Positions 1-64,000 of a stretch of 64,000 nt of DNA are shown in pieces. Both the position numbers and the translations under genes were made by a program. This DNA comes from Rusavskia elegans (lineage: Eukaryota > Ascomycota > Lecanoromycetes > Teloschistales > Teloschistaceae), in contig SAUG01000041.1 in assembly GCA_011316305.1 (NCBI GenBank), positions 1 to 64,000 of the forward strand, in the 5' to 3' direction. Positions within the stretch are counted from its first letter, which is position 1, and each line of letters opens with the position of its first letter. Below the pieces are notes generated by a model, which had not been told where the DNA came from, did not search any database, and saw nothing but the letters and a program-made list of their open reading frames with translations.

Positions 1-134
1 GAAGCCCCTGATTATACCTAAATAGGCTTAGCGTGGTCTTAGCGAATCCTACTTTTCCTTTACCGATTCTCTTTATAGAACTTTTCTCTATAGCTATAAT
101 TATCTACCTATATACTGCTGCCTATATATTTATA
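1..134 (+). repeat. 5' LTR of left Copia element (may be cut by window edge)
   Basis: Aligns over its whole length with 5364-5498. This inner copy has many C-to-T/G-to-A changes relative to the 3' copy, for example TATATACTGC against TACATGCTGC near its end. Confidence 0.85.
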
Positions 135-3100
135 GTTATAAGCCCTATATCGTATACTACTATACGACTATTATTATTACTATTTAAATAATCTTTTATC
201 TAAAAAATAGTCGCCTTTAAAAATCGATTTACTATAATTTACCTAGGCGGATTCTATTATTAAAAATTTACTTTAATCTAAAAGTTTATCTATATAAGTA
301 ATTAAAAAATTAAAATCTTCGGCTATTACTTCTAGTAATTAGTAAAGAGCTATCGGAAGCTTTATATAAAAAACGGCTTAAAAAAAACCTTTTTACCTAA
401 ATAATCTTTTTTTTAATTTATTACTTTATTATAATATTATTATTATAAATAAACGCGAAGTTAAACTAATCCTATCTAAAGACTAGGACTAATAGCTTAC
501 TATCGTTAAAGCTAAAATAACAAGTCTATTCGTCTAGAATTTAATTAATTTATCGAAGAATAAAAAGCTTCCGTACTATATAAAACCTATAAAACCTAAA
601 CTAGCTATACTTCCGGCTAATACTTCTACCGAAGCTAAAATAGAAACGAAAAAGGTTTATAAAAATATAAAAAAGGATTATAAAGAAGAATACTTATTCT
701 AGAAATACTAATTTAAAGTTTTTACTAAAATAGTCGAATAAATCTATAATATAGTATCCGCTAGTAATATTGTTTTTATTTAAAATATCGAAGTTTATTT
801 CTAAGATTTTCTTTAAATATTTAAAGTCAGATTAGTACTAACGGACTTAATATAAATATTAAAGGTCGAATATTTCTATAAAAAAGTCTTAATAGGCTTT
901 ATTACTAAATAAAGCTATAAGATATCGCTCGATAACTATATCTAAATATATATAAAAGCTAAATATTTTAAAATAGTAGAAATTAAAGATTCTAGGCGAA
1001 TATACCGAGATTTCTTTTTCGCTATTTCGGGCCTTATACTAATCCTCGCCTAAATATATAAAATTTTATTTAATAAAGTTACTAATTATAAAATCTAATA
1101 CTTTAAATTTATTAAAAAGTTCTATAACTATATTAGATTATATAATATCAAGTATATAGTAGTATATTACTACGCTTTCGCCGCCGAAAAAGGTTCTTCT
1201 AGTAACGAAAATAATAAAAGTAAAAGTAAAAGTAAAAAAAAAAGGAAATCCTTTCTTTTAAAATTAAAGACCTATACTGCTGCTATATATCTATAGTTTT
1301 AAATATTAGTTTAGTAATTACTAGATTCTATATAACTATTTCGGCTTTAAATATTCTAAATAACTATCGAATTAGAAACCTAAAAAAAAAACTATAAAAG
1401 AAGTTCGCGATAAATTTAATAATAATATAGAAAAGAAGATTAAAATTAAAGTAAAAATAAATAGATTAATTAAATTCGCTAAACGAAAAAAAGAAAATAA
1501 AAATAAATCTTTTCGACTAATAATAGTAGAAGATAGTACGTTTACTATATTTCCTAGAAGTTTTACCGTCGACTTCTATCTTCGATTCTCCTAGATATTC
1601 GATAGGAGTTAAGTAATTAATATCTATAATAATATAATAGTCTACCGCTTTATTTATAAAAGAGATTATATAAATAAATTATATATAGTTTCTAGTAAAA
1701 GACCTATAGTAATTATCGCCTATAGTTAAATATCTATTACTATCGATTACTATTAATATAGTAAGCAGATTATAATTATAAACGTCGCCTATATTCTAGA
1801 ATTTATAATAAATTTAGTATCCGAGTTTTATTTTAAAAATAAAGGTAAACTTTTCCGCGATAGTAAAGGCCGCTATATAAAATAAATAAATTTAATAATC
1901 TTTATATATAAGAAAATTAGAGGTTATTATCTATTCTAAAATAATATAAATAGTTATAAAAATATAATACTAGTAATATTTACTACTTTAATAATTAGAT
2001 CCGGTATAATATATTAATAGTATTATCTATTTATTTACGCTGCTAATAAAGCTATATAGTATCTATTATAAATAGCTAAAGAGGTAAAAATTATAGATTA
2101 TATTAAAGCGTCTATAATAAATAAATATAAGACCTATACTAAATCTAAAGTTTATTAATTAATTTTTCGCTCGTATTATAAATTAGAAAATTCGGATAAG
2201 CTTTTCTATTATATTATCTACAATTTTATTCCTCTACTAGTTAGTTTTAATAAATATAAATAGGTTATATATATTATTTATACTAAAACGGATTTCTATA
2301 TAGTATTTATATATTATACTAAAAACGAGACGGTTTACTATATTAAAAAGATAATTAAAATTATTAAAATACGATATAAATATAAAATTATCTTCTTTAA
2401 ATCGGATAAAAAAAGAACGTTTTTAAATAAAAAATTTAAAAATCTTCTAATAAAGCTAGATATTATTTAGAAAGCTTTAGCGCCGGCGACTTCTAAATAG
2501 AATAAATATTCGGATTATCTAAATTATATCTTTATTATTAAAATAAAGATATTAACTATTATTTAAAGCCTACCGGAATATCTATTCCTTTAAATTATTA
2601 AAACCGCCGCCGTAATAATAAACTATATTTCTAAAAAGAAACTCGAATAGAAAACCGCTTATAAAATTATTATAGATAATTATTTTTATCTAAGCTATTT
2701 ACGTATATATAGCTATAAAGTCTATATATTAAATAAATATATTCCGCGTAAAAAAAAACTTTTTCTAAAAGTTTATACTGGTTATTTAGTAGAATATAAA
2801 AGTACTAATATCTATAGTATCTAGGTTTCTAGCTAGCGAAAGATAATTATAACCCGCGATATTATATTCGATAAGATCTAGTTCTACTTTTCTAGAAAAA
2901 TTAATATAGTTTAATTAAAAAAAGAGTTATTTATCTATAATATATTTAATATTTAATATATAGATCCTCCGAAAAAGGACCTAAATAGTAGTAGTAGTAG
3001 TAAAAATAAAGTTGTTATTATTTATAAACCTGTAAAGCGAAATTAAGAGTAATCTATAGAGAAACTAAATAATAAAAATAAAAAAAAAGAATATTCTTTC

Positions 3101-5363
3101 CTACCTTCCCTAAATCTTTCTACTATAGGAGGTAATAATTTATCTACCGTTAAAAATAACAATACTCTTTAAAATTCAGATAATAGAACAGTAACTAAGG
3201 CTATATATAATTTAAATAATATATATTTCGAAAGTAAAAATAATTTCTATAATACCGCCGAATAAATAATATTTAAATCTAAAAAGTCTCGATTTCGTTA
3301 TAAAGTAAAAAACGATAATATTATTCTTAAAAGGGTATTATACTATCGGAAAATAATTAAATAAAATAAAATAATAAAAGAAAAAAAGAGAAAAGGTTAA
3401 ATATATATAATAATACTATAGTAAATAATTAATAAAAAGCTAAAGGTATTTTATATAGTATTTAATATATATATTTCCACTCGATTATTTTATAAAAAAG
3501 ACTTACCGGTACTATAGAAGTTTAAATCTTTTCTACTAGATATAAAATATTATCGGGATTAATTCTTACCGGAACAAAAATACTAATAGAATATATTAAA
3601 ATATCCGTTTATAAAAGGCTTTTTTAAAGCTATTACTACCGAAATTAAAGCTTTTTAGATAAAGAAAACCTAGAAGGAAGTACCGTTTAATAAAATAATA
3701 AAGAATAATAAAACGGCGATCCTAACTATATAGATAACTAAAGCTATTTATTTAAATTCAAAGCTTATTTCTATACTAGAAGTAATTTAAAAAATACTAT
3801 AGCGAATATATATATAGTAGTATTAGCTATATATATCTTTCGAGTATTAATAGTAATAGTTATATTTTTCGGTTTCGAAACTTACTAATATAACGCTATT
3901 AACGCCTTTACTAATAGTAAAATTAATAAACCGATATATATTAAAGCTCTTTATAGGTAGATAGAACCTAAATTAATTTTATTATATCTACTTCGAGTAC
4001 TATATAGCTTTAAATAATCGCCTGCTTTATAGTATCGTTATCTTTCCGAAAACCTCGCTAAAATAGGATTCTAGGCCGTTTCCGGTACCGAGTATCTATT
4101 TATTAATTAGTATATATTATTCTTTTTTTTTATAGATAATATCGCTATTATATATAAAATAAGAAATAAAAACTATATTAAAGAATTCTAGGCGAAATTC
4201 TTTAAATAATATAATATAATATTTTAGTAAAATATCTTAGTTCCTAGATATTAGAATAATATATAATAGAAAAGCTCGTCGACTCTATATATACCAGGAT
4301 TTATATATTAATAAAATTATAAAAAATTACTATATTAATTTCTCTAATAATATATTTAAAATACCGCTAGTTAATATAAAAATCTTTAAAAAAAATCCCG
4401 ATTAGATAAAATTATAGTAAGTACTAGCCTACTAGTAATTTATTAGCTTAATTAACTTTAAAGTAGTTATAATATAAATAGATATCTTATTTACTATATT
4501 AAAGCTTTTAGAGTTTTTAGTAAATCTATCGGAGCGTTATTATATAGTAGTAATTCGAACTATATAGTATTTAGAATATATAAAATTCTATTCTATTATA
4601 TTTAATACGGAAGTAATAGATCCGAATATTACTTTTATTATTTTATTAGATATATTATTTACCGATAACCCGGATATTTGCTATAGTTCCTAAAAATATT
4701 ATTTTAAATTATTCGACGGTTTTATTAATTAGAAGGCTTTTAAATAGAAAATTATTATATTAAATTCTACCGAAGCCGAATTACTCGCTATATCTATAAT
4801 AGAAAAGGAATTTATCTAGTAAAATAGATTTTTTAAAAAGATTTTATTAGAACCGGCGTATACGCTATATATCTAAATAAATAATATATAAATAATCCGT
4901 AGCTTTAAAAATAATAATTTATAGTTTATATTAAAATTCTATTATATAGATATTTACCGCTATTAACTTCGCTAGAAAGTTAGAAATAGAAATATTAATA
5001 TTAAATATATAGCCTCCGTAGTAATTCTAGTAAATAGTTTTATAAAAGCTCTATCTATATTATATTATAAAAAATTTATTAAACTTTTAAAATTCTAGAA
5101 TATACCTCTAAATAAATAGTAAAATTATATTTCTAGTTCTAATAACTATAGTACCGCTAGTGCCTATAATTTAATTAATACTAGTCCGATTTATATAGAA
5201 GAAAAAGCTTTTAATAATATATAAAATTATCTAACAGGATTAAATTTATTATATATATTATAATAATCCTATAAAAATATAATAGTTTTTAAAAAGATTA
5301 TTATAATAGAGATAAAATTTAGTTAGATATATATTAATTAATAGGGTTAGATTACTAATTATA

Positions 5364-5498
5364 GAAAACCTTTAATTATACCTAAATAGGTTTAGTATTG
5401 TTTTAGCGAATCTTACTTTTCTTTTACCGATCCCCTCTATAGAACTCTTCTCTATAGCTATAATTATCTACCTACATGCTGCTGCCTACATGCTTACA
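5364..5498 (+). repeat. 3' LTR of left Copia element
   Basis: Partner of 1-134. Its last 40 bases keep CpA and TpG (ACATGCTGCTGCCTACATG) while the inner LTR has lost them, so RIP faded toward the junction with unique DNA. It ends in TTACA, the expected CA terminus. Confidence 0.85.
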
Positions 5499-6347
5499 GA
5501 TAAGGTTTCCTTCATCCGCAAGAATGAATTCCTAGGTGAGCTGGCTTTGATCGGTTCGACAGCTGAAGGATAAGTACACTCGGGCGTCGTCGCGCTTCAG
5601 CCTTCCAGGATATAAGAGGGTAAAATTGCCATTGGCTGGGTGATAAATAGGGTCTCGGGAAGGGTTTTTTTAGGCCTCTTGGGTGGCGATGATATCGTAT
5701 CGATTGAAGTATAGCTGGAGACCGAACGACATTTCTTGTCTTGCCAGATGTCTTGGAGATGCTAGAATACAAAGCATAGGTCGAGCAGAATCAGTACTAA
5801 GCCCATCTAGGCAATATCACTTGATCTTGGCGCGACCCGCGCGCCTCTGACTGGATAAAAAATCGAATCGAATCGAATTCAGATGTTCAATCTGCTCGGA
5901 AATCACTCCCACTATCACAAAGTGTCAAAGGTGTCGGATCACCTCATCAGCATGACTCAATCTGCGGTGAGTCGGTATGGAAATCCAATCGTGAACCCTT
6001 GTGAGAGGGTCAGCTTGTTTGCTGGGCCGTGTTATCTACCCTGGTACGAGCTATAACTATTTCGATCGATCAATGCTCATGTCCAAGAATGGACGACTGG
6101 ACGTGCCAGCTTGGCCCCCATCTTCTCATTACATATCCTGCCAGGCCAGTGCCAGGTATTCAAGATATCGCCCGCTGCTTTTCCTAGGTTGACGTAGCTT
6201 AGTACGCATATTCCACTTCATCAGATCCTTGCATACATCCACCACAAAACCCGTGGCTTGACGCACAAGGCTCCCTCGCTCCTTGCTTATAATCATAACA
6301 CATACAGATCTCATACTTGGCTAACCGCGAGACCTTCTATTGGTGTC
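5499..6347. other. Spacer between Copia LTR and F-box-like pseudogene
   Basis: GC-balanced, unmutated DNA. Short open frames of 60-90 codons exist on both strands, but none shows a recognisable motif or codon pattern. It probably holds the former promoter of the pseudogene that starts at 6348. Confidence 0.5.
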
Positions 6348-8148
6348 ATGGTTTTTCGTGGATGGCGGGTCCGGCGTTTTCGGAAGCGCTACTACAATGA
6401 TAACCTATTGCTCCGTGAATTAGCCAGCGAAATTCCGAAAGATGATGATGCTATCAAGCTTGGCTCGAAGCTGAGCGTCAGAAGCTGCCTCAAGGGAAGC
6501 CGAATTTGACAAATCCCTGGAGATCGGCCCTGATTTCCAGCCAGAAGGGTAAAACTTCGAATATCACACGCCATCCTGGTTTGCTCCCCCCAAGGATGAC
6601 TGCCATGACACCTATATCCTAGACCTAGACCGCGATGTATTCAGCTTCGTCAACGGTGCCCATCTCAAGCTTGACCGCGTCCCACACATCAATTGGATTG
6701 AGGCGCTTTTCGAAGAGGGTCCCTTCGGCGATATGATTTTCGTACCGAGCCTAGTACCAGGAGGCGCCACTATGACCCTTGTAGCTCCTCCAGCAGTCCC
6801 GGACAGTGAGGATGCAGGGTCAAGTGGGCATGATCTCGAATACACGGCAAGTGCACACCTTTACTATCCCTTTTGATATGCTAATTGGTCACTGAGAATA
6901 CTACAACTTCTTATACCCTCGTCAAGCCTAAGAAACTTGCGGACATGCCGTTGCGCCACCGCCATGGCCCTGCCTGGCGCTCGATGATTTTTTCCACCTG
7001 GTCCAAATCCATGCAAGAGACGCTCGAGGCTACACTTCTCCAGTGGTCTCCTGCAGATTTCCCATTCCGCGAAATTGCTTTCGCCGTCTTGTGCCTAGCA
7101 TCCGGGTAAAAGAATCTCGCACTCTTGGGATACATAGAACGGGAATCCAACACTCACGGCCTGTGGGAACCCAAGGGTGAGTCTTCAGAAGAGTCCGAAT
7201 TCATTGCTTATCTAGCCGCCGGGACTCATCTCAAGGACCTTCCACCAGTTTCTGCACCAGTACAGACAACCTACTGGCTGGATGGTGTGATCCTACGTCT
7301 TGCTTCTCAATTGTATCATGCCCATGTTTTGGACGCTCAAATCTCGTTCATTGTCAGCTACTGCGGCAAGAATCACGCTGGGAAGACTGTTGACGCTATC
7401 TTGATATCGATCGAGCATGTCATATTACTCAGGATCACACCCAACGCGAACCTTCAGCGTTCGGCTCTACTGACGCTTTTCAACGTCCCAAACCACCTCA
7501 GTATGGATGTCATGGACCCATACCACACTTCGTATCTGGAGATGCTTGGAAATCAAGAACAGAGAGAGGAGGAGAGAGCGAAGTTTTGGAAAAAGCCATT
7601 ACGCGAGCTCATGAACCGTCCCCGTCACGTTCCCCTTGAAGGTGATGAGGATTTTAGATTGCTGTTGCGTGCTACCAAAATTGGAGCGGAAGGAGACCCG
7701 TCTTCAACCTTCTTCGCTTTGTGTCACCTCTTTGACGCTGCTGCTAGACGCCGAATACCAGTGGCCGATGGCCTCGGCTGTCGCCTCCCAAACGAAGTCA
7801 CGGCTGTAATTCTATCCTACGTCACCGACATGGATACAAGATCCAATTGCATGGAGGTTTCAAGTATGTTTCGGGCCGTGTGCCGAAAAGTACCTATTCG
7901 CGGATAAGATGATTCTCGAGCCACATAAGGCGGGGGAGTCCAGAGCAGACCCTGATGAAGCGTGGAAGCGATGGAACCTTCACGATGTTGCTACTGGGCA
8001 AAGTTCATCGGTCAAAGTCACGTGGGATTTCTGTGAGTGGAAAAGTAAGCACAGTTGGATGGTGACAATTGACTCTGGCCGGAACAGAAAAAAGTCTGTT
8101 GTCAGGTGTACTGTGTCAGATGTTCTCAGATACGCTCTGATCCGGTGA
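6348..8148 (+). pseudogene. Decayed F-box-like fungal protein gene of unknown function
   Basis: Translating in shifting frames gives pieces of one protein. It opens with M-V-F-R-G-W-R-V-R-R-F at 6348. W-L-E-A-E-R-Q-K follows at 6461 in another frame, then D-L-D-R-D-V-F-S-F-V-N-G-A-H-L-K-L-D from about 6620 in a third frame. A long stretch 6885-7907 ends with L-P-N-E-V-T-A-V-I-L-S-Y and V-S-S-M-F-R-A-V-C, an F-box-like helix pattern, and a C-terminal tail runs at 7882-8148. This order matches an uncharacterised fungal family that starts with M-x-F-R-x-W-R. Damage: frameshifts near 6458, between 6500 and 6550, and near 7880, plus an in-frame TAA at 7107-7109. A normal intron may sit near 6851-6896, but introns cannot explain the other breaks. 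I read it as a true pseudogene. Confidence 0.75.
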
Positions 8149-9174
8149 TTGCTAGTATCAGTCCACTTCCGTATTGTATTACTAGTAGACTACAATGACA
8201 CTCACGAGGTCAAGCCTCCGTGGTCAATCGATTATTCGGTTCGAAGTTGGCCTCCGCACGTGCGATTCCTGCGCTGTCAATGGAGCTTATGTGGAAGGGC
8301 AGAGGACTAAATCGCAACGTGAAACTCGGGTGCTCTTAATTCCAATACTAGGGTATGCTTGATTCCAATTGATCGCCCCACGAAATCCACCTATATTGCC
8401 TTTCATGCCAAAGCCGCTCACTTTGGTAGCAGCCGGCACCAGGCCGGTTTGGTTAGTGAATAGCACGCGACTCACACGACCAGAGGATAGTATTACTTTA
8501 CGCCAAGGCACTCTTGTAGATTGGAAGTATGCTTCAGTTTCAGGAAGTCCCTCTTCGAGACATATAAGAAGCTAAAAACCTCATTCTTCCTTATAGCTTT
8601 ATTGGACCCGTACCAGGAGACTACCCAAGCGAACTCTGCCACACGATCTTGAAGCGATTTTTGCAATTATACTGTACAGCAACCCGAAGCAGACGCAACG
8701 ATTGGCGTAGCGTGCCGACGGCATGTGATTTATTCTTCTCGGTAGCGAAGCCTTGGGCGGTCCCAAAACCTCGTGGTTCTGTATTTCCGAAGTCTTTCAA
8801 GAAAGGAAGAAAATACTGGTATACTTAAGCCTTACTCTTCTAGATCCTAACAGATTCAAAACCATGTGGGAAGAGATGTAAATGGTGATCTATGAGAACG
8901 CTGATAATCGTCCGAAATACAATAACTACAATTAGCATATCACTAGATGTCGGAAGGTGATACACCAAAGCAGGATGTCAAGGCCGAGGTGATACAACAC
9001 ACGCATATTACTTTGGGTACAAGAGTGGTTGGTAAGATGTGCGATCATTCCCGCTATCGCTCAAATGCTAGGTAGCTACTATTCACTCTGGTCGATAGTC
9101 TTAGCGGACTTCTTGATGAGGTCGGGCCAAAGCACAGAAACGAGACTGGCGCGAGACAGGCAGACACGCAGCCT
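8149..9174. other. Spacer without supported gene
   Basis: About 1 kb of ordinary composition. A short frame starts at 8947 and runs into a possible GTAAG donor, but its 29 residues match nothing I recognise. No repeat or RNA structure is seen. Confidence 0.4.
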
Positions 9175-10100
9175 TCACCAAGGAGAATTAGACCCATCAT
9201 ACTGGGTTTTTCCCTCAGCTTTCTCCCAGCCCTTGATGAGGACCTTTGGGAACTGCCCATTCAGTTCCTGTCCCGGTCGGAAAATTATATCCAGTGAAGC
9301 CTTGGCGCCTTCCTCGGCGGTCAAATCTGCCATTTCGCCGCCACCTAGATCGGTTTTTCATCCACTGAACAATAATGTCAGTATTGTGTGTTGTGGAGAA
9401 GAGGGGGAAAGACACATACACCCAGGCTGAGTGCCATGAATGTGAAACCTTCCTTTTCGTAATCGAGAGCATACTGAACGGTCATGGAATTCATGGCTGC
9501 TTTGGAGATCTTGTAGGCTGGAGCGGGAAGGTAATGCGCAGAACGAGATAGCTTGATGGAGCCCAGCGTGGTTGAATTTGCTTTTGTTAGAGCTGAGAAG
9601 GGACAAGGGAGGTTTTGTCGTCTTACATATTGGCAACTTTCTTCTGGGTGCCCTTCTATAGAAGTGGGAGGAATGTTCTGGTCACCCAGTGGACGCCAAG
9701 GACGTTGATAGTGAAGCTTTCCGCGAGATTTTCCCTGAGTACGTCAGCCGATCGATCTTTTGACACGTTTGGGTGAAGAGAGGGCCACATTGATTTGACT
9801 CCGTCAGCGGCGTATTGGCATACTCTAGCATTGTAGATCAACACATCGAGTCCGTTGCCTTCTAAGTTTGCTTCGACTTCGGCGGCGGCTTGCTCGATGG
9901 ATGCTCCGTTGGTGACGTCGAGTTGAACAACAACGACTCGACCAGATGACTTCTTGGCAAGCTCTTGTAAAGCGGGGCATCTCCTCGTGCAATCGCAAAG
10001 ATTTGGTGAACTCCGAGGCTGGTAGGGAAGCAAGGCGGTGGGCAAGTGCGAGCCCAAAGCCTCTGGAGGCGCCGGTGATGAGACACGGGTGATGAGACAC
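9175..10100 (-). pseudogene. Short-chain dehydrogenase/reductase (SDR) pseudogene
   Basis: Minus-strand pieces rebuild a classical SDR of the C-factor/sniffer-like type. The N-terminal cofactor loop T-G-A-S-R-G-F-G lies at about 10060-10085. L-D-V-L-I-Y-N-A-R stands where the family has N-N-A-G (near 9845). The active-site region has L-G-S and Y-K-I-S-K (about 9490-9580), and the C-terminal part L-G-G-G-E-M-A-D-L-T-A-E-E-G-A-K follows, with TGA at 9175. Two introns are likely: 9771-9718 with a CTGAC branch point, and 9419-9365. Breaks: two frameshifts inside 9960-10040, and an extra A in an A-run at 9350-9362 that throws the last exon out of frame. The degenerate N-N-A-G motif also argues for loss of function. 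Family substrates range from polyketides to small ketones; none can be assigned. Confidence 0.85.
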
Positions 10101-11363
10101 GAAGCCATTATACTTGTGATAGTCAAAGACAAATGGCGTTGTGGAGTCTGTTACTTGGTCCCGGGGCGAAGAAAGCGTATTCCGTTATCGCACCGGACAT
10201 AAGCATCCGGGCTAACGATCATCAGCCTTGTATGTTGAGGATATCGGCCGACCTTCGATTCGGATTCTTTTCCCGTCCACTCCCGTACCGCAAGCCCTCA
10301 TGTATCCTCACGTAACAACCAACCCAGACGCAACCCCCGCGCTTTGACGACCGTCAATTCTTCCCTCATTGCTTGTGCATGACCCTTTCAAGCGGGGTGG
10401 TGGCAGTCAGATGGTCTTGGAAAGGTGTTTCATCTAATATCTTATCAGAGTCAGCTTGTGACGGTTGCTCACTGGCAAATTTAAAGTCCTGGTAGATCTG
10501 CCGCGCTACACCTTTTCAGACTAGGCCCGTAGGGCTAGCTCTGGGCTTGGCATTAGGCCTACGAAGTATTTCGAGGGTCGGTCGTATTTAAAATTGCTGC
10601 GCTAAATATGGCCTACAACTTTATACAAATATATTATTAAATAATTATAAATCTAAAAACGGTGGTTCTATAACGTCTTTGAATTTAAAGGATATTTGTA
10701 ATATATATAGTTGAATTCGTATATTGATAGTAACCGAACGATTTATAATATAAAATCTTTATAGACTTTTAGACTATTTTTTAAATTTTTACTATTTAGA
10801 TTTTAGTAGATTTTATTATAACTTGAGCAAGTAATAAACTATATAAATTGAGTCGTTCTATAGTAAAAGCGTCGGTTTACTTAGTAAAATAGCGGGATAC
10901 CAGTAATTCTGAATTTCTTCGTTTATATTATCTCGATCATCATTATAGTAAATCATACATCGAACAAAGCGCCTCAACAGACAGTTATAACGCCTAAACC
11001 AATGTTCTCGACCCAGCTAGCGTCAACAGAAATTCACCAAAATCTTTTCTTCAGCTTTTCATCACTACCGCAACTTCCTCCTCTTTTTCTACTTCCACAT
11101 TGCTATCATCCTCAGCATCATTCATAGATCATACTCAATCACAATTACTGTACATTCCATTCACAGCTCAAGTATAGAAATCCTGCAGCAGCCGATGATG
11201 TCGTTCAAACGATATTTCTTTACATGCATACTTCTGGGGTTGGTAAATCGACTGTTCAAACTCATAAGAGCGGCTTCTGCTTGTAGTCGTATGCCAGATC
11301 GAACCTTCCACCTCACAGTCTCCAGAGGCTGCACCGAATTATCCAAGATCGAGCCGCTAGAAT
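10101..11363. other. Spacer with AT-rich core
   Basis: From about 10580 to 10960 the DNA becomes AT-rich with few CpA/TpG, like the RIP blocks, but I find no LTR or coding motif there. It may be a short relic or a RIP-leaked segment. The flanks are ordinary and show no convincing gene. Confidence 0.4.
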
Positions 11364-11955
11364 TTACTGAATACCAATATCCGGACCATATAGTTCTTCG
11401 AAATAGCTTATCCCAGCAAGCCTGTGAAGACTTGGTGAAAGCCAATCTCGATCGCGAACCTCTACCTGACCCAGGCTGTCCTGGTTTACTTGTGGTAGCT
11501 CCGCTAGCTGAGCTCTGCTATGATCTTCCTCTTTGGTAGTGACCCTATCGAGTTCAGCCAGTTTGATCAGAAGTTCGCAAATATCCAGTTCAACTTTTTC
11601 CCAAACTGTCTCAAGGTGTTCCTTTTCGAAAGCCGCTTTCAACAGCGACAATTCCTGTTCGTTAATCATAGACACAAAGAAATTAGCCAAATGTGACGTC
11701 TGCAGAAGTTCTGAATCTTTGTTCGAACATTCAAGAAACTTTCTGCGCTTCGTTCCATCTGGAAAGGCCCTCTTGGGCCGAAGCCCGCCAGACGCCAACG
11801 AGTTTTCTTCTCTCCAAAGGATCAGAAACGCTACTAACCAGACAGATACGTCTGAACTGCAACAGGCCCTCACGCTGAATCTCCTGGGGCAAAACAGGTG
11901 ATCCAGGCGCACGGACGCGCGCGGTATTCATCAGAGATGAAAAAGGGCCTGCCAT
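11364..11955 (-). pseudogene. Unknown protein gene, probably frameshifted
   Basis: Two overlapping minus-strand frames look like halves of one protein. The first starts with ATG at 11955 (M-A-G-P-F-S-S-L-M) and runs through S-R-W-N-E-A-Q-K to 11731. The second continues with F-L-E-C-S-N-K-D-S-E and a helical, charged stretch (I-N-E-Q-E-L-S-L-L-K-A-A-F-E-K-E) to the stop at 11364. The switch lies near 11735-11760 and is too small for an intron. No domain, signal peptide or membrane segment is recognised. Alternatively the longer frame alone (up to 11912) is the gene. The coding nature is an inference from residue composition, and the function is unknown. Confidence 0.4.
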
Positions 11956-12388
11956 ATGTGTTATATGTAGGTTTACAATCGGTAAACAATGAGAGGCCAG
12001 AAAGATGTCCTGTAGAGTTGTAATAAAGTTGCGTCACTATTTAGTTAATTTTGGGTTTGGTTTTGGTGCCCGGTAAATCAGTGGTTCGATAAGCAAATCA
12101 AGCGTTGGTATACCAGTATCGAATACACGGTAGCAGAACTTGTAACCCAGTTCAATTGACGCAAATAACGGTTCCTTGGAATTTCAATTCAAATTTGCTC
12201 AGCAATGTGAGTTGCGTTACTATATTCTGATAGTCTGCTGGTACTGACGACTCTGTGATATAACTATCCATGTTGGACAGGGACTTATCCAAGATAACAA
12301 TCAGATCTTTGAGAGCTGGGTATAGCCGCAGGTTCCCATATTCTCCCCTGCAAGCCCCTCATGTAGCAACTCTCCCCCCATAGTAAGT
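11956..12388. other. Spacer, nothing recognised
   Basis: Region between two minus-strand genes. No motif, repeat or RNA structure stands out. It should contain the promoter of the gene ending at 11364 and the 3' end of the one stopping at 12389. Confidence 0.4.
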
Positions 12389-13228
12389 TCACGCGTTTGA
12401 CCCCGCCTCAAAATTCGCAAAGCTGGCTTTCGCATCGACCTGCCCTAGATCGAGGTTTCCCATAGACGCCGAGAAATTGGTCCAGGCTGCATTGACAAGA
12501 TCTGCTTGCGATTTGCCGGCCGTATTCTCGCCAAGGGAAGATAGGATCTCGGCCAAGGAGCTGACGGGTACTTGCGAGAAGGCGTTGCGGACTTGGTCCG
12601 GCGTCAAAGGGGTGGAGGAGATCCTGTTTGGTGGTGGGGGAGGTGGGGGAGGGGGAGGAGGCGGTGGATCTTCGGGCTGGGGGTTGCAGTATCGTTGTTC
12701 GGGAGCATCTTCGCAGGGGAGAAGACCTGTGTATATTGCATCGTGATCAGTAAGCAATTCCATGAAATCTTTCTTCCTATCTGATGATATCTGCAAATGG
12801 AAGTTTGTCACTTACGGCGGCGATGCACGACCTTCAATATACTGCTCTTCTTCTCCTCGTTCTGCTGCTCTACATCGCGCTTCCAGAACTTGATATATTT
12901 CGCGGAGCAGACGTAGGCGCCACAACCGTTGTTGCAGGTCGTGAACAGGCCGTTTAGATGCTCGCTCTCCTTCGGCGGGAGCGTGGGTAGGCACGCATCC
13001 AGGCTGCCCGGGGCTAGGCATTGGCAGAGACGCTTCTCGCCTGTCCAGCATTGGCCGCCGTTACCGCTGCCAGACAGCCCATGAACGGGGCTCTACCGTT
13101 CCAGTAATTTTGACAGCGTTGGGCAGCTGTGGGGTTGAGGGGTCAGCGAGCTTGAATGGGACTGGAAGAGGAGGTATATTACCAGTGAGGGTCAAAAGAG
13201 CGAGAAGGAGAAGTAGATTGCGTGCCAT
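12389..13228 (-). pseudogene. Secreted Cys-rich protein with poly-Pro hinge, one frameshift
   Basis: Exon 1 (13228-13183) encodes a signal peptide, M-A-R-N-L-L-L-L-L-A-L-L-T-L-T. Intron 13182-13127 has a CTGAC branch point. Exon 2 (13126-12816) continues with A-Q-R-C-Q-N-Y-W-N-G and then, in another frame, Q-C-W-T-G-E-K-R-L-C-Q-C and T-T-C-N-N-G-C-G-A-Y-V-C. Intron 12815-12727 follows. Exon 3 (12726-12389) has two more Cys, a run of 13 Pro, and an Ala/Asn-rich tail ending at TGA. The shift inside exon 2 (about 13065-13085) has no room for an intron, so the allele is broken or carries a sequence error. The make-up resembles fungal small secreted proteins that pair a Cys-rich head with a flexible tail. 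No function is known. Confidence 0.7.
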
Positions 13229-14188
13229 GACGAACGGTGAGTTGGAGATCTTTGGATTAGAAGGAAACCTGTCGTTCATACACTTCTCGGTCACTGCTTG
13301 TCCGATATTGAAGGACTAATAGCTCCCTTTTATTCCTGATGCCAAGCCATACACTCAGCTCCTACTCCTGTAATGACTCCCAGGCGCAAGTTCATCTCCT
13401 TTGGAGACGAGCATATGCCTCTTGTTTATGCGAAGAAAGCATCTGGAACGGCATCTAGAATTACGGGATGGTTGGTAGAGACTGTTGGAACTCATGTAGC
13501 GGGGTTTGAAGACCGACAATACGTGGCCAATGCGTCCGAGCTGCCATTAGCTATCTACGTAGACTTCGGAAAGGCCATTGGAGTTTCCTGTTGCCGAGGG
13601 TTTGGGCCCTGAATTGGCTGTTCGAGGTTCTAGCATGCGAGGTGCAGGTCCTACATAGACATAGACGATGTATCATAGCTCTTGACCATACGGCTTACAA
13701 GTTGGGTTTTGTTAAGTTTGGCTGATATGCAATGGAAGAACGTGGGTCCAACCTCACGTCTACAGGAATGCAGAGCGTGCGCAGGAGATGCGGCCAAAAG
13801 ACTTCATCTGCAGGCAATGGATAATACTAGGCTCGATCCGGCTAATACAAACGACACGAGGGAGAAAATGCGAAGGAAAAGTTTACAAGCGAACGAATGT
13901 CAGGCCGTTCCGAGCAGGTGGTAACCGTAAAACATCGATGTACCTACTGGGTTGCTTACCTTTGCAGTTCAAAAGGATGCCGGGTCAAGAACCGAATTTG
14001 GAGTCTTGTCGGAGATTCGTGTACGACCAGAGAGCCAAGCAGCGAGTGCACTTGCTTGCTGCTTAATCAGCCCTTTTAGCTCATATCTCGGAACCTTCCG
14101 CATATCCCCAAGCTCCATGTCTCGCTTCGTTAAGGACGCCCCACGTTTTGGAATAAATCAAACAGTTTGAGTTTGATTGGATCGTTGC
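13229..14188. other. Spacer between secreted-protein gene and tRNA
   Basis: Overlapping short frames occur on the plus strand, none with recognisable content. The left part should be the promoter of the minus-strand secreted-protein gene. Confidence 0.4.
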
Positions 14189-14287
14189 GGCAACTTGGCC
14201 GAGTGGTTATGGCGCAGGTTTCAGGCCTCTCTTCTTGATAGATCTTACCTGTTCGAAAGAGCGAGGGTTCGAATCCCTCAGTTGTCA
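14189..14287 (+). tRNA. tRNA-Leu(CAG) with short intron
   Basis: The acceptor arm GGCAACT (14189-14195) pairs with AGTTGTC (14280-14286), followed by discriminator A. The anticodon stem CAGGT pairs with ACCTG. The loop reads TTCAGG, giving anticodon CAG for CUG codons. About 20 nt (CCTCTCTTCTTGATAGATCT) sit just after position 37, the usual place of a nuclear tRNA intron. A long variable arm and the T-arm GAGGG-TTCGAAT-CCCTC complete a type II tRNA. T-runs just downstream (TTTTACTCTTTT) suit RNA polymerase III termination. The gene is intact. Confidence 0.95.
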
Positions 14288-14995
14288 ATCTCGAATTTTA
14301 CTCTTTTGGCCACTTTTTTCTTGAGCCTTGAAGTTTTGCTGTCTGTCACAGATTCCTGACGAAAGAGGACGTCTCGATACGCCTATTAGGCCGATAATTT
14401 GCTGCAGGAAATCTAAATCAAGGCGCTCGAGAGTATTTGACTTTACTCCGAGGTCCAAAAATTCCCAACCTCACTATTCCCTGTTACCACTCGGCTTATT
14501 CCGTATTCTTTTGATATGCACCATGCTAAGATCTCCCAACCCTCGTGATGTTCGCGGGAAGGTGTCTCTCCACAGGTACGGGGGTTGGAGCTAGTCAATT
14601 CGCAATACGACACCAGAACTCCATTTGGTAGTCGGTCCGATGACGTCCGCTATGAGCCCTTCCGAGCTCCAGGTTCGTTGTTGTTGACGCAGCAGGAGAG
14701 ATAGAGTCCTGATAGCAAGCAGACCTTTGTACTCATCTGTCACTTGCCCTCAGTCCATAAATGCAGCCGCCTATGAGAAACATCGGTGAATTCATGGTCA
14801 ATCATTGAGGCTTTACTCTATTGTGATGTGCGTGCAATGAAGTATTCAGAAGATAATTTTGTTGACATTTCAACATTAGCAACTTACCATCGAATGAACG
14901 TCAACTTGAGTGCCGTCCAGACCTCACCACACCTGCATTCTTATTACGAGCCTACGATTAGCACTTACTGCTCCAAACATCTTACTCCCTCAACA
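14288..14995. other. Spacer upstream of ubiquitin-like gene
   Basis: No gene is supported. The open frame upstream of 14996 is continuous with that gene, but its first residues look non-coding, so this is treated as leader and promoter. Confidence 0.4.
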
Positions 14996-16467
14996 ATGAC
15001 AGTCAAACCTTCTGACCGGGCTCCGATTAAGCCGTCAGAAGTGAAACTAACCAAAGGCAGCTTGAATCGCAAACACAAGGATACCGTTCATGTCCGTGGA
15101 TCCAACGCGGGCCGGATCAATATTTCTTTTCAGCGTAGAATCCGTGTACCAGACCATCGTGAGGCGAACAACCTCCCTCCAAGTCTAGGAACGTTTCCTC
15201 TGTACTCTGTAAGGAAACTCGCAGCAAATCTGCCGACGGACGTTGCTGCCAAAGGAGGTCTATTTTTTCCAATGTACCGCGAGTCAGCTCTCCCCTATGC
15301 TCAAATTAAGTCAAGTTTAATCTCGGGCAGAGCGGGAGGCAATGTGGATCAACTTCGAAGCCGTGAAGCCATTCGCTATCAAAATCTTCGTTGGGGGCGT
15401 CAATGCCGTGTCTGGAGAGCCGATCAAGAACAGTCATGCTACGACTTTGCGTCGTCTGACCAACATAGCCAAGAACAAATCAATTCAGGATTACGTTGTA
15501 ACGCCAAAACATCTCTGGCTGGACGGTATTGCAACTCAGCATGGTTACGTGCGTCAATTCGTCGCCATGCCCTTGGGATCTGGCTATTCGGTTGAGACAC
15601 AAATTACGGGTGAAGATGTGACTGGCGGCATACAATTTGTGGTGGTACCTTCTATTGCGCCGCCAACCTTCTTCAGTGGCCCACGTCAACCAGGCACTAT
15701 CAGTATCGTGGTCAAGTATATCACACGCGAAACAATCGAAATCGCCAATGTGGCACAGGCGAACACGATACAGCAAATCAAAGATCATATCGAGGCTGTT
15801 GAGGGGATACCCGAATGCAAGCAGCGTCTCATCTTTAAAGTAATACAATTGGAGGACGGTAAGTGTTTAATTAACATGCGTGTTCATACTGGGATGTTAA
15901 TCGGCAATACTTTAGGCCGAACCATTGAATCGTACGGTGTTCATGATGTAATGCTCTTCCTTCCTCTTCCAAACACCAAACATCTTCTAATTGTTGGTCA
16001 GGGCGCTACTTTCCACCTAGTTCTCCGTTTGATTGGAGGTGGAGGGCCCTTCATCCAAGGTCTTGAATTTGGTGTCGCTCCAAGACCCTTACCCGGAGTC
16101 GACTTGGGACATCGAACGCGCAATCTCCTTCAACGTCCAGATCCTCAACTCGAAGCTCTTTCGGCAAGTCACTGGCAAGGCGCCCCCAGACATACCTATT
16201 TCCGCGCATACGTATGCGTCCCAAGGCCTAACCTGCTTCGACATCTACAATGAGACATCCGTGGTGGAAGGCGACTTCGGGGAAATCAAGTCAGTGGTTG
16301 CGATGGATATTGAGAAGTCGCCCCTCGAGCGTGAGGACGATGAGGCAGATGAGCCAACTATCGAAAACCCCGTTATCCTTCTCAATCCCGATGGAACGCA
16401 GCATCGCTTCAAGCCTGTGGTGGCTTTGAAAGCGGAATTGAAGCGTCTGAACCATGCGCAATTCTAG
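14996..16467 (+). pseudogene. Ubiquitin-like domain protein gene with frameshift
   Basis: Exons 14996-15278, 15331-15858, 15916-15947 and 16002-16467. The first part holds blocks of an uncharacterised fungal family: M-W-I-N-F, V-G-G-V-N-A-V-S-G-E-P, S-I-Q-D-Y-V-V-T-P, W-L-D-G-I-A and V-R-Q-F-V-A-M-P-L-G-S-G-Y-S-V. A ubiquitin-like domain follows (I-K-D-H-I-E-A-V-E-G-I-P, Q-R-L-I-F, Q-L-E-D-G-R-T, L-V-L-R-L-I-G-G-G). The tail has F-N-V-Q-I-L-N-S, V-T-G-K-A-P-P and N-P-V-I-L-L-N-P-D-G. Intron 1 (15279-15330) would use GC-AG ends (GCGAGT). Between about 16035 and 16090 the frame slips by one base with no intron possible, so the C-terminal half is out of frame. Another open frame follows the TAG at 16465. 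Function is unknown. Confidence 0.8.
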
Positions 16468-16680
16468 GCTCGGAAAGCGGATCAGAGGGTCAAACAAAGA
16501 TTCAAGGCAAGGAAAATAGAGGCTTCTATGTCCGACCTGGACAACAAGCGTAAGAGAAGAAGGTCTCAACAGCTTATTTTGCAGAGCTTCCATGCCTTCT
16601 TCGATGGGTGGCTTGAAGAGCACGACTGGTATCGGGAGGCGAGCATAGGCATGTATCTTGTAGATGGACAGTGTGTCTGA
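16468..16680 (+). other. Open frame continuing past the TAG of the ubiquitin-like gene
   Basis: In the same frame as the last exon, 70 sense codons follow the TAG (16465-16467) and end with TGA at 16678-16680. The content looks coding: A-R-K-A-D-Q-R-V-K-Q-R-F, K-R-K-R-R-R-S-Q-Q-L, then F-F-D-G-W-L-E-E-H-D-W-Y. Either the TAG is a young nonsense change or this is a chance extension. The upstream end H-A-Q-F would also be a plausible C-terminus. Confidence 0.4.
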
Positions 16681-16949
16681 CATCGCTGATCACAAAGCTC
16701 TTCCATAGACCCACCATGAGACAGCTCTACCAAAAACGTTGCCCATTCTCCACCACCAACCTTACATTCTAATTATCGACACTACTACCATATAGATAAC
16801 TCAACAGCTCTACCCTTTACGCTCTACTACTATTTGACATCTAGCTGGCATTTCTGCAATGCTCTCGAATCTCCTCTATCATAATTGCCTCCTATTAAGT
16901 AGGCTGGGAAACCCACCAAAATTGGTTAGGCTGTCTCATGACTTCCTGC
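16681..16949. other. Unique DNA up to the Copia insertion point
   Basis: Ordinary composition, no gene recognised. Its last five bases CCTGC (16945-16949) are the target duplication of the element that follows. Confidence 0.6.
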
Positions 16950-17088
16950 TGTTGAAAGGAATCTATCATCCATTAAACTATCTAGGGGGCAGAGCGCCTA
17001 TTTATATACAGGAGTATACTGGTAGCTGGTACCTGGACCTACCTAGAAGGAAGTTAAAGTATAATAAATTCGCTATTAGTTTATAATA
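16950..17088 (-). repeat. 3' LTR of nested Copia (left copy)
   Basis: The outer (left) 80 bases are almost unmutated (TGTTGAAAGGAATC), while the inner end shows RIP changes (GTATAATAAATTCGC against GCATGACGAGTTCGC in the partner). Confidence 0.9.
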
Positions 17089-17655
17089 TTTCTTTTAATT
17101 AGAACCCTTAATATCTAAATCCTAGATTTATTTTAGCCCGGGTTTTTTAATAAACTTTATAAACGCCTTCTTTATAAATAGTTTTATAAAACTATCGGCG
17201 GTTTCGTCTTTAGTAAATATAAATTATAGCTTAATTTTATTTTCTATAACCTTTTCTCGAATAAAGTAATACCGAATCTTGATATATTTAGTTCTACTAT
17301 AATATATAAAATTTTCGGCGAAAGTAATAGCGCTTTTATTATCGGTTTAAATAGTTATTTACTAGAAACTATTATCGAATTCGAATTTATTAAAGAGGTA
17401 GTATATCTAGAAAGCTTTTTTAACTATTTAAAAAGCAGCTATATATTCTATTTTATAGTTAGAAAAAGTAATTATATTCTATCGTTTAATATTTAAGCTA
17501 ATTACTATATTACCGAGTTTTTAAAAACAGTTTCTAGTGGATTTTCTATTATTATCGCGTGCTTAATTAATATTTATATAGTTTAGAAAACTTTCTATTC
17601 GATAGATAAATTCTAAATCTAATTACTTTTTAAAATACTTTATTATCAAAAGTGT
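17089..17655 (-). other. Copia 3' internal remnant
   Basis: RNase H-end coding remains of the nested Copia on the minus strand, full of stops. The Gypsy insertion at 17656-17661 cuts it. Confidence 0.75.
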
Positions 17656-17660
17656 CGACC

Positions 17661-18112
17661 TATTATAAACACGGGCGGCGTATTTTAGAAAACGCGATAG
17701 TATTTAGTATAACGCTAGATTTCCTATTACGCCTCGACAGGCAGAGATATATAGACGGCCTAGATATTAGTACTAAAGAGTATCTTAGTAGTTTTAGTAG
17801 ATAAATAATATAAATACTTTAATTTTAGTAGTTTTAGTAAATAAGTACTCTAAAATAAAGTTACTTTAGTTATTTTAGTCTATAAATAATCTAAATAGTA
17901 AAGGATTTTATTTATCTATATAGTTTTCGAATTCGATACTTTTATAACTTATATCTAATTTATTAGTTATTACTATATACTACTCTAGTAATTAGACTAA
18001 TTTATTTTTAATTTAATTTAAATAATTATCTATTATACCTCCGTTTATAGATATACTAATAAATTTAACCGACTTTTAATAGATACTAGAACTTCCGGGT
18101 AGCTCTATAATA
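17661..18112 (+). repeat. 5' LTR, Gypsy A copy 1
   Basis: Begins TATTATAAAC (originally TGTTATAA) and ends CTATAATA (originally ending in CA). The same LTR recurs at 23799, 24782, 31342 and 55028. Confidence 0.9.
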
Positions 18113-21100
18113 CTTTAAATATCTTTAGAATATCTATCGCAGGTTAATATTAAACCTCTACCCTAAATAACTCCAGCTATATAGCTAAATAGTCTAAATC
18201 TAAAGGAAAAGAAATCTAGATAAAAGATAAAAATAAAGATAAAAGTATTCCTACTACTAACTAACGCTTTTATAATATTAAAATTAATAAGCCCGATAAA
18301 TACTATAGAGATTATAATAAACTAAAAGACTAGTTTATATAATTAAATATATACTTTATATTCTATTTTATATCTAAAAAAAAAATATTCTTCGCTATAT
18401 TCTACTTTTAGGAACGAGTTTAATACTAGATAAAATCTAGCTTTTAATAATATATAGACAATAATAAAAATAATAAATTTATTTTTATATAATTTATAAA
18501 GTTTAAAAAAGTTATTTATAAAATCTTTAGAATTTTAAATAAAATCTAAATTACTAAATACTTTATTTAATATCTTTAGTAGAAAAATATAGTATCTAAT
18601 TATATTATACGATTTAAAAAATAGATACTACTAATAGGATAGAACGATAATACTTTATATATAATATTTAGATAAAGATTTAAATAATAAGTAAAAGATA
18701 AACTAATACGCGATAGTTAAAATTATAATATCCGAGATAATCTAATTAAAATACCTATCGACTTTAATAAAAAATTATATAACCGAAATATAGAAAAATA
18801 TTATAATAATAGACTATAAAATAATACGGGATATTATTTAAAATAGCTCTATAAAAGATAGTATTAAAGTAAAAAATAGTCCGAAAATAGCTAGTTTAAA
18901 CCGATACCGATAGAATTGGACTCTATATAATAGCGATATAAAGGGAAAAACCCTAAAAATAATAAAAGGAATAAAAATCCTAAAATATACTATAACTATA
19001 GTAAACCAAGCTATTTTATAAAAAAATATTAATTAAATAAAATATAACGACGACAGTTTAACGCTATACTAAAGAAATCTAAAGACTAGTAAGAAATTAT
19101 TTTAAAAGACGACGATAGTAGTTTTAAATTCTAGAAAACTAATTTAGATAAAGAATTTACGTTTATAGAAAACAATAAAGTACTATAGAAAACTACGATA
19201 AATAATACTTCGCTATAAATATTAATAGAATCTACTAGAAAGAAAGCTATTTCTAGATAAAAGATTATAATAATAGAAGATATTCGCCTAGTATACCTTT
19301 AAATTCTTTATAATAAGAAAATAGTAAAGGAAAAATTTATAGTAATTTATAAAATATATATTAATAACGAATATCTAAAGAATAATAGATAAAATCAAGA
19401 AATAAATAATATTATCGATATATTAGAGAAAAAATTAGGAAATAATATTTCTAAAATTAAAGATATAACCGAACAGATATTATAACGGTAGAATATAATA
19501 ATAGGAGATTAATACGTACTATTTAGTTAAATCACCTACTATAATAACGATTACAGAATTTATAAATCAGAAAAGGAAGGAGCCGGATAGTATCTATTAA
19601 AGTTATACCGACGTACCCCTATAATATCTATTAAAATCGGAAGTTATAATATTTATAACTATACTGGATATATTATATATAGTAGATATAAATACTAGAA
19701 AAAATAGTAAAAAAGAAATAAAATCTTTAATCAGAAACTTTATAGATATATTTCGTAAATAGATTACGAAAATAAAAAATATAAAAATATAAATAATAAT
19801 TCGGAAAAAGTTAAAATCTTATAGAAATAGATATACTATAAACGTATAATTTTATAGCTCGGAAAAAATAACTAAATTTAGCTAGTTATATATATATATT
19901 CGAAATCTGAATAATTATTAAAACTAATAGTAGACTATAGAAGATTAAGGTATTTATTAATTTAAACGTAATCGGAAATTTTATATTAGAAGATTTAACT
20001 AAAAGGAAAGAATTTCTTTAAATTAAAAAAAAGAAACTATATAATTTAATAGTTATTAATAGAAATAAAATACCGAATAGAGACGGAAAAGTTATAGAAA
20101 AAACGATACCGTTCTAAATAATAATTAATTAGTACTAGAAAAAATTTTAATTCGATATTATTTAGATAGCCAGCTATAAAATTATATTTAGAATTCTTTA
20201 GTTAAAAGATTATAATCTAGTAATAGACTAGGAAAAATAAATATTTAGCTTTAAACGATATTTCTATATAGGAAGTATCTAGCCTATACCGAAGCAGCGT
20301 TTTTAAATAGATAAAAAATAGAATATAAAACGTGAATTTATAGTTTCGAAAAAGGATAACTAAAAACTATTTAGGTCCGATTTATTAGATACCGGTAGAA
20401 ATTAGCTAGATTAATAAAATAGAAATAGAAAGAAAAATTATAAACCTTTTAAAAATTCTATACTATCTAATAAAAAGTTAATAGAAAATCTATTAGAAAA
20501 GATATTAGATAAATATAAAAATTAGATAAACTTATTTCGGAAAAAAATAACTATAAAAGTACTATCTAAATATTAATTATAAAATTATAAAATTAGATTT
20601 AAATTAGATAAATAACCTATATTTAGATCTATCTATCTATTATCCGCGATAAAACTCGAAATACTTTATAAATATCTAGATAAAAATATAAAAAAAGAAT
20701 TTATTAAAAAATTTTAATTACCGGTAAAATATCTGATTCTTTTTATATCTAAAAAAGATAGAATATTCCGTTTATATATCGATTACCGGAAGCTAAATAA
20801 TATTATTATTAAAAACCGATATCTACTACTAAATATTAGTAAATTTTAAAATAAATCTTTAAAAATATAATATTTTACGAAATTCGACCTTCGAAGAATA
20901 TATAATTTTATTCGGATAAAAGTCGAAAAAGAATAGAAAATAACTTTCCGAATACGGTATAGTTATTATAAATACGTAGTTATACTATTCGGATTTATAA
21001 ATATTCCGATAATCTATTAAAATATAATTAATAATATATTTAGAAAATATCTAGATATATTTATTATCGTTTACTTTAATAATATTTTAGTTTTTTCTAA

Positions 21101-23798
21101 AATATTTAAAGAATATATATAATATATTAGTAAATTTTTTAAATATCTAGAAAAAAAAAATTTATATTTTAAATTAAAAAAGTATAAATTCTATAAAAAA
21201 TAAAAGTTAATATTCTAAAATTTATTATAGAATATAATAGATTATATATCGATTCTAATAAACTAAAAGCTATTATAGAATAGAAAATATTAATAAATAT
21301 TAAAAAAATTTAGAATTTTTTCGGATTTATAAACTATAATTAAAAGTTTATAAAAAACTATTCTAAAAAAACTTTCGTTTTAATAGTTTTAATAAAAGAT
21401 ACCGCCAAATAATATTAGAAAGAAAAAGAATAATAATTATTTAAAAACCTTAAAAAAGAATATATAAAAGACCTAGTATTTAAAATATTTAATTTAACGA
21501 AACTATTAAAAATAGAAATAGATTTATTAGATCTAGCTATAGACGTATACTTTCTATAATAGTATAATAGAAAATAGTATCCGATAGTATATATATTAAT
21601 AAAATTATCGCTAGTAAAATAAAACTATAATATCTATAATAAGAAACTACTAGTTATAATAATTATACTAGAATAATAGAAAGTATATACCGAAAGATTA
21701 CCGAAATTAATAATTTTAATAGATTATAAAAACCTTCTATACTTTATAATAATTAAATAGTTTAATAGAAAATAAATATAATAGTCTAAATTCTTCGGTT
21801 AATATAAATTTAAAATATACTATACCCTAGATAATAAAAATAGAAAAATAGATATTTTAAATTAAAAAAGTAATTATATAAAAATAAAAGAGGTTTTTAG
21901 TAATAGTATTTTAAAAATTAATAAAAATAGATTACTATTAGTAAATTAGTATAAGATAGATATAATACTATATATATTCAGAGATAACTAGAAATAGTTT
22001 TCTATTAAAAAAGAAAAACTATAAATACTAGATAATAAAGTCGATAAATATATTAAAGAATACTACGATAGAATATTATAAAAATATCTAAATATAATAA
22101 AAATAATATAACTTTTATAATAGTATTACCAGTTTCCTAATATAAAGTAATATATTGAAATATATATTAAAGAATATTTTAATTATTAGTAAAATAAATA
22201 TAGTATATATATTCGTTATAGAGAGATCTAATATTAGAAACTACCGAATTTACTATAGAAGGAAATTATATTAGACTTTATTATTAAATTTCCGAAATCG
22301 AAAGACCCGATAATAAATATAGAATACGATTTAATATAGTAAATAGATTTATAAAAGATATCTATATAATCCTATTATAAAAGAATTCTACGGTAAAATA
22401 ACTTGGATTTATTATTCTAGATCGATTATTCCGATACTACGAATTACCAGAAGTATTAATGAATAATAGAAATAAATTTTTTATTTTAAATTATTAGAAA
22501 ACCTTTATTCCTCTATTTAGTATAAAGCTAAAAATATTAATAGTTTTCTATCCGATAATAGATAGATAGATAGAATATATTAACCAGATTTTAGAATAGT
22601 ATTTAAAGTACTATATTAATAATATTTAAAACAATTAGATTTCGTTTTTACTAATATTATAATTATTATTTAATATAAAAAAATTAAATATAATAAAAAA
22701 AATACTATTCTATATCGATAATAGGAAAAATCCGAATCTATTTAAATAACCGCTACTTTATAGATTAGCGGAATTAATAATTTAAAGAATCGATATTTAG
22801 AAGAAAATCTATAAAAATATTATAAAGATATAAAAATATTTAGATAATTACTAGAATAAAAAATAATAAATAGTACTTTAGTTAAAGAAAGGAGATAAAA
22901 TATACCTTTTTATAAAGAATTTAAAAACTAGAATTTTAAGTAAAAAACTTAACTATATTAAAGTCGGACTATTTTTAATTAAAAAAATTAAAAGACTTTA
23001 GAATTTCGAACTCGATCTATTTAAAGATATTAAAATATACCCGGTATTTTATATATTTCTTTTAGAAATATTCGATTTCGGAACGCTATTATAATAGATA
23101 TTTAACTTTAAAATATAAAAAGAAGATATTTTTATAATTAAAAAGATACTATAATAAAAAGATTAAAACTATTTAATTAAATAGAAAGATTATTCTACTT
23201 TAAAGAATATTTAGGAATCTAAAAAATATTTAGTAAACTATTAGAAAATTCTATAATAATTCTACTAAAAAGAATTAAAAAAGTTATTAATTAGCTAAAA
23301 TTACTAGGCAAGATAATTTACTCGGAAGCTACGTTAATAAAAGAATTTAAATTAATAAATAAAAAAAGATCTAAAGGACTTTTTTTATATTTTTATTTTT
23401 TAATATTTTATAGTTTACTATTAATTATAATACGCTGTTTTTTTTTTAATATAATCTAATTAATAAAATAGATATTATTATTTCGTATATATTTTATATA
23501 ATTCCTTTTTAAATTTTTTATATTTATTTTTAAAACGATACTAATATATAGTATCTAATAAAATAAGTTTTTAGAAATAAATTTATTTTATATAACTAAT
23601 ATACTTTTCGGAACCTTTATTAATATAATAGAATTTTTTTAATTAAAAATAATTTTAATAAAAATATATAATTAATATACTAATATCTAATAATAGAATT
23701 TTTTTATAATATTTTTTAGTTAATAATTTTTTTCTTTTATCTATAAAAAAAAAGGACGAAAGATTTTTTAAAATAAAAAATTTAAAAAAGGAATTTAG

Positions 23799-24250
23799 TA
23801 TTATAAATACGAACAGTATATTTTAAAAAATATAGTAGTATTTAGTATAATACTAGATTTTCTATTATATTTCGATAGATAAAAATATATAAACAATCTA
23901 GATATTAGTATTAAAGAATATTTTAGTAGTTTTAGTAAATAAATATAATAAATACTTTAACTTTAGTAGTTTTAGTAAATAAATATTCTAAAATAACGTT
24001 ACTTTAGTTATTTTAGTCTATATATTATTTAAATAGTGGAAAATTTTATTTATCTATATAGATCCCGAACTCGACGCCTTTATAACTTATATTTAATTTA
24101 TTAGTTATCGTTATATACTGCTCTAGCAATCAGACTAATTTATTCTTAATTTAATTTAAGTAACTATCCGTTATACCTCGGTTTATAGATATACTAATAA
24201 GTCCAACCGACTTTTAATAGATACCAGAATTCTCGAATAGCTTTATAATA
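23799..24250 (+). repeat. 3' LTR, Gypsy A copy 1
   Basis: Same length as the 5' copy, more strongly RIP-mutated at its left end. Confidence 0.9.
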
Positions 24251-24255
24251 CGATC

Positions 24256-24781
24256 TCGCTTAAAGTTAATTGAATAGGTCTAAATTGATAAACGGGTCTG
24301 ATATTATATCCTGTCTAGCGCGTTATAAAAGCGCTTATAAGCAAGCCTTCTACTTATAAGTAAGATTTTAGCTTATAAGCGCCCTGAGCGCTTTAAACGA
24401 GTTTTGAAATTTTTAAAAAAAAATCTTTTAAAAACTCTAAGTCTCTCTATCTAGTAGGGCTACTAGTATCCTATAAAATATCTTTACTAGTAAACTTTTA
24501 GCGTAGATTTCAAAAATTTTATTTATAGAACGCTAGCGTTGCTAGTTTTTGAACTAGAGACTTCCCGTTATTAAACGGGAGCTAACGGGTACTAAACCTT
24601 AAAAAGTTTAATTTTAAAATTCTAAATATAGATAAAATAGACATTTTTAGAATATATCTAAATTTTTTTGTTTACTAAACAAGATAATCTTGCTTAAACC
24701 GGTTCAAACCGGTTCAAACCGGCTCAATCGACTCTGAACGCTTTTTTTATTTTAAAATGCTATAAGCGGGTTATATATTTG
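24256..24781. other. Short less-mutated island between two Gypsy elements
   Basis: About 525 bp unlike either neighbour. It keeps CpA/TpG far more than the flanking elements. It has inverted AGCGCTTATAAGC-type motifs (about 24330-24385), a triple near-repeat of GGTTCAAACC (about 24695-24730), and a long A/T-rich middle. With both Gypsy elements removed it lies within the Copia interior, so it may be a small non-autonomous element inserted there. No coding capacity is seen. Confidence 0.5.
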
Positions 24782-25271
24782 TATTATAGAACTATTTGAA
24801 AGTCTGGTATTTCTAAAAGTTGGTTAGATTTATTAGTATATCTATAAACGGAGATATAATAAGTAATTATTTAAATTAATTTAAAAATAAATTAATTTAA
24901 TTACTAGAATAGTATATAGCGATAGATAATAAATTAAATATAAACTATAAAGGTATCGAGTTCGGAATCTATATAAATAAATAAAATCCTCTATTATTTA
25001 GATTATTTATAAATTAAAATAATTAAACTTACTCTATTTTAGAGTATTTATTTACTAAAACTATTATAACTTAAATATTTATAGTATTTACTTACTAAAA
25101 CTACTAAAATTAAAGTATTTATAGTATTTATTTATTAAAATCGCTATAATACTCTTTAATATTAATATCTAGACTATCTATATATCTTTACCTATTAAAA
25201 TATAATAGAAAATCTAGCGCTATATTAAATATTATTATATTTTCTAAAATATATTATCCGTATTTATAATA
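24782..25271 (-). repeat. 3' LTR, Gypsy A copy 2
   Basis: Reverse complement of the family A LTR. Starts TATTATAGAAC. Confidence 0.9.
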
Positions 25272-28200
25272 CTAGATCTTTTTTTTAGATTTTTTATTTT
25301 AAAAAACCTTCTATCCTTCTTTTTTATAGATAAAAAAAAAAGATTATTAATTAAAGATTATTATAAAAAAGTTCTATTACTAGATATCGGTATATTAGCT
25401 ATACGTTTTTATTAGAATTATTTCTAATTAAAGAAATTTTATTATATTAATAAAGGTTCCGAAAAGTATATTAGTTATATAAAATAAATTTATTTTTATA
25501 ACTTTTTTTCTATTAAATATTATATATTAGCGTCGTTTAAAAAATAAATATAAAAAATTAAAAAGAGAATTATATAAAGTATATATAAAATAATAACGTT
25601 TACTTTATTAATTAGATTATATTTAAGAAAAATAGCGTATTATAGTTAATAGAAAGCTATAAAATATTAAAAAATTAGAATAAAAAAAAGGTTTTATAGA
25701 TCCTTTTCTATTTATTAATCTAGATTTTTTTATTAACGTAGCTTCCGAATAGATTATACTATCTATTAATTTTAACTAGTTAATTACTTTTTTAGTTCCT
25801 TTTAATAGAACTATTATAAAGCCTTTTAGTAGTTTATTAAATATTTTTTAGGTCTCTAAATATTTTCCGAAATAGAGTAATCTTTCTATTTAATTAAATA
25901 GTTCTATCCTTTTTATAATAGGATCTTTTTAACTATAAAAATATCTTTTTTCTATATTTTAGAATTAAATATCTATTATAATAGTATTTCGAAATCGGCT
26001 AGTTCTAAAAGAAATATATAAAATACCGGATATATTTTAATATTTTTAGATAAATTAAATTTAAAATTCTAAAGTCCTTTAATTTCTTTAATTAAAAATA
26101 GTCCGACTTTAATATAATTAAATTTTTTATTTAAAGTCTTTATTTTTAGGTTTTTTATAAAAAGGTATATTTTATTTTCTTTCTTTAACTAAAGTACTAT
26201 TTTTTATTTTTTATTTTAATAAATATCTAAATACTTCTATATTTTTAGAATATTTCTATAGATTTTTTTCTAAATTTTAATTTTTTAAATTATTAACTCC
26301 GCTTATTTATATAGTAGCGGTTATCTAAATAAATTCGAATTTTTTCTATTATCGGCGAAGAATAGTAATTTTTTTATCGTATTTAATTTTTTTATATTAA
26401 ACGCTAGGTATATTATTAGTAGTAGCGAAATCTAATTATTTTAAATACTATCAATATAATATTTTAGATACTATTTTAAAATCTGATTAGTATATTTCGT
26501 CTATCTATCTATTATAGACTGGCTGTCGGGTTAAAAAATTCTATAGTTCGATCCGAATCGAATTTCGAATCGAATTATATAACCCGATCCGATCCGACTA
26601 ACTCGTTAAATCTATATAAATTATATAACTCTTGTATAAAAATTATACGAATTATTTAAAAACTTCTAATTAATTAACTACGCTAGCTAGAAAGATTCTA
26701 ATTAGATTAAATATATTAGTTTAATATATTATCTATAATAAAAATTTAAAAATATTATATATATAGATTTATTATATATATAAAAGGTTTAGCGGATACC
26801 CGAATTCGATCCGCCAAAATCGGATCGGATTTCCGACGGTTCGACGGAAATCCGACCCGAAATGGCTAGTCTAATCTATTATCGGATAGAAAACTATTTA
26901 TATTTTTAACTTTATACTAAATATAGAAATAAAGATTTTCTAATAATTTAAAGTAAAGAATTTATTTCTATTATTTATTAATATTTTTAGTAATCTATAG
27001 TATCGGAATAATCGATCTAGAATAATAAATTTAAATTATTTTACTATAAAGTCTTTTTATAATAGGATTATATAAATATATTTCGTAAATCTCTCTATTA
27101 TATTAAATATCGAATCGTATTCTATATTTATTATTAGATTTTTCGATTTTAGAAATTTAATAATAAAGTCTAATATAATTTCTTTCTATAGTAAATCCGA
27201 TAGTTTCTAATATTAAATTTTTTTTTAACGAGTATATATAGTATATTTATTTTACTAATAATTAAAATTTTTTTTTTTATATATTTCGATATATTATTTT
27301 ATATTAGAAAACTGGTAATATTATTATAAAAGTTATATTATTTTTATTACGCCTAGATATTTTTATAGTATTCTATTATAATATTTCTTAATATATTTAT
27401 CGATTTTATCGATTTTATCGTCTAATATTTATAGTTTTCTTTTTTAATAAAAAATTATTTCTAGTTGTTTCTAAATATATATAGCGTTATATTTATTTTA
27501 TACTAACTTATTAATAATAATCTATTTTTATTAATTTTAAAAATACTATTATTTAAAACTACTTTTTTTTTTATATAATTATTTCTTCGATTTAAAATAT
27601 CTATTTTTCTATTTTTTTTATCTAGAATATAGTATATTTTAAATTTATATTAACCGAAGAATTTAGATTATCGTATTTATTTTCTATTAAATTATTTTAT
27701 TATTATAAAATATAGAAGATTTTTATAATCTTTCGGTATATACTTTCTATTATTCTAATATAGCTATTATAACTAGTAGTTTTTAATTATAGATATTATA
27801 ATTCTATTTTATTAGTAATAAATTTTTTAATATATATATTACCGGGTACTATATACTATTATATTATTATAGAAGATATATATTTATAACGAGATCTAAT
27901 AAATCTATTTTTATTTTTAATAGTTTTTTTAAATCGAATATTTTAAATACTAGATCTTTTATATATTCTTTTTTAAAATCTTCGAATATTTATTTTTTTT
28001 CTTTTTTTCTAATACTATTCGACGGTATCTTTTATTTAAACTATTAAAACGAGATTTTTTTAGAATAGTTTTTTATAAACTTTTAATTATAGTTTATAAA
28101 TCCGAAGAAATTTTAGATTTTTTTAATATTTATTAGTATTTTCTATTCTATAAAAGCTTTTAATTTACTAGTATTAATATATAGTCTATTATATTCTATA

Positions 28201-31200
28201 ATAAATCCTAGAAAGTTTATTTCTTTTTTATAGAATTTATATTTTTTTAATTTAAAATATAAAATCTTTTCTTTCTAGATATTTAAAAACTTTACTAATA
28301 AATTATTTATATCTTTTAAATATTTTAAAAAAAACTAAAATATTTTTAAAGTAGATAATAATAAATATATCGAAATATTTTCTAAATATATTATTAATTA
28401 TATTTTAATAAGTTACCGGAATATTTATAAATTTATATAATATAATTATATATTTATTATAACTATATTATATTTAGAAAACTATTTTCTATTTTTTTTT
28501 AGCTTTTATTTATATAAAATTATATATTTTTTAAAAGTCGAATTTTATAAAATATTTTATTTTAGAAAATCTATTTTAAAATTTATTAATATTTAATAAT
28601 AGATATCTATTTATAATTATAATATTATTTAACTTCCGATAATTAATATATAAACGGAATATTCTATCCTTTTTAAATATAAAAAGGATCGGATATTCTA
28701 CTAGTAATTAAAATTTTCTAATAAATTTCTTTTTTATATTTTTATCTAGATATTTACGGAATATTTCGAACTCTATTATAAATAATAGATAGATAGGTCT
28801 AAATATAGATTATTTATCTAGTTTAAATCTGATTTTATAATTTTATAGTTAATATTTAAATAGTATTTTTATAGTTACTTTTTTCCGAAATAAATATATC
28901 TAATTTTTATATTTATCTAGAATCTTTTCTAATAGATTTTTTTTTTAATTTCTTATTAGATAATATAGAGTTTTTAAAAGATTTATAATTTTTTTTTCTA
29001 TTTCTATTTTATTAATCTAGCTAATTTCTGCCGGTATCTAATAAATCGGACCTAAATAGTTTTTAATTATTATTTTTCGAAGCTATAAATTTATACTTTA
29101 TATTCTATTTTTTATCTATCCGAAATCTCTATTTTAACGTAGGCTAGATACTTTCTATATAGAAGTATTATTTAAAGCTAAATTTTTTTTTTTACTAATC
29201 TATTACTAGATTATAATCCTTTAACTAAAGAATTTTAAATATAATTTTTTAACTAGCTATCCGAATAATATCGAACTAAAGTTTCTTTTAATATTAATTA
29301 ATAATTATTTAAAATAGTATTATTATTTTTTATTATCTTTCTATTTCTATTCGGTATTTTATTTCTATCTATAACTATTAAATTATATAGATCTTTCTTT
29401 TTAGTTCGAAAGAATATTTTTCTTTTAGTTAAATCTTCTAATATGAAATTTCCGGTTATATTTAAATTAATAAATATTTTAACCTTCTATAATCTATTAT
29501 TAATTTCGATAATAATATTAATTTCGAGTATATATATATATAGCTAGCTAAATTTAGTTATTTTTTTCGAACTATAAAGTTATATATTTATAATATATTT
29601 ATTACTATAAAATTTTATCTTTTTCCGAATTATTATTTATATTTTTATATTTCTAGTTTTAATAATCTATTTATAAAATATATCTATAGAGTTTCTAATT
29701 AAAGATTCTAATTTCTTTCTACTAATTTCTCTAGTATTTATATCTACTATATATAATATATCCGGAATAATTATAAATATTATAATTTCCGATTTTAATA
29801 GATATAATAGAAATATATCGGCGTAGTTCTAATAGATACTATCTAGCTTCTTTCTTTTCTAATTCGTAGATCTCGTAGTTATTATTATAGTAAATAGTTT
29901 AACTAAATAGTATATATTAATTTTTTATTATTACGTTTTATTATTATAGTATCGGTTTAGAAATAATTTTATTTTTAATAACGTTACTTTCTAGTTCTTT
30001 TTATAATATATCGACGATATTATTTACTTTTTAATCCTATTTATTATTTTATAGGTATTCGTCGCTAATATATATTTTATAAATATTTTTAAATTTTTTA
30101 TAGATTATTATAAATTCCTTTTTTACTATTTTCTTATTATAAAAAGCCTAAAGATACGTTTATCGAATATCTTCTATTATAGTTATCTATCTAGAAGCGG
30201 CTTTCCTTCTAGTTAGTTTCTTTAATATTTATAGTAAAGCGTTATTTATCGTAGCTTCCTATAGTACTTTATCGTTTTCTATAAATATAAATTCTTTATC
30301 CAAACTGGTTTTCTAGAGTTTAAAACTACTATTATCGTCTTCTAAAATTATTTTATACCAGTTTTTAGAATTATTCTTTAGCGTAGTATTAAACTATCGT
30401 CGTTATACTTTATTTAATTAATACTTTCCCGCGAAATAGTCTAGTTTACTATAGTTATAGTATATCTTAGAATTTTTATTTCTTTTACTACTTCTAGAGT
30501 TTTTCTCTTTATATCGCTATTATATAAAGTCTAGTTCTATTAGTATCGGTCTAAAATAGCTACCTTCGGACTATTTTTTATTTAAATACTATCTTTTATA
30601 GAATTATTTCGAATAATATCCCGTATTACCTCGTAGTCTACTATTATAACGTTTTTCTATATCTCGTTTATATAGTTTATTATCGAGGTTAATAGATATT
30701 TTAATTAGATTATCTAGTATATTATATACTCGACTATCGCGTATAAATTCGTCTTTTATTTATTTTTTAAATTTTTATCTAAATATTATATATAGAGCGT
30801 CGTTATTCTATTCTATTAGTAGTACCTATTCTTTAAACCGTATAACGTAGTTAAATACTATATTTTTTTACTAAAAATATTAAATAAAATATTTAATAGT
30901 TTAAATTTTATTTAAAATTCTAAAAATTTTATAAATAGTTTTTTTAAATTTTATAAATTATATAAAGATACGTTTATTATCTTTATTAATATCTATATAC
31001 TAATAAAAGAAAGGTTTTATCTAATATTAGACTCGTCCTTAAAAGTAGAATATAGCGAAGAATATTTTCTTTTTTTTAGATATAGAATAGAATATAAAGT
31101 ATATATCTAATTATATAAGCTAATCTTTTAATTAATTATAATTTCTATAATATTTATCGGATTTATTAATTTAAATACTATAAAAATATAAATTAGTAGA

Positions 31201-31341
31201 AAGATTACTTTTATTTTTACTATTATCTTTTATTTAGATTTCCTTTTCTTTAAATTCGGACTATTTAGTTATATAGCTAGAATTACTTAAAGTAGAGATT
31301 TAATATTAAATCTGCGATAGATATTTTAAAGATATTTAAAG

Positions 31342-31831
31342 TATTATAAAGCTATCTAGAAATCTAGTATATTTAAAATTTAATTAAATTTATTAGTATA
31401 TCTATAAACGGAGGTATAACGGGTAATTATTTAATTTATTTTAAAAGTAAATTAGTTTAATTACTAGAGTAGTATATTACGATAACTAATAAATTAAATA
31501 TAAGCTATAAAAACGTCGAGTTCGAAATCTATATAAATAAATAAAATCCTCTACTATTTAGATAATTTATAAATAAAAATAACTAAACTAGCTCTATTTT
31601 AGAGTACTTATTTACTAAAACTACTAGAATTAGAATATTTATAATATTTACTTACTAATACTAACAAAATTAAAGTATTTATAGTATTTATTTACTAAAA
31701 CTGCTAAAATACTCTTTAGTACTAATATCTAGGCCGTCTATATATCTTTACCTATTAAAGCGTAATAGAAAATCTAGCGCTGTACTAAATACTTCCGTGT
31801 TTTCTGAAATACGCCGCCCGTATTTATAACA
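31342..31831 (-). repeat. 5' LTR, Gypsy A copy 2
   Basis: Reverse-complement LTR. Its right end TATTTATAACA still shows the original TGTTATAAATA terminus when read on the minus strand. Confidence 0.9.
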
Positions 31832-31836
31832 ATTTG

Positions 31837-33942
31837 CTGATACTTCGAAGTATTTAAAGATTCCTTTATAGCCGCTGACGTAATAGACGGTTCTAGAGTT
31901 AAAATAATAGTAGTAGCTTTCGCGCTAGCGTAAATCGGCGAGGTATTTTTTAATATTTTTTTTTCGAGTTCGACTTCCGGGTACCGAGCGGTATTAATAA
32001 CTATAAACTCGATTTTTTCGATATCTAAAACGAACCTAATATTAGCGGAAATATTTTAAAATTTATTATTTAAAGGTTTATCTTCTTTCTATCTTTTATT
32101 AGCTTTATTTATTTTAATAAATATAGTTTTTCGTTTTTTAATATATATAGGCGGTTCAATATTATCTATTTTCTAATATTTTTTTATAAAATATCCGAAG
32201 ATTTTATAGAAATTATATTAAGCTTTAGTTCGAACTTTAGTAAATACTTTACGTATTTCTTCTAGCGCCGCCGATTTAGAATCTATATTAGCGATATTAG
32301 TATAGATAGAAGACGTTAACTAATAATTAGATAAAGTATAGCCGGGAAAATAGGACGTAATTACTTTATAGATAGAGATATAGAAGCTACGGACTTTAGC
32401 TTTAAATTCGACTTCGGTAGCTTTATTAATTAGAGTCTATTAGTCTATTTTATTACTAATAGTAATAAAATCTCGATCAGAAATAAAAAAATATTCGGTA
32501 AAATTATTAATAAAGTAAAAGTTTATTTTCTATTTCCGAAGTATATAGTCCGGATAGATAGGTACTAGTTCGATATTATATCGATAGAGTTTAGCGGTAA
32601 AGTCGTAAATATCTTTCGAAGTTTTAAAAGTAGTACCTCGAAGAAATATATAAATTTCGGCGATATAGAAATTACTTTTTCGAGTAAAACGGCGCTTAAG
32701 CTTTTCTATTATTTTAAAAGCTATAGATAGATTATCGAGGGATTAACGAGCCTTATACTCGACGTTACTAAAAATAAAGGCCCTAATAGTACTTTAGATT
32801 TTAGTCTATTATCTGGTTTAGAGGTTCGTAGCTACTATACGGGTACTAATCGCCTAAAGAGGGTTTTTATTAATAATTAAAAGTTAATAGCCTATAATCT
32901 AGATAGCTATTTCAATATCGGTAAACTAGGCCTAGAAATTATAGCTGCCTTTAAGCTTATAGATTTCTTTAAAGAGGCTAAAGGCCGTAGATACGAGGGA
33001 AGAGATCGGTACTTCGAAATCTATTACTAAATTATAGCGATAACGGTAATAACGAGATTTATTCTAATACGACGCGTACTAGATAGAGAAATTTTAGTAA
33101 TATAAAAAAGTAGTAGATAAATCTAATAGAGAAGATTTTTAGAACTCTATCGGCGTAGATATACTCTTTTCTATAATTACTGCCTTCCCGTTTCTAGACT
33201 TTATATTAGCTATACTAGCTATGCCAGGTTCCGATATAAATATCTATCTAGCCGAGCTCCTAGCTTTAAATCTTCTAGTCTCCCTGTTTCGGATAATATT
33301 AGAATCTAAATTACTAGAAAACTCGTTTAACGTCTGTTTATTCGTTACTACTAGTTTATTAGAAGGCGGGAAAATAGTAGAAAAAACTGGTTTAATCCGG
33401 TTTATCCGTTCGATATCTAGAAGAAAATCTAATAGTTTAATAATATAAAAAAATTTAGATTTTAAAATAATATCTATAGCTTTATTACCTTTACCTATAA
33501 TATAGGTAAACTTTAGAAATAGCTTGATTAAAGCTGTTTATAAAAGATTTTAAATAGTATTAATTGCGGATAAAATTGTAATATTTATAGTAGATATCTA
33601 GCTAAAATTTAAAGGTAATAGATTAATAAAATATCTAGAAGTTTACTCTATAATAATTAATAATACGATATTAAAATAAGGTTTTTTCTAATATCGTTAG
33701 CGAGGTATCGATATATTTTTTTTTAATAGATAATAAATCGTAAATTCTATATAATTCTTTATCCGATCTAACTATAGTACGCCTAGAACTCGATAGGTCT
33801 AAGTAATTAAGACTTTAACTATAGATAGATCCAAGTAGTAGAGGCTTTAACTATAGTACGCTTGGAATTTAATAAATCTAAGCGGCGAAAGCGAATTAGA
33901 ATATAGAGGTTAATAATTTGGTAAGCTACTGGGCTTATAACC
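31837..33942 (-). other. Copia 5' internal remnant
   Basis: The part of the nested Copia interior next to its 5' LTR. Heavily mutated. A 75-codon open frame at 33221-33448 lies on the strand opposite to the element and is treated as chance. Confidence 0.7.
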
Positions 33943-34081
33943 TATTAAAAGGAATCTATTATCTATTAAACTATCTAGGGGGTAGAGCGCCTATTTATAT
34001 ACAGGAGTATACTGGTAGCTGGCACCTGGACCTACCTGGAAGGAGGTTGGGGCATGACGAGTTCGCTATTGGCTCATAACA
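33943..34081 (-). repeat. 5' LTR of nested Copia (right copy)
   Basis: Partner of 16950-17088. Here the inner (left) end is mutated (TATTAAAAGGAATC) and the outer right end is intact (GAGGTTGGGGCATGACGAG), ending TAACA. The two copies together show the unmutated LTR. Confidence 0.9.
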
Positions 34082-34385
34082 CCTGCGCCCACTGTTGGAC
34101 CTTTTGTTCACGAGACCAGAAGCATAATTGTGGAGGGCAGATGTTTTCGTTCTTCCCTATCGACCTCAAGCCACCGCATCACTATTAACACATCCTCCCT
34201 ATTGAAATCCAGAAGTCCCCGTTTCCCTGGTATCCAAAGGCCACCTCTCCGTCTCGTAGTTGAATAGAAATTACATTAAAATACACTCTTCAACCCATTC
34301 TAATTCTTCTCCCAATTATCAGCCCCCTCCTCAATCTTCTCCAAACTCACATCCAGCACCATCCCACCTTCATTTTCCCACGCAC

Positions 34386-35515
34386 TCACACCATTCCCAG
34401 CGCGCGCTCATGCTCGCACCTCGTTCCAGGACACCGCGCCGGATCAGGTTTGTAACCCTTGAACTCACTCACCCTATTCGGTCGAGGGGGCTTGGGAGTA
34501 TATTGCGGACGATTGGGGTGGTGTGCCGCATGATTAGTTTCAAATGCTTCTACAACAGTCCGACATGATTAGCTTCTCGACTGCCCCCTTCAATTCCAAG
34601 TCTAGGGGCTGTGAAGTGTTGCTTACGGAGATTCCTATCGCGTTTGGCTATCAGTGATTGGATAGCACGACGAAGCTTGCAGACTGGGGCGCCGCCGCAG
34701 TCGAAGTGGTGTTCTTTTGGTTTGGGTTGGGGATTGGGGTGAGGAGCTTGGGGTTTGGGGTGTTTGGGTTTGGGCTTGCTGGGTTGGACTTCGCGGTGGT
34801 GTTGTTTGTCTTGAGGGCTCGGAAGATCTGTAGGGAGGAATGGGTAAGCTCTGGAGTTATGCTAGTAGTCAGGTTCAATGAAGATACTCACCAGGTATAG
34901 CATCACGCTTGCCGCCCTCAGTCATCGGATGTCCGTCCAATTTCGTATCATGGTAGCAGTCCTTTGTCTTGATATTGTTCTTGATACAGTAGTCAAGCTC
35001 GTCAGCTGTGAAACGTGACCTATCTTTCTCGTAATCCCTAAATCCAAGTCGACGTAAGGGCTCTAAAGCGCTCATAGATTAGCTCTGCGACCTTCCTCGA
35101 TACGAGTAACTCGAATTACTGACCTGGAAGGCTATCGCGCTTGCTATGCTCGATCAGATCTCTATCCGGATGGTGTTCGAGATGGGCCGCCACTTCATGC
35201 TTGCAATCCTTCAACTTAACTCCATTCTCCACACAGTAGGTCAATTCGTCCTTTGATATGGTTGTGGGGATGGGTTCTGTAAAAACAATCAATCAGTCCT
35301 GAGGTTTTGAATCATGAAAGCAAGATGAGAAAACTGACCGTGTAGAGCGTCTCGCTTGAGTCCCAAGGAATTGAACGCACGACGGAGCATGCACATGGCC
35401 GTACCGCACTTCTGGGGTTTTGTTTGGGAGTGGGATGGAAGTGTTTCTGATCTTGCGTCGAGAGTGTTCGGTGGCTCCTTGTCTCCGAAACCGTCGGCGA
35501 AGGGCGATGGGTCGT
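34386..35515 (-). other. Polyprotein exons 23-27: paired 2-Cys modules (types C and D)
   Basis: Exons 24 and 25 share E-L-x-Y-C-x-x-N-x-(V/I)-K-x-K-D-C-x-H (type C). Exons 23 and 26 share (K/D)-C-G-x-A-x-(M/V)-C-x-L-R-R-A (type D), and the last exon has a looser C-P-G-T-R-C-E-H-E-R-A-L. Tails are L-K-R-D-A-L-H-G, S-K-R-D-S-L-P-G, G-K-R-D-A-I-P-G and A-K-R-D-R-N-L. The exon order D-C-C-D suggests a local duplication history. Exon 26 also has a Pro/Lys-rich spacer. Confidence 0.78.
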
Positions 35516-38500
35516 CTTTGAAGTCGTCAATTCAGAGTTTGGACAAAGCTTTTGGCTGCCGTGGTAGTACTCACCTGGAATCACATCGTGTTCAACAGTT
35601 CCAGTATCTTCGAACAGATTGCCAGCTGCAGTCTCTTCAAGACGCTTTCCGTGCTGCTTTCCAATCTTATTGGCCAATTTCTTAATCGCTTCGGACTTGA
35701 TGCCCGGGAGTGTATTTGCATCGTTGCTAGTTGGTTGGGGTACTGGATCTGTACGCTCCTCAAGGCGATTTCTCTTCTGCTTTGCTACCTTACCTGCCCA
35801 CTTCTTGATCGCTTCCGACTTGATACCCGGAAGTAGAGTTGCATCATTTCCGGCTGGCTTGGGCACTGGATCTGTACGTTCCTGGAAGCGGATCGTAGAA
35901 GCTGAGGAGCGCCGTAAATCAGCTACATGCCTGGTGCTTGCTGTAACGAACGATTAAAAGCTTACTATCTCTGATTTTGTCTTTGATATCGCGGTTTCCA
36001 AGGGACAAGGTATCGGATGAGTTGTCATCTATGGATTTTTAGTACTGAAAACTTGAGAGAACAACAAAGCATCTGATCTCGTTGTTAGGAAAATGCTGCG
36101 ACTCACCCGTTAATATGTTCCGCACTACATTCGTCCCTGGACGAACCATTTCGTCAGTATCACATCATCTGGCAAACACACAATGTTGGTAGGGGCGATC
36201 AGTGATCTCGTGTACTGACCTCTGTCGCAGATAAGTTCCTTCATACGGCAACTATTTCGCGGAGTTGGGATACAACCAGGCTTCAAAAATTTGGATTCTT
36301 TGGTACCCCATCTCAAATTTTTGCAAGGTGACGCTGGACTGTTGTTCGCTGTTATGAGACCTGTCGCCGAATTAGTCCTGGTGTCAATAGCAAGAAGTCT
36401 GCTGCTTACCGGGTGGGGCGCGTTCTTTGATGTCTGTCTGCCGTTAGTCTTACATATTTGGGGTAAGTCTGCGACAGCACGTACCAGCTCTAGAAGCCGG
36501 AAAGGTGAAAGTCGGAATCTGGGATGTCGTTGAAGTCCGGAACGTGGTCGGCGAAGGATCGATACCTGATTTCGAAGCCGTGGCGTTGGCAGGCGGCGGT
36601 ATGAGCAGACCAGGGGCATCGAGTTGAATCTGCCCATCGATGACATAGCAGTTCGGGAGGCACGTTGGTGGCGAAGATTTCTGCGCGTTGTCTTCAGTCA
36701 GATCCATAACCCAGGGTAAAATATCCAGGCAACAGGGGACATACATCGAATCTGCAGAAGTCCTTGCACTTCAGGTAGTTCAAGGTGACATCTGACGAAG
36801 GGACCGAACTTGAATTAGCTGACATGCCATACTCCACGGCTGCGGGCAAGTCTCGTTTATCCACTTTTGGGTCTGGTTTTATGCCTGTCGGTAATCAGCA
36901 CCCTGAAAATGACAGCGACTGCTCAAGGGAACTGGGATGACAACGTGAAACCCAACTCACCGACCAAAGCAGCACGTTCTTTCATATGGCCTAAATATTG
37001 ATCAGCCCCAGCCCATTGGAAAGAGAGTAATAATGTTTTCAGGTCCACCTTTAAATTCTTTGCAACGCGTTCGAGGACTTCCTTCCGCCCAGCTTATGTA
37101 CGTTCCACCCGGGCACGAATGCTTGGGATCCATACCCCCTCCAGGCTCAGCAGTGGCTTCTGTAGGGAATAACATCAGCACATTATCCATAGCTGAAAGC
37201 GACAATAATTGCGACTTACCAGCTACAGCAGAACGACCTATCAAGTGGCCTAAGTTGGAGTCAGCATGGCCACAACAGAAGAAGGACCGATTTTTGGGAC
37301 TCACTAGGAACAAAAGCGCGTTCTTCGATGTCACCTACGCAGCATCAATGTCAAATAAATCGAGATCTCAAGGCCAACAAACGTACGCTTTAGGATGCAA
37401 ACCGTCTTCATTTTTGGTCTCATGCAATCGTCGTGCGGGCCTATGTTGCAATTCTCGTTGACATATTTGTCAATGCAGTCTTTTCCCGGTCTGGGCTGAC
37501 ATCCTATTATTGTCTTCGGGACTTCCATCGTACCATGTGGGCAGCCTTTCGGGCCATAATTTTCGGAAGTGCCTGCTGATGTATTAGTATTCGAGGTACA
37601 AGCGGACAATGATATCGAGGCTTTAGAGCTTACCAGATAATGCGGCGCGTCTTACAACATTGATGGCTTTTGGTCCGGCGTCAAGTTCTGCACAAGCGTC
37701 AGCGTCACATATTTTCCTAAAGCAGCATACCTCATGCAATCTTTTAACAATTGCGGAGATGAATCTCACCAGGGATGATATTGCGCTTCTGTGGGCATTG
37801 TTCCAGGCTGTAACATTGCCAGAAGAGCTCTGTGGTGGTGGTGATGCCGCCTGGGAAAGCCAAAGCCATACATTTGATCGACGAGGGAGATGACCAGTCA
37901 ACGCGAACGAAGCAACATTTGTCAGGTGCTGGTTCACGAAGAATGGCCTTGGGGAGCTTTCTTGCTTTTTCGAAAACAAGCTTCATGTCTTGGAAAACCA
38001 TGGTTGAACAGCCAGAATCATACTTATTCCCATACCCGAGCGTTGGGTATATGGGTTCTGCAAGGATTCAGCGCTTCAGCGCTGATCTAGACGGATCTAA
38101 GATTCAATAAGCAGTGGGGAAGTACTGACCAGGGATAGCATCTCGCTTCGTACGGCATGGTCCTATGATGTAGCACCCCAGGAAGAGCTCTTTACTGAAT
38201 ACATACTTCAACCTTGCACAAGTATTTGCGGTTAACTGCTTGGTCCAACAACAACCGGGGCTTGCCCAAAAGTTATCTTGCCCGCGTTGAGCAGCTCCTT
38301 TGTATTCAAGATATCGATCGTCGCTCCAAACATCATGCCAGCAAGCCGGACGGGGTGCCCTACTTTTCTCTATTGAAGCTGGGCATTCCTAGACGTCAGC
38401 TTCTCCACTGCTTGCAGGTCCAGTAGTAACGATAGCACTCACCAGCCACTCTACTACGCTTCATTGGGCAGTTCTTGACTTCGTAGCAGTTGTGGAAAGC

Positions 38501-40660
38501 CGACACTTTAAAGTCTTCCTTCAGATCCTGGAGTTCCTTGCGGCAATCACGTGTGTTGCCACGAAGCACCCAGCATTGATGGCCTGGCAAGTCCTCGTCT
38601 GAAATGATCTCTTGGCCAGCTCTGGCTGCTTCTTGAACTACCGTGTTGGGGTTTTGCGGAGCATAGGCTGGAAAGCTTATTTGACGTGGTCGAAGTTCAG
38701 ACGTGCCGGGTACAGGGTCTGGGATGAGCTCTGCAACACCGTCAGCTCCCGTCGAAGCTTCGAGCTCAGAAGTGAAAAGAGGATGGTCGGTCTCTGCAAT
38801 CCTCTCTGTAGTAGAGTCAGTTTCCACTACGACAGTAAAGCCAATGCAAATGCAGAAAAGAACAAGGAAAGAAGACATGTCTAACCAAGTAAAGCTCCCC
38901 GCTTGCGACTGCTTTTCGGCGGGCAGTCGCCCTCGGAATAGCAATAAAAGAAGACGTCCCAATCGAAACCAGCTTTGCTTCTCAACGGCACGCAAATATC
39001 CAGGGAATCCTTTCGAACGAGCCAGCATCGTCCGCGTACACTGTGGACAACCGGTTTTCCTGACATGGCTTCATCTTTTTCGATTGCATCATCCCCCACA
39101 AATATGCTGTCGGGTGGTTCTAAAGAACAGTTGGGAAATTTTCTTGTTGGGGTAGAAGGAAAATACTGTACTTACGATGCTTCTTTTTCGGATCTGCCTT
39201 GGGGAATGGTTCTGCAATGATAGGTCAGCTGCCAAACGACTCCTAGTCTCGTCCCGAACCTCGGGAGGGTCCAGTGAAGGCTGGGGTAGGGAAAAAGAAG
39301 AAAGCCAAGGGAATGCGGTTGCTCACCAGGGTTCGCTTTACGTTTCTCCAGGCCCTTGATGTGGTTACCGGCATTGGACCCTATTCTCCATCAGCATTTC
39401 CTCGAAGCTCCTCGGAAGAAGACAGTTAAGCAAACATAGAAAGCAAGTCAGGATGAAGGGTGAATATTCTGAATTTTGTCATCGTTTTTCGTCATATTCG
39501 GTAGCTGTTTGGCTCCAATTCTCTACCGATGGGATGCCTATCTCCAGTAATCCCGTGCCAGGTCAGAGACCCAAGAAAAGCGGCAGGCAATAGTCTTCGG
39601 AGCATAGTAGGTGTCATAGCAAGTAACGGAAGATATCAAGAGAGGGAAGAGGCAGAGAGAGCCTAATGAGGAGGGGATTGGGTGAACCAAGATATCAAGA
39701 AATGTCATAAAAGCGACGAAGATAATATTTAAAATGATGTTCAACGAAACAGCAACGCACGAACTTACCAGCCAAAACATTGCGTACTTCAAGGTCATCG
39801 ACATTGCCAAATCCCGTGTCTCGTCCTGGCCAAGTGGTCAGGATATGTAGGAATAAAAAAAATACATGACAATCAACAGCCGTATCTGACATGCGGCTTT
39901 GAGCCACTGGCTCCCCTAATCTTGCCGTGCAGCAAAAGATGTGCTTTACAAAGCCATCTGCAGAATACGCCAATGACGGTCGACAGGAAATACTTGTACC
40001 AATAAACGATAATGGGAAGGAATGCAAAAAGGCCAGATCATGATGGGGAAGGTCAAACAAGTGAAGAAGATAATAAAAGTCTGTTCAGACAGCAACAAAC
40101 TTACCATCGACCGCCTCTTCTTCCTCAGCGTCTTCGTCGCCGTCTGCGTTCTCATCGTCCTCGGGGGAGAAAGTGCTCTTCATATCCCCGCGTTCGACAT
40201 TGGAGGTCTTCTCGGCGCGGGTTCCAATATTGTTGCCGGGAGGGAAATCGCAACAGATCGCGCCATGATCGCCCCAGCTGCAAAGTCCCCAAGGTCCACA
40301 GTATGACTCCGAGCGTTCGAGGATTTCTTTGCCGAGCAGGGCAGGCCCATTGCGCTTGACGACGGTGGTCTCTTCGTCACGAGTTCCGATGTTGTTGCCG
40401 GGAGGAAAATCGCAACAGATCGGGCCATGGTCTCCCCAGCTGCAAAGGCCCCAGGGCCCACAGTAAGACTCGGAGCGTTCAAGGATTTCATGGTCGAGCA
40501 GAGCGGGCCCCTTGCGCTTAAGGACTAAGACAATTGATGAGCATCGACCGTATTAGAGACTGAGTAGGGAATGCTTACCGTCAACAGGGAGAGCAGCGCC
40601 GGCTATGCCATGGATGGCAAGAGCGGCAGTGCCGATGATGATGGTCAAGGACTTCATCAT
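34386..40660 (-). CDS. 27-exon secreted polyprotein of Cys-rich modules with Lys-Arg cleavage sites
   Basis: Manual splicing gives 1336 residues. Exons run 40660-40579, 40524-40105, 39825-39769, 39380-39327, 39211-39176, 39119-38886, 38805-38443, 38378-38130, 38057-37770, 37687-37634, 37572-37387, 37334-37305, 37249-37220, 37159-37049, 36990-36961, 36884-36745, 36680-36485, 36433-36410, 36360-36220, 36136-36107, 36028-35966, 35901-35575, 35515-35339, 35276-35124, 35062-34892, 34827-34627, 34549-34386. Twenty-five introns are phase 1, one phase 0; total length is a multiple of three. Residues 1-24 form a signal peptide (M-M-K-S-L-T-I-I-I-G-T-A-A-L-A). At least 15 Lys-Arg sites separate modules with 2 to 6 Cys. 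Most exons end in R-x-x-x-(P/A)-G with the Gly codon split. This suggests processing by a Kex2-type protease after secretion. Exon 3 could start at 39957 instead, the 389-nt intron before exon 4 may hide an exon, and a two-gene split at 38881 is possible. I recognise no family. Confidence 0.82.
35575..35901 (-). repeat. Polyprotein exon 22: tandem 41-residue Cys-free units
   Basis: Two consecutive units (about 35881-35759 and 35758-35636) begin E-R-T-D-P-V-P and contain L-P-G-I-K-S-E-A-I-K-K. They end in basic runs (K-Q-K-R-N-R-L-E and Q-H-G-K-R-L-E). Lys-rich and probably helical, they differ from the Cys modules and could be released as cationic peptides. Confidence 0.8.
36220..37687 (-). 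other. Polyprotein exons 10-19: mixed Cys modules and tiny linker exons
   Basis: Larger Cys exons alternate with exons of only 24-54 nt that carry a basic site: V-V-R-R-A-A-L-S-G (exon 10), D-I-E-E-R-A-F-V-P (12), H-L-I-G-R-S-A-V-A-G (13), H-M-K-E-R-A-A-L-V-G (15) and D-I-K-E-R-A-P-P-G (18). Exon 11 has six Cys plus the spliced L-K-R, exon 14 two Cys, exons 16-17 two Cys each after D-K-R-D, and exon 19 four Cys. The shared (D/H)-x-K/E-E-R-A pattern of the tiny exons suggests they descend from one linker exon. Confidence 0.7.
37770..39119 (-). other. Polyprotein exons 6-9: four related 4-Cys modules (type B)
   Basis: Exons 6, 7, 8 and 9 each carry a module of form C-W/C-F..., a second Cys, then x-C-Y-x(3-4)-C-(P/R) followed by a dibasic site: F-Y-C-Y-S-E-G-D-C-P with R-K-R; H-N-C-Y-E-V-K-N-C-P with M-K-R; L-G-C-Y-I-I-G-P-C-R with T-K-R; and W-Q-C-Y-S-L-E-Q-C-P with Q-K-R. 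The four exons are spaced as separate phase-1 units, as expected from exon duplication. Sequence outside the Cys is strongly diverged. Confidence 0.75.
40196..40519 (-). repeat. Tandem 162-nt coding duplication in exon 2 (type A modules)
   Basis: Two 54-codon units (40519-40358 and 40357-40196). Each reads K-R-x-G-P-A-L-L, then E-I-L-E-R, then a 32-residue peptide starting S-E-S-Y-C-G-P-W-G-L-C-S-W-G-D-H-G and continuing I-C-C-D-F-P-P-G-N-N to G-T-R. Cys spacing is C-x5-C-x8-C-C. Basic sites bracket the peptide (K-R, E-R, T-R). In the 32-codon core, 12 codons differ silently and one changes Pro to Ala, so the peptide is under strong constraint. An acidic spacer (E-D-D-E-N-A-D-G-D-E-D-A-E-E-E-E) follows. 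Confidence 0.92.
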
Positions 40661-41837
40661 GAGGATTGAGAGTGTTGGCCTGAGTATTGCAGCGAGTGTT
40701 AGCTCCAACACCAATGAGAATTGATTCGAGGAGTAGAAGCTTTAGCAGATAATAAGGCAGCCAAACGTACCTAGGCCGTGAACCCTCTCGACAAGGTTCT
40801 GGTCGCGATGGAAGCAAAGATGAAAGTAGTAATGTTCAGGATAGTGTGTTCGCAGTAGTAATGTTGAAAAGATGCTGGCAGAAGAAAGAAGAAGGATTGT
40901 AAGGAGATCGGAATGGCTGTAAGAAAGCAAGAGATTGTAGCGGAGGAACGTGGTTTTGTGCTGGGAGGAGAAGACCCAGAGGAAGCTAGAGTGAACGAAA
41001 TTGTAGTGAAGACCGGCTTGATTTCTCCAAAACCCCGGGTGAAGGCAGTCTTTATGTAGTAGTCCAGAGCATATACTGTAACATGAAGATGTATCCATTG
41101 GTAAGACTCCAACATGAAGCAGATCATCGAAACGTGAATTTCTCTAGGGACAGGCACAAGGGCTTAGCCATTACGAAGACCATCCGATTGGGCATGAAAA
41201 CGCAGTGAAGAGCTGGATCATTGCCTTTGGAACAGTTTTTCACTGCTGGAGAGCAGCACACGAAACAGTACCCCATTGAGAGACCCCAGTGCGGTGCTAC
41301 GTATATGGAGTATGAAGTCAGTGTAGCAAATAGTGGAGAGTTGGGATGAGCCGACAGAACGTCATGGAAGGCTGCATCATCCCATACATTAGCATGGTCT
41401 TCATTTTTAGGGGTCATCCCAGGTGATTACAATCAGGAGACCCGGCCCACTGGTGGGAACCTTCGTGGAAGATCGTGAAGAGCGGGGTTCCAAAGGTATT
41501 GTCGCATTGGAGTTTCGGATACGAGACATGTTTGGGAGTATCGAAACATCTCCTTGAAACAGGATGTAGGAAAGGTTGAAAGGAGCATCACAATCTTGGA
41601 ACGGTGATTCTTCTACTGGCCGTCAATCACTCGGTAAAGTTCGATTTGAGATCAAGGTCGTTCATGTTTTGAGTACAGAGTAGTTGGGAAGCATTGCTAG
41701 ATTTACTCCTTCTGCGTTAGGGAAGCAATCACAGGAAAGATAAGCAATCAACACACCAAAGCGTACACGTCTCCACCTCTGTCAAAAGTCAGTACTCGGT
41801 CGCCATGGTTAAGTAGGCATACTGTGTGAGTGAGTGT
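40661..41837. other. Promoter region of the polyprotein and spacer
   Basis: No recognisable gene. A pyrimidine-rich stretch precedes the minus-strand ATG at 40660. A 97-codon minus frame (41124-41417) has no identifiable motif. Confidence 0.4.
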
Positions 41838-42383
41838 TCATTCGCCGTTCTTGCGCTCAAGATACATAGCACCCTCCCCGTAATCCAGCAACTTCTTCTC
41901 CAAGCCCTCATCAACTTTCGCGGGCACGAATCCAGACAGCCCCCAGAACGGCGCCGTGTTGTAGACGGAGACGAGGCCGGTCGTTAGGTATCGCTTGGCG
42001 ACAGCGGAAAGCTTCTTAATGCACACCTGCGCAAGACCACGTCTTCGAAATTCAGGCAAAATGGCGAGATCGTGGATGTAATACTGGTCGGCGTCCAAGG
42101 CGATTTCACCGAGTAAGCTATTAAGAGCGGGGGGGTTGCGGCGGCGGATGGGATGAGAGATGGCATAGCCACAGAGTTCATCACCCACCTCTTCCACGAG
42201 AGCCAGGCAGCCTTCGGGAAAGAGCTTGAGGCGCTCAGTAAAGACTCGCTCGCATTCGGGCAGATCAGGATGAATCTTCTCGGCGACCCGAACGAGACTC
42301 CCAATGTCGTTGACGCACATTTCGCGCCAGGCTGCCTTGGTCTTGGGGGAGCTCGTTGCTTCCGCTTTTGTGGCCTCCATCAT
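41838..42383 (-). CDS. GNAT-family N-acetyltransferase
   Basis: Single-exon protein of 181 residues, probably an acetyl-CoA-dependent N-acetyltransferase of small substrates. The GNAT fold is shown by a beta-strand/turn C-L-A-L-V-E-E-V-G-D-E-L-C-G-Y-A (about 59-74). The acetyl-CoA loop L-A-I-L-P-E-F-R-R-R-G-L-A-Q (106-119) has the classic R/Q-x-x-G-x-A signature. A late aromatic segment N-T-A-P-F-W-G-L-S-G-F (about 152) is the usual C-terminal strand. Length fits stand-alone GNATs. The ATG at 42383 is doubled (M-M). No signal peptide. The gene is intact, in contrast to island I. Substrate unknown. Confidence 0.9.
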   Translation of the reverse strand: MMEATKAEATSSPKTKAAWREMCVNDIGSLVRVAEKIHPDLPECERVFTERLKLFPEGCLALVEEVGDELCGYAISHPIRRRNPPALNSLLGEIALDADQYYIHDLAILPEFRRRGLAQVCIKKLSAVAKRYLTTGLVSVYNTAPFWGLSGFVPAKVDEGLEKKLLDYGEGAMYLERKNGE

Positions 42384-42672
42384 ACCGCAACAGGTAAGGG
42401 CTGAACTGATGACAAGCGATGAGAGAGAATGAACGAAAGGAAATACAGAATTATAAAAGAATACAAGAAGATACTATACCTCAGCGACATCAGACGTACA
42501 GCATTTAAAGTCGGCTTTTCATCGGTCATGACTGACGTCATAGGCAGGCGTTTAGGCGGTTGAAAGGTTCGCACGTGACTTATGATCAGAACAGACATTT
42601 TTGATTATCCAGACTCATATGACGGTGTAATGCAACGATCGGAGGCTTGTTGGTCCCAGATGTTGATGCTCC

Positions 42673-43593
42673 TCAATATTGCTGCAAGAGATCGGCTTCG
42701 GTGGCCACCGATGAGGCAGCTGGCACCGGTGGAAGATACCACCATGAACCTTCAGCATCTGGCATGGCCTGAGGCGACGCGAAAGTCGCTGGAGCAGTAA
42801 TTGGCTGTGCAGTCCAAGGATATTGCAGCGGCGCTTGCAGCATCGCCGAATTACTATCCACAACACGCGGATTGTTGTTCTTCAATTGCCGAGATGCGGG
42901 AAGCCGTGCCAGTGCAGTACGTTGAACCCTGGGCTGGCCTGCGGAATTATAACCCGAACTTCTGCGTTCCTCGCATCCTCTGCGCCAAACGTCCGGCAGA
43001 TGTTCCCGAAGCTCTTCATCGTTGAGTTCTAAGGGCCCCAAGGCCTGCTGCCATTGAAGCTGAGTGCGCGTGATCTCCTGGTTGAAGGTCGGAGAAGCTA
43101 TAGGGGGAGCTACGATTGCCTCTCCTGCGCCGAGAGACTGATGGGGCCATTCCGACTGGGTCCGATAAGGATGAGTGAACTCCCCAATTGGTGGTGGATC
43201 GAGTGAACTACTGCTTTGTCAAATCGAGAGCATCCGAATATGGATTTGCATGTCGACCTACTCGACCAGTAGAGCACCCGGTTGGGTCGAGGATTGATGG
43301 GTACCAGTGGTAAGGTCCCGCGGTGATGAGGTCCTTGGTGCACGCTGGTGATGGTTTCTTGGCTTCCTGCGTTGCCACTTCTTCAGCTTGGTCCGATACT
43401 GGGACTCACTGAGAGCGATATGAGATTAGCTTTTGCGATACTTAATGTGAGGAAGAGTAGCCTACGAAGGATCGAAATTATGAGCCCGCATTGCTCGCAT
43501 GACTGGTTTGAGTGCCAGTCCTTCAACGATGTACAGTCTTAGGATCTCTTCCTTGCGCTCTTCCCACTGCTCGAAAGTAATTGTACGCGGCAT
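42673..43593 (-). CDS. Clr5-domain protein
   Basis: Exons 43593-43466, 43408-43262 and 43210-42673 give 270 residues. Both introns (57 and 51 nt) keep frame. Residues about 7-58 form a Clr5 domain: W-E-E-R-K-E-E-I-L-R-L-Y, then L-K-P-V-M-R-A-M, then F-D-P-S-E-S-Q-Y-R-T-K-L-K-K-W. This DNA-binding-like domain is common in filamentous ascomycetes, named after the fission yeast silencing factor Clr5. The rest is low-complexity, Pro/Gln/Ser-rich, with one conserved-looking piece E-L-N-D-E-E-L-R-E-H-L-P-D-V-W-R. Likely nuclear. Function in silencing or transcription is inferred from the domain only. Confidence 0.88.
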
Positions 43594-44258
43594 CGAGATG
43601 AGTAGTTGTCAGAACGTCAGGTCTGATGGTCGGTAGGCGCTTCTTGCTTTTAGCGAAGCAGTGTCGCATGACTGGAAGGAGTGGTGGACAGTTGAAGATA
43701 CCTCCACGAGTCTTGAATAAACATCCCATTGGAACAGACTCAGCAGAATGAACCCAGCAGGATGGAACCTTTTAGCTGTCCCGTTGCTGAACCGTCTCTT
43801 TGGATCCCCAACTTCGGGGTCTGACGACAAGCTGCATGCGGGTCGACACTTCCGTCCATGCCACTGGGTTTTGGTCCAATCATGTAGATCGCCCCCTCCC
43901 AACTTCCAACTCCAGAAGCGGGACAGGTGAAGCCTCAAAAGGAGCGATTCGCTAGCCCGCCTCAGCCATGTTGAAAGCGCACACGATCCGTGCGCTCAAA
44001 GCTGTCAGGGACATGTCAAGGTCCTCGTTCGGGCTAGGACTCGATTCGAATACGGGTTCACTGTCAGCAGTTAGTTGGCGGGCCCCAGGCTACAACCCCT
44101 GACGCTGTTCCTATTCGCGCATGTATTGGCAGCCTCGCAGCCTCCCACCGTCATCAGCCTCAGCAATTATAAGTATTGGAGCAGACAGTAGGTGGCAAGA
44201 ATGCTGAGATGGCGCTGCGACTTGCTACCCCTTACAACGTCAAGGCACAAAGGATGCT
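43594..44258. other. Spacer between Clr5 gene and TED1-like gene
   Basis: Promoter side of the Clr5-domain gene and 3' end of the phosphoesterase gene. No further gene recognised. Confidence 0.4.
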
Positions 44259-45710
44259 TCACTGGCCCAGCCTGTGGAAATTGTTGAGTGCTGCGAGAGA
44301 GGCGAGGCCAATTGTGACAAGGTCGAGGACATGAATCGCCCACCAGATATGCTGGACTCCGAGGGAGCATGTAGAATACTCGAACTGCCATTGGCGACTT
44401 TTTCCATCAAACCAAGCGCTCAAGAGGCCGGCATTCCCACCAAATTCTCCCATCATGCTACGAACCGTGATCTCGCGGATACCAGGTATCGTTGCATTGG
44501 AACGCTGTTTCGAAGATGCCCACTGCTCGGCAGCCCACCTCCGCACCTCTGGGTCAGGATCGAGGGGCAGATGGTGGTGGACATCGCAGCCTTCGTGATC
44601 GTGGCCTGTAAGGATGACTCCATGACGACCCAAACCGCCGTAAAGTGCCTCAGGATGGCCACTCATGCCGTAGATGCCTTCCAATATTCCTTTACCTGCG
44701 TTATAGCTCAGATGGTTCTGCTCTTTCAGTCCTGTACCACTGTCTTCGTCGTAAAAATCGAAGAAAGGACTGTCGACACAGACGCCGGCCTCCTTGTGAA
44801 GCGGTAGATGGGTCAGCAACACCGTGGCGACTGTCTGGTCTTCCACCGGGCGGGAGGCACCTATGACCTTATTGATGAATTGGTATGTCTGTAGCTGAAG
44901 CTCCTGGTCCGTGGCCGGCGTGTCTAGATTGAGAGAGTTCAAGACTACAATGCGTAGCTCGGGCAGGTCTTGAAAGTAGTCATCTTTCCCCTCTTGCGGG
45001 AGAGTAAATCGGATCTCCCAATTTGCTCTGCCGAAGACCCGTTCGAACCTTTGTACCCGCTCCTCGGTCATGTCCCCAGCATAGCCAACATCATGATTCC
45101 CCGCGACGTTGATGATCCTCCTATTCCAATCATTGTCTTGTCCAAGACTCCCAATGTGGATACCACCAGTGACGTGGTCTTCGACCCTCTGTCCAGATTT
45201 GAAGACACGCTGCCAATATCTCCATCCTCTGCGCTCAAACTCTTCGTCACTGAGCCATTGGCTGCCCAGCAGATCGCCCAGGACGGTGACATGAGTAGGA
45301 TCGAGATTTCGATAGAGGGTGCGATAGATGTGTGCGAGGTAGTAGTCGTTGCCCAGCAAATCCAACTGCTTTCGATAGGACCGTAATGCGCGAGGTATGT
45401 CGAAGGCGAAGAAGTTTTTCAGGGAGCGTTGCGTGACCTGGAGCCCGTCTGGTATCGAGCGGCAGGCTGAAAGCTCGTGTCGGAGTGAAGTGAGGCTTGA
45501 GAATAAAGCATGATTTCGATCCGGAAGCGAAGAGTCGCCTTCGAGTTGTGGGTCTCCAAGAGCAAGCAGGCGAAAGGGTGCTCGATTATGAGCGCGATGC
45601 GGTGATGGAAATGTGCAGCGATGGAATGTCGGATACGTGTACAGGTATAATGTCGATGACACCGACAGTATGATGAGCAACAGAAGGATGCGACGAAAGA
45701 TGGCGAGCAT
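44259..45710 (-). CDS. TED1: TED1/PGAP5-like membrane metallophosphoesterase
   Basis: Predicted protein of 483 residues from the ATG at 45710; the open frame runs upstream without another ATG. A membrane anchor covers residues about 6-25. A calcineurin-like phosphoesterase domain follows with all metal-binding motifs: G-D-P-Q (52-55), V-L-G-D-L-L-G-S-Q, V-A-G-N-H-D-V-G-Y, L-L-T-H-L-P-L-H and L-T-G-H-D-H-E-G-C-D-V-H-H. A second hydrophobic stretch (W-W-A-I-H-V-L-D-L-V-T-I-G-L-A-S-L) lies near the C-terminus. Yeast Ted1 and mammalian PGAP5 remove an ethanolamine phosphate from GPI-anchor glycans in the ER so that anchored proteins can leave. The order of motifs and the two-anchor layout match. 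No intron needed. Confidence 0.88.
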   Translation of the reverse strand: MLAIFRRILLLLIILSVSSTLYLYTYPTFHRCTFPSPHRAHNRAPFRLLALGDPQLEGDSSLPDRNHALFSSLTSLRHELSACRSIPDGLQVTQRSLKNFFAFDIPRALRSYRKQLDLLGNDYYLAHIYRTLYRNLDPTHVTVLGDLLGSQWLSDEEFERRGWRYWQRVFKSGQRVEDHVTGGIHIGSLGQDNDWNRRIINVAGNHDVGYAGDMTEERVQRFERVFGRANWEIRFTLPQEGKDDYFQDLPELRIVVLNSLNLDTPATDQELQLQTYQFINKVIGASRPVEDQTVATVLLTHLPLHKEAGVCVDSPFFDFYDEDSGTGLKEQNHLSYNAGKGILEGIYGMSGHPEALYGGLGRHGVILTGHDHEGCDVHHHLPLDPDPEVRRWAAEQWASSKQRSNATIPGIREITVRSMMGEFGGNAGLLSAWFDGKSRQWQFEYSTCSLGVQHIWWAIHVLDLVTIGLASLAALNNFHRLGQ

Positions 45711-45993
45711 GGAGATGGGCGCGTATGAGAAGACGAAGCAACTGCGACTTGGCGTCAACTGGTGAGAAAACACGTAGTTGCTGGTGCACTTTTAGAAAAC
45801 GCGTCATCGGCACCACGATTTCCATTACAATGTTGTTTCTACAAATCCCATCTAGAACCGCATCAAGTGCACATTGGGTAACTCGATTCTTGAAGACATC
45901 ATGGGTCATTCCTTGGATTTGCATACTATGTCGGACCTAGAAAGCTGCAGCCTCAACTCCGCCTATTGCTCGCATCAGACAGACTGGACCACT

Positions 45994-46822
45994 TCACATG
46001 ACGACACCCGAATTGCTTGCGATACGCTGGATGGTGTCAGTAGTAGGCCAGATACAATGGTGGCCTCTCTGCTTACCGGCCACAGTTCTGCCGCTTCCTT
46101 TCCAACTGGCCCTGTGATGGCCGAGCCTTTCATTTCCCCCTTCGGATTGACGATCTGCGCAAGAGTGCCTGTCAGCAGGATGAACAAAAGACCAGTCCCA
46201 TGCCATTTGATTCACTCCTCGAAGCTTGGAGGTGCCCGCTCTTGCACCAGTATCTCTGCCCAATCCCCATGCGTGTCTCTGATCGAGCTGCCATTACTCC
46301 ATACAGATGACCTCCCCTTCCTGTGTCCTAAAGCCTGCGGGTAACTGACTGTGTAGACTCACCACTCCAGCATTGTCCTCAAAGTATAGGTAGACTCCAT
46401 CTGCTCTCCTCCATGGCTTGCTCTGCCTCACGACGACAGCGGGCATGACCTTCTTGCGCAGCTCAGGTTTTCCTTTCTTGACTGTTGCCATGACCATATC
46501 ACCGACGCCAGCAGCAGGAAGACGGTTGAGGCGGGCACCGCAGCCTTTGACGGAGATGATGTAGAGATTGCGGGCGCCGGAGTTGTCGCAGCAGTTCATG
46601 ACCGCTCCACTAGGAGACACGGATTAGCTAGTGTACTTCCAATGATACAGATTTCCTGGATGTTGTAGCAACAGCTGCGATAGGACGTACACTGGGAGAC
46701 CGAGGGTCATCTTGAGCTTGTTGCCAGAGGCACCACCGCGTCTGCAACTTCGTGTCAGCCGCTATCGAAACGTTCCAAGTATGGAGAGTATCAGCCGCTA
46801 GTACGCACCCTCGTTTCGACAT
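45994..46822 (-). CDS. rpl23: 60S ribosomal protein L23 (uL14)
   Basis: Five exons (46822-46809, 46741-46691, 46609-46363, 46154-46077, 46026-45994) give 140 residues, the normal length. The protein starts [13 protein letters not shown] and contains [36 protein letters not shown] and [12 protein letters not shown]. It ends [10 protein letters not shown]. uL14 sits at the large-subunit interface near the sarcin-ricin loop and contacts initiation factors. All splice sites are canonical and the gene is intact, a useful internal control for sequence quality. Short first exon and several introns are typical of fungal ribosomal protein genes. Confidence 0.97.
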
Positions 46823-47535
46823 GTTGACGGATGTTGTGGTTGAAGGGTCTCGAAGAGTACGAGGTCACTGCGTGCTTGAATTTCCGAAAGTTTGTGACGA
46901 TTTGTGTGGTAGCCGGTGGTCTCTAGCATGCATCGGGTTAGACTCTCGCGATGTCTTCACCAAATCGAGCACCACAATCAACAGCCAATGACAAGAAGGC
47001 CAGAGCATGAGTAAGCAGCCCACCTCGAAAGCTGTCTTCAACGACATCTCATCAAGCTTACCTGCAACGATAGCCCGGAGAGGGCATTCCAACGTGTTCG
47101 ACCATCTTCCAACGGCTTCATTGACTTTCTTATGCAGCCTCACGGGGTCCTCAATTGGCTACGGTCGCATTCTCCTTATAGGCACTGTGTAGGTGAGGAC
47201 ACTCAGGCCACCATTTCTTCGCACGACTGGCCCATGATCTGGGTTGTGTATACATATTGGGGAACCATCAAATCCTTCTGCGTCATAGCAAGGAATACAT
47301 AGCACTCATCATTCATGTCCATCGCTGGTTGCAACCCATTCCACCGCCTTTCACACGCTCGTCACATGGCTTGCAACCCAAAACCCGTTTCAGTCCATCT
47401 AACATTCGCGACAGAATCCTCGACATGGATCAATCTGGAACAAGTCAGTACCAGGGCGCTCTTACATCCAAGGCTCGAGCGCATTCACTTGTAAGTCAAC
47501 CATCGTTCGGGAGGGCTCATTGTGCCCCAGCCAAT
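46823..47535. other. Promoter region of the uL14 gene and spacer
   Basis: Small frames only. Expected to hold the ribosomal-protein promoter. No specific site identified. Confidence 0.4.
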
Positions 47536-48069
47536 TCATCGATGCCGATTGTCACTGCCGTTGCAACACGCCCACATCTCGTCCTCATCAACATCCGATA
47601 GGTCTGGTGTGGGTAACCTGTAGGCGGTGGTACCCCGCACTGAACTCGTCGAGCCCCCCACCTCGCGAGAATTGAGGCATTTCGAGGTAGTTTGCCTGTA
47701 AGGATCTCTGTCATCCTGCCGAACTGGTCTGTTGTCTCCGTTTTGCTTCTTCTCGCGTTCGCTCTGTGCGGGGCTGCTGCCTGGTGGTGTCGGCAGCATC
47801 GTCGGTCGTGTTGTCCCGGTGTTGAGAAGTTTCTTGTCAGTGGAAGATGTCTGGCAGACTTGGTTTGCCTTTCGCTGTCTGATCGATGAGTGTCTCACGG
47901 TAATCACTTCATCTCCATACAAGACCCAGTCTTCTGTTGGCGTTGGCGTCATCCTGTTGTACACGACGACGGCCTGCCTTTTCGAGTTCTTAGGCGGTGC
48001 AGTATTTGGTCTTGGATGCTGTGGATCCTCGAAGAGCTCTTTGTCTGTGGTGGAATTCCTGCCAGACAT
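47536..48069 (-). CDS. Hypothetical disordered protein
   Basis: A 177-residue frame from the ATG at 48069 (M-S-G-R-N-S-T-T-D-K); the frame extends upstream only through a non-ATG region. It is polar, rich in Pro, Thr and Arg. One ordered-looking segment is W-V-L-Y-G-D-E-V-I-T-V-R-H-S-S-I-R-Q-R-K. The tail reads Y-R-L-P-T-P-D-L-S-D-V-D-E-D-E-M-W-A-C-C, a kind of acidic, Pro-containing C-terminus often seen in small uncharacterised ascomycete proteins. No signal peptide, membrane segment or catalytic motif. Coding status is inferred from length and composition. Confidence 0.6.
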   Translation of the reverse strand: MSGRNSTTDKELFEDPQHPRPNTAPPKNSKRQAVVVYNRMTPTPTEDWVLYGDEVITVRHSSIRQRKANQVCQTSSTDKKLLNTGTTRPTMLPTPPGSSPAQSEREKKQNGDNRPVRQDDRDPYRQTTSKCLNSREVGGSTSSVRGTTAYRLPTPDLSDVDEDEMWACCNGSDNRHR

Positions 48070-50220
48070 GAAGATTGATGTAACGGAGAACACCAAACAC
48101 GCAATGCAGCTGCAAATGCAAGACAACCAATCAACGGATAATAATGAAGTTCCAATGGACAAGGATGATGATGAAAAGTGATGGTGGTGGTTGATGGTTG
48201 ATGAACGAAGTCTCAATGGGGAGGTAGGTGGGAGTTGGAGTGTTAGCGAGGAGGAAGGAGACGAGAAAGAAACCGAGGGGAAATCGGGCAGGTTTTAATG
48301 TTCGGAGGGACAGGGGACTGCTGCGTGATCGACCAATCAGCGCGGGGTACTGCACACTGCGGCACACTTTCCTCCTGCCCTTCTACAATAATTCCGCTTG
48401 CCTTATTTTTCTTCCCTCATTACCATGCTTTCTGCCACTTGCTCTTCGTTTTCTATCGACCATTGGGACAAACACCACCGTCTGTACTACCGCCAAGAAA
48501 CCCGTTTTGGCTAGCCGGGAGCAAGTACTAAACCTCTTTAGTCCATTATCATCATTCGCCTGAGGGATGCAGGCCCTCATTGCACTTCACAAATCGTTGC
48601 TTTACATGCATCATGATCTTCAGGCGTCCTAGCATTTTAGTGCGAGCCCGCTCCTCAGCAAGATCCATGTCGCGCTTCTCTACAAGACTGTCGTTGTGGT
48701 CGGAGAGACGTGGATCGAATGTCTCGGCGACCCTGGGCGCTACGCTATGGCGATAGAAGGCATCAGCACTGGCAAAGGGTCAATCACAGATACCAGGGTT
48801 GCCCCTCTTCACATGGTAGGTACTTGATTTCTAAGAAAGCAAAAACACTGCGCCGTCATTTCAAGACGGTCACTGCCATCAAGTCGTTCTACTTTTGTAT
48901 TGTTTTCGTCATTGACCTGCACTACAGTTGTCATCGCGAACATCCAACCCGATAATCCGTCCATGCTGTTATAAAACTCACCAATTCGAAGCTAAGCTAC
49001 TGCTGCGCGTGAACGAGAAGGAACGTACCACTTGCCAATCTTATGAGACTTGCGGAGACAATCTGACCCTGCTATTCCTCTTCTCTATTATTTGCCCATT
49101 TGTAACCCTGTTCCCACTCTGGCGTTATATCTGGATAGAATGGTCGGTCGGGGTATTGAGTGCCCTGCGCGCCAGCTCGAGGGACGGATGATTGACGGCG
49201 TCAATTTCGGACTCATAATCCTCCCTTTGATGAAATGTTACGGCGCTCTGCAATCATACTCAGTAGTCGACATGAAACCCTGACACAGATACTCCTGTCT
49301 CAACTACCTATCGACGCCTAACTTTGCTCCCATCTGAAGTCGTCACTGAACCAAACCCTTGATTCACAAAAGCATAGATATCAGTCGATTTTTCCACTAG
49401 TCATTGTGACCACATTCACGAATCCGATGGAGTTTTTTTCTCCATTCCCCATCTTCATAACGCTCAACCTATAATATAGTACAGATGAAGGTTACTCCTC
49501 CATACTCCAATTCAACCCATTGCACTTCGATTGAGCAGCTGGTCCTAATCCTACGAACCGGTCCGGTTGCCGACCATGGATGCTCGGAGAATCTAAAGTA
49601 ATAGATTCGAAGAAGCTTAGATTCGGTCGATCCTCGGGGAGGCTAGACTTTGGAGAGCGTTTTTCGGGGGATAAGACTTGGCCACTGGGAGCAGAATACC
49701 TGGTATGTTGCTGCCCGCTGATCTGCTCGTATTTTTTCACGTACGGAAAAAATCTAGCCCCGGATATTCATCGGAGAAAGCCATTCCCTTCAGGGACATT
49801 TTCAGGACGAGCTCTTGTGATGGGCAGCATGACACTTTTGTAAGCTGCTGCCTGTCATCGATGACCGTGGAGGAAGTGTTCGATCATAAAAGCTTAACTC
49901 CGGTCAATTCAGATTTAGCGTCTGGCAGTTTTATACCTGGTTAAGTCCCCTTGCAACCTTGTTCTTGTAGCATTCATTTTGTGCCAGGCGACGATTATGA
50001 CCTTATTATTTATTCCCTGCGAGCCCCGGATTGCGAGGTTCCTTGTCAGTAACGGACTACCTCAAGTCTGCATGTCGAGGCTCGCAATTTAGGGTGCAGC
50101 CTCTCACAATGCTCAACGAGAGGTGTGGTGGGCTGAGCACAGCCTTGCCCTGGGTGCACGCCAACCCACTGCTGTAGGGCCTATCTCCTCCTGCTTACAA
50201 CCATATCTTGCATCGACAAG
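48070..50220. other. 2 kb spacer, possible unresolved gene on minus strand
   Basis: No complete gene model could be built. The part 48552-48768 is reported separately as a possible last exon. Around 49040-49080 the minus strand has another short coding-like piece (R-K-S-H-K-I-G-K-W) before a GTACGT donor. The rest shows nothing. Confidence 0.4.
48552..48768 (-). CDS. Possible terminal exon of an unresolved gene
   Basis: After a CCAG acceptor (48769-48772, with a TTGAC branch-like site) the minus strand stays open for 72 codons: A-D-A-F-Y-R-H-S-V-A-P, then F-D-P-R-L-S-D-H-N-D-S, then K-R-D-M-D-L-A-E-E-R-A-R-T-K-M-L and a tail ending G-L-H-P-S-G-E before TGA at 48552. It is charged and helical with good codon flow. 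I could not join it to upstream exons in a consistent frame. No family recognised. Confidence 0.3.
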
Positions 50221-51177
50221 ATGGCAGAAGCTCTAAGTCTTGCCGCTGGCGTGATTGGTGTGCTTACGGCGGCTGGTCAAATCTCATCCCTTCTACTTCA
50301 ATTCACCAAGAGCTCCAAAGATGCACCGCAAACAGCTTGTATCGTTCGTTCCGAGGTGGATGATATGAGCGGCGTCCTTTTGCACCTTCAGTCCTTCTTG
50401 TTAGGCGATGAATCCTCTGACCGGTCAAGGACACAGCTGCTACAAGTGGATCAAGTTGTCGCAATAATGACAGGATGCGTTGATACTTTCTCAGAATTGG
50501 AACAGCTGCTGGATCGATTAACAGTAACAGGTGGGGAAACGAAGGGCATGAATATCCTGGATCGTGCCAAATGGGCAAGAAAGGAAAAAGCGATCTCCAA
50601 TCTGATCCAGAGGCTGCAGAATCACAAAGCATCTTTATCACTGATTCTCAACGTGCTGAATGGGTACGTCTACTATTCTAGTTTAGTCCAACCTCACTTA
50701 CTAAAAATTTCCAGTAATACCATTGTGGAAGCTAAAGCGTCCGTCGACCGACTACATGGCATGATCGAGCGCTGTTATAAAGAGATGTCCTCCCGGATGA
50801 ACAAATTGGAGCTCCGCGAGTTGCGACGGTCCAGTGAGCTTCCAGTAGATGCCTACAACCATGGTGATGCATCTTCGATCATGACAACGGAAGGTCCCTC
50901 TACCAGTTCTACGTTGCCAGAACCCGCCTCAAACCCATCCAAAGAGAATATTCTATGTGATTTTACGGAAACTCTTCGGAAGTCCTGGGTCTACCTAAGA
51001 AACAATGCTCTTAACTCGTCACGATGTTCCGTTTACTCGAAAGATCACTGCTCAATGACATGGTCTTGTCTGTCCGGTTTAAGTTGGGCGGAGGTCTCCA
51101 ATATCTCTGTCATCGAGCTCCCTGTCATGCTCGATGAAGTCTACAAAGGATCAGATCCTACGAGAGTATCATCCTGA
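50221..51177 (+). CDS. Stand-alone fungal STAND N-terminal domain protein
   Basis: ATG at 50221. Removing a 51-nt intron (50664-50714; GTACGT, TTACTAA branch, CCAG) gives 301 residues. The start M-A-E-A-L-S-L-A-A-G-V-I-G-V-L-T-A-A-G-Q-I and the following heptad-rich helices match the N-terminal domain placed before NACHT/NB-ARC and ankyrin repeats in fungal STAND (NLR-like) proteins. The C-terminal piece S-G-L-S-W-A-E-V-S-N-I-S-V-I-E-L-P-V also belongs to that family. No P-loop or repeat region follows, so this is a short form. Such proteins act in non-self recognition or remain uncharacterised. The HET gene 0.6 kb downstream on the same strand fits that theme. Confidence 0.8.
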   Translation: MAEALSLAAGVIGVLTAAGQISSLLLQFTKSSKDAPQTACIVRSEVDDMSGVLLHLQSFLLGDESSDRSRTQLLQVDQVVAIMTGCVDTFSELEQLLDRLTVTGGETKGMNILDRAKWARKEKAISNLIQRLQNHKASLSLILNVLNGYVYYSSLVQPHLLKISSNTIVEAKASVDRLHGMIERCYKEMSSRMNKLELRELRRSSELPVDAYNHGDASSIMTTEGPSTSSTLPEPASNPSKENILCDFTETLRKSWVYLRNNALNSSRCSVYSKDHCSMTWSCLSGLSWAEVSNISVIELPVMLDEVYKGSDPTRVSS

Positions 51178-51735
51178 CGGTACTCGTAGGTCAGAGGATC
51201 TCTGCAGGTGAAGTGAATAGGAGTCAAGATTCGAGGCAGAGGAGTTCGTCCCCTACAGATAGATCATAGCGCCGGTGTTACATCGGGGAAGCTGAACCTT
51301 CTCGCACATTAGATTGTGAGATAGTCTCCATCCCGCTGGCAGCAATACACCTGGTCTGTTGTATGTCTGAATTCTCCACCGCTGATGAGCGTTGCGCTGC
51401 GAACAAAGGTCCTGTATATTGCAGGACCATTACGTGAGGCATCGTAAGTACACTGAACAGCCAGTCTCTCACAGGCACTCCATCATCACGTCAACGTGCA
51501 GCCGCCATGCAGGCTTGGCGCAAGGCTGGAAGGCTGCCACCGTTGGAAGGATCGTCCGGCAATGATTCTCCACATAGAGGATACATCCTGTCTCGCTATT
51601 TCCTTAGAGAACACCGTCCTTTGATCATCCGAAAAGCAGCTGCTTCGATCGCGAGTCATACGCCAGTCTGCTATCTCCGGGTCCAACATATCCATATCAC
51701 ACCATCGAAGACCAAATTGAAAAATCTTCGCTAGG
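51178..51735. other. Spacer/promoter upstream of HET gene
   Basis: No supported gene. Short frames occur on both strands without motifs. Confidence 0.4.
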
Positions 51736-53402
51736 ATGCGGCTGTTGAATACTCAGACGCTTGAATTTGTCGAAATTGTCCGTCCAGAACAAACCGTGTA
51801 TGCAATCCTGTCCCATACATGGGGCGAGGAGGAAGTTAGTCTCGAGGATTTCCATAAGCCTGAGTCGAAGCGGCTTCAGGGCTACAAGAAGATCGAGCGC
51901 TGCTGTGATCGGGCGCGCCGCGGTGGATTTCGCTATGTTTGGATCGATACCTGCTGTATCGATAAGAAGAGCAGTGCCGAGTTGTCCGAGGCAATCAACT
52001 CCATGTACAACTGGTACTACCAGGCAAGGCGGTGTTATGTGTACCTCAGCGACTTTTCCCTTCATACCGAAGACGTATTGGAGCGGAGCAGATGGTTCAC
52101 CAGGGGCTGGACGCTTCAGGAATTGTTAGCTTCTTCCCAGGTACACTTTTATGATCGGCAATGGCGTTACATTGGCAACAAGCAGTACCTAGAAGGTCAG
52201 ATTTCTGTTCTCTGTGGGATCGGGAAAGAGTATATCCAAGACAGAGAAAGCGTACGCACAGCAAGTGTAGCAGCCCGGATGTCATGGGCTTCAGACAGAG
52301 AGACGAGTCGACCAGAGGACGAGGCTTATTGCTTGATGGGCCTCTTCGATGTGAATATGCCGCTGCTCTACGGGGAAGGAAGGGTCAAGGCATTTCGGAG
52401 ACTTCAGCACGAAATCGCTAAGAATTCCGAGGATGAATCACTTTTCGCGTGGCACAGTGTTGGCTCCGACCTGTCTCTTGGCGTATTTGCTCCATATCCG
52501 GCAGCTTTCCGAGGGTGTGGCGACATCGAGCCAGTTCAGAGCCCTACAATACGAAGACAGCCATACAGCATCACTAACAGGGGGCTATCGATAGATGCTA
52601 CTTACCAGAGGATCTCGTGGGAGGATTTCCAATATCGTCCTCGCTGGTTAGACCATGATCAGCAGCCGAATTTCTTCTTCTTCCTCTGAAATGTGCACGC
52701 AAATTTTGTCGAAAACATTCAAACACAGAATGGAGAGATGATGACGATGATGAAAGATTAATCACGATCATTCTCACGTCTGTTCTAGACGGTCCTGAGG
52801 ACGCATTCGTTAGATGGCTCCCGAGTGAGATCATGGTGTACGAGAAATACTTCCAACCTGATGAAGAGCTTCTTCGCCGCAATATCTTCATCCAGCCTCC
52901 CGCGTCTCGCATGCTACTACCCTCCACCTCGTATGCAACCCGTGTATCCATCAGCACTGCTATGATCAGCACATCGCACAGTACGACATTGCTTAGATCT
53001 GAAGAATGGCGTCAGTGGTATGTGACACCACCAGGTTTCATTGGCGAAACAGAGCTCGGCATCACTCAATGCCGAATATATTTCAGAGGTTTCACTGGGT
53101 TTGCAGTACTTCAATTTCATTTTCCGCGGACATACTTCGTCATCCTTACACATGTATTCACCGTGAGCAACAAGAGGACGGTTACCCTGAGTCTCCACGA
53201 AGATTCCTCGGAGCTAGAGGCAGTAGTGGAATCCTGCTATAGGCAACGGGAACTGCTCAACGTTATCCCAGACGGCTGGGCAGAGGTACCACTGCAAGTC
53301 GATAAAGATCATTCCGTTGTCCTGGAAAGGACCTGGCATGGCGACTATTACCTGGAACTCCTCGATCATACACCCCCAACCCCTGAGATGACGTTAGAGT
53401 GA
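51736..53402 (+). pseudogene. HET-domain (heterokaryon incompatibility) gene with one frameshift
   Basis: The first frame (51736-52689) carries the HET domain: A-I-L-S-H-T-W-G (23-30), Y-V-W-I-D-T-C-C-I-D (67-76), R-R-C-Y-V-Y-L-S-D and W-F-T-R-G-W-T-L-Q-E-L-L-A (120-132), plus E-D-E-A-Y-C-L-M-G-L-F and L-L-Y-G-E-G-R. A second frame takes over near 52655-52665 with E-F-L-L-L-P-L-K-C-A-R. It stays open through D-D-E-R-L-I-T-I-I-L and R-R-N-I-F-I to the TGA at 53402, the normal C-terminal half of such proteins. The switch is a single-base slip, not an intron. HET proteins trigger cell death after fusion of unlike strains, and broken alleles are common. A truncated HET domain alone might still be made. 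Confidence 0.85.
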
Positions 53403-54063
53403 CAACCAGACAAGGACTTTAGCTCATATAGCCTGAAGGTCATTGCAAATTACGATGACAGTATAGTTGAATGCCTTGAAACTAAGTGAATATGCAATAC
53501 AAAGGACATACAATGAGTTGATGATGACATGTGATGGCCACTAGCAGCAGAAGTTGCGGAACGTGCACCAACTAGAGATCTTTCGACCGTTAAAGCAGTA
53601 CTTACTTCTACTTTCATCAACCAAACGGTAGCCTACGGCTGCCGTGGGCTATCTCGCGGTGAGCAGAACAACCCGGACACTAAGCATATAGTCTCATGCA
53701 TTGGCAGGGCATCCGATTTAGCTGGCAGTTGTATTTTCGAGTACCTAATCCGGCATTCGATCTGGCTGGCAGTCGTGGTTTCGAGTAGCCAATCCGTTAT
53801 TTGATTTAGCTGGCAGTCGTGGTTTCGAGTGCCCAATCCGTCAAGTCGAAGTGTCCGAACGATTCTGCTCGCCGCGAGGCTATCAATGACAGCAGCCGCT
53901 ATCAATGTTCGTGGAAATCACAAATTAGCATGGATAGGTAGTTCACGCCAAGATAGTCCAGTTCATTATTGTGAAGAGCATGGCATAGAAGCCAGGATGC
54001 AAGGTATGATGCTAGGTGCTGTCCTCATTGCTTGCCGTACCATATGTTGATCGCATGATTAAT
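53403..54063. other. Spacer between HET gene and secreted cupin-like gene
   Basis: Convergent 3' ends of two genes. It contains the 44-bp tandem repeat and otherwise nothing recognised. Confidence 0.5.
53715..53846. repeat. Three 44-bp tandem repeats
   Basis: Units start at 53715, 53759 and 53803 with the core GCTGGCAGTCGTGGTTTCGA and a second core CAATCCG. Units 2 and 3 are closest. No open frame uses the repeat consistently. Confidence 0.85.
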
Positions 54064-54729
54064 CTACTTAGATATGATCTGCTCCTTCGCCGTACAAGCC
54101 CCTGCATGCAAGACCTTGTGCTCTGGCACCTTGTTGCCAGCCAAAGGCATCACCACCGCGACCGTTTGTTCCTTGCTTGGGTACACCGTTGTATGTCCTT
54201 GCTTGCTAACGGCCGCAATATCTGCCGCAAGAATCAAACCACTGGCACCGCGTTTCACGATGGCTTTATCGGACGATGTTGGGAGGCTTATGACGGCTTT
54301 TCCGCTTGTGAAGTATACCCATCTGCAGCGATTCCAGCACAAGTCAGCGATGCGCTCATATTGTCATGGTTTTTTGCTCTGCATAGATCCAACAACCTGA
54401 AGCGTCGAATTGGGAGAAGCCACTCACTGCACTGCAGGCGCATTATGCAAACCACCATCGAATTTTGCCGGGATGTTGATGAAACTCAAGGCATTTGGTT
54501 CTGCCAAGCGGGCGACCAGAGCGCCTTGGGTACCTGGGGTTTTGGAAATCACAAGGCTTGCGGCGGACCAGCACTCAAGCGCGGATTCATTGTTGGCATT
54601 GCCTGTTATTGTGGTGACGTTGAGTGGCTGGGGTGGGGGTGGGGGTTTGAGAGAGGAATCGGAAGTTGGTGAAGCTGCGCAGAGGAGACGTAGGATGGAT
54701 GCCAAAAGGAGGACGGTGGAGGAGATCAT
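54064..54729 (-). CDS. Small secreted cupin-like protein
   Basis: Exons 54729-54428 and 54322-54064 (intron 54427-54323, GTGAGT donor, CGCTGAC branch) give 186 residues. The N-terminus M-I-S-S-T-V-L-L-L-A-S-I-L-R-L-L-C-A-A-S is a signal peptide. A short Pro run (P-P-P-P-P) follows. The body has T-P-G-T-Q-G-A-L-V-A-R-L, F-D-G-G-L-H-N-A-P-A-V-Q-W-V-Y-F-T-S-G and G-L-I-L-A-A-D, then G-H-T-T-V-Y-P-S-K-E and V-L-H-A-G-A-C. This pattern resembles small extracellular fungal proteins with a cupin-like beta fold (H-N-A-P at the expected metal-side strand). Substrate is unknown. The gene is intact although it lies next to the Gypsy block at 55028. Confidence 0.75.
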
Positions 54730-55027
54730 GTTGAATACGGATATGAGGATGTCACACTTTTCGTGGGCAAGGGATAGCTCCACCCCACGCGCTGAACAAT
54801 ATCCACCCTACACGCGACCTTTGGCTTCCTGCTACTGTAATTATAGTACTTCCGCCTATAACTTCGGCTTCTTCGTGAGAATTTCCTGAGAATCTCTACA
54901 ATATCGGTCTAAAGCTGACTTAATTATAGAAATGCACTAATCAGAGTACAGATAAATAAAATAGGCAGGCAGATATTTGGAGGGGGGTAATACAATACGG
55001 AGTCAAAAATACGGAGTTCTTATAGAA

Positions 55028-55518
55028 TGTTATGAGCACAGGCGGCGTGCCTTCGGGAACGCGGTAGTGTTTAGTACAGCGCTAGATTTCCTATCACGCC
55101 TCGACAGGTATAGATATATAGGACGGCCTTGGTATTAGTACTAAAGAGTATTTTAGTAGTTTTAGTAAGTAAATACTATAAATACCCTAATTTTAGTTAT
55201 TTTAGTAAGTAAATATTCTAAAAGTAGATTATTTTAGTTATCCCGATAAGTAAATATATTAAATAAAGCTAGCCTAGTTATTTTAGTTAGTAAATAATCT
55301 AAATAATAGAGGATTTTATTATCTATATAGATCTCGAACTCGACGCCTTTATAGCTCGTATATAATTTATTAGTTATTACTATATACTATTCTATTAATT
55401 AAACTGATTTATTTTTATATTAATTTAAATATTTACCCGTTATATCTCCGTTTATAGATATACTAATAAGTTTAACTAACCTTTAGAGATATCAGACTCT
55501 TTCGATAGCCCTATAATA
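55028..55518 (+). repeat. 5' LTR, Gypsy A copy 3
   Basis: Begins TGTTATGAGCACAGGCGGCG, the least mutated LTR start of this family in the window. Mutations increase inward. Confidence 0.9.
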
Positions 55519-58500
55519 CTTTAAATACTCTTAGAATATCTGTCGCAGGTTAATATTAAATCCCTACTCTAAGTACTTTCAGCTCTATAGTAAAGAAACC
55601 GGAATCTAAAGAAAAAGAAATCTAGATAAAAGACGATAGTAGTAATAAGGAAGTTAGTACTCCTACTATTAGTTATCGTAACTATAGTATTAAAGTTAAT
55701 AAACTCGATAAATACTATAGAAATCGAAATAAACTAAAGAATTGGCTCGTATAATTAGATATATACTTCGTATTCTATTCTATATCTAAAAAAAAGAAGA
55801 CTCTTTTCGCTATATCCTATTTTCGAGAATAAATCTAATATTAGATAAAATCTCTCTTTCGTTAGTATATAGACGATAATATAGATAAGAAATATATCTT
55901 TATATTATTCGAAAAGTTTAAAAAATCTATTTATAATATTTTTAGAATCTTAAATAATATTCTAACTATTAAATACTTTATTTAATACCTTTAGTAGAAG
56001 AACGTAGCGTCTAACTATACCGTACGATTTAAAGAATAGATACTACTAACGGAATAGAACGACAACGCTCTATACGTAATATATAGACGAGGACTTAAAG
56101 AATAAATAAAGGACGAATTTATACGCGATAGTCGAATATACTAGATATTAGATAATCTAATTAAAATATCTATCGACCTCGATAATAAACTATATAAACA
56201 AGATATAAAAAAACGCTATAATAGTAGACCGCGGAATAATACTAGATATTACTCGGGACGGCTCTATAGAAGATAGTACTAAAGTAAGAAATAGTCCGGA
56301 GATAGCTACTACAGATCTATATTAATAGAACTAGTCTCTATATAATAGCGACGTAAAGGAAAAAACCCTAGAAGTAGTAAAGAGAATAAAAATCCTAAAA
56401 TATACTATAACTATAGTAAACTAGGCTACTTTATAAAAAATTATTAATTAGGTAAAGTATAATAACGATAGTTTAACGCTACGTTAAAGAAATCTAAAGA
56501 CTAGTAAGAAATTATTTTAAAAGACGACGATAGTAGCTCTAAACTCTAGAAAACCAACTTAGATAAAAAATTTATATTTATAGAAAATAATAAAGTACTA
56601 TAGAAAGCTATAATAAACAACGCTTCGCTATAAATATTAATAGATCTAACTAGGAGAATAGCTATTTCTAGACAGATATCTATAATAGAGGATATTTAAT
56701 AAACGAGATTAAAAACCCTTTATCTAGAAGCCTATAATAAGGATTTAGTAAGGAAAAAATTTATAATAATCTACGAAGGATTTAAAGCCGTTTATAAAAT
56801 ATATATTAATAACGAGCATCTATAGAACGACTAGTCGGACTAAAAAGTAAATAATATTATTAATATATTAGAGAAAGAACTTAGAAGTAACGTCTCTAAA
56901 AATAAAGTTATTTCTAAACCGATACTATAACGAATAAATATAATAATAGGAGATTAATATATACTATTTAACTAGACCGCTTAATATAATAATAACTATA
57001 AAATCTATAAATCGGAAAAAGATAGAGCCGGATAGTATCTATTAGAACTACGCCGATACGTTCCTTTAAAATCTATTAAAATCGGAAGTTATAATACTTA
57101 TAACTATTCCGGATATATTATATATAGTAGAAAAGAAATAAAACCTTTAATTAGAAACTCTATAGATATATTTCGCAAGCAGATTATAAAATAAAGAAAT
57201 ACGAAAACGTAAGTAATAATTCAAGAAAAAATAGAATCTTATAATAACAGGTATACTATAAACGTATAACTTTATAGCCCGGAAAGAGTAACTAAATTTA
57301 GCTAGCTACGTATATATACTCGAGATCAAGATAATTATCGAAACTAATAACGGACTATAGAAGATTAAAGTATTTATCGATTTAAATATAATCGGAAATT
57401 ATATATTAGAAGATTTAACTAAAAGGAAAAGGTTCCTTTAAACTAAGAAAAAAAATCTATATAACTTAATAGTTATTAATAGAAACAAGATACCGAGTAG
57501 AGACGGAAGAGTTAAAGACGAAACGATACTACTCTAAATAATAATTAATTAGTACTAAGAGGAACTTTAATTTAATATTATTAGAATAGCCAGCTACGAA
57601 ATCGTATTTAGAATTCTTTAGTTAAAAGATTATAATCTAGTAATAGACTGGAAAAAAAGAGTATTTAGCTTTAAATAAGACTTCTATATAAAGAGTATCT
57701 AATCTACGCCGAGGCAACGATCTCGGGTAGATAAAAAGTTAAATATAAAACGCGAATTTATAGCTTCGAAAAAGAACGACTAAAAATTACTTAGATCCGA
57801 TTTATTAGATACCGGTGAAGATTAGCTAGATTAATAAAATAGAGATAGAAAGAAAAATTATAAATCTTTCGAAAATCCTATACTATCTAATAAAAAGTTA
57901 AAGGAAAATCTATTAGAAAGGATTCCAGGTAAATATAAAAATTAGATATATTTATTTCGGAAAGAAATAACTATAAAAATATTATCTAAATATTAACCGA
58001 AGGATTATAAAATCAGACTTAAATTAGATAAATAACCTACGTTTAAACCTATCTATCTATTATCTACTACGGAGTTTAGAATACTCCGCGAATACCTAGA
58101 CGAAAATATAAAAAAGAGATTTATTAAAAAATCTTAATTATCGGCAGGATATCCGATCCTTTTTATATCTAAAAAGGACGGAATATTCTGCCTATATATC
58201 GATTACCGGAAGCTAAACGATATTATAATTAAAAATTAATATCTTCTACTAAATATTAGTAAGTTTTAAAATAGATTCTCTGGAATACGATACTTTATAA
58301 AGCTCGACTTTCGAGGGGCGTATAATCTTATACGAATAAAGACCGAAAAAGAATCGAAAATAGCTTTCTATATACGGTATAGTTATTATAAATATATAAT
58401 AATATCGTTCGGGTTTATAAATATCCCGGTAATCTATTAGGATATAATAAATAATATATTTAGAAAATATCTAGATATATTCGTTATCGCCTACCTCGAT

Positions 58501-59350
58501 AATATTCTAGTTTATTTTAAGATATTCGAAGAATATAAGTAATACGTTAGCAAAGTTCTAGAATATCTAGAAAGGAGAGATTTACGCTTTAAACCAGAAA
58601 AGTATAAATTATATAAAAAAGAAATCGACTTTCTAGAATTTATTATAGAGTAAAACGGGCTATATATCGACCCTAATAAATTAAAAGCTATTATAAAATA
58701 GAAGACGCTAGTAAATATTAAAAAAGTCTAGAACTTCTTCGGATTTATAAACTATAATCGAAAATTTATAAAAAACTATTTTAAAGGAACTTTTATTTTA
58801 ATAGCTTTAATAAATAATACTACCGAATAGTATTAGAAAAAAGAGAAATAATAAGTATTCGAAGATTTTAAAAAAGAATATATAAAGGATCTAGTACTTA
58901 AAATATTCGATCTAAAAAAACTATTATAATTAGAAACGAATTCGTCAGATCTAGCTATAGATATATACCTTCTATAATAATATATTAGTAAATGGTATCC
59001 GGTAATATATATATTACGAAAATTATTACTAACGGAATAAAACTATAATATCTATAATAAGGAACTATTAGCTATAGTAGCTATACTAGAATAGTAGAGA
59101 GTATACGCCGAAAGATTACTAGAATTAACGATTTTTATAGACTATAAGAATTTTCTATACTTTATAACGACAAAATAATTTAATAGAAAATAAATACGAT
59201 AGTCTAAACTCTTCGGTTAATATAAATTTAAGATTTACTATACTTTAGATAAAGAAAATAAAAGAGCAGACGCTTTAAATCGAAGAAGTAATTATATAAA
59301 AATAAAGGAGATTTTTAATAATAGTATCTTTAGTATTACGTCCACGATTC
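55028..59350 (+). mobile_element. Gypsy family A copy 3, 3' part missing
   Basis: The 5' LTR (55028-55518) and following interior are collinear with copy 1 up to about its position 21905. It shows L-Y-I-D-Y-R-K-L-N near 58190-58220 and Y-L-D-N-I-L-V-Y (from Y-L-D-D) near 58490. At 59351 a different LTR begins, so the last 2 kb and the 3' LTR are lost or lie beyond the window. RIP is heavy, except at the outer left end of the LTR. Confidence 0.88.
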
Positions 59351-59742
59351 TATAGAGGTACTCTAGAAAATTGGCTAGACAAGCGAGTCTAATTATCTAT
59401 AGCCGCCCGTAGCCGCTATAATCGTTTTTCCGGATAGAACTTTTAGTAGGCGGCTACCTATCGGCTACTACGGCTACTTTTAATATATATATCGTTTATT
59501 ACTCCTATAGATAGTTTCTTTCGTTAGTCGTTAATATAATTATTAAATATATTACTACTATTCTCTTTTTAATTATTTTATAATAAAGATATCTTATAAT
59601 ATCGTAACCGTACTTTTATAGCTATACGAGATTAATTATAATAATCTATACTAGAATTCCTTTACTATTTAATAGCTCGGACTATATCTACGGCTGTAGC
59701 TAGGCTCGAGTATAACGCCTTCTGATATATAGAAATATTATA
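59351..59742 (+). repeat. 5' LTR, Gypsy B
   Basis: Direct repeat of 62909-63300. Ends ATATTATA where the partner reads ACGTTATA. Confidence 0.88.
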
Positions 59743-62700
59743 TTTTAATAACTTCGGAAGATAGATAAAAATCGGATTTTTATCTAGCTAATATTATTCG
59801 GGCAATCTATAGAAACTTTAGTTAATTTAAACGCTATTCGGAATATTATATTAGAAGAATATATAAAAAGATTTAACGTTCCTTTAAATAGAAAAACGGA
59901 ACTTTACTTTATAGAAACTATTAATAAGATAAAGTTTATTAAAGTTAAATATTAAACTAAACCTCTATAGATATAAAGTAATAGATATAAAAAAAAGACT
60001 ATTTTCGATATTATAAAAATATAAAGGGATATATATTTAAATATCCTATAGCTTATATTATAGAATCTAAAAATCGTTTAAATAACGATATAGATAAAAA
60101 TAGGAAACTATCTATTTAATATATCTAAAAAGCTAGTCGAGGTAAAGAAAATATATAATATCTTTACTCGGAAATAGTAAACTAAAAGGAAATTAGCTAC
60201 TATAGACGAAGTTTTATAACTATTTAGAAAATTCCAGAATATATTAAAAAAACCGGAAAAAAGATTATCTTTATCGGTTTATATTAAAAAGGACTACGAA
60301 ATTATTATAATAGATTCGAAAAAGCTAAAAGTTAAACTAATTTATAGATTAAATAATAATTAGTTAAAGGTATTATAATAATATATTAGTTTTTAATTTT
60401 AAATGAAAATATATATAGTATTCTAAATTAAGAATAGGATAACCGGTTATATTTATTTTAAAAAAGAATAGTAACTTTAGATTTTATATCGACTTTAGAA
60501 AACTTAATATAGTTATATAGAAAGATAAATACCCGTTCTCTTTTCTAGCTAATTTAAAAAATAAGATTAGAAAAGCTAAATTTTTTACTAAGCTTAATCT
60601 AAAAGATATCTTTAATCTATTAAAAATTAAAATAGAAAACGAATAGAAAACGGCGTTTAGAATAAAATATAAACTATTCGAATATTTAGTAATATCTTTT
60701 AGATTAATAAATATACCGACGATCTTATAACGTATAGTTAATAAAGTATTATACGACTATTTTAATAATTTTATTAAAATTTATATAGACGATATACTAA
60801 TATTCTACCAAATAAAAAAAAATATAAATAATATATTTATAAAGTATTATAAAAATTCCGGGAATATAATTTTAAAATTAAAGAAATAATTAAAAAATTT
60901 TTTTTATTCGAAGTAATATTTTTAGAATATATAATCAGGCCGGGAAGTATTATTATAGAGGTAAATAAATTATAGATAATATAAAAATAGCTAACGCTAA
61001 AAAATAAAAAATATATCTAAAATTTTTTAGAATTTACAGGATTTTACTAGAATATAATAGAAGGATATATAAAAGAAAATAGTTCTACTAATAGATTTAC
61101 TTCGAAATAATACTATATTTTAGTAGACTAGGGTCGAAAATAAAACGTTTAAAAAATTTAAATAAAGTTTTTCGGCGGAAAAGGCTCTAGAAATATTTAA
61201 TTCCGACGAGCAGATTATTTTCTATATAGACGTTTCAGATCGAGTATTTAGATTATATATATTATAAAAAGGTAAACCTCTAGAATACTATTCTAGAAAA
61301 TTAATACTAGTAGAAATCAACTATATAATAATAGATAAAGAAATACTAGTAATAGTCGCTGGTTTTATATATTAGAAAATATATATAAACGGAACAAGTA
61401 AGAAAATAGTAGTCTATATAGACTATAAAAACCTTCTATTTCTACTAGTTAATAAGGAATTTAACTAAAGATAGATAAAATAGGCCGAAAAAATAATCTA
61501 TTACGACTTCGAAATAAGATATATTAGAAGTACCGATAATATAGTCGCTAATATACTAAGTAGAAGAGCAGATTATAAAGTTATAGAAAAAATAACCAAA
61601 TTACTTTTAAAAAAAGTCGGAGATATTCTAAAAAAAGTAGAAATATCCGAAGAAATTAATAAAATAATTCGATAAGTATATAATCCTAGAATAGTAGATT
61701 ATTAAAGAATTATAAAGATTTTAAAACGGATTTAATAAAAAGTTAATATACTAATACTTAAAAAATATATAGAGGAATATATTAAAAACTACCTAAAATA
61801 TATAATATTAAAGAAAAATTAATAGGAATAGACTAGTAAACTTTAGCTAATATAAATTCCAAGCGCGTTCTATTAGTAGATCGCGATAGATTTCGTAATA
61901 GGTTTATTAGAGTTAATCGACCTCTATATATAAATATTATATAATATAATAGCGATAATAGTAGATAGAAAATAAAGTATATTAGATTTATATTATATAA
62001 AACGATAATAATAGCGGAATAGTTTATATTCCTGCTATTACGGATAGTTTTTTATAAAAATAAAATCGCAGAAAAAATTATATCGGATAGAGATAAACTT
62101 TTTATTTCTAATTTTATAAAAGGACTAATATAGGCGGTAGAAATAGAATAAATAATATTAACGTCGTTCTACCTATAGACGGATAGTTAGATAGAAAAAA
62201 TAAATTAAATATTAGAAACCTATTTAAAGATCTATTATTTAGACGAAAGTAAAAATTAAATATAATTTCTTTCGATAGCGTAAATAGTAATTAACTTATT
62301 CTATAATAAAGATATTTAGATAATATCTAATAAACTTGTTTATAATAAAGCTATATAATAGGAAGTCTATTTAGATATAAAAAACCCTACGGTATAAATC
62401 TTTATCGATAAAATAAAAAATAATTAGAATAAAGTAAAAGCTAAAATCTAAAAAGTAAAAGAAAAAATTTAAAAAAAAATAAATAAATCTTAAAAATAAT
62501 ATAATATCTAAAAAAGAGATAAAGTACTACTTTTAATAAAAAATTTAACTAATAGGAAACTGGAAAAACCGTATATCGGAACTTTTAAAATTTAGAATAT
62601 AAAGGAGATAATAGTATATTTTAAACTTTCTATAATTAAAATTTTTCCTAAATTCTATATAAACTTATTTAAAAAAGTACCTAAAAGTATACTACTAGTT

Positions 62701-62908
62701 AAAAACTAGTATTATAAAAGGCGGAAAAAGTATAAAATTAAAAAAATTATTAAAGAAAAAAAGAAAATAGATAAATTTTTAATTAAATAGAAAGGATTTC
62801 TAGATAAAAAAATATATAGGAATTAAGGAAATATTTTAAAGATATCTAGAACGCTTTAAAAAGGTTTAGGAAAACGCTATAGAAAAGACCGTATTATATC
62901 TATAATTC

Positions 62909-63300
62909 TATAGAAATATTCTAGAAAATTAGTTAAATAAACGAATCTAATTATCTATAGCCGTCTATAACCGCTATAGCCGTTCCTCTAGACGGGTCTT
63001 TTAGTAAGCGGCCGCCTATCGGCTATTATAGCTATTTTTAATATATATATCGCTTATTACTTTTATATATAGTTTCTTTTATTAGTTATTAATATAATTA
63101 TTTAATATATTACTACTATTCTTTTTTTAATTATTTTATAATAAAGATATTTTATAATATCGTAACTTTACTTTTATAGTTATACGAGATTAGTTACGAT
63201 AATCTATACTAGGATTCCCTTACTATTTAATAGCTCGGACTACGCCTACGACTGTAGCTAGACTTGAACGTAACGTTTTCTAATATATAGAAACGTTATA
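62909..63300 (+). repeat. 3' LTR, Gypsy B
   Basis: Direct repeat of 59351-59742. The bases after it (AGAAATC) do not repeat those before 59351, so no simple target duplication is visible. Confidence 0.88.
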
Positions 63301-63949
63301 AGAAATCAACTATATAATAATAGATAAAAAAATACTAGCGATAGTCGCTAGTCTCGTATATTAGAAAATATATATAAACGGAACGAATAAGAAAATAGTA
63401 GTCTATATAGAGTATAAAAACCTTCTATTTCTACTAGTTAATAAGAAATTTAATTAAAGATAGATAGAATAGGCCGAAGAAATAATCTATTACGATTTCG
63501 AAATAAAATATATTAAAGGTATCGATAATATAGTCGCCGATATATTAAATAGAAAAGCGGATTATAAAGCCGTAGAAAAAATAACCAGACTATTTCTAAA
63601 GAAAGTCGGAAATATTCTAGAAAAAATAGAAGTTTCCGAAAAAATCGATAAAATAATTCGATAAATATATAATCTTAAAATAGTAGACTATTAAAGAATT
63701 ATAAAGATTTTAAAACGAATTTAATAAAAAACCAATATACTAATATTTAAAAAATATTTAGAAAAATATATTAAAAACTATCCGGAATACGTAATATTAA
63801 AAAAAGGTCGATAGAAACAAGCTGGTAAACTCTAGTTAACGTAAACTCTAAACGCGTTCTACTAGTAAATCGCGATGGATTTTATAATAGGTTTACCAGA
63901 GTCGATCGACCTTTATATATAAATATCATACGATATAATAGCGATAATA
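63301..63949 (+). mobile_element. Second Gypsy B fragment (RNase H to integrase)
   Basis: Collinear with 61312-61960 of the first copy, starting right after an LTR end and lacking the first 1.6 kb of the interior. It stops where an inverted LTR begins. Confidence 0.85.
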
Positions 63950-64000
63950 TATAACGTCCTTGTATATCAGAAAACGTTACGCTCGAGTCTAGCTATAGCC
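63950..64000 (-). repeat. Start of an inverted Gypsy B LTR
   Basis: TATATCAGAAAACGTTACGC and the following bases are the reverse complement of the family B LTR end (59690-59742). Another B element in minus orientation therefore begins here and leaves the window. Confidence 0.8.

Follow-up and report, generated by a model that had tools for sequence, protein, structure and literature searches.

We asked what is encoded by a long run of short open frames in Rusavskia elegans (GCA_011316305.1, contig SAUG01000041.1), and whether it forms a single gene for many different secreted peptides. The window, i.e., the whole stretch analysed, comprises positions 1 to 64,000 of the contig; the locus adjoins an AT-rich, probably RIP-mutated block from about 34.0 kb. 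On the minus strand, a curated chain leads from an ATG at 40660 to a stop at 34386 through 27 exons and encodes 1336 aa with zero internal stops (Table 1); counted on this 27-exon model, the product contains 15 KR and 54 Cys. This independent splicing matched the 27 exons, 1336 residues and at least 15 KR sites given in an earlier note on this DNA, confirming the layout described there. The note had also described one consistent phase, which holds for 25 of the 26 introns, all in phase 1, but not for the intron 36744-36681, which is in phase 0. Judging from the sequence, the locus is probably a gene for a secreted polyprotein that would be cut by Kex2, trimmed by Ste13 and converted into five or more kinds of disulfide peptides.

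The coding potential of the locus does not depend on manual curation. An automatic spliced-ORF scan (DP), run without motif or phase preference, started at the same ATG (40660) and yielded a score of 251.3 with 27 introns, 23 of them in phase 1. Thirty dinucleotide shuffles reached a mean of 30.1 and a maximum of 51.8, versus 251.3 at the locus; the plus strand of the locus scored 49.3, and seven other 7-kb stretches, each on both strands (14 strand/regions), scored at most 126.8. Nineteen of the 26 exons of our first curated model were identical in the automatic one, the seven discordant exons being four between 39.8 and 38.9 kb, a pair between 37.16 and 36.96 kb and the terminal exon; exons 4, 5 and 6 were not reproduced exactly (0/3). 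The 26-exon model had treated the last exon as a read-through to 34550, which we replaced by a splice (34626-34550) into exon 27 because phase 1, the arginine at -5 described below and an even Cys count are then all kept. This choice leans partly on the arginine motif itself, a dependence that repeating the tests on the automatic model avoids. The median intron measures 64 nt, with introns 2 (279 nt) and 3 (388 nt) as outliers, and two donors are poor, GTTAGA at 38885 and GTGGAC at 37048, the latter picked by hand. These two introns and two donors are the weakest links of the chain.

Table 1. Exons of the curated chain and the units they encode (positions in the window; a slash marks the exon end)
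Feature	Coordinates	Strand	Description
Exon 1	40579..40660	-	Signal-peptide-like start MMKSLTIIIGTAALAIHGIAGAALPVD, judged by eye
Exon 2	40105..40524	-	Pair of 54-aa units sharing 83% identity, each with a C-x5-C-x8-CC core and ending in KR or ER; acidic tail after
Exon 3	39769..39825	-	Between the 279- and 388-nt introns; ends VRNVLA/G; weakest part of the chain
Exons 4-6	39380-39327, 39211-39176, 39119-38886	-	X-Ala/X-Pro run KANPEPFPKADP, followed by the four-Cys first CW module
Exon 7	38443..38805	-	Second CW module; ends KR-SRVA/
Exon 8	38130..38378	-	Third CW module; ends KR-DAIP/
Exon 9	37770..38057	-	Fourth CW module; ends KR-NIIP/
Exons 10-11	37687-37634, 37572-37387	-	GCPHGT...GCxPxP module, six Cys
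Exons 12-15	37334-37305, 37249-37220, 37159-37049, 36990-36961	-	Three 30-nt cleavage-site mini-exons and CPGGT module (two Cys, spacer SAVAEATAEP)
Exons 16-17	36884-36745, 36680-36485	-	CxxxC...CxxxC module, split by the sole phase-0 intron; relative on contig C6
Exons 18-21	36433-36410, 36360-36220, 36136-36107, 36028-35966	-	Short exons and GCxPxP module, four Cys
Exon 22	35575..35901	-	Two K-rich GIKSEAIKK units, Cys-free
Exon 23	35339..35515	-	CGxxxC-LRRA module; ends KR-DALH/
Exons 24-25	35276-35124, 35062-34892	-	Two DELxYC two-Cys modules, 46% identical; end KR-DSLP/ and KR-DAIP/
Exons 26-27	34827-34627, 34549-34386	-	Second CGxxxC-LRRA module, last RCPGTRC module, stop

Sequence and alignments support the earlier reading of a putative secreted chain in which different Cys modules stand between KR sites. 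Alignment delimited four CW modules, two CGPWGLC...CC units, two DELxYC modules, two CGxxxC-LRRA modules and one CxxxC/CxxxC module that has a relative on another contig, while the GCxPxP and CPG modules were grouped by eye or via a poor alignment. CW modules 2 to 4 are 25-35% identical to the first. Where at least four Cys-module families plus Cys-free cationic units had been claimed, we count at least five families and two Cys-free K-rich units. For the latter, the antimicrobial shading of the earlier reading found no support, their helical moment being no better than that of shuffles (p 0.19-0.43), and the idea of an amphipathic helix in exon 22 was dropped after failing the shuffle test.

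The repeated units of exon 2 (Ka/Ks 0.11, 53 codons) and exon 22 (Ka/Ks 0.22, 36 codons) are under purifying selection, and the module of exons 16-17 compared with its C6 relative gave a Ka/Ks of 0.07 (23 codons). This relative is a stand-alone secreted-type protein on a different contig, with an intron at the same place and phase (by eye) and an identical 9-residue Cys spacing. A match on contig C38 (E 0.02) proved to be Pro-rich sequence with five stops, and exons 1-2, 8-9 and 24-25, used as one query each, retrieved zero relatives elsewhere in the genome. Pfam returned no family for the 26-exon protein at E up to 1 and, when 10 of the 27 exons were searched with an E limit of 10, three matches (E 0.03-0.12) that were all below cut-offs and not credible. 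No family was found in NCBIfam, a prokaryotic library, with five exons, and no match among PDB sequences; viral contigs queried with exon 2 only and prokaryote contigs queried with the first 498 residues only gave no relatives, as expected. AlphaFold models were weak, with a mean pLDDT of 71.7 in one of five models of the CW module (41-49 in the others) and 50.4 for the exon 2 unit. A Foldseek search of the CW model against the PDB gave 24 matches, many of them Kunitz-type, with a best E of 3.6, and was not used.

The exons follow a regular grammar. In the 27-exon model, 23 of the 25 internal exons are divisible by 3, and the modules are flanked on both sides by phase-1 introns, the arrangement that defines class 1-1. 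Arginine lies exactly 5 residues upstream of the junction in 15 of 26 cases (nominal p 6e-12), compared with 0-3 for each of the other distances from 1 to 12. After that arginine, Ala or Pro occupies 23 of 45 even positions versus 4 of 45 odd ones (p 1e-5), a parity that none of 50000 within-site permutations equalled; across all 15 KR sites the counts are 20 even versus 6 odd (permutation p 0.0016). Both tests were framed after the pattern had been noticed, and their p-values are therefore nominal. On the automatic model, arginine stands at -5 in 15 of 27 junctions, followed by 19 even and 4 odd Ala/Pro. Exceptions are an NILTDD site without Ala/Pro at positions 2, 4 and 6 and four sites with additional odd-position Ala/Pro. 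Such even-position Ala/Pro after Arg is the mark predicted for a spacer that is cut by Kex2 and then trimmed by Ste13. Of the 15 Arg-at--5 sites, six are other than KR (two VR, two ER, one GR and one RR), which are poorer or less usual Kex2 sites.

The KR count itself is elevated, though not extreme (15, versus a mean of 6.7 and a maximum of 17 in 2000 shuffles of the 26-exon protein). Cutting at KR alone gives 16 fragments, and all 14 that bear Cys have an even number of them, which random cuts achieved in 3.4% of trials, so that Cys parity by itself is modest evidence. The pattern KR..PG/GTNAG occurs five times in the 44-Mb genome, four of them at the locus, and its reversed control zero times; the match at C21:419504 was attributed by eye to chance, the inspected part of that stretch being without a further such exon. 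The gene resembles a chain of interchangeable cassettes, roughly half of which are predicted to carry small disulfide-bonded peptides that would be released as the product is secreted.

The genome contains one Kex2-type P-domain match and one DPPIV/Ste13-type match; the absence of a peptidase from the window was checked on 10 ORFs only. We propose that each module would fold as a self-contained disulfide unit once in the secretory pathway, that Kex2 would cut after KR and perhaps also at some RR, ER, VR and GR sites, and that a Ste13-type dipeptidyl peptidase would remove X-Ala/X-Pro dipeptides from the new N-termini, as in DA-IP-EP, KA-NP-EP-FP-KA-DP or SA-VA-EA-TA-EP. The output would comprise as many as 14 small disulfide fragments, drawn from five or more families, together with the two K-rich units, a mixture that may act outside the cell. 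The exon junction would fall inside the spacer, nearly always in phase 1, making most exons cassettes whose duplication, loss or skipping would leave the frame intact.

Because introns 2 and 3 are long (279 and 388 nt versus a median of 64), the locus could instead hold two neighbouring genes, a two-unit precursor A (40660-40085, 173 aa, ending VDGKFVAV) and a multi-module gene B from about 39.9-39.4 kb, which would itself work as proposed above. DP scored gene A at 28.5 and a chain from an ATG at 39892 at 222.8, which together match the 251.3 of the fused chain, and ATGs that by eye look signal-peptide-like lie at 39892 (MSDTAVDCHVFFLFLHILTTW), 39617 (MTPTMLRRLLPAAFLGSL) and 38878 (MSSFLVLFCICIGF, chain score 201.3). 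However, at both 39892 and 38878 the hydrophobic stretch falls on a pyrimidine-rich intron, and the ATG at 39617 stays below a DP score of 150 and would require the donor GTAGAG. Moreover, exon 2 ends at a consensus donor (GTAAGT) after the same VDG as exon 1, a strong branch and acceptor precede exon 3 (TATCCTGACCACTTGGCCAG), and the end of exon 3 obeys the Arg-at--5 rule, all of which makes the split unlikely. That the frames are a chance chain or a decayed gene has the adjoining AT-rich block in its favour, but next to the DP score, the selection, the arginine rule and the intact 1336-codon frame it is almost negligible, and it is contradicted for the low-Ka/Ks modules (exons 2, 17, 22 and 23/26).

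Many animal extracellular proteins made of phase-1 modules are not cut apart. The product might likewise be an uncut multidomain protein of wall or matrix, with KR and Ala/Pro in linkers that stay uncleaved in vivo; animal extracellular proteins typically have their modules in phase-1 exons (PMC8001218), and the six sites other than KR point the same way. We consider this quite unlikely, as the dipeptide parity of Ala/Pro after Arg is not readily explained in a linker that stays whole, KR precedes most large module ends, and every Cys-bearing KR fragment has an even Cys count. In a signalling precursor, at least one released peptide would be pheromone- or hormone-like and the rest pro-regions. 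The pheromone core is of the WCxxxGxxCW type, which was not found by eye in the KR fragments; no unit exists in more than two near-identical copies, and many unrelated Cys modules share one chain. These points render such a precursor improbable, even though Ascomycota are said to reserve Ste13 signatures, in general, for alpha pheromones (PMC6339444). A RiPP precursor of the ustiloxin/dikaritin type, whose cores undergo oxidative cyclisation by UstYa-type proteins, would likewise have Kex2 sites and a signal peptide, the latter judged by eye here; DUF3328/UstYa is called indispensable for this cyclisation (PMC7329392). The earlier claim that the window lacks a UstY-type gene extends, within search sensitivity, to the whole 134-kb contig (C157), at least 11 UstYa matches lying on five others (C168, C22, C148, C209 and C73); with no short repeated core and Cys counts that fit disulfides, a RiPP is very improbable.

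The proposed Kex2-cut polyprotein shares features with several known systems. Like Ece1p, the candidalysin precursor of Candida albicans, described as a secreted, Kex2-cut precursor of 271 aa with seven KR and one known toxin among eight peptides (PMC12153327), it would carry several different peptides separated by KR, as its KR fragments do; unlike Ece1p, it has 1336 aa, 15 KR, several disulfide-type module families, 26 introns and Ste13-type spacers. With KEPs, defined by at least three tandem repeats between Kex2 sites (PMC7329392), it would share a signal peptide, clear by eye in exon 1, along with Kex2 sites and small released peptides, but no unit reaches three closely similar copies. 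Under the repeat criterion of Umemura 2020 (at least three tandem repeats of at least 8 aa between Kex2 sites, score above 0.6), closely similar units occur only twice, other CW modules being 25-35% identical. Under that of Le Marquer 2019, KR alone gives 16 fragments where at least four after KR/RR cutting are asked for, and for a pattern common to at least three fragments there is the CW family, with four members of low identity. Among 1193 KEPs, 77 are listed with two motif types and two with three (PMC6339444). Ascomycete alpha-pheromone precursors likewise have X-Ala/X-Pro dipeptides for Ste13 after KR (PMC6339444), but repeat a single short core, whereas the KR fragments here show, by eye, such dipeptides and many different Cys modules in place of a repeated core. 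Ustilago maydis Rep1 and the ustiloxin/epichloecyclin precursors are also Kex2-cut and secreted and are said to be without Ste13 signatures (PMC6339444), in contrast to the Ste13-type spacers here. Metazoan class 1-1 proteins, mostly extracellular, have modules in symmetric phase-1 exons too (PMC8001218); the present gene is fungal and has protease-type spacers at its junctions. No fungal precursor with such a layout was recognised in the titles and abstract openings of a mainly open-access literature.

In the cited accounts, a fungal Kex2 precursor contains either one core or a few, each in repeated copies, or a handful of short peptides that differ from one another; new here, if true, would be exchangeable exon cassettes encoding as many as 14 disulfide fragments of five or more kinds. 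Pipelines for KEPs and RiPPs would probably overlook the gene, since their published criteria require repeats or a UstYa gene nearby, and filters that select small secreted proteins by size would presumably do so too. The exon rule (Arg 5 residues before a phase-1 junction, then even-position Ala/Pro) offers a search pattern for other fungi. With an intron within the Kex2/Ste13 spacer, gain, loss or alternative skipping of nearly any cassette could preserve the reading frame. It is possible, and we suggest it tentatively, that fungi too built a modular secreted gene by duplication and shuffling of symmetric phase-1 exons, yielding a peptide cocktail that may vary via splicing and mutation. Exon shuffling has been treated as restricted to Metazoa (PMC8001218), and the finding, if true, would bear on this view of class 1-1 shuffling as confined to animals.

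We scored the 34-41 kb stretch with a spliced-ORF dynamic program that models donors, branch points and acceptors and uses no protein motif. The best chain opened at the ATG at 40660, with 27 introns and a score of 251.3, against 49.3 for the opposite (plus) strand, a mean of 30.1 and a maximum of 51.8 for dinucleotide shuffles (n = 30), and at most 126.8 for other 7-kb stretches (n = 7, two overlapping; both strands). The introns of this automatic model fell into phases 0/1/2 as 1/23/3, versus 31/34/43 summed across the shuffles. The curated model initially had 26 exons; adopting the last splice of the earlier note brought it to 27 exons and exactly 1336 residues, reproducing both figures claimed there. 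In the curated model, retention of any one intron broke the frame in 25 of 26 cases, and 23 of the 25 internal exons of the 27-exon version were divisible by three. Comparisons among the repeated units of exons 2, 22, 23/26 and 24/25 gave Ka/Ks values of 0.11 for exon 2 (53 codons; 18.0 synonymous vs 10.0 nonsynonymous changes), 0.22 for exon 22 (36 codons) and 0.21 for the exon 23/26 core (16 codons); synonymous sites were saturated in the exon 24/25 core (18 codons). The low ratios show that these units are coding and constrained, beyond mere open frames.

The locus is probably one gene. A pair of genes split between exons 2 and 4, which we consider unlikely, would part the chain at its weak joint, where introns of 279 and 388 nt lie, and the dynamic program gave the two parts 28.5 + 222.8, equal to the score of the undivided gene. 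The quality of the splice sites favors fusion, with GTAAGT donors and TATCCTGAC..CAG ahead of exon 3. Of the alternative starts that resemble a signal peptide, those at 39892 and 38878 fall on pyrimidine-rich introns. Exons 4 to 27 as a single unit are safer than the full chain; weak donors within them lie at 38885 and 37048.

An ATG with a hydrophobic stretch (MSSFLVLFCICIGFTVVV) lies within intron 6 (38885-38806) and shares the frame of exon 7; it is possibly an alternative start or a chance product of a pyrimidine-rich intron. At 39617, inside intron 3, a signal-peptide-like MTPTMLRRLLPAAFLGSLTWHGITG occurs, whose junction to exon 4 requires the donor GTAGAG.

In the curated model, arginine stood exactly five residues ahead of the split codon at 15 of 26 junctions (6e-12, a nominal p value from a test devised after the pattern had been noticed), and the remaining distances between 1 and 12 had 0 to 3 each; the automatic model repeated this at 15 of 27 junctions. 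Six of the 15 sites are not KR (VR, ER, GR or RR). Among the six residues past this Arg, Ala or Pro occupied 23/45 even and 4/45 odd positions (Fisher p = 1e-5, likewise post hoc), a parity reached in 0 of 50,000 within-site permutations; the automatic model gave 19 even versus 4 odd, and all 15 KR sites of the 26-exon protein, irrespective of exons, gave 20 even and 6 odd (p = 0.0016). This is the X-Ala/X-Pro signature of Ste13 acting after a Kex2 cut, as described in PMC6339444. The clearest spacers are KR-KA-NP-EP-FP-KA-DP, R-SA-VA-EA-TA-EP and KR-DA-IP-EP; counter-examples are NILTDD, with Ala/Pro at no even position, and DRNLQA, with Ala/Pro solely at position 6. Of the five matches across the 44-Mb genome to a 24-base pattern for a KR..[x]LP-type end at a donor, this gene accounts for four, and the remaining one, on contig C21, looks like chance; the reversed control had no match.

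In silico cutting at KR yielded 16 fragments, and all 14 that bear Cys had an even number (2, 4, 6 or 8). Because random cuts left no odd-Cys fragment in 3.4% of trials (0.9% when the Arg sites five residues before junctions were also cut), this parity is supporting rather than decisive. Amphipathicity of the K-rich units of exon 22 was not significant.

Exons 16-17 matched contig C6 of the same genome (166311-166574; E = 6e-7; 47% over 85 residues), where the CxxxC...CxxxC module recurs in a stand-alone, secreted-type protein, downstream of a signal-peptide-like start and a Ser/Thr-rich region. By eye, the second-to-third Cys spacing is nine residues in both copies and the C6 relative has a phase-0 intron at the matching position, which independently supports the gene's only phase-0 intron. 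This suggests common ancestry with a secreted protein that stands alone for at least one module, that of exons 16-17. Searches of the genome with the full-length sequence, and with exons 1-2, 8-9 and 24-25 each on their own, gave no further credible relative among the best candidates scored.

Modules of the predicted polyprotein and features of the surrounding window
Feature	Location	Description	Basis
CW modules	exons 6-9	invariant columns Cys, Leu, Phe, Cys-Tyr, Cys, Lys	alignment
CGPWGLC..CC units	exon 2		
DELxYC modules	exons 24-25		
CGxxxC-LRRA modules	exons 23 and 26		
CxxxC/CxxxC module	exons 16-17		
GCxPxP modules	exons 11 and 19	family less certain	poor alignment
CPG modules	exons 14 and 27	family less certain	by eye
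Two Cys-free K-rich units	exon 22		
AT-rich blocks	1-6000, 18000-34000, 56000-64000	flank gene islands	base composition
GNAT acetyltransferase	41.8-42.5 kb	same island as gene	Pfam
PigL_N protein and adjoining HET-domain protein	50137-52689	same island as gene	Pfam
Short-chain dehydrogenase	6-17 kb island		Pfam
Ubiquitin-domain protein	6-17 kb island		Pfam
F-box, sub-threshold	6-17 kb island		Pfam
44-bp tandem repeat, three copies	53710-53843	near end of GC-balanced island	
tRNA gene	14189-14287	missed by ARAGORN	Rfam

The assembly comprises 44.16 Mb in 217 contigs, the present one, C157, being 134,282 bp long, and the window covers its first 64 kb. Encoded on the minus strand, the gene sits at the edge of a GC-balanced island that spans 34-54 kb and meets an AT-rich block at about 34.0 kb. 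Such AT-rich blocks (15-28% GC in this window, versus ~50% in gene islands) are probably RIP-mutated repeats. A Pfam scan of ten other ORFs found no family for four; the PigL_N and HET-domain neighbors are possibly an allorecognition pair, and ARAGORN perhaps missed the tRNA gene because of an intron.

The earlier note had found no UstYa gene in the window, and a profile search extended this, within its sensitivity, to the whole contig. UstYa (PF11807) matches, their counts being lower bounds, sit on five other contigs (C168, C22, C148, C209 and C73), away from the locus, so the fungus does have RiPP-type cyclase candidates. Judged by its neighborhood on this contig, the gene is very unlikely to encode a UstYa-dependent RiPP precursor. 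Like Ece1p, as described in PMC12153327, the gene would work as a Kex2 polyprotein, and its spacers are in the style of pheromone precursors. It differs from Kex2-processed repeat proteins (KEPs) in lacking repeats of the kind by which PMC7329392 delimits them, although several repeat types within one KEP are said to be frequent. In their symmetry, the phase-1 exons resemble class 1-1 modules, which PMC8001218 treats as restricted to Metazoa. Reading the exons as cassettes would be the novel aspect of the gene; nothing alike was found in searches of one open library, a weak negative.

We infer secretion, disulfides, cleavage and trimming alike: the signal peptide would route the polyprotein into secretion, Kex2 would cut after KR, Ste13 would then trim the products, and the modules would finally be released as a mixture. 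For both enzymes the genome has a single match above cut-off, to a Kex2-type P-domain in one case and of DPPIV/Ste13 type in the other. A secreted cocktail is our preferred reading of the product, and such a mixture may provide effectors on a host, weapons against competitors, or signals.
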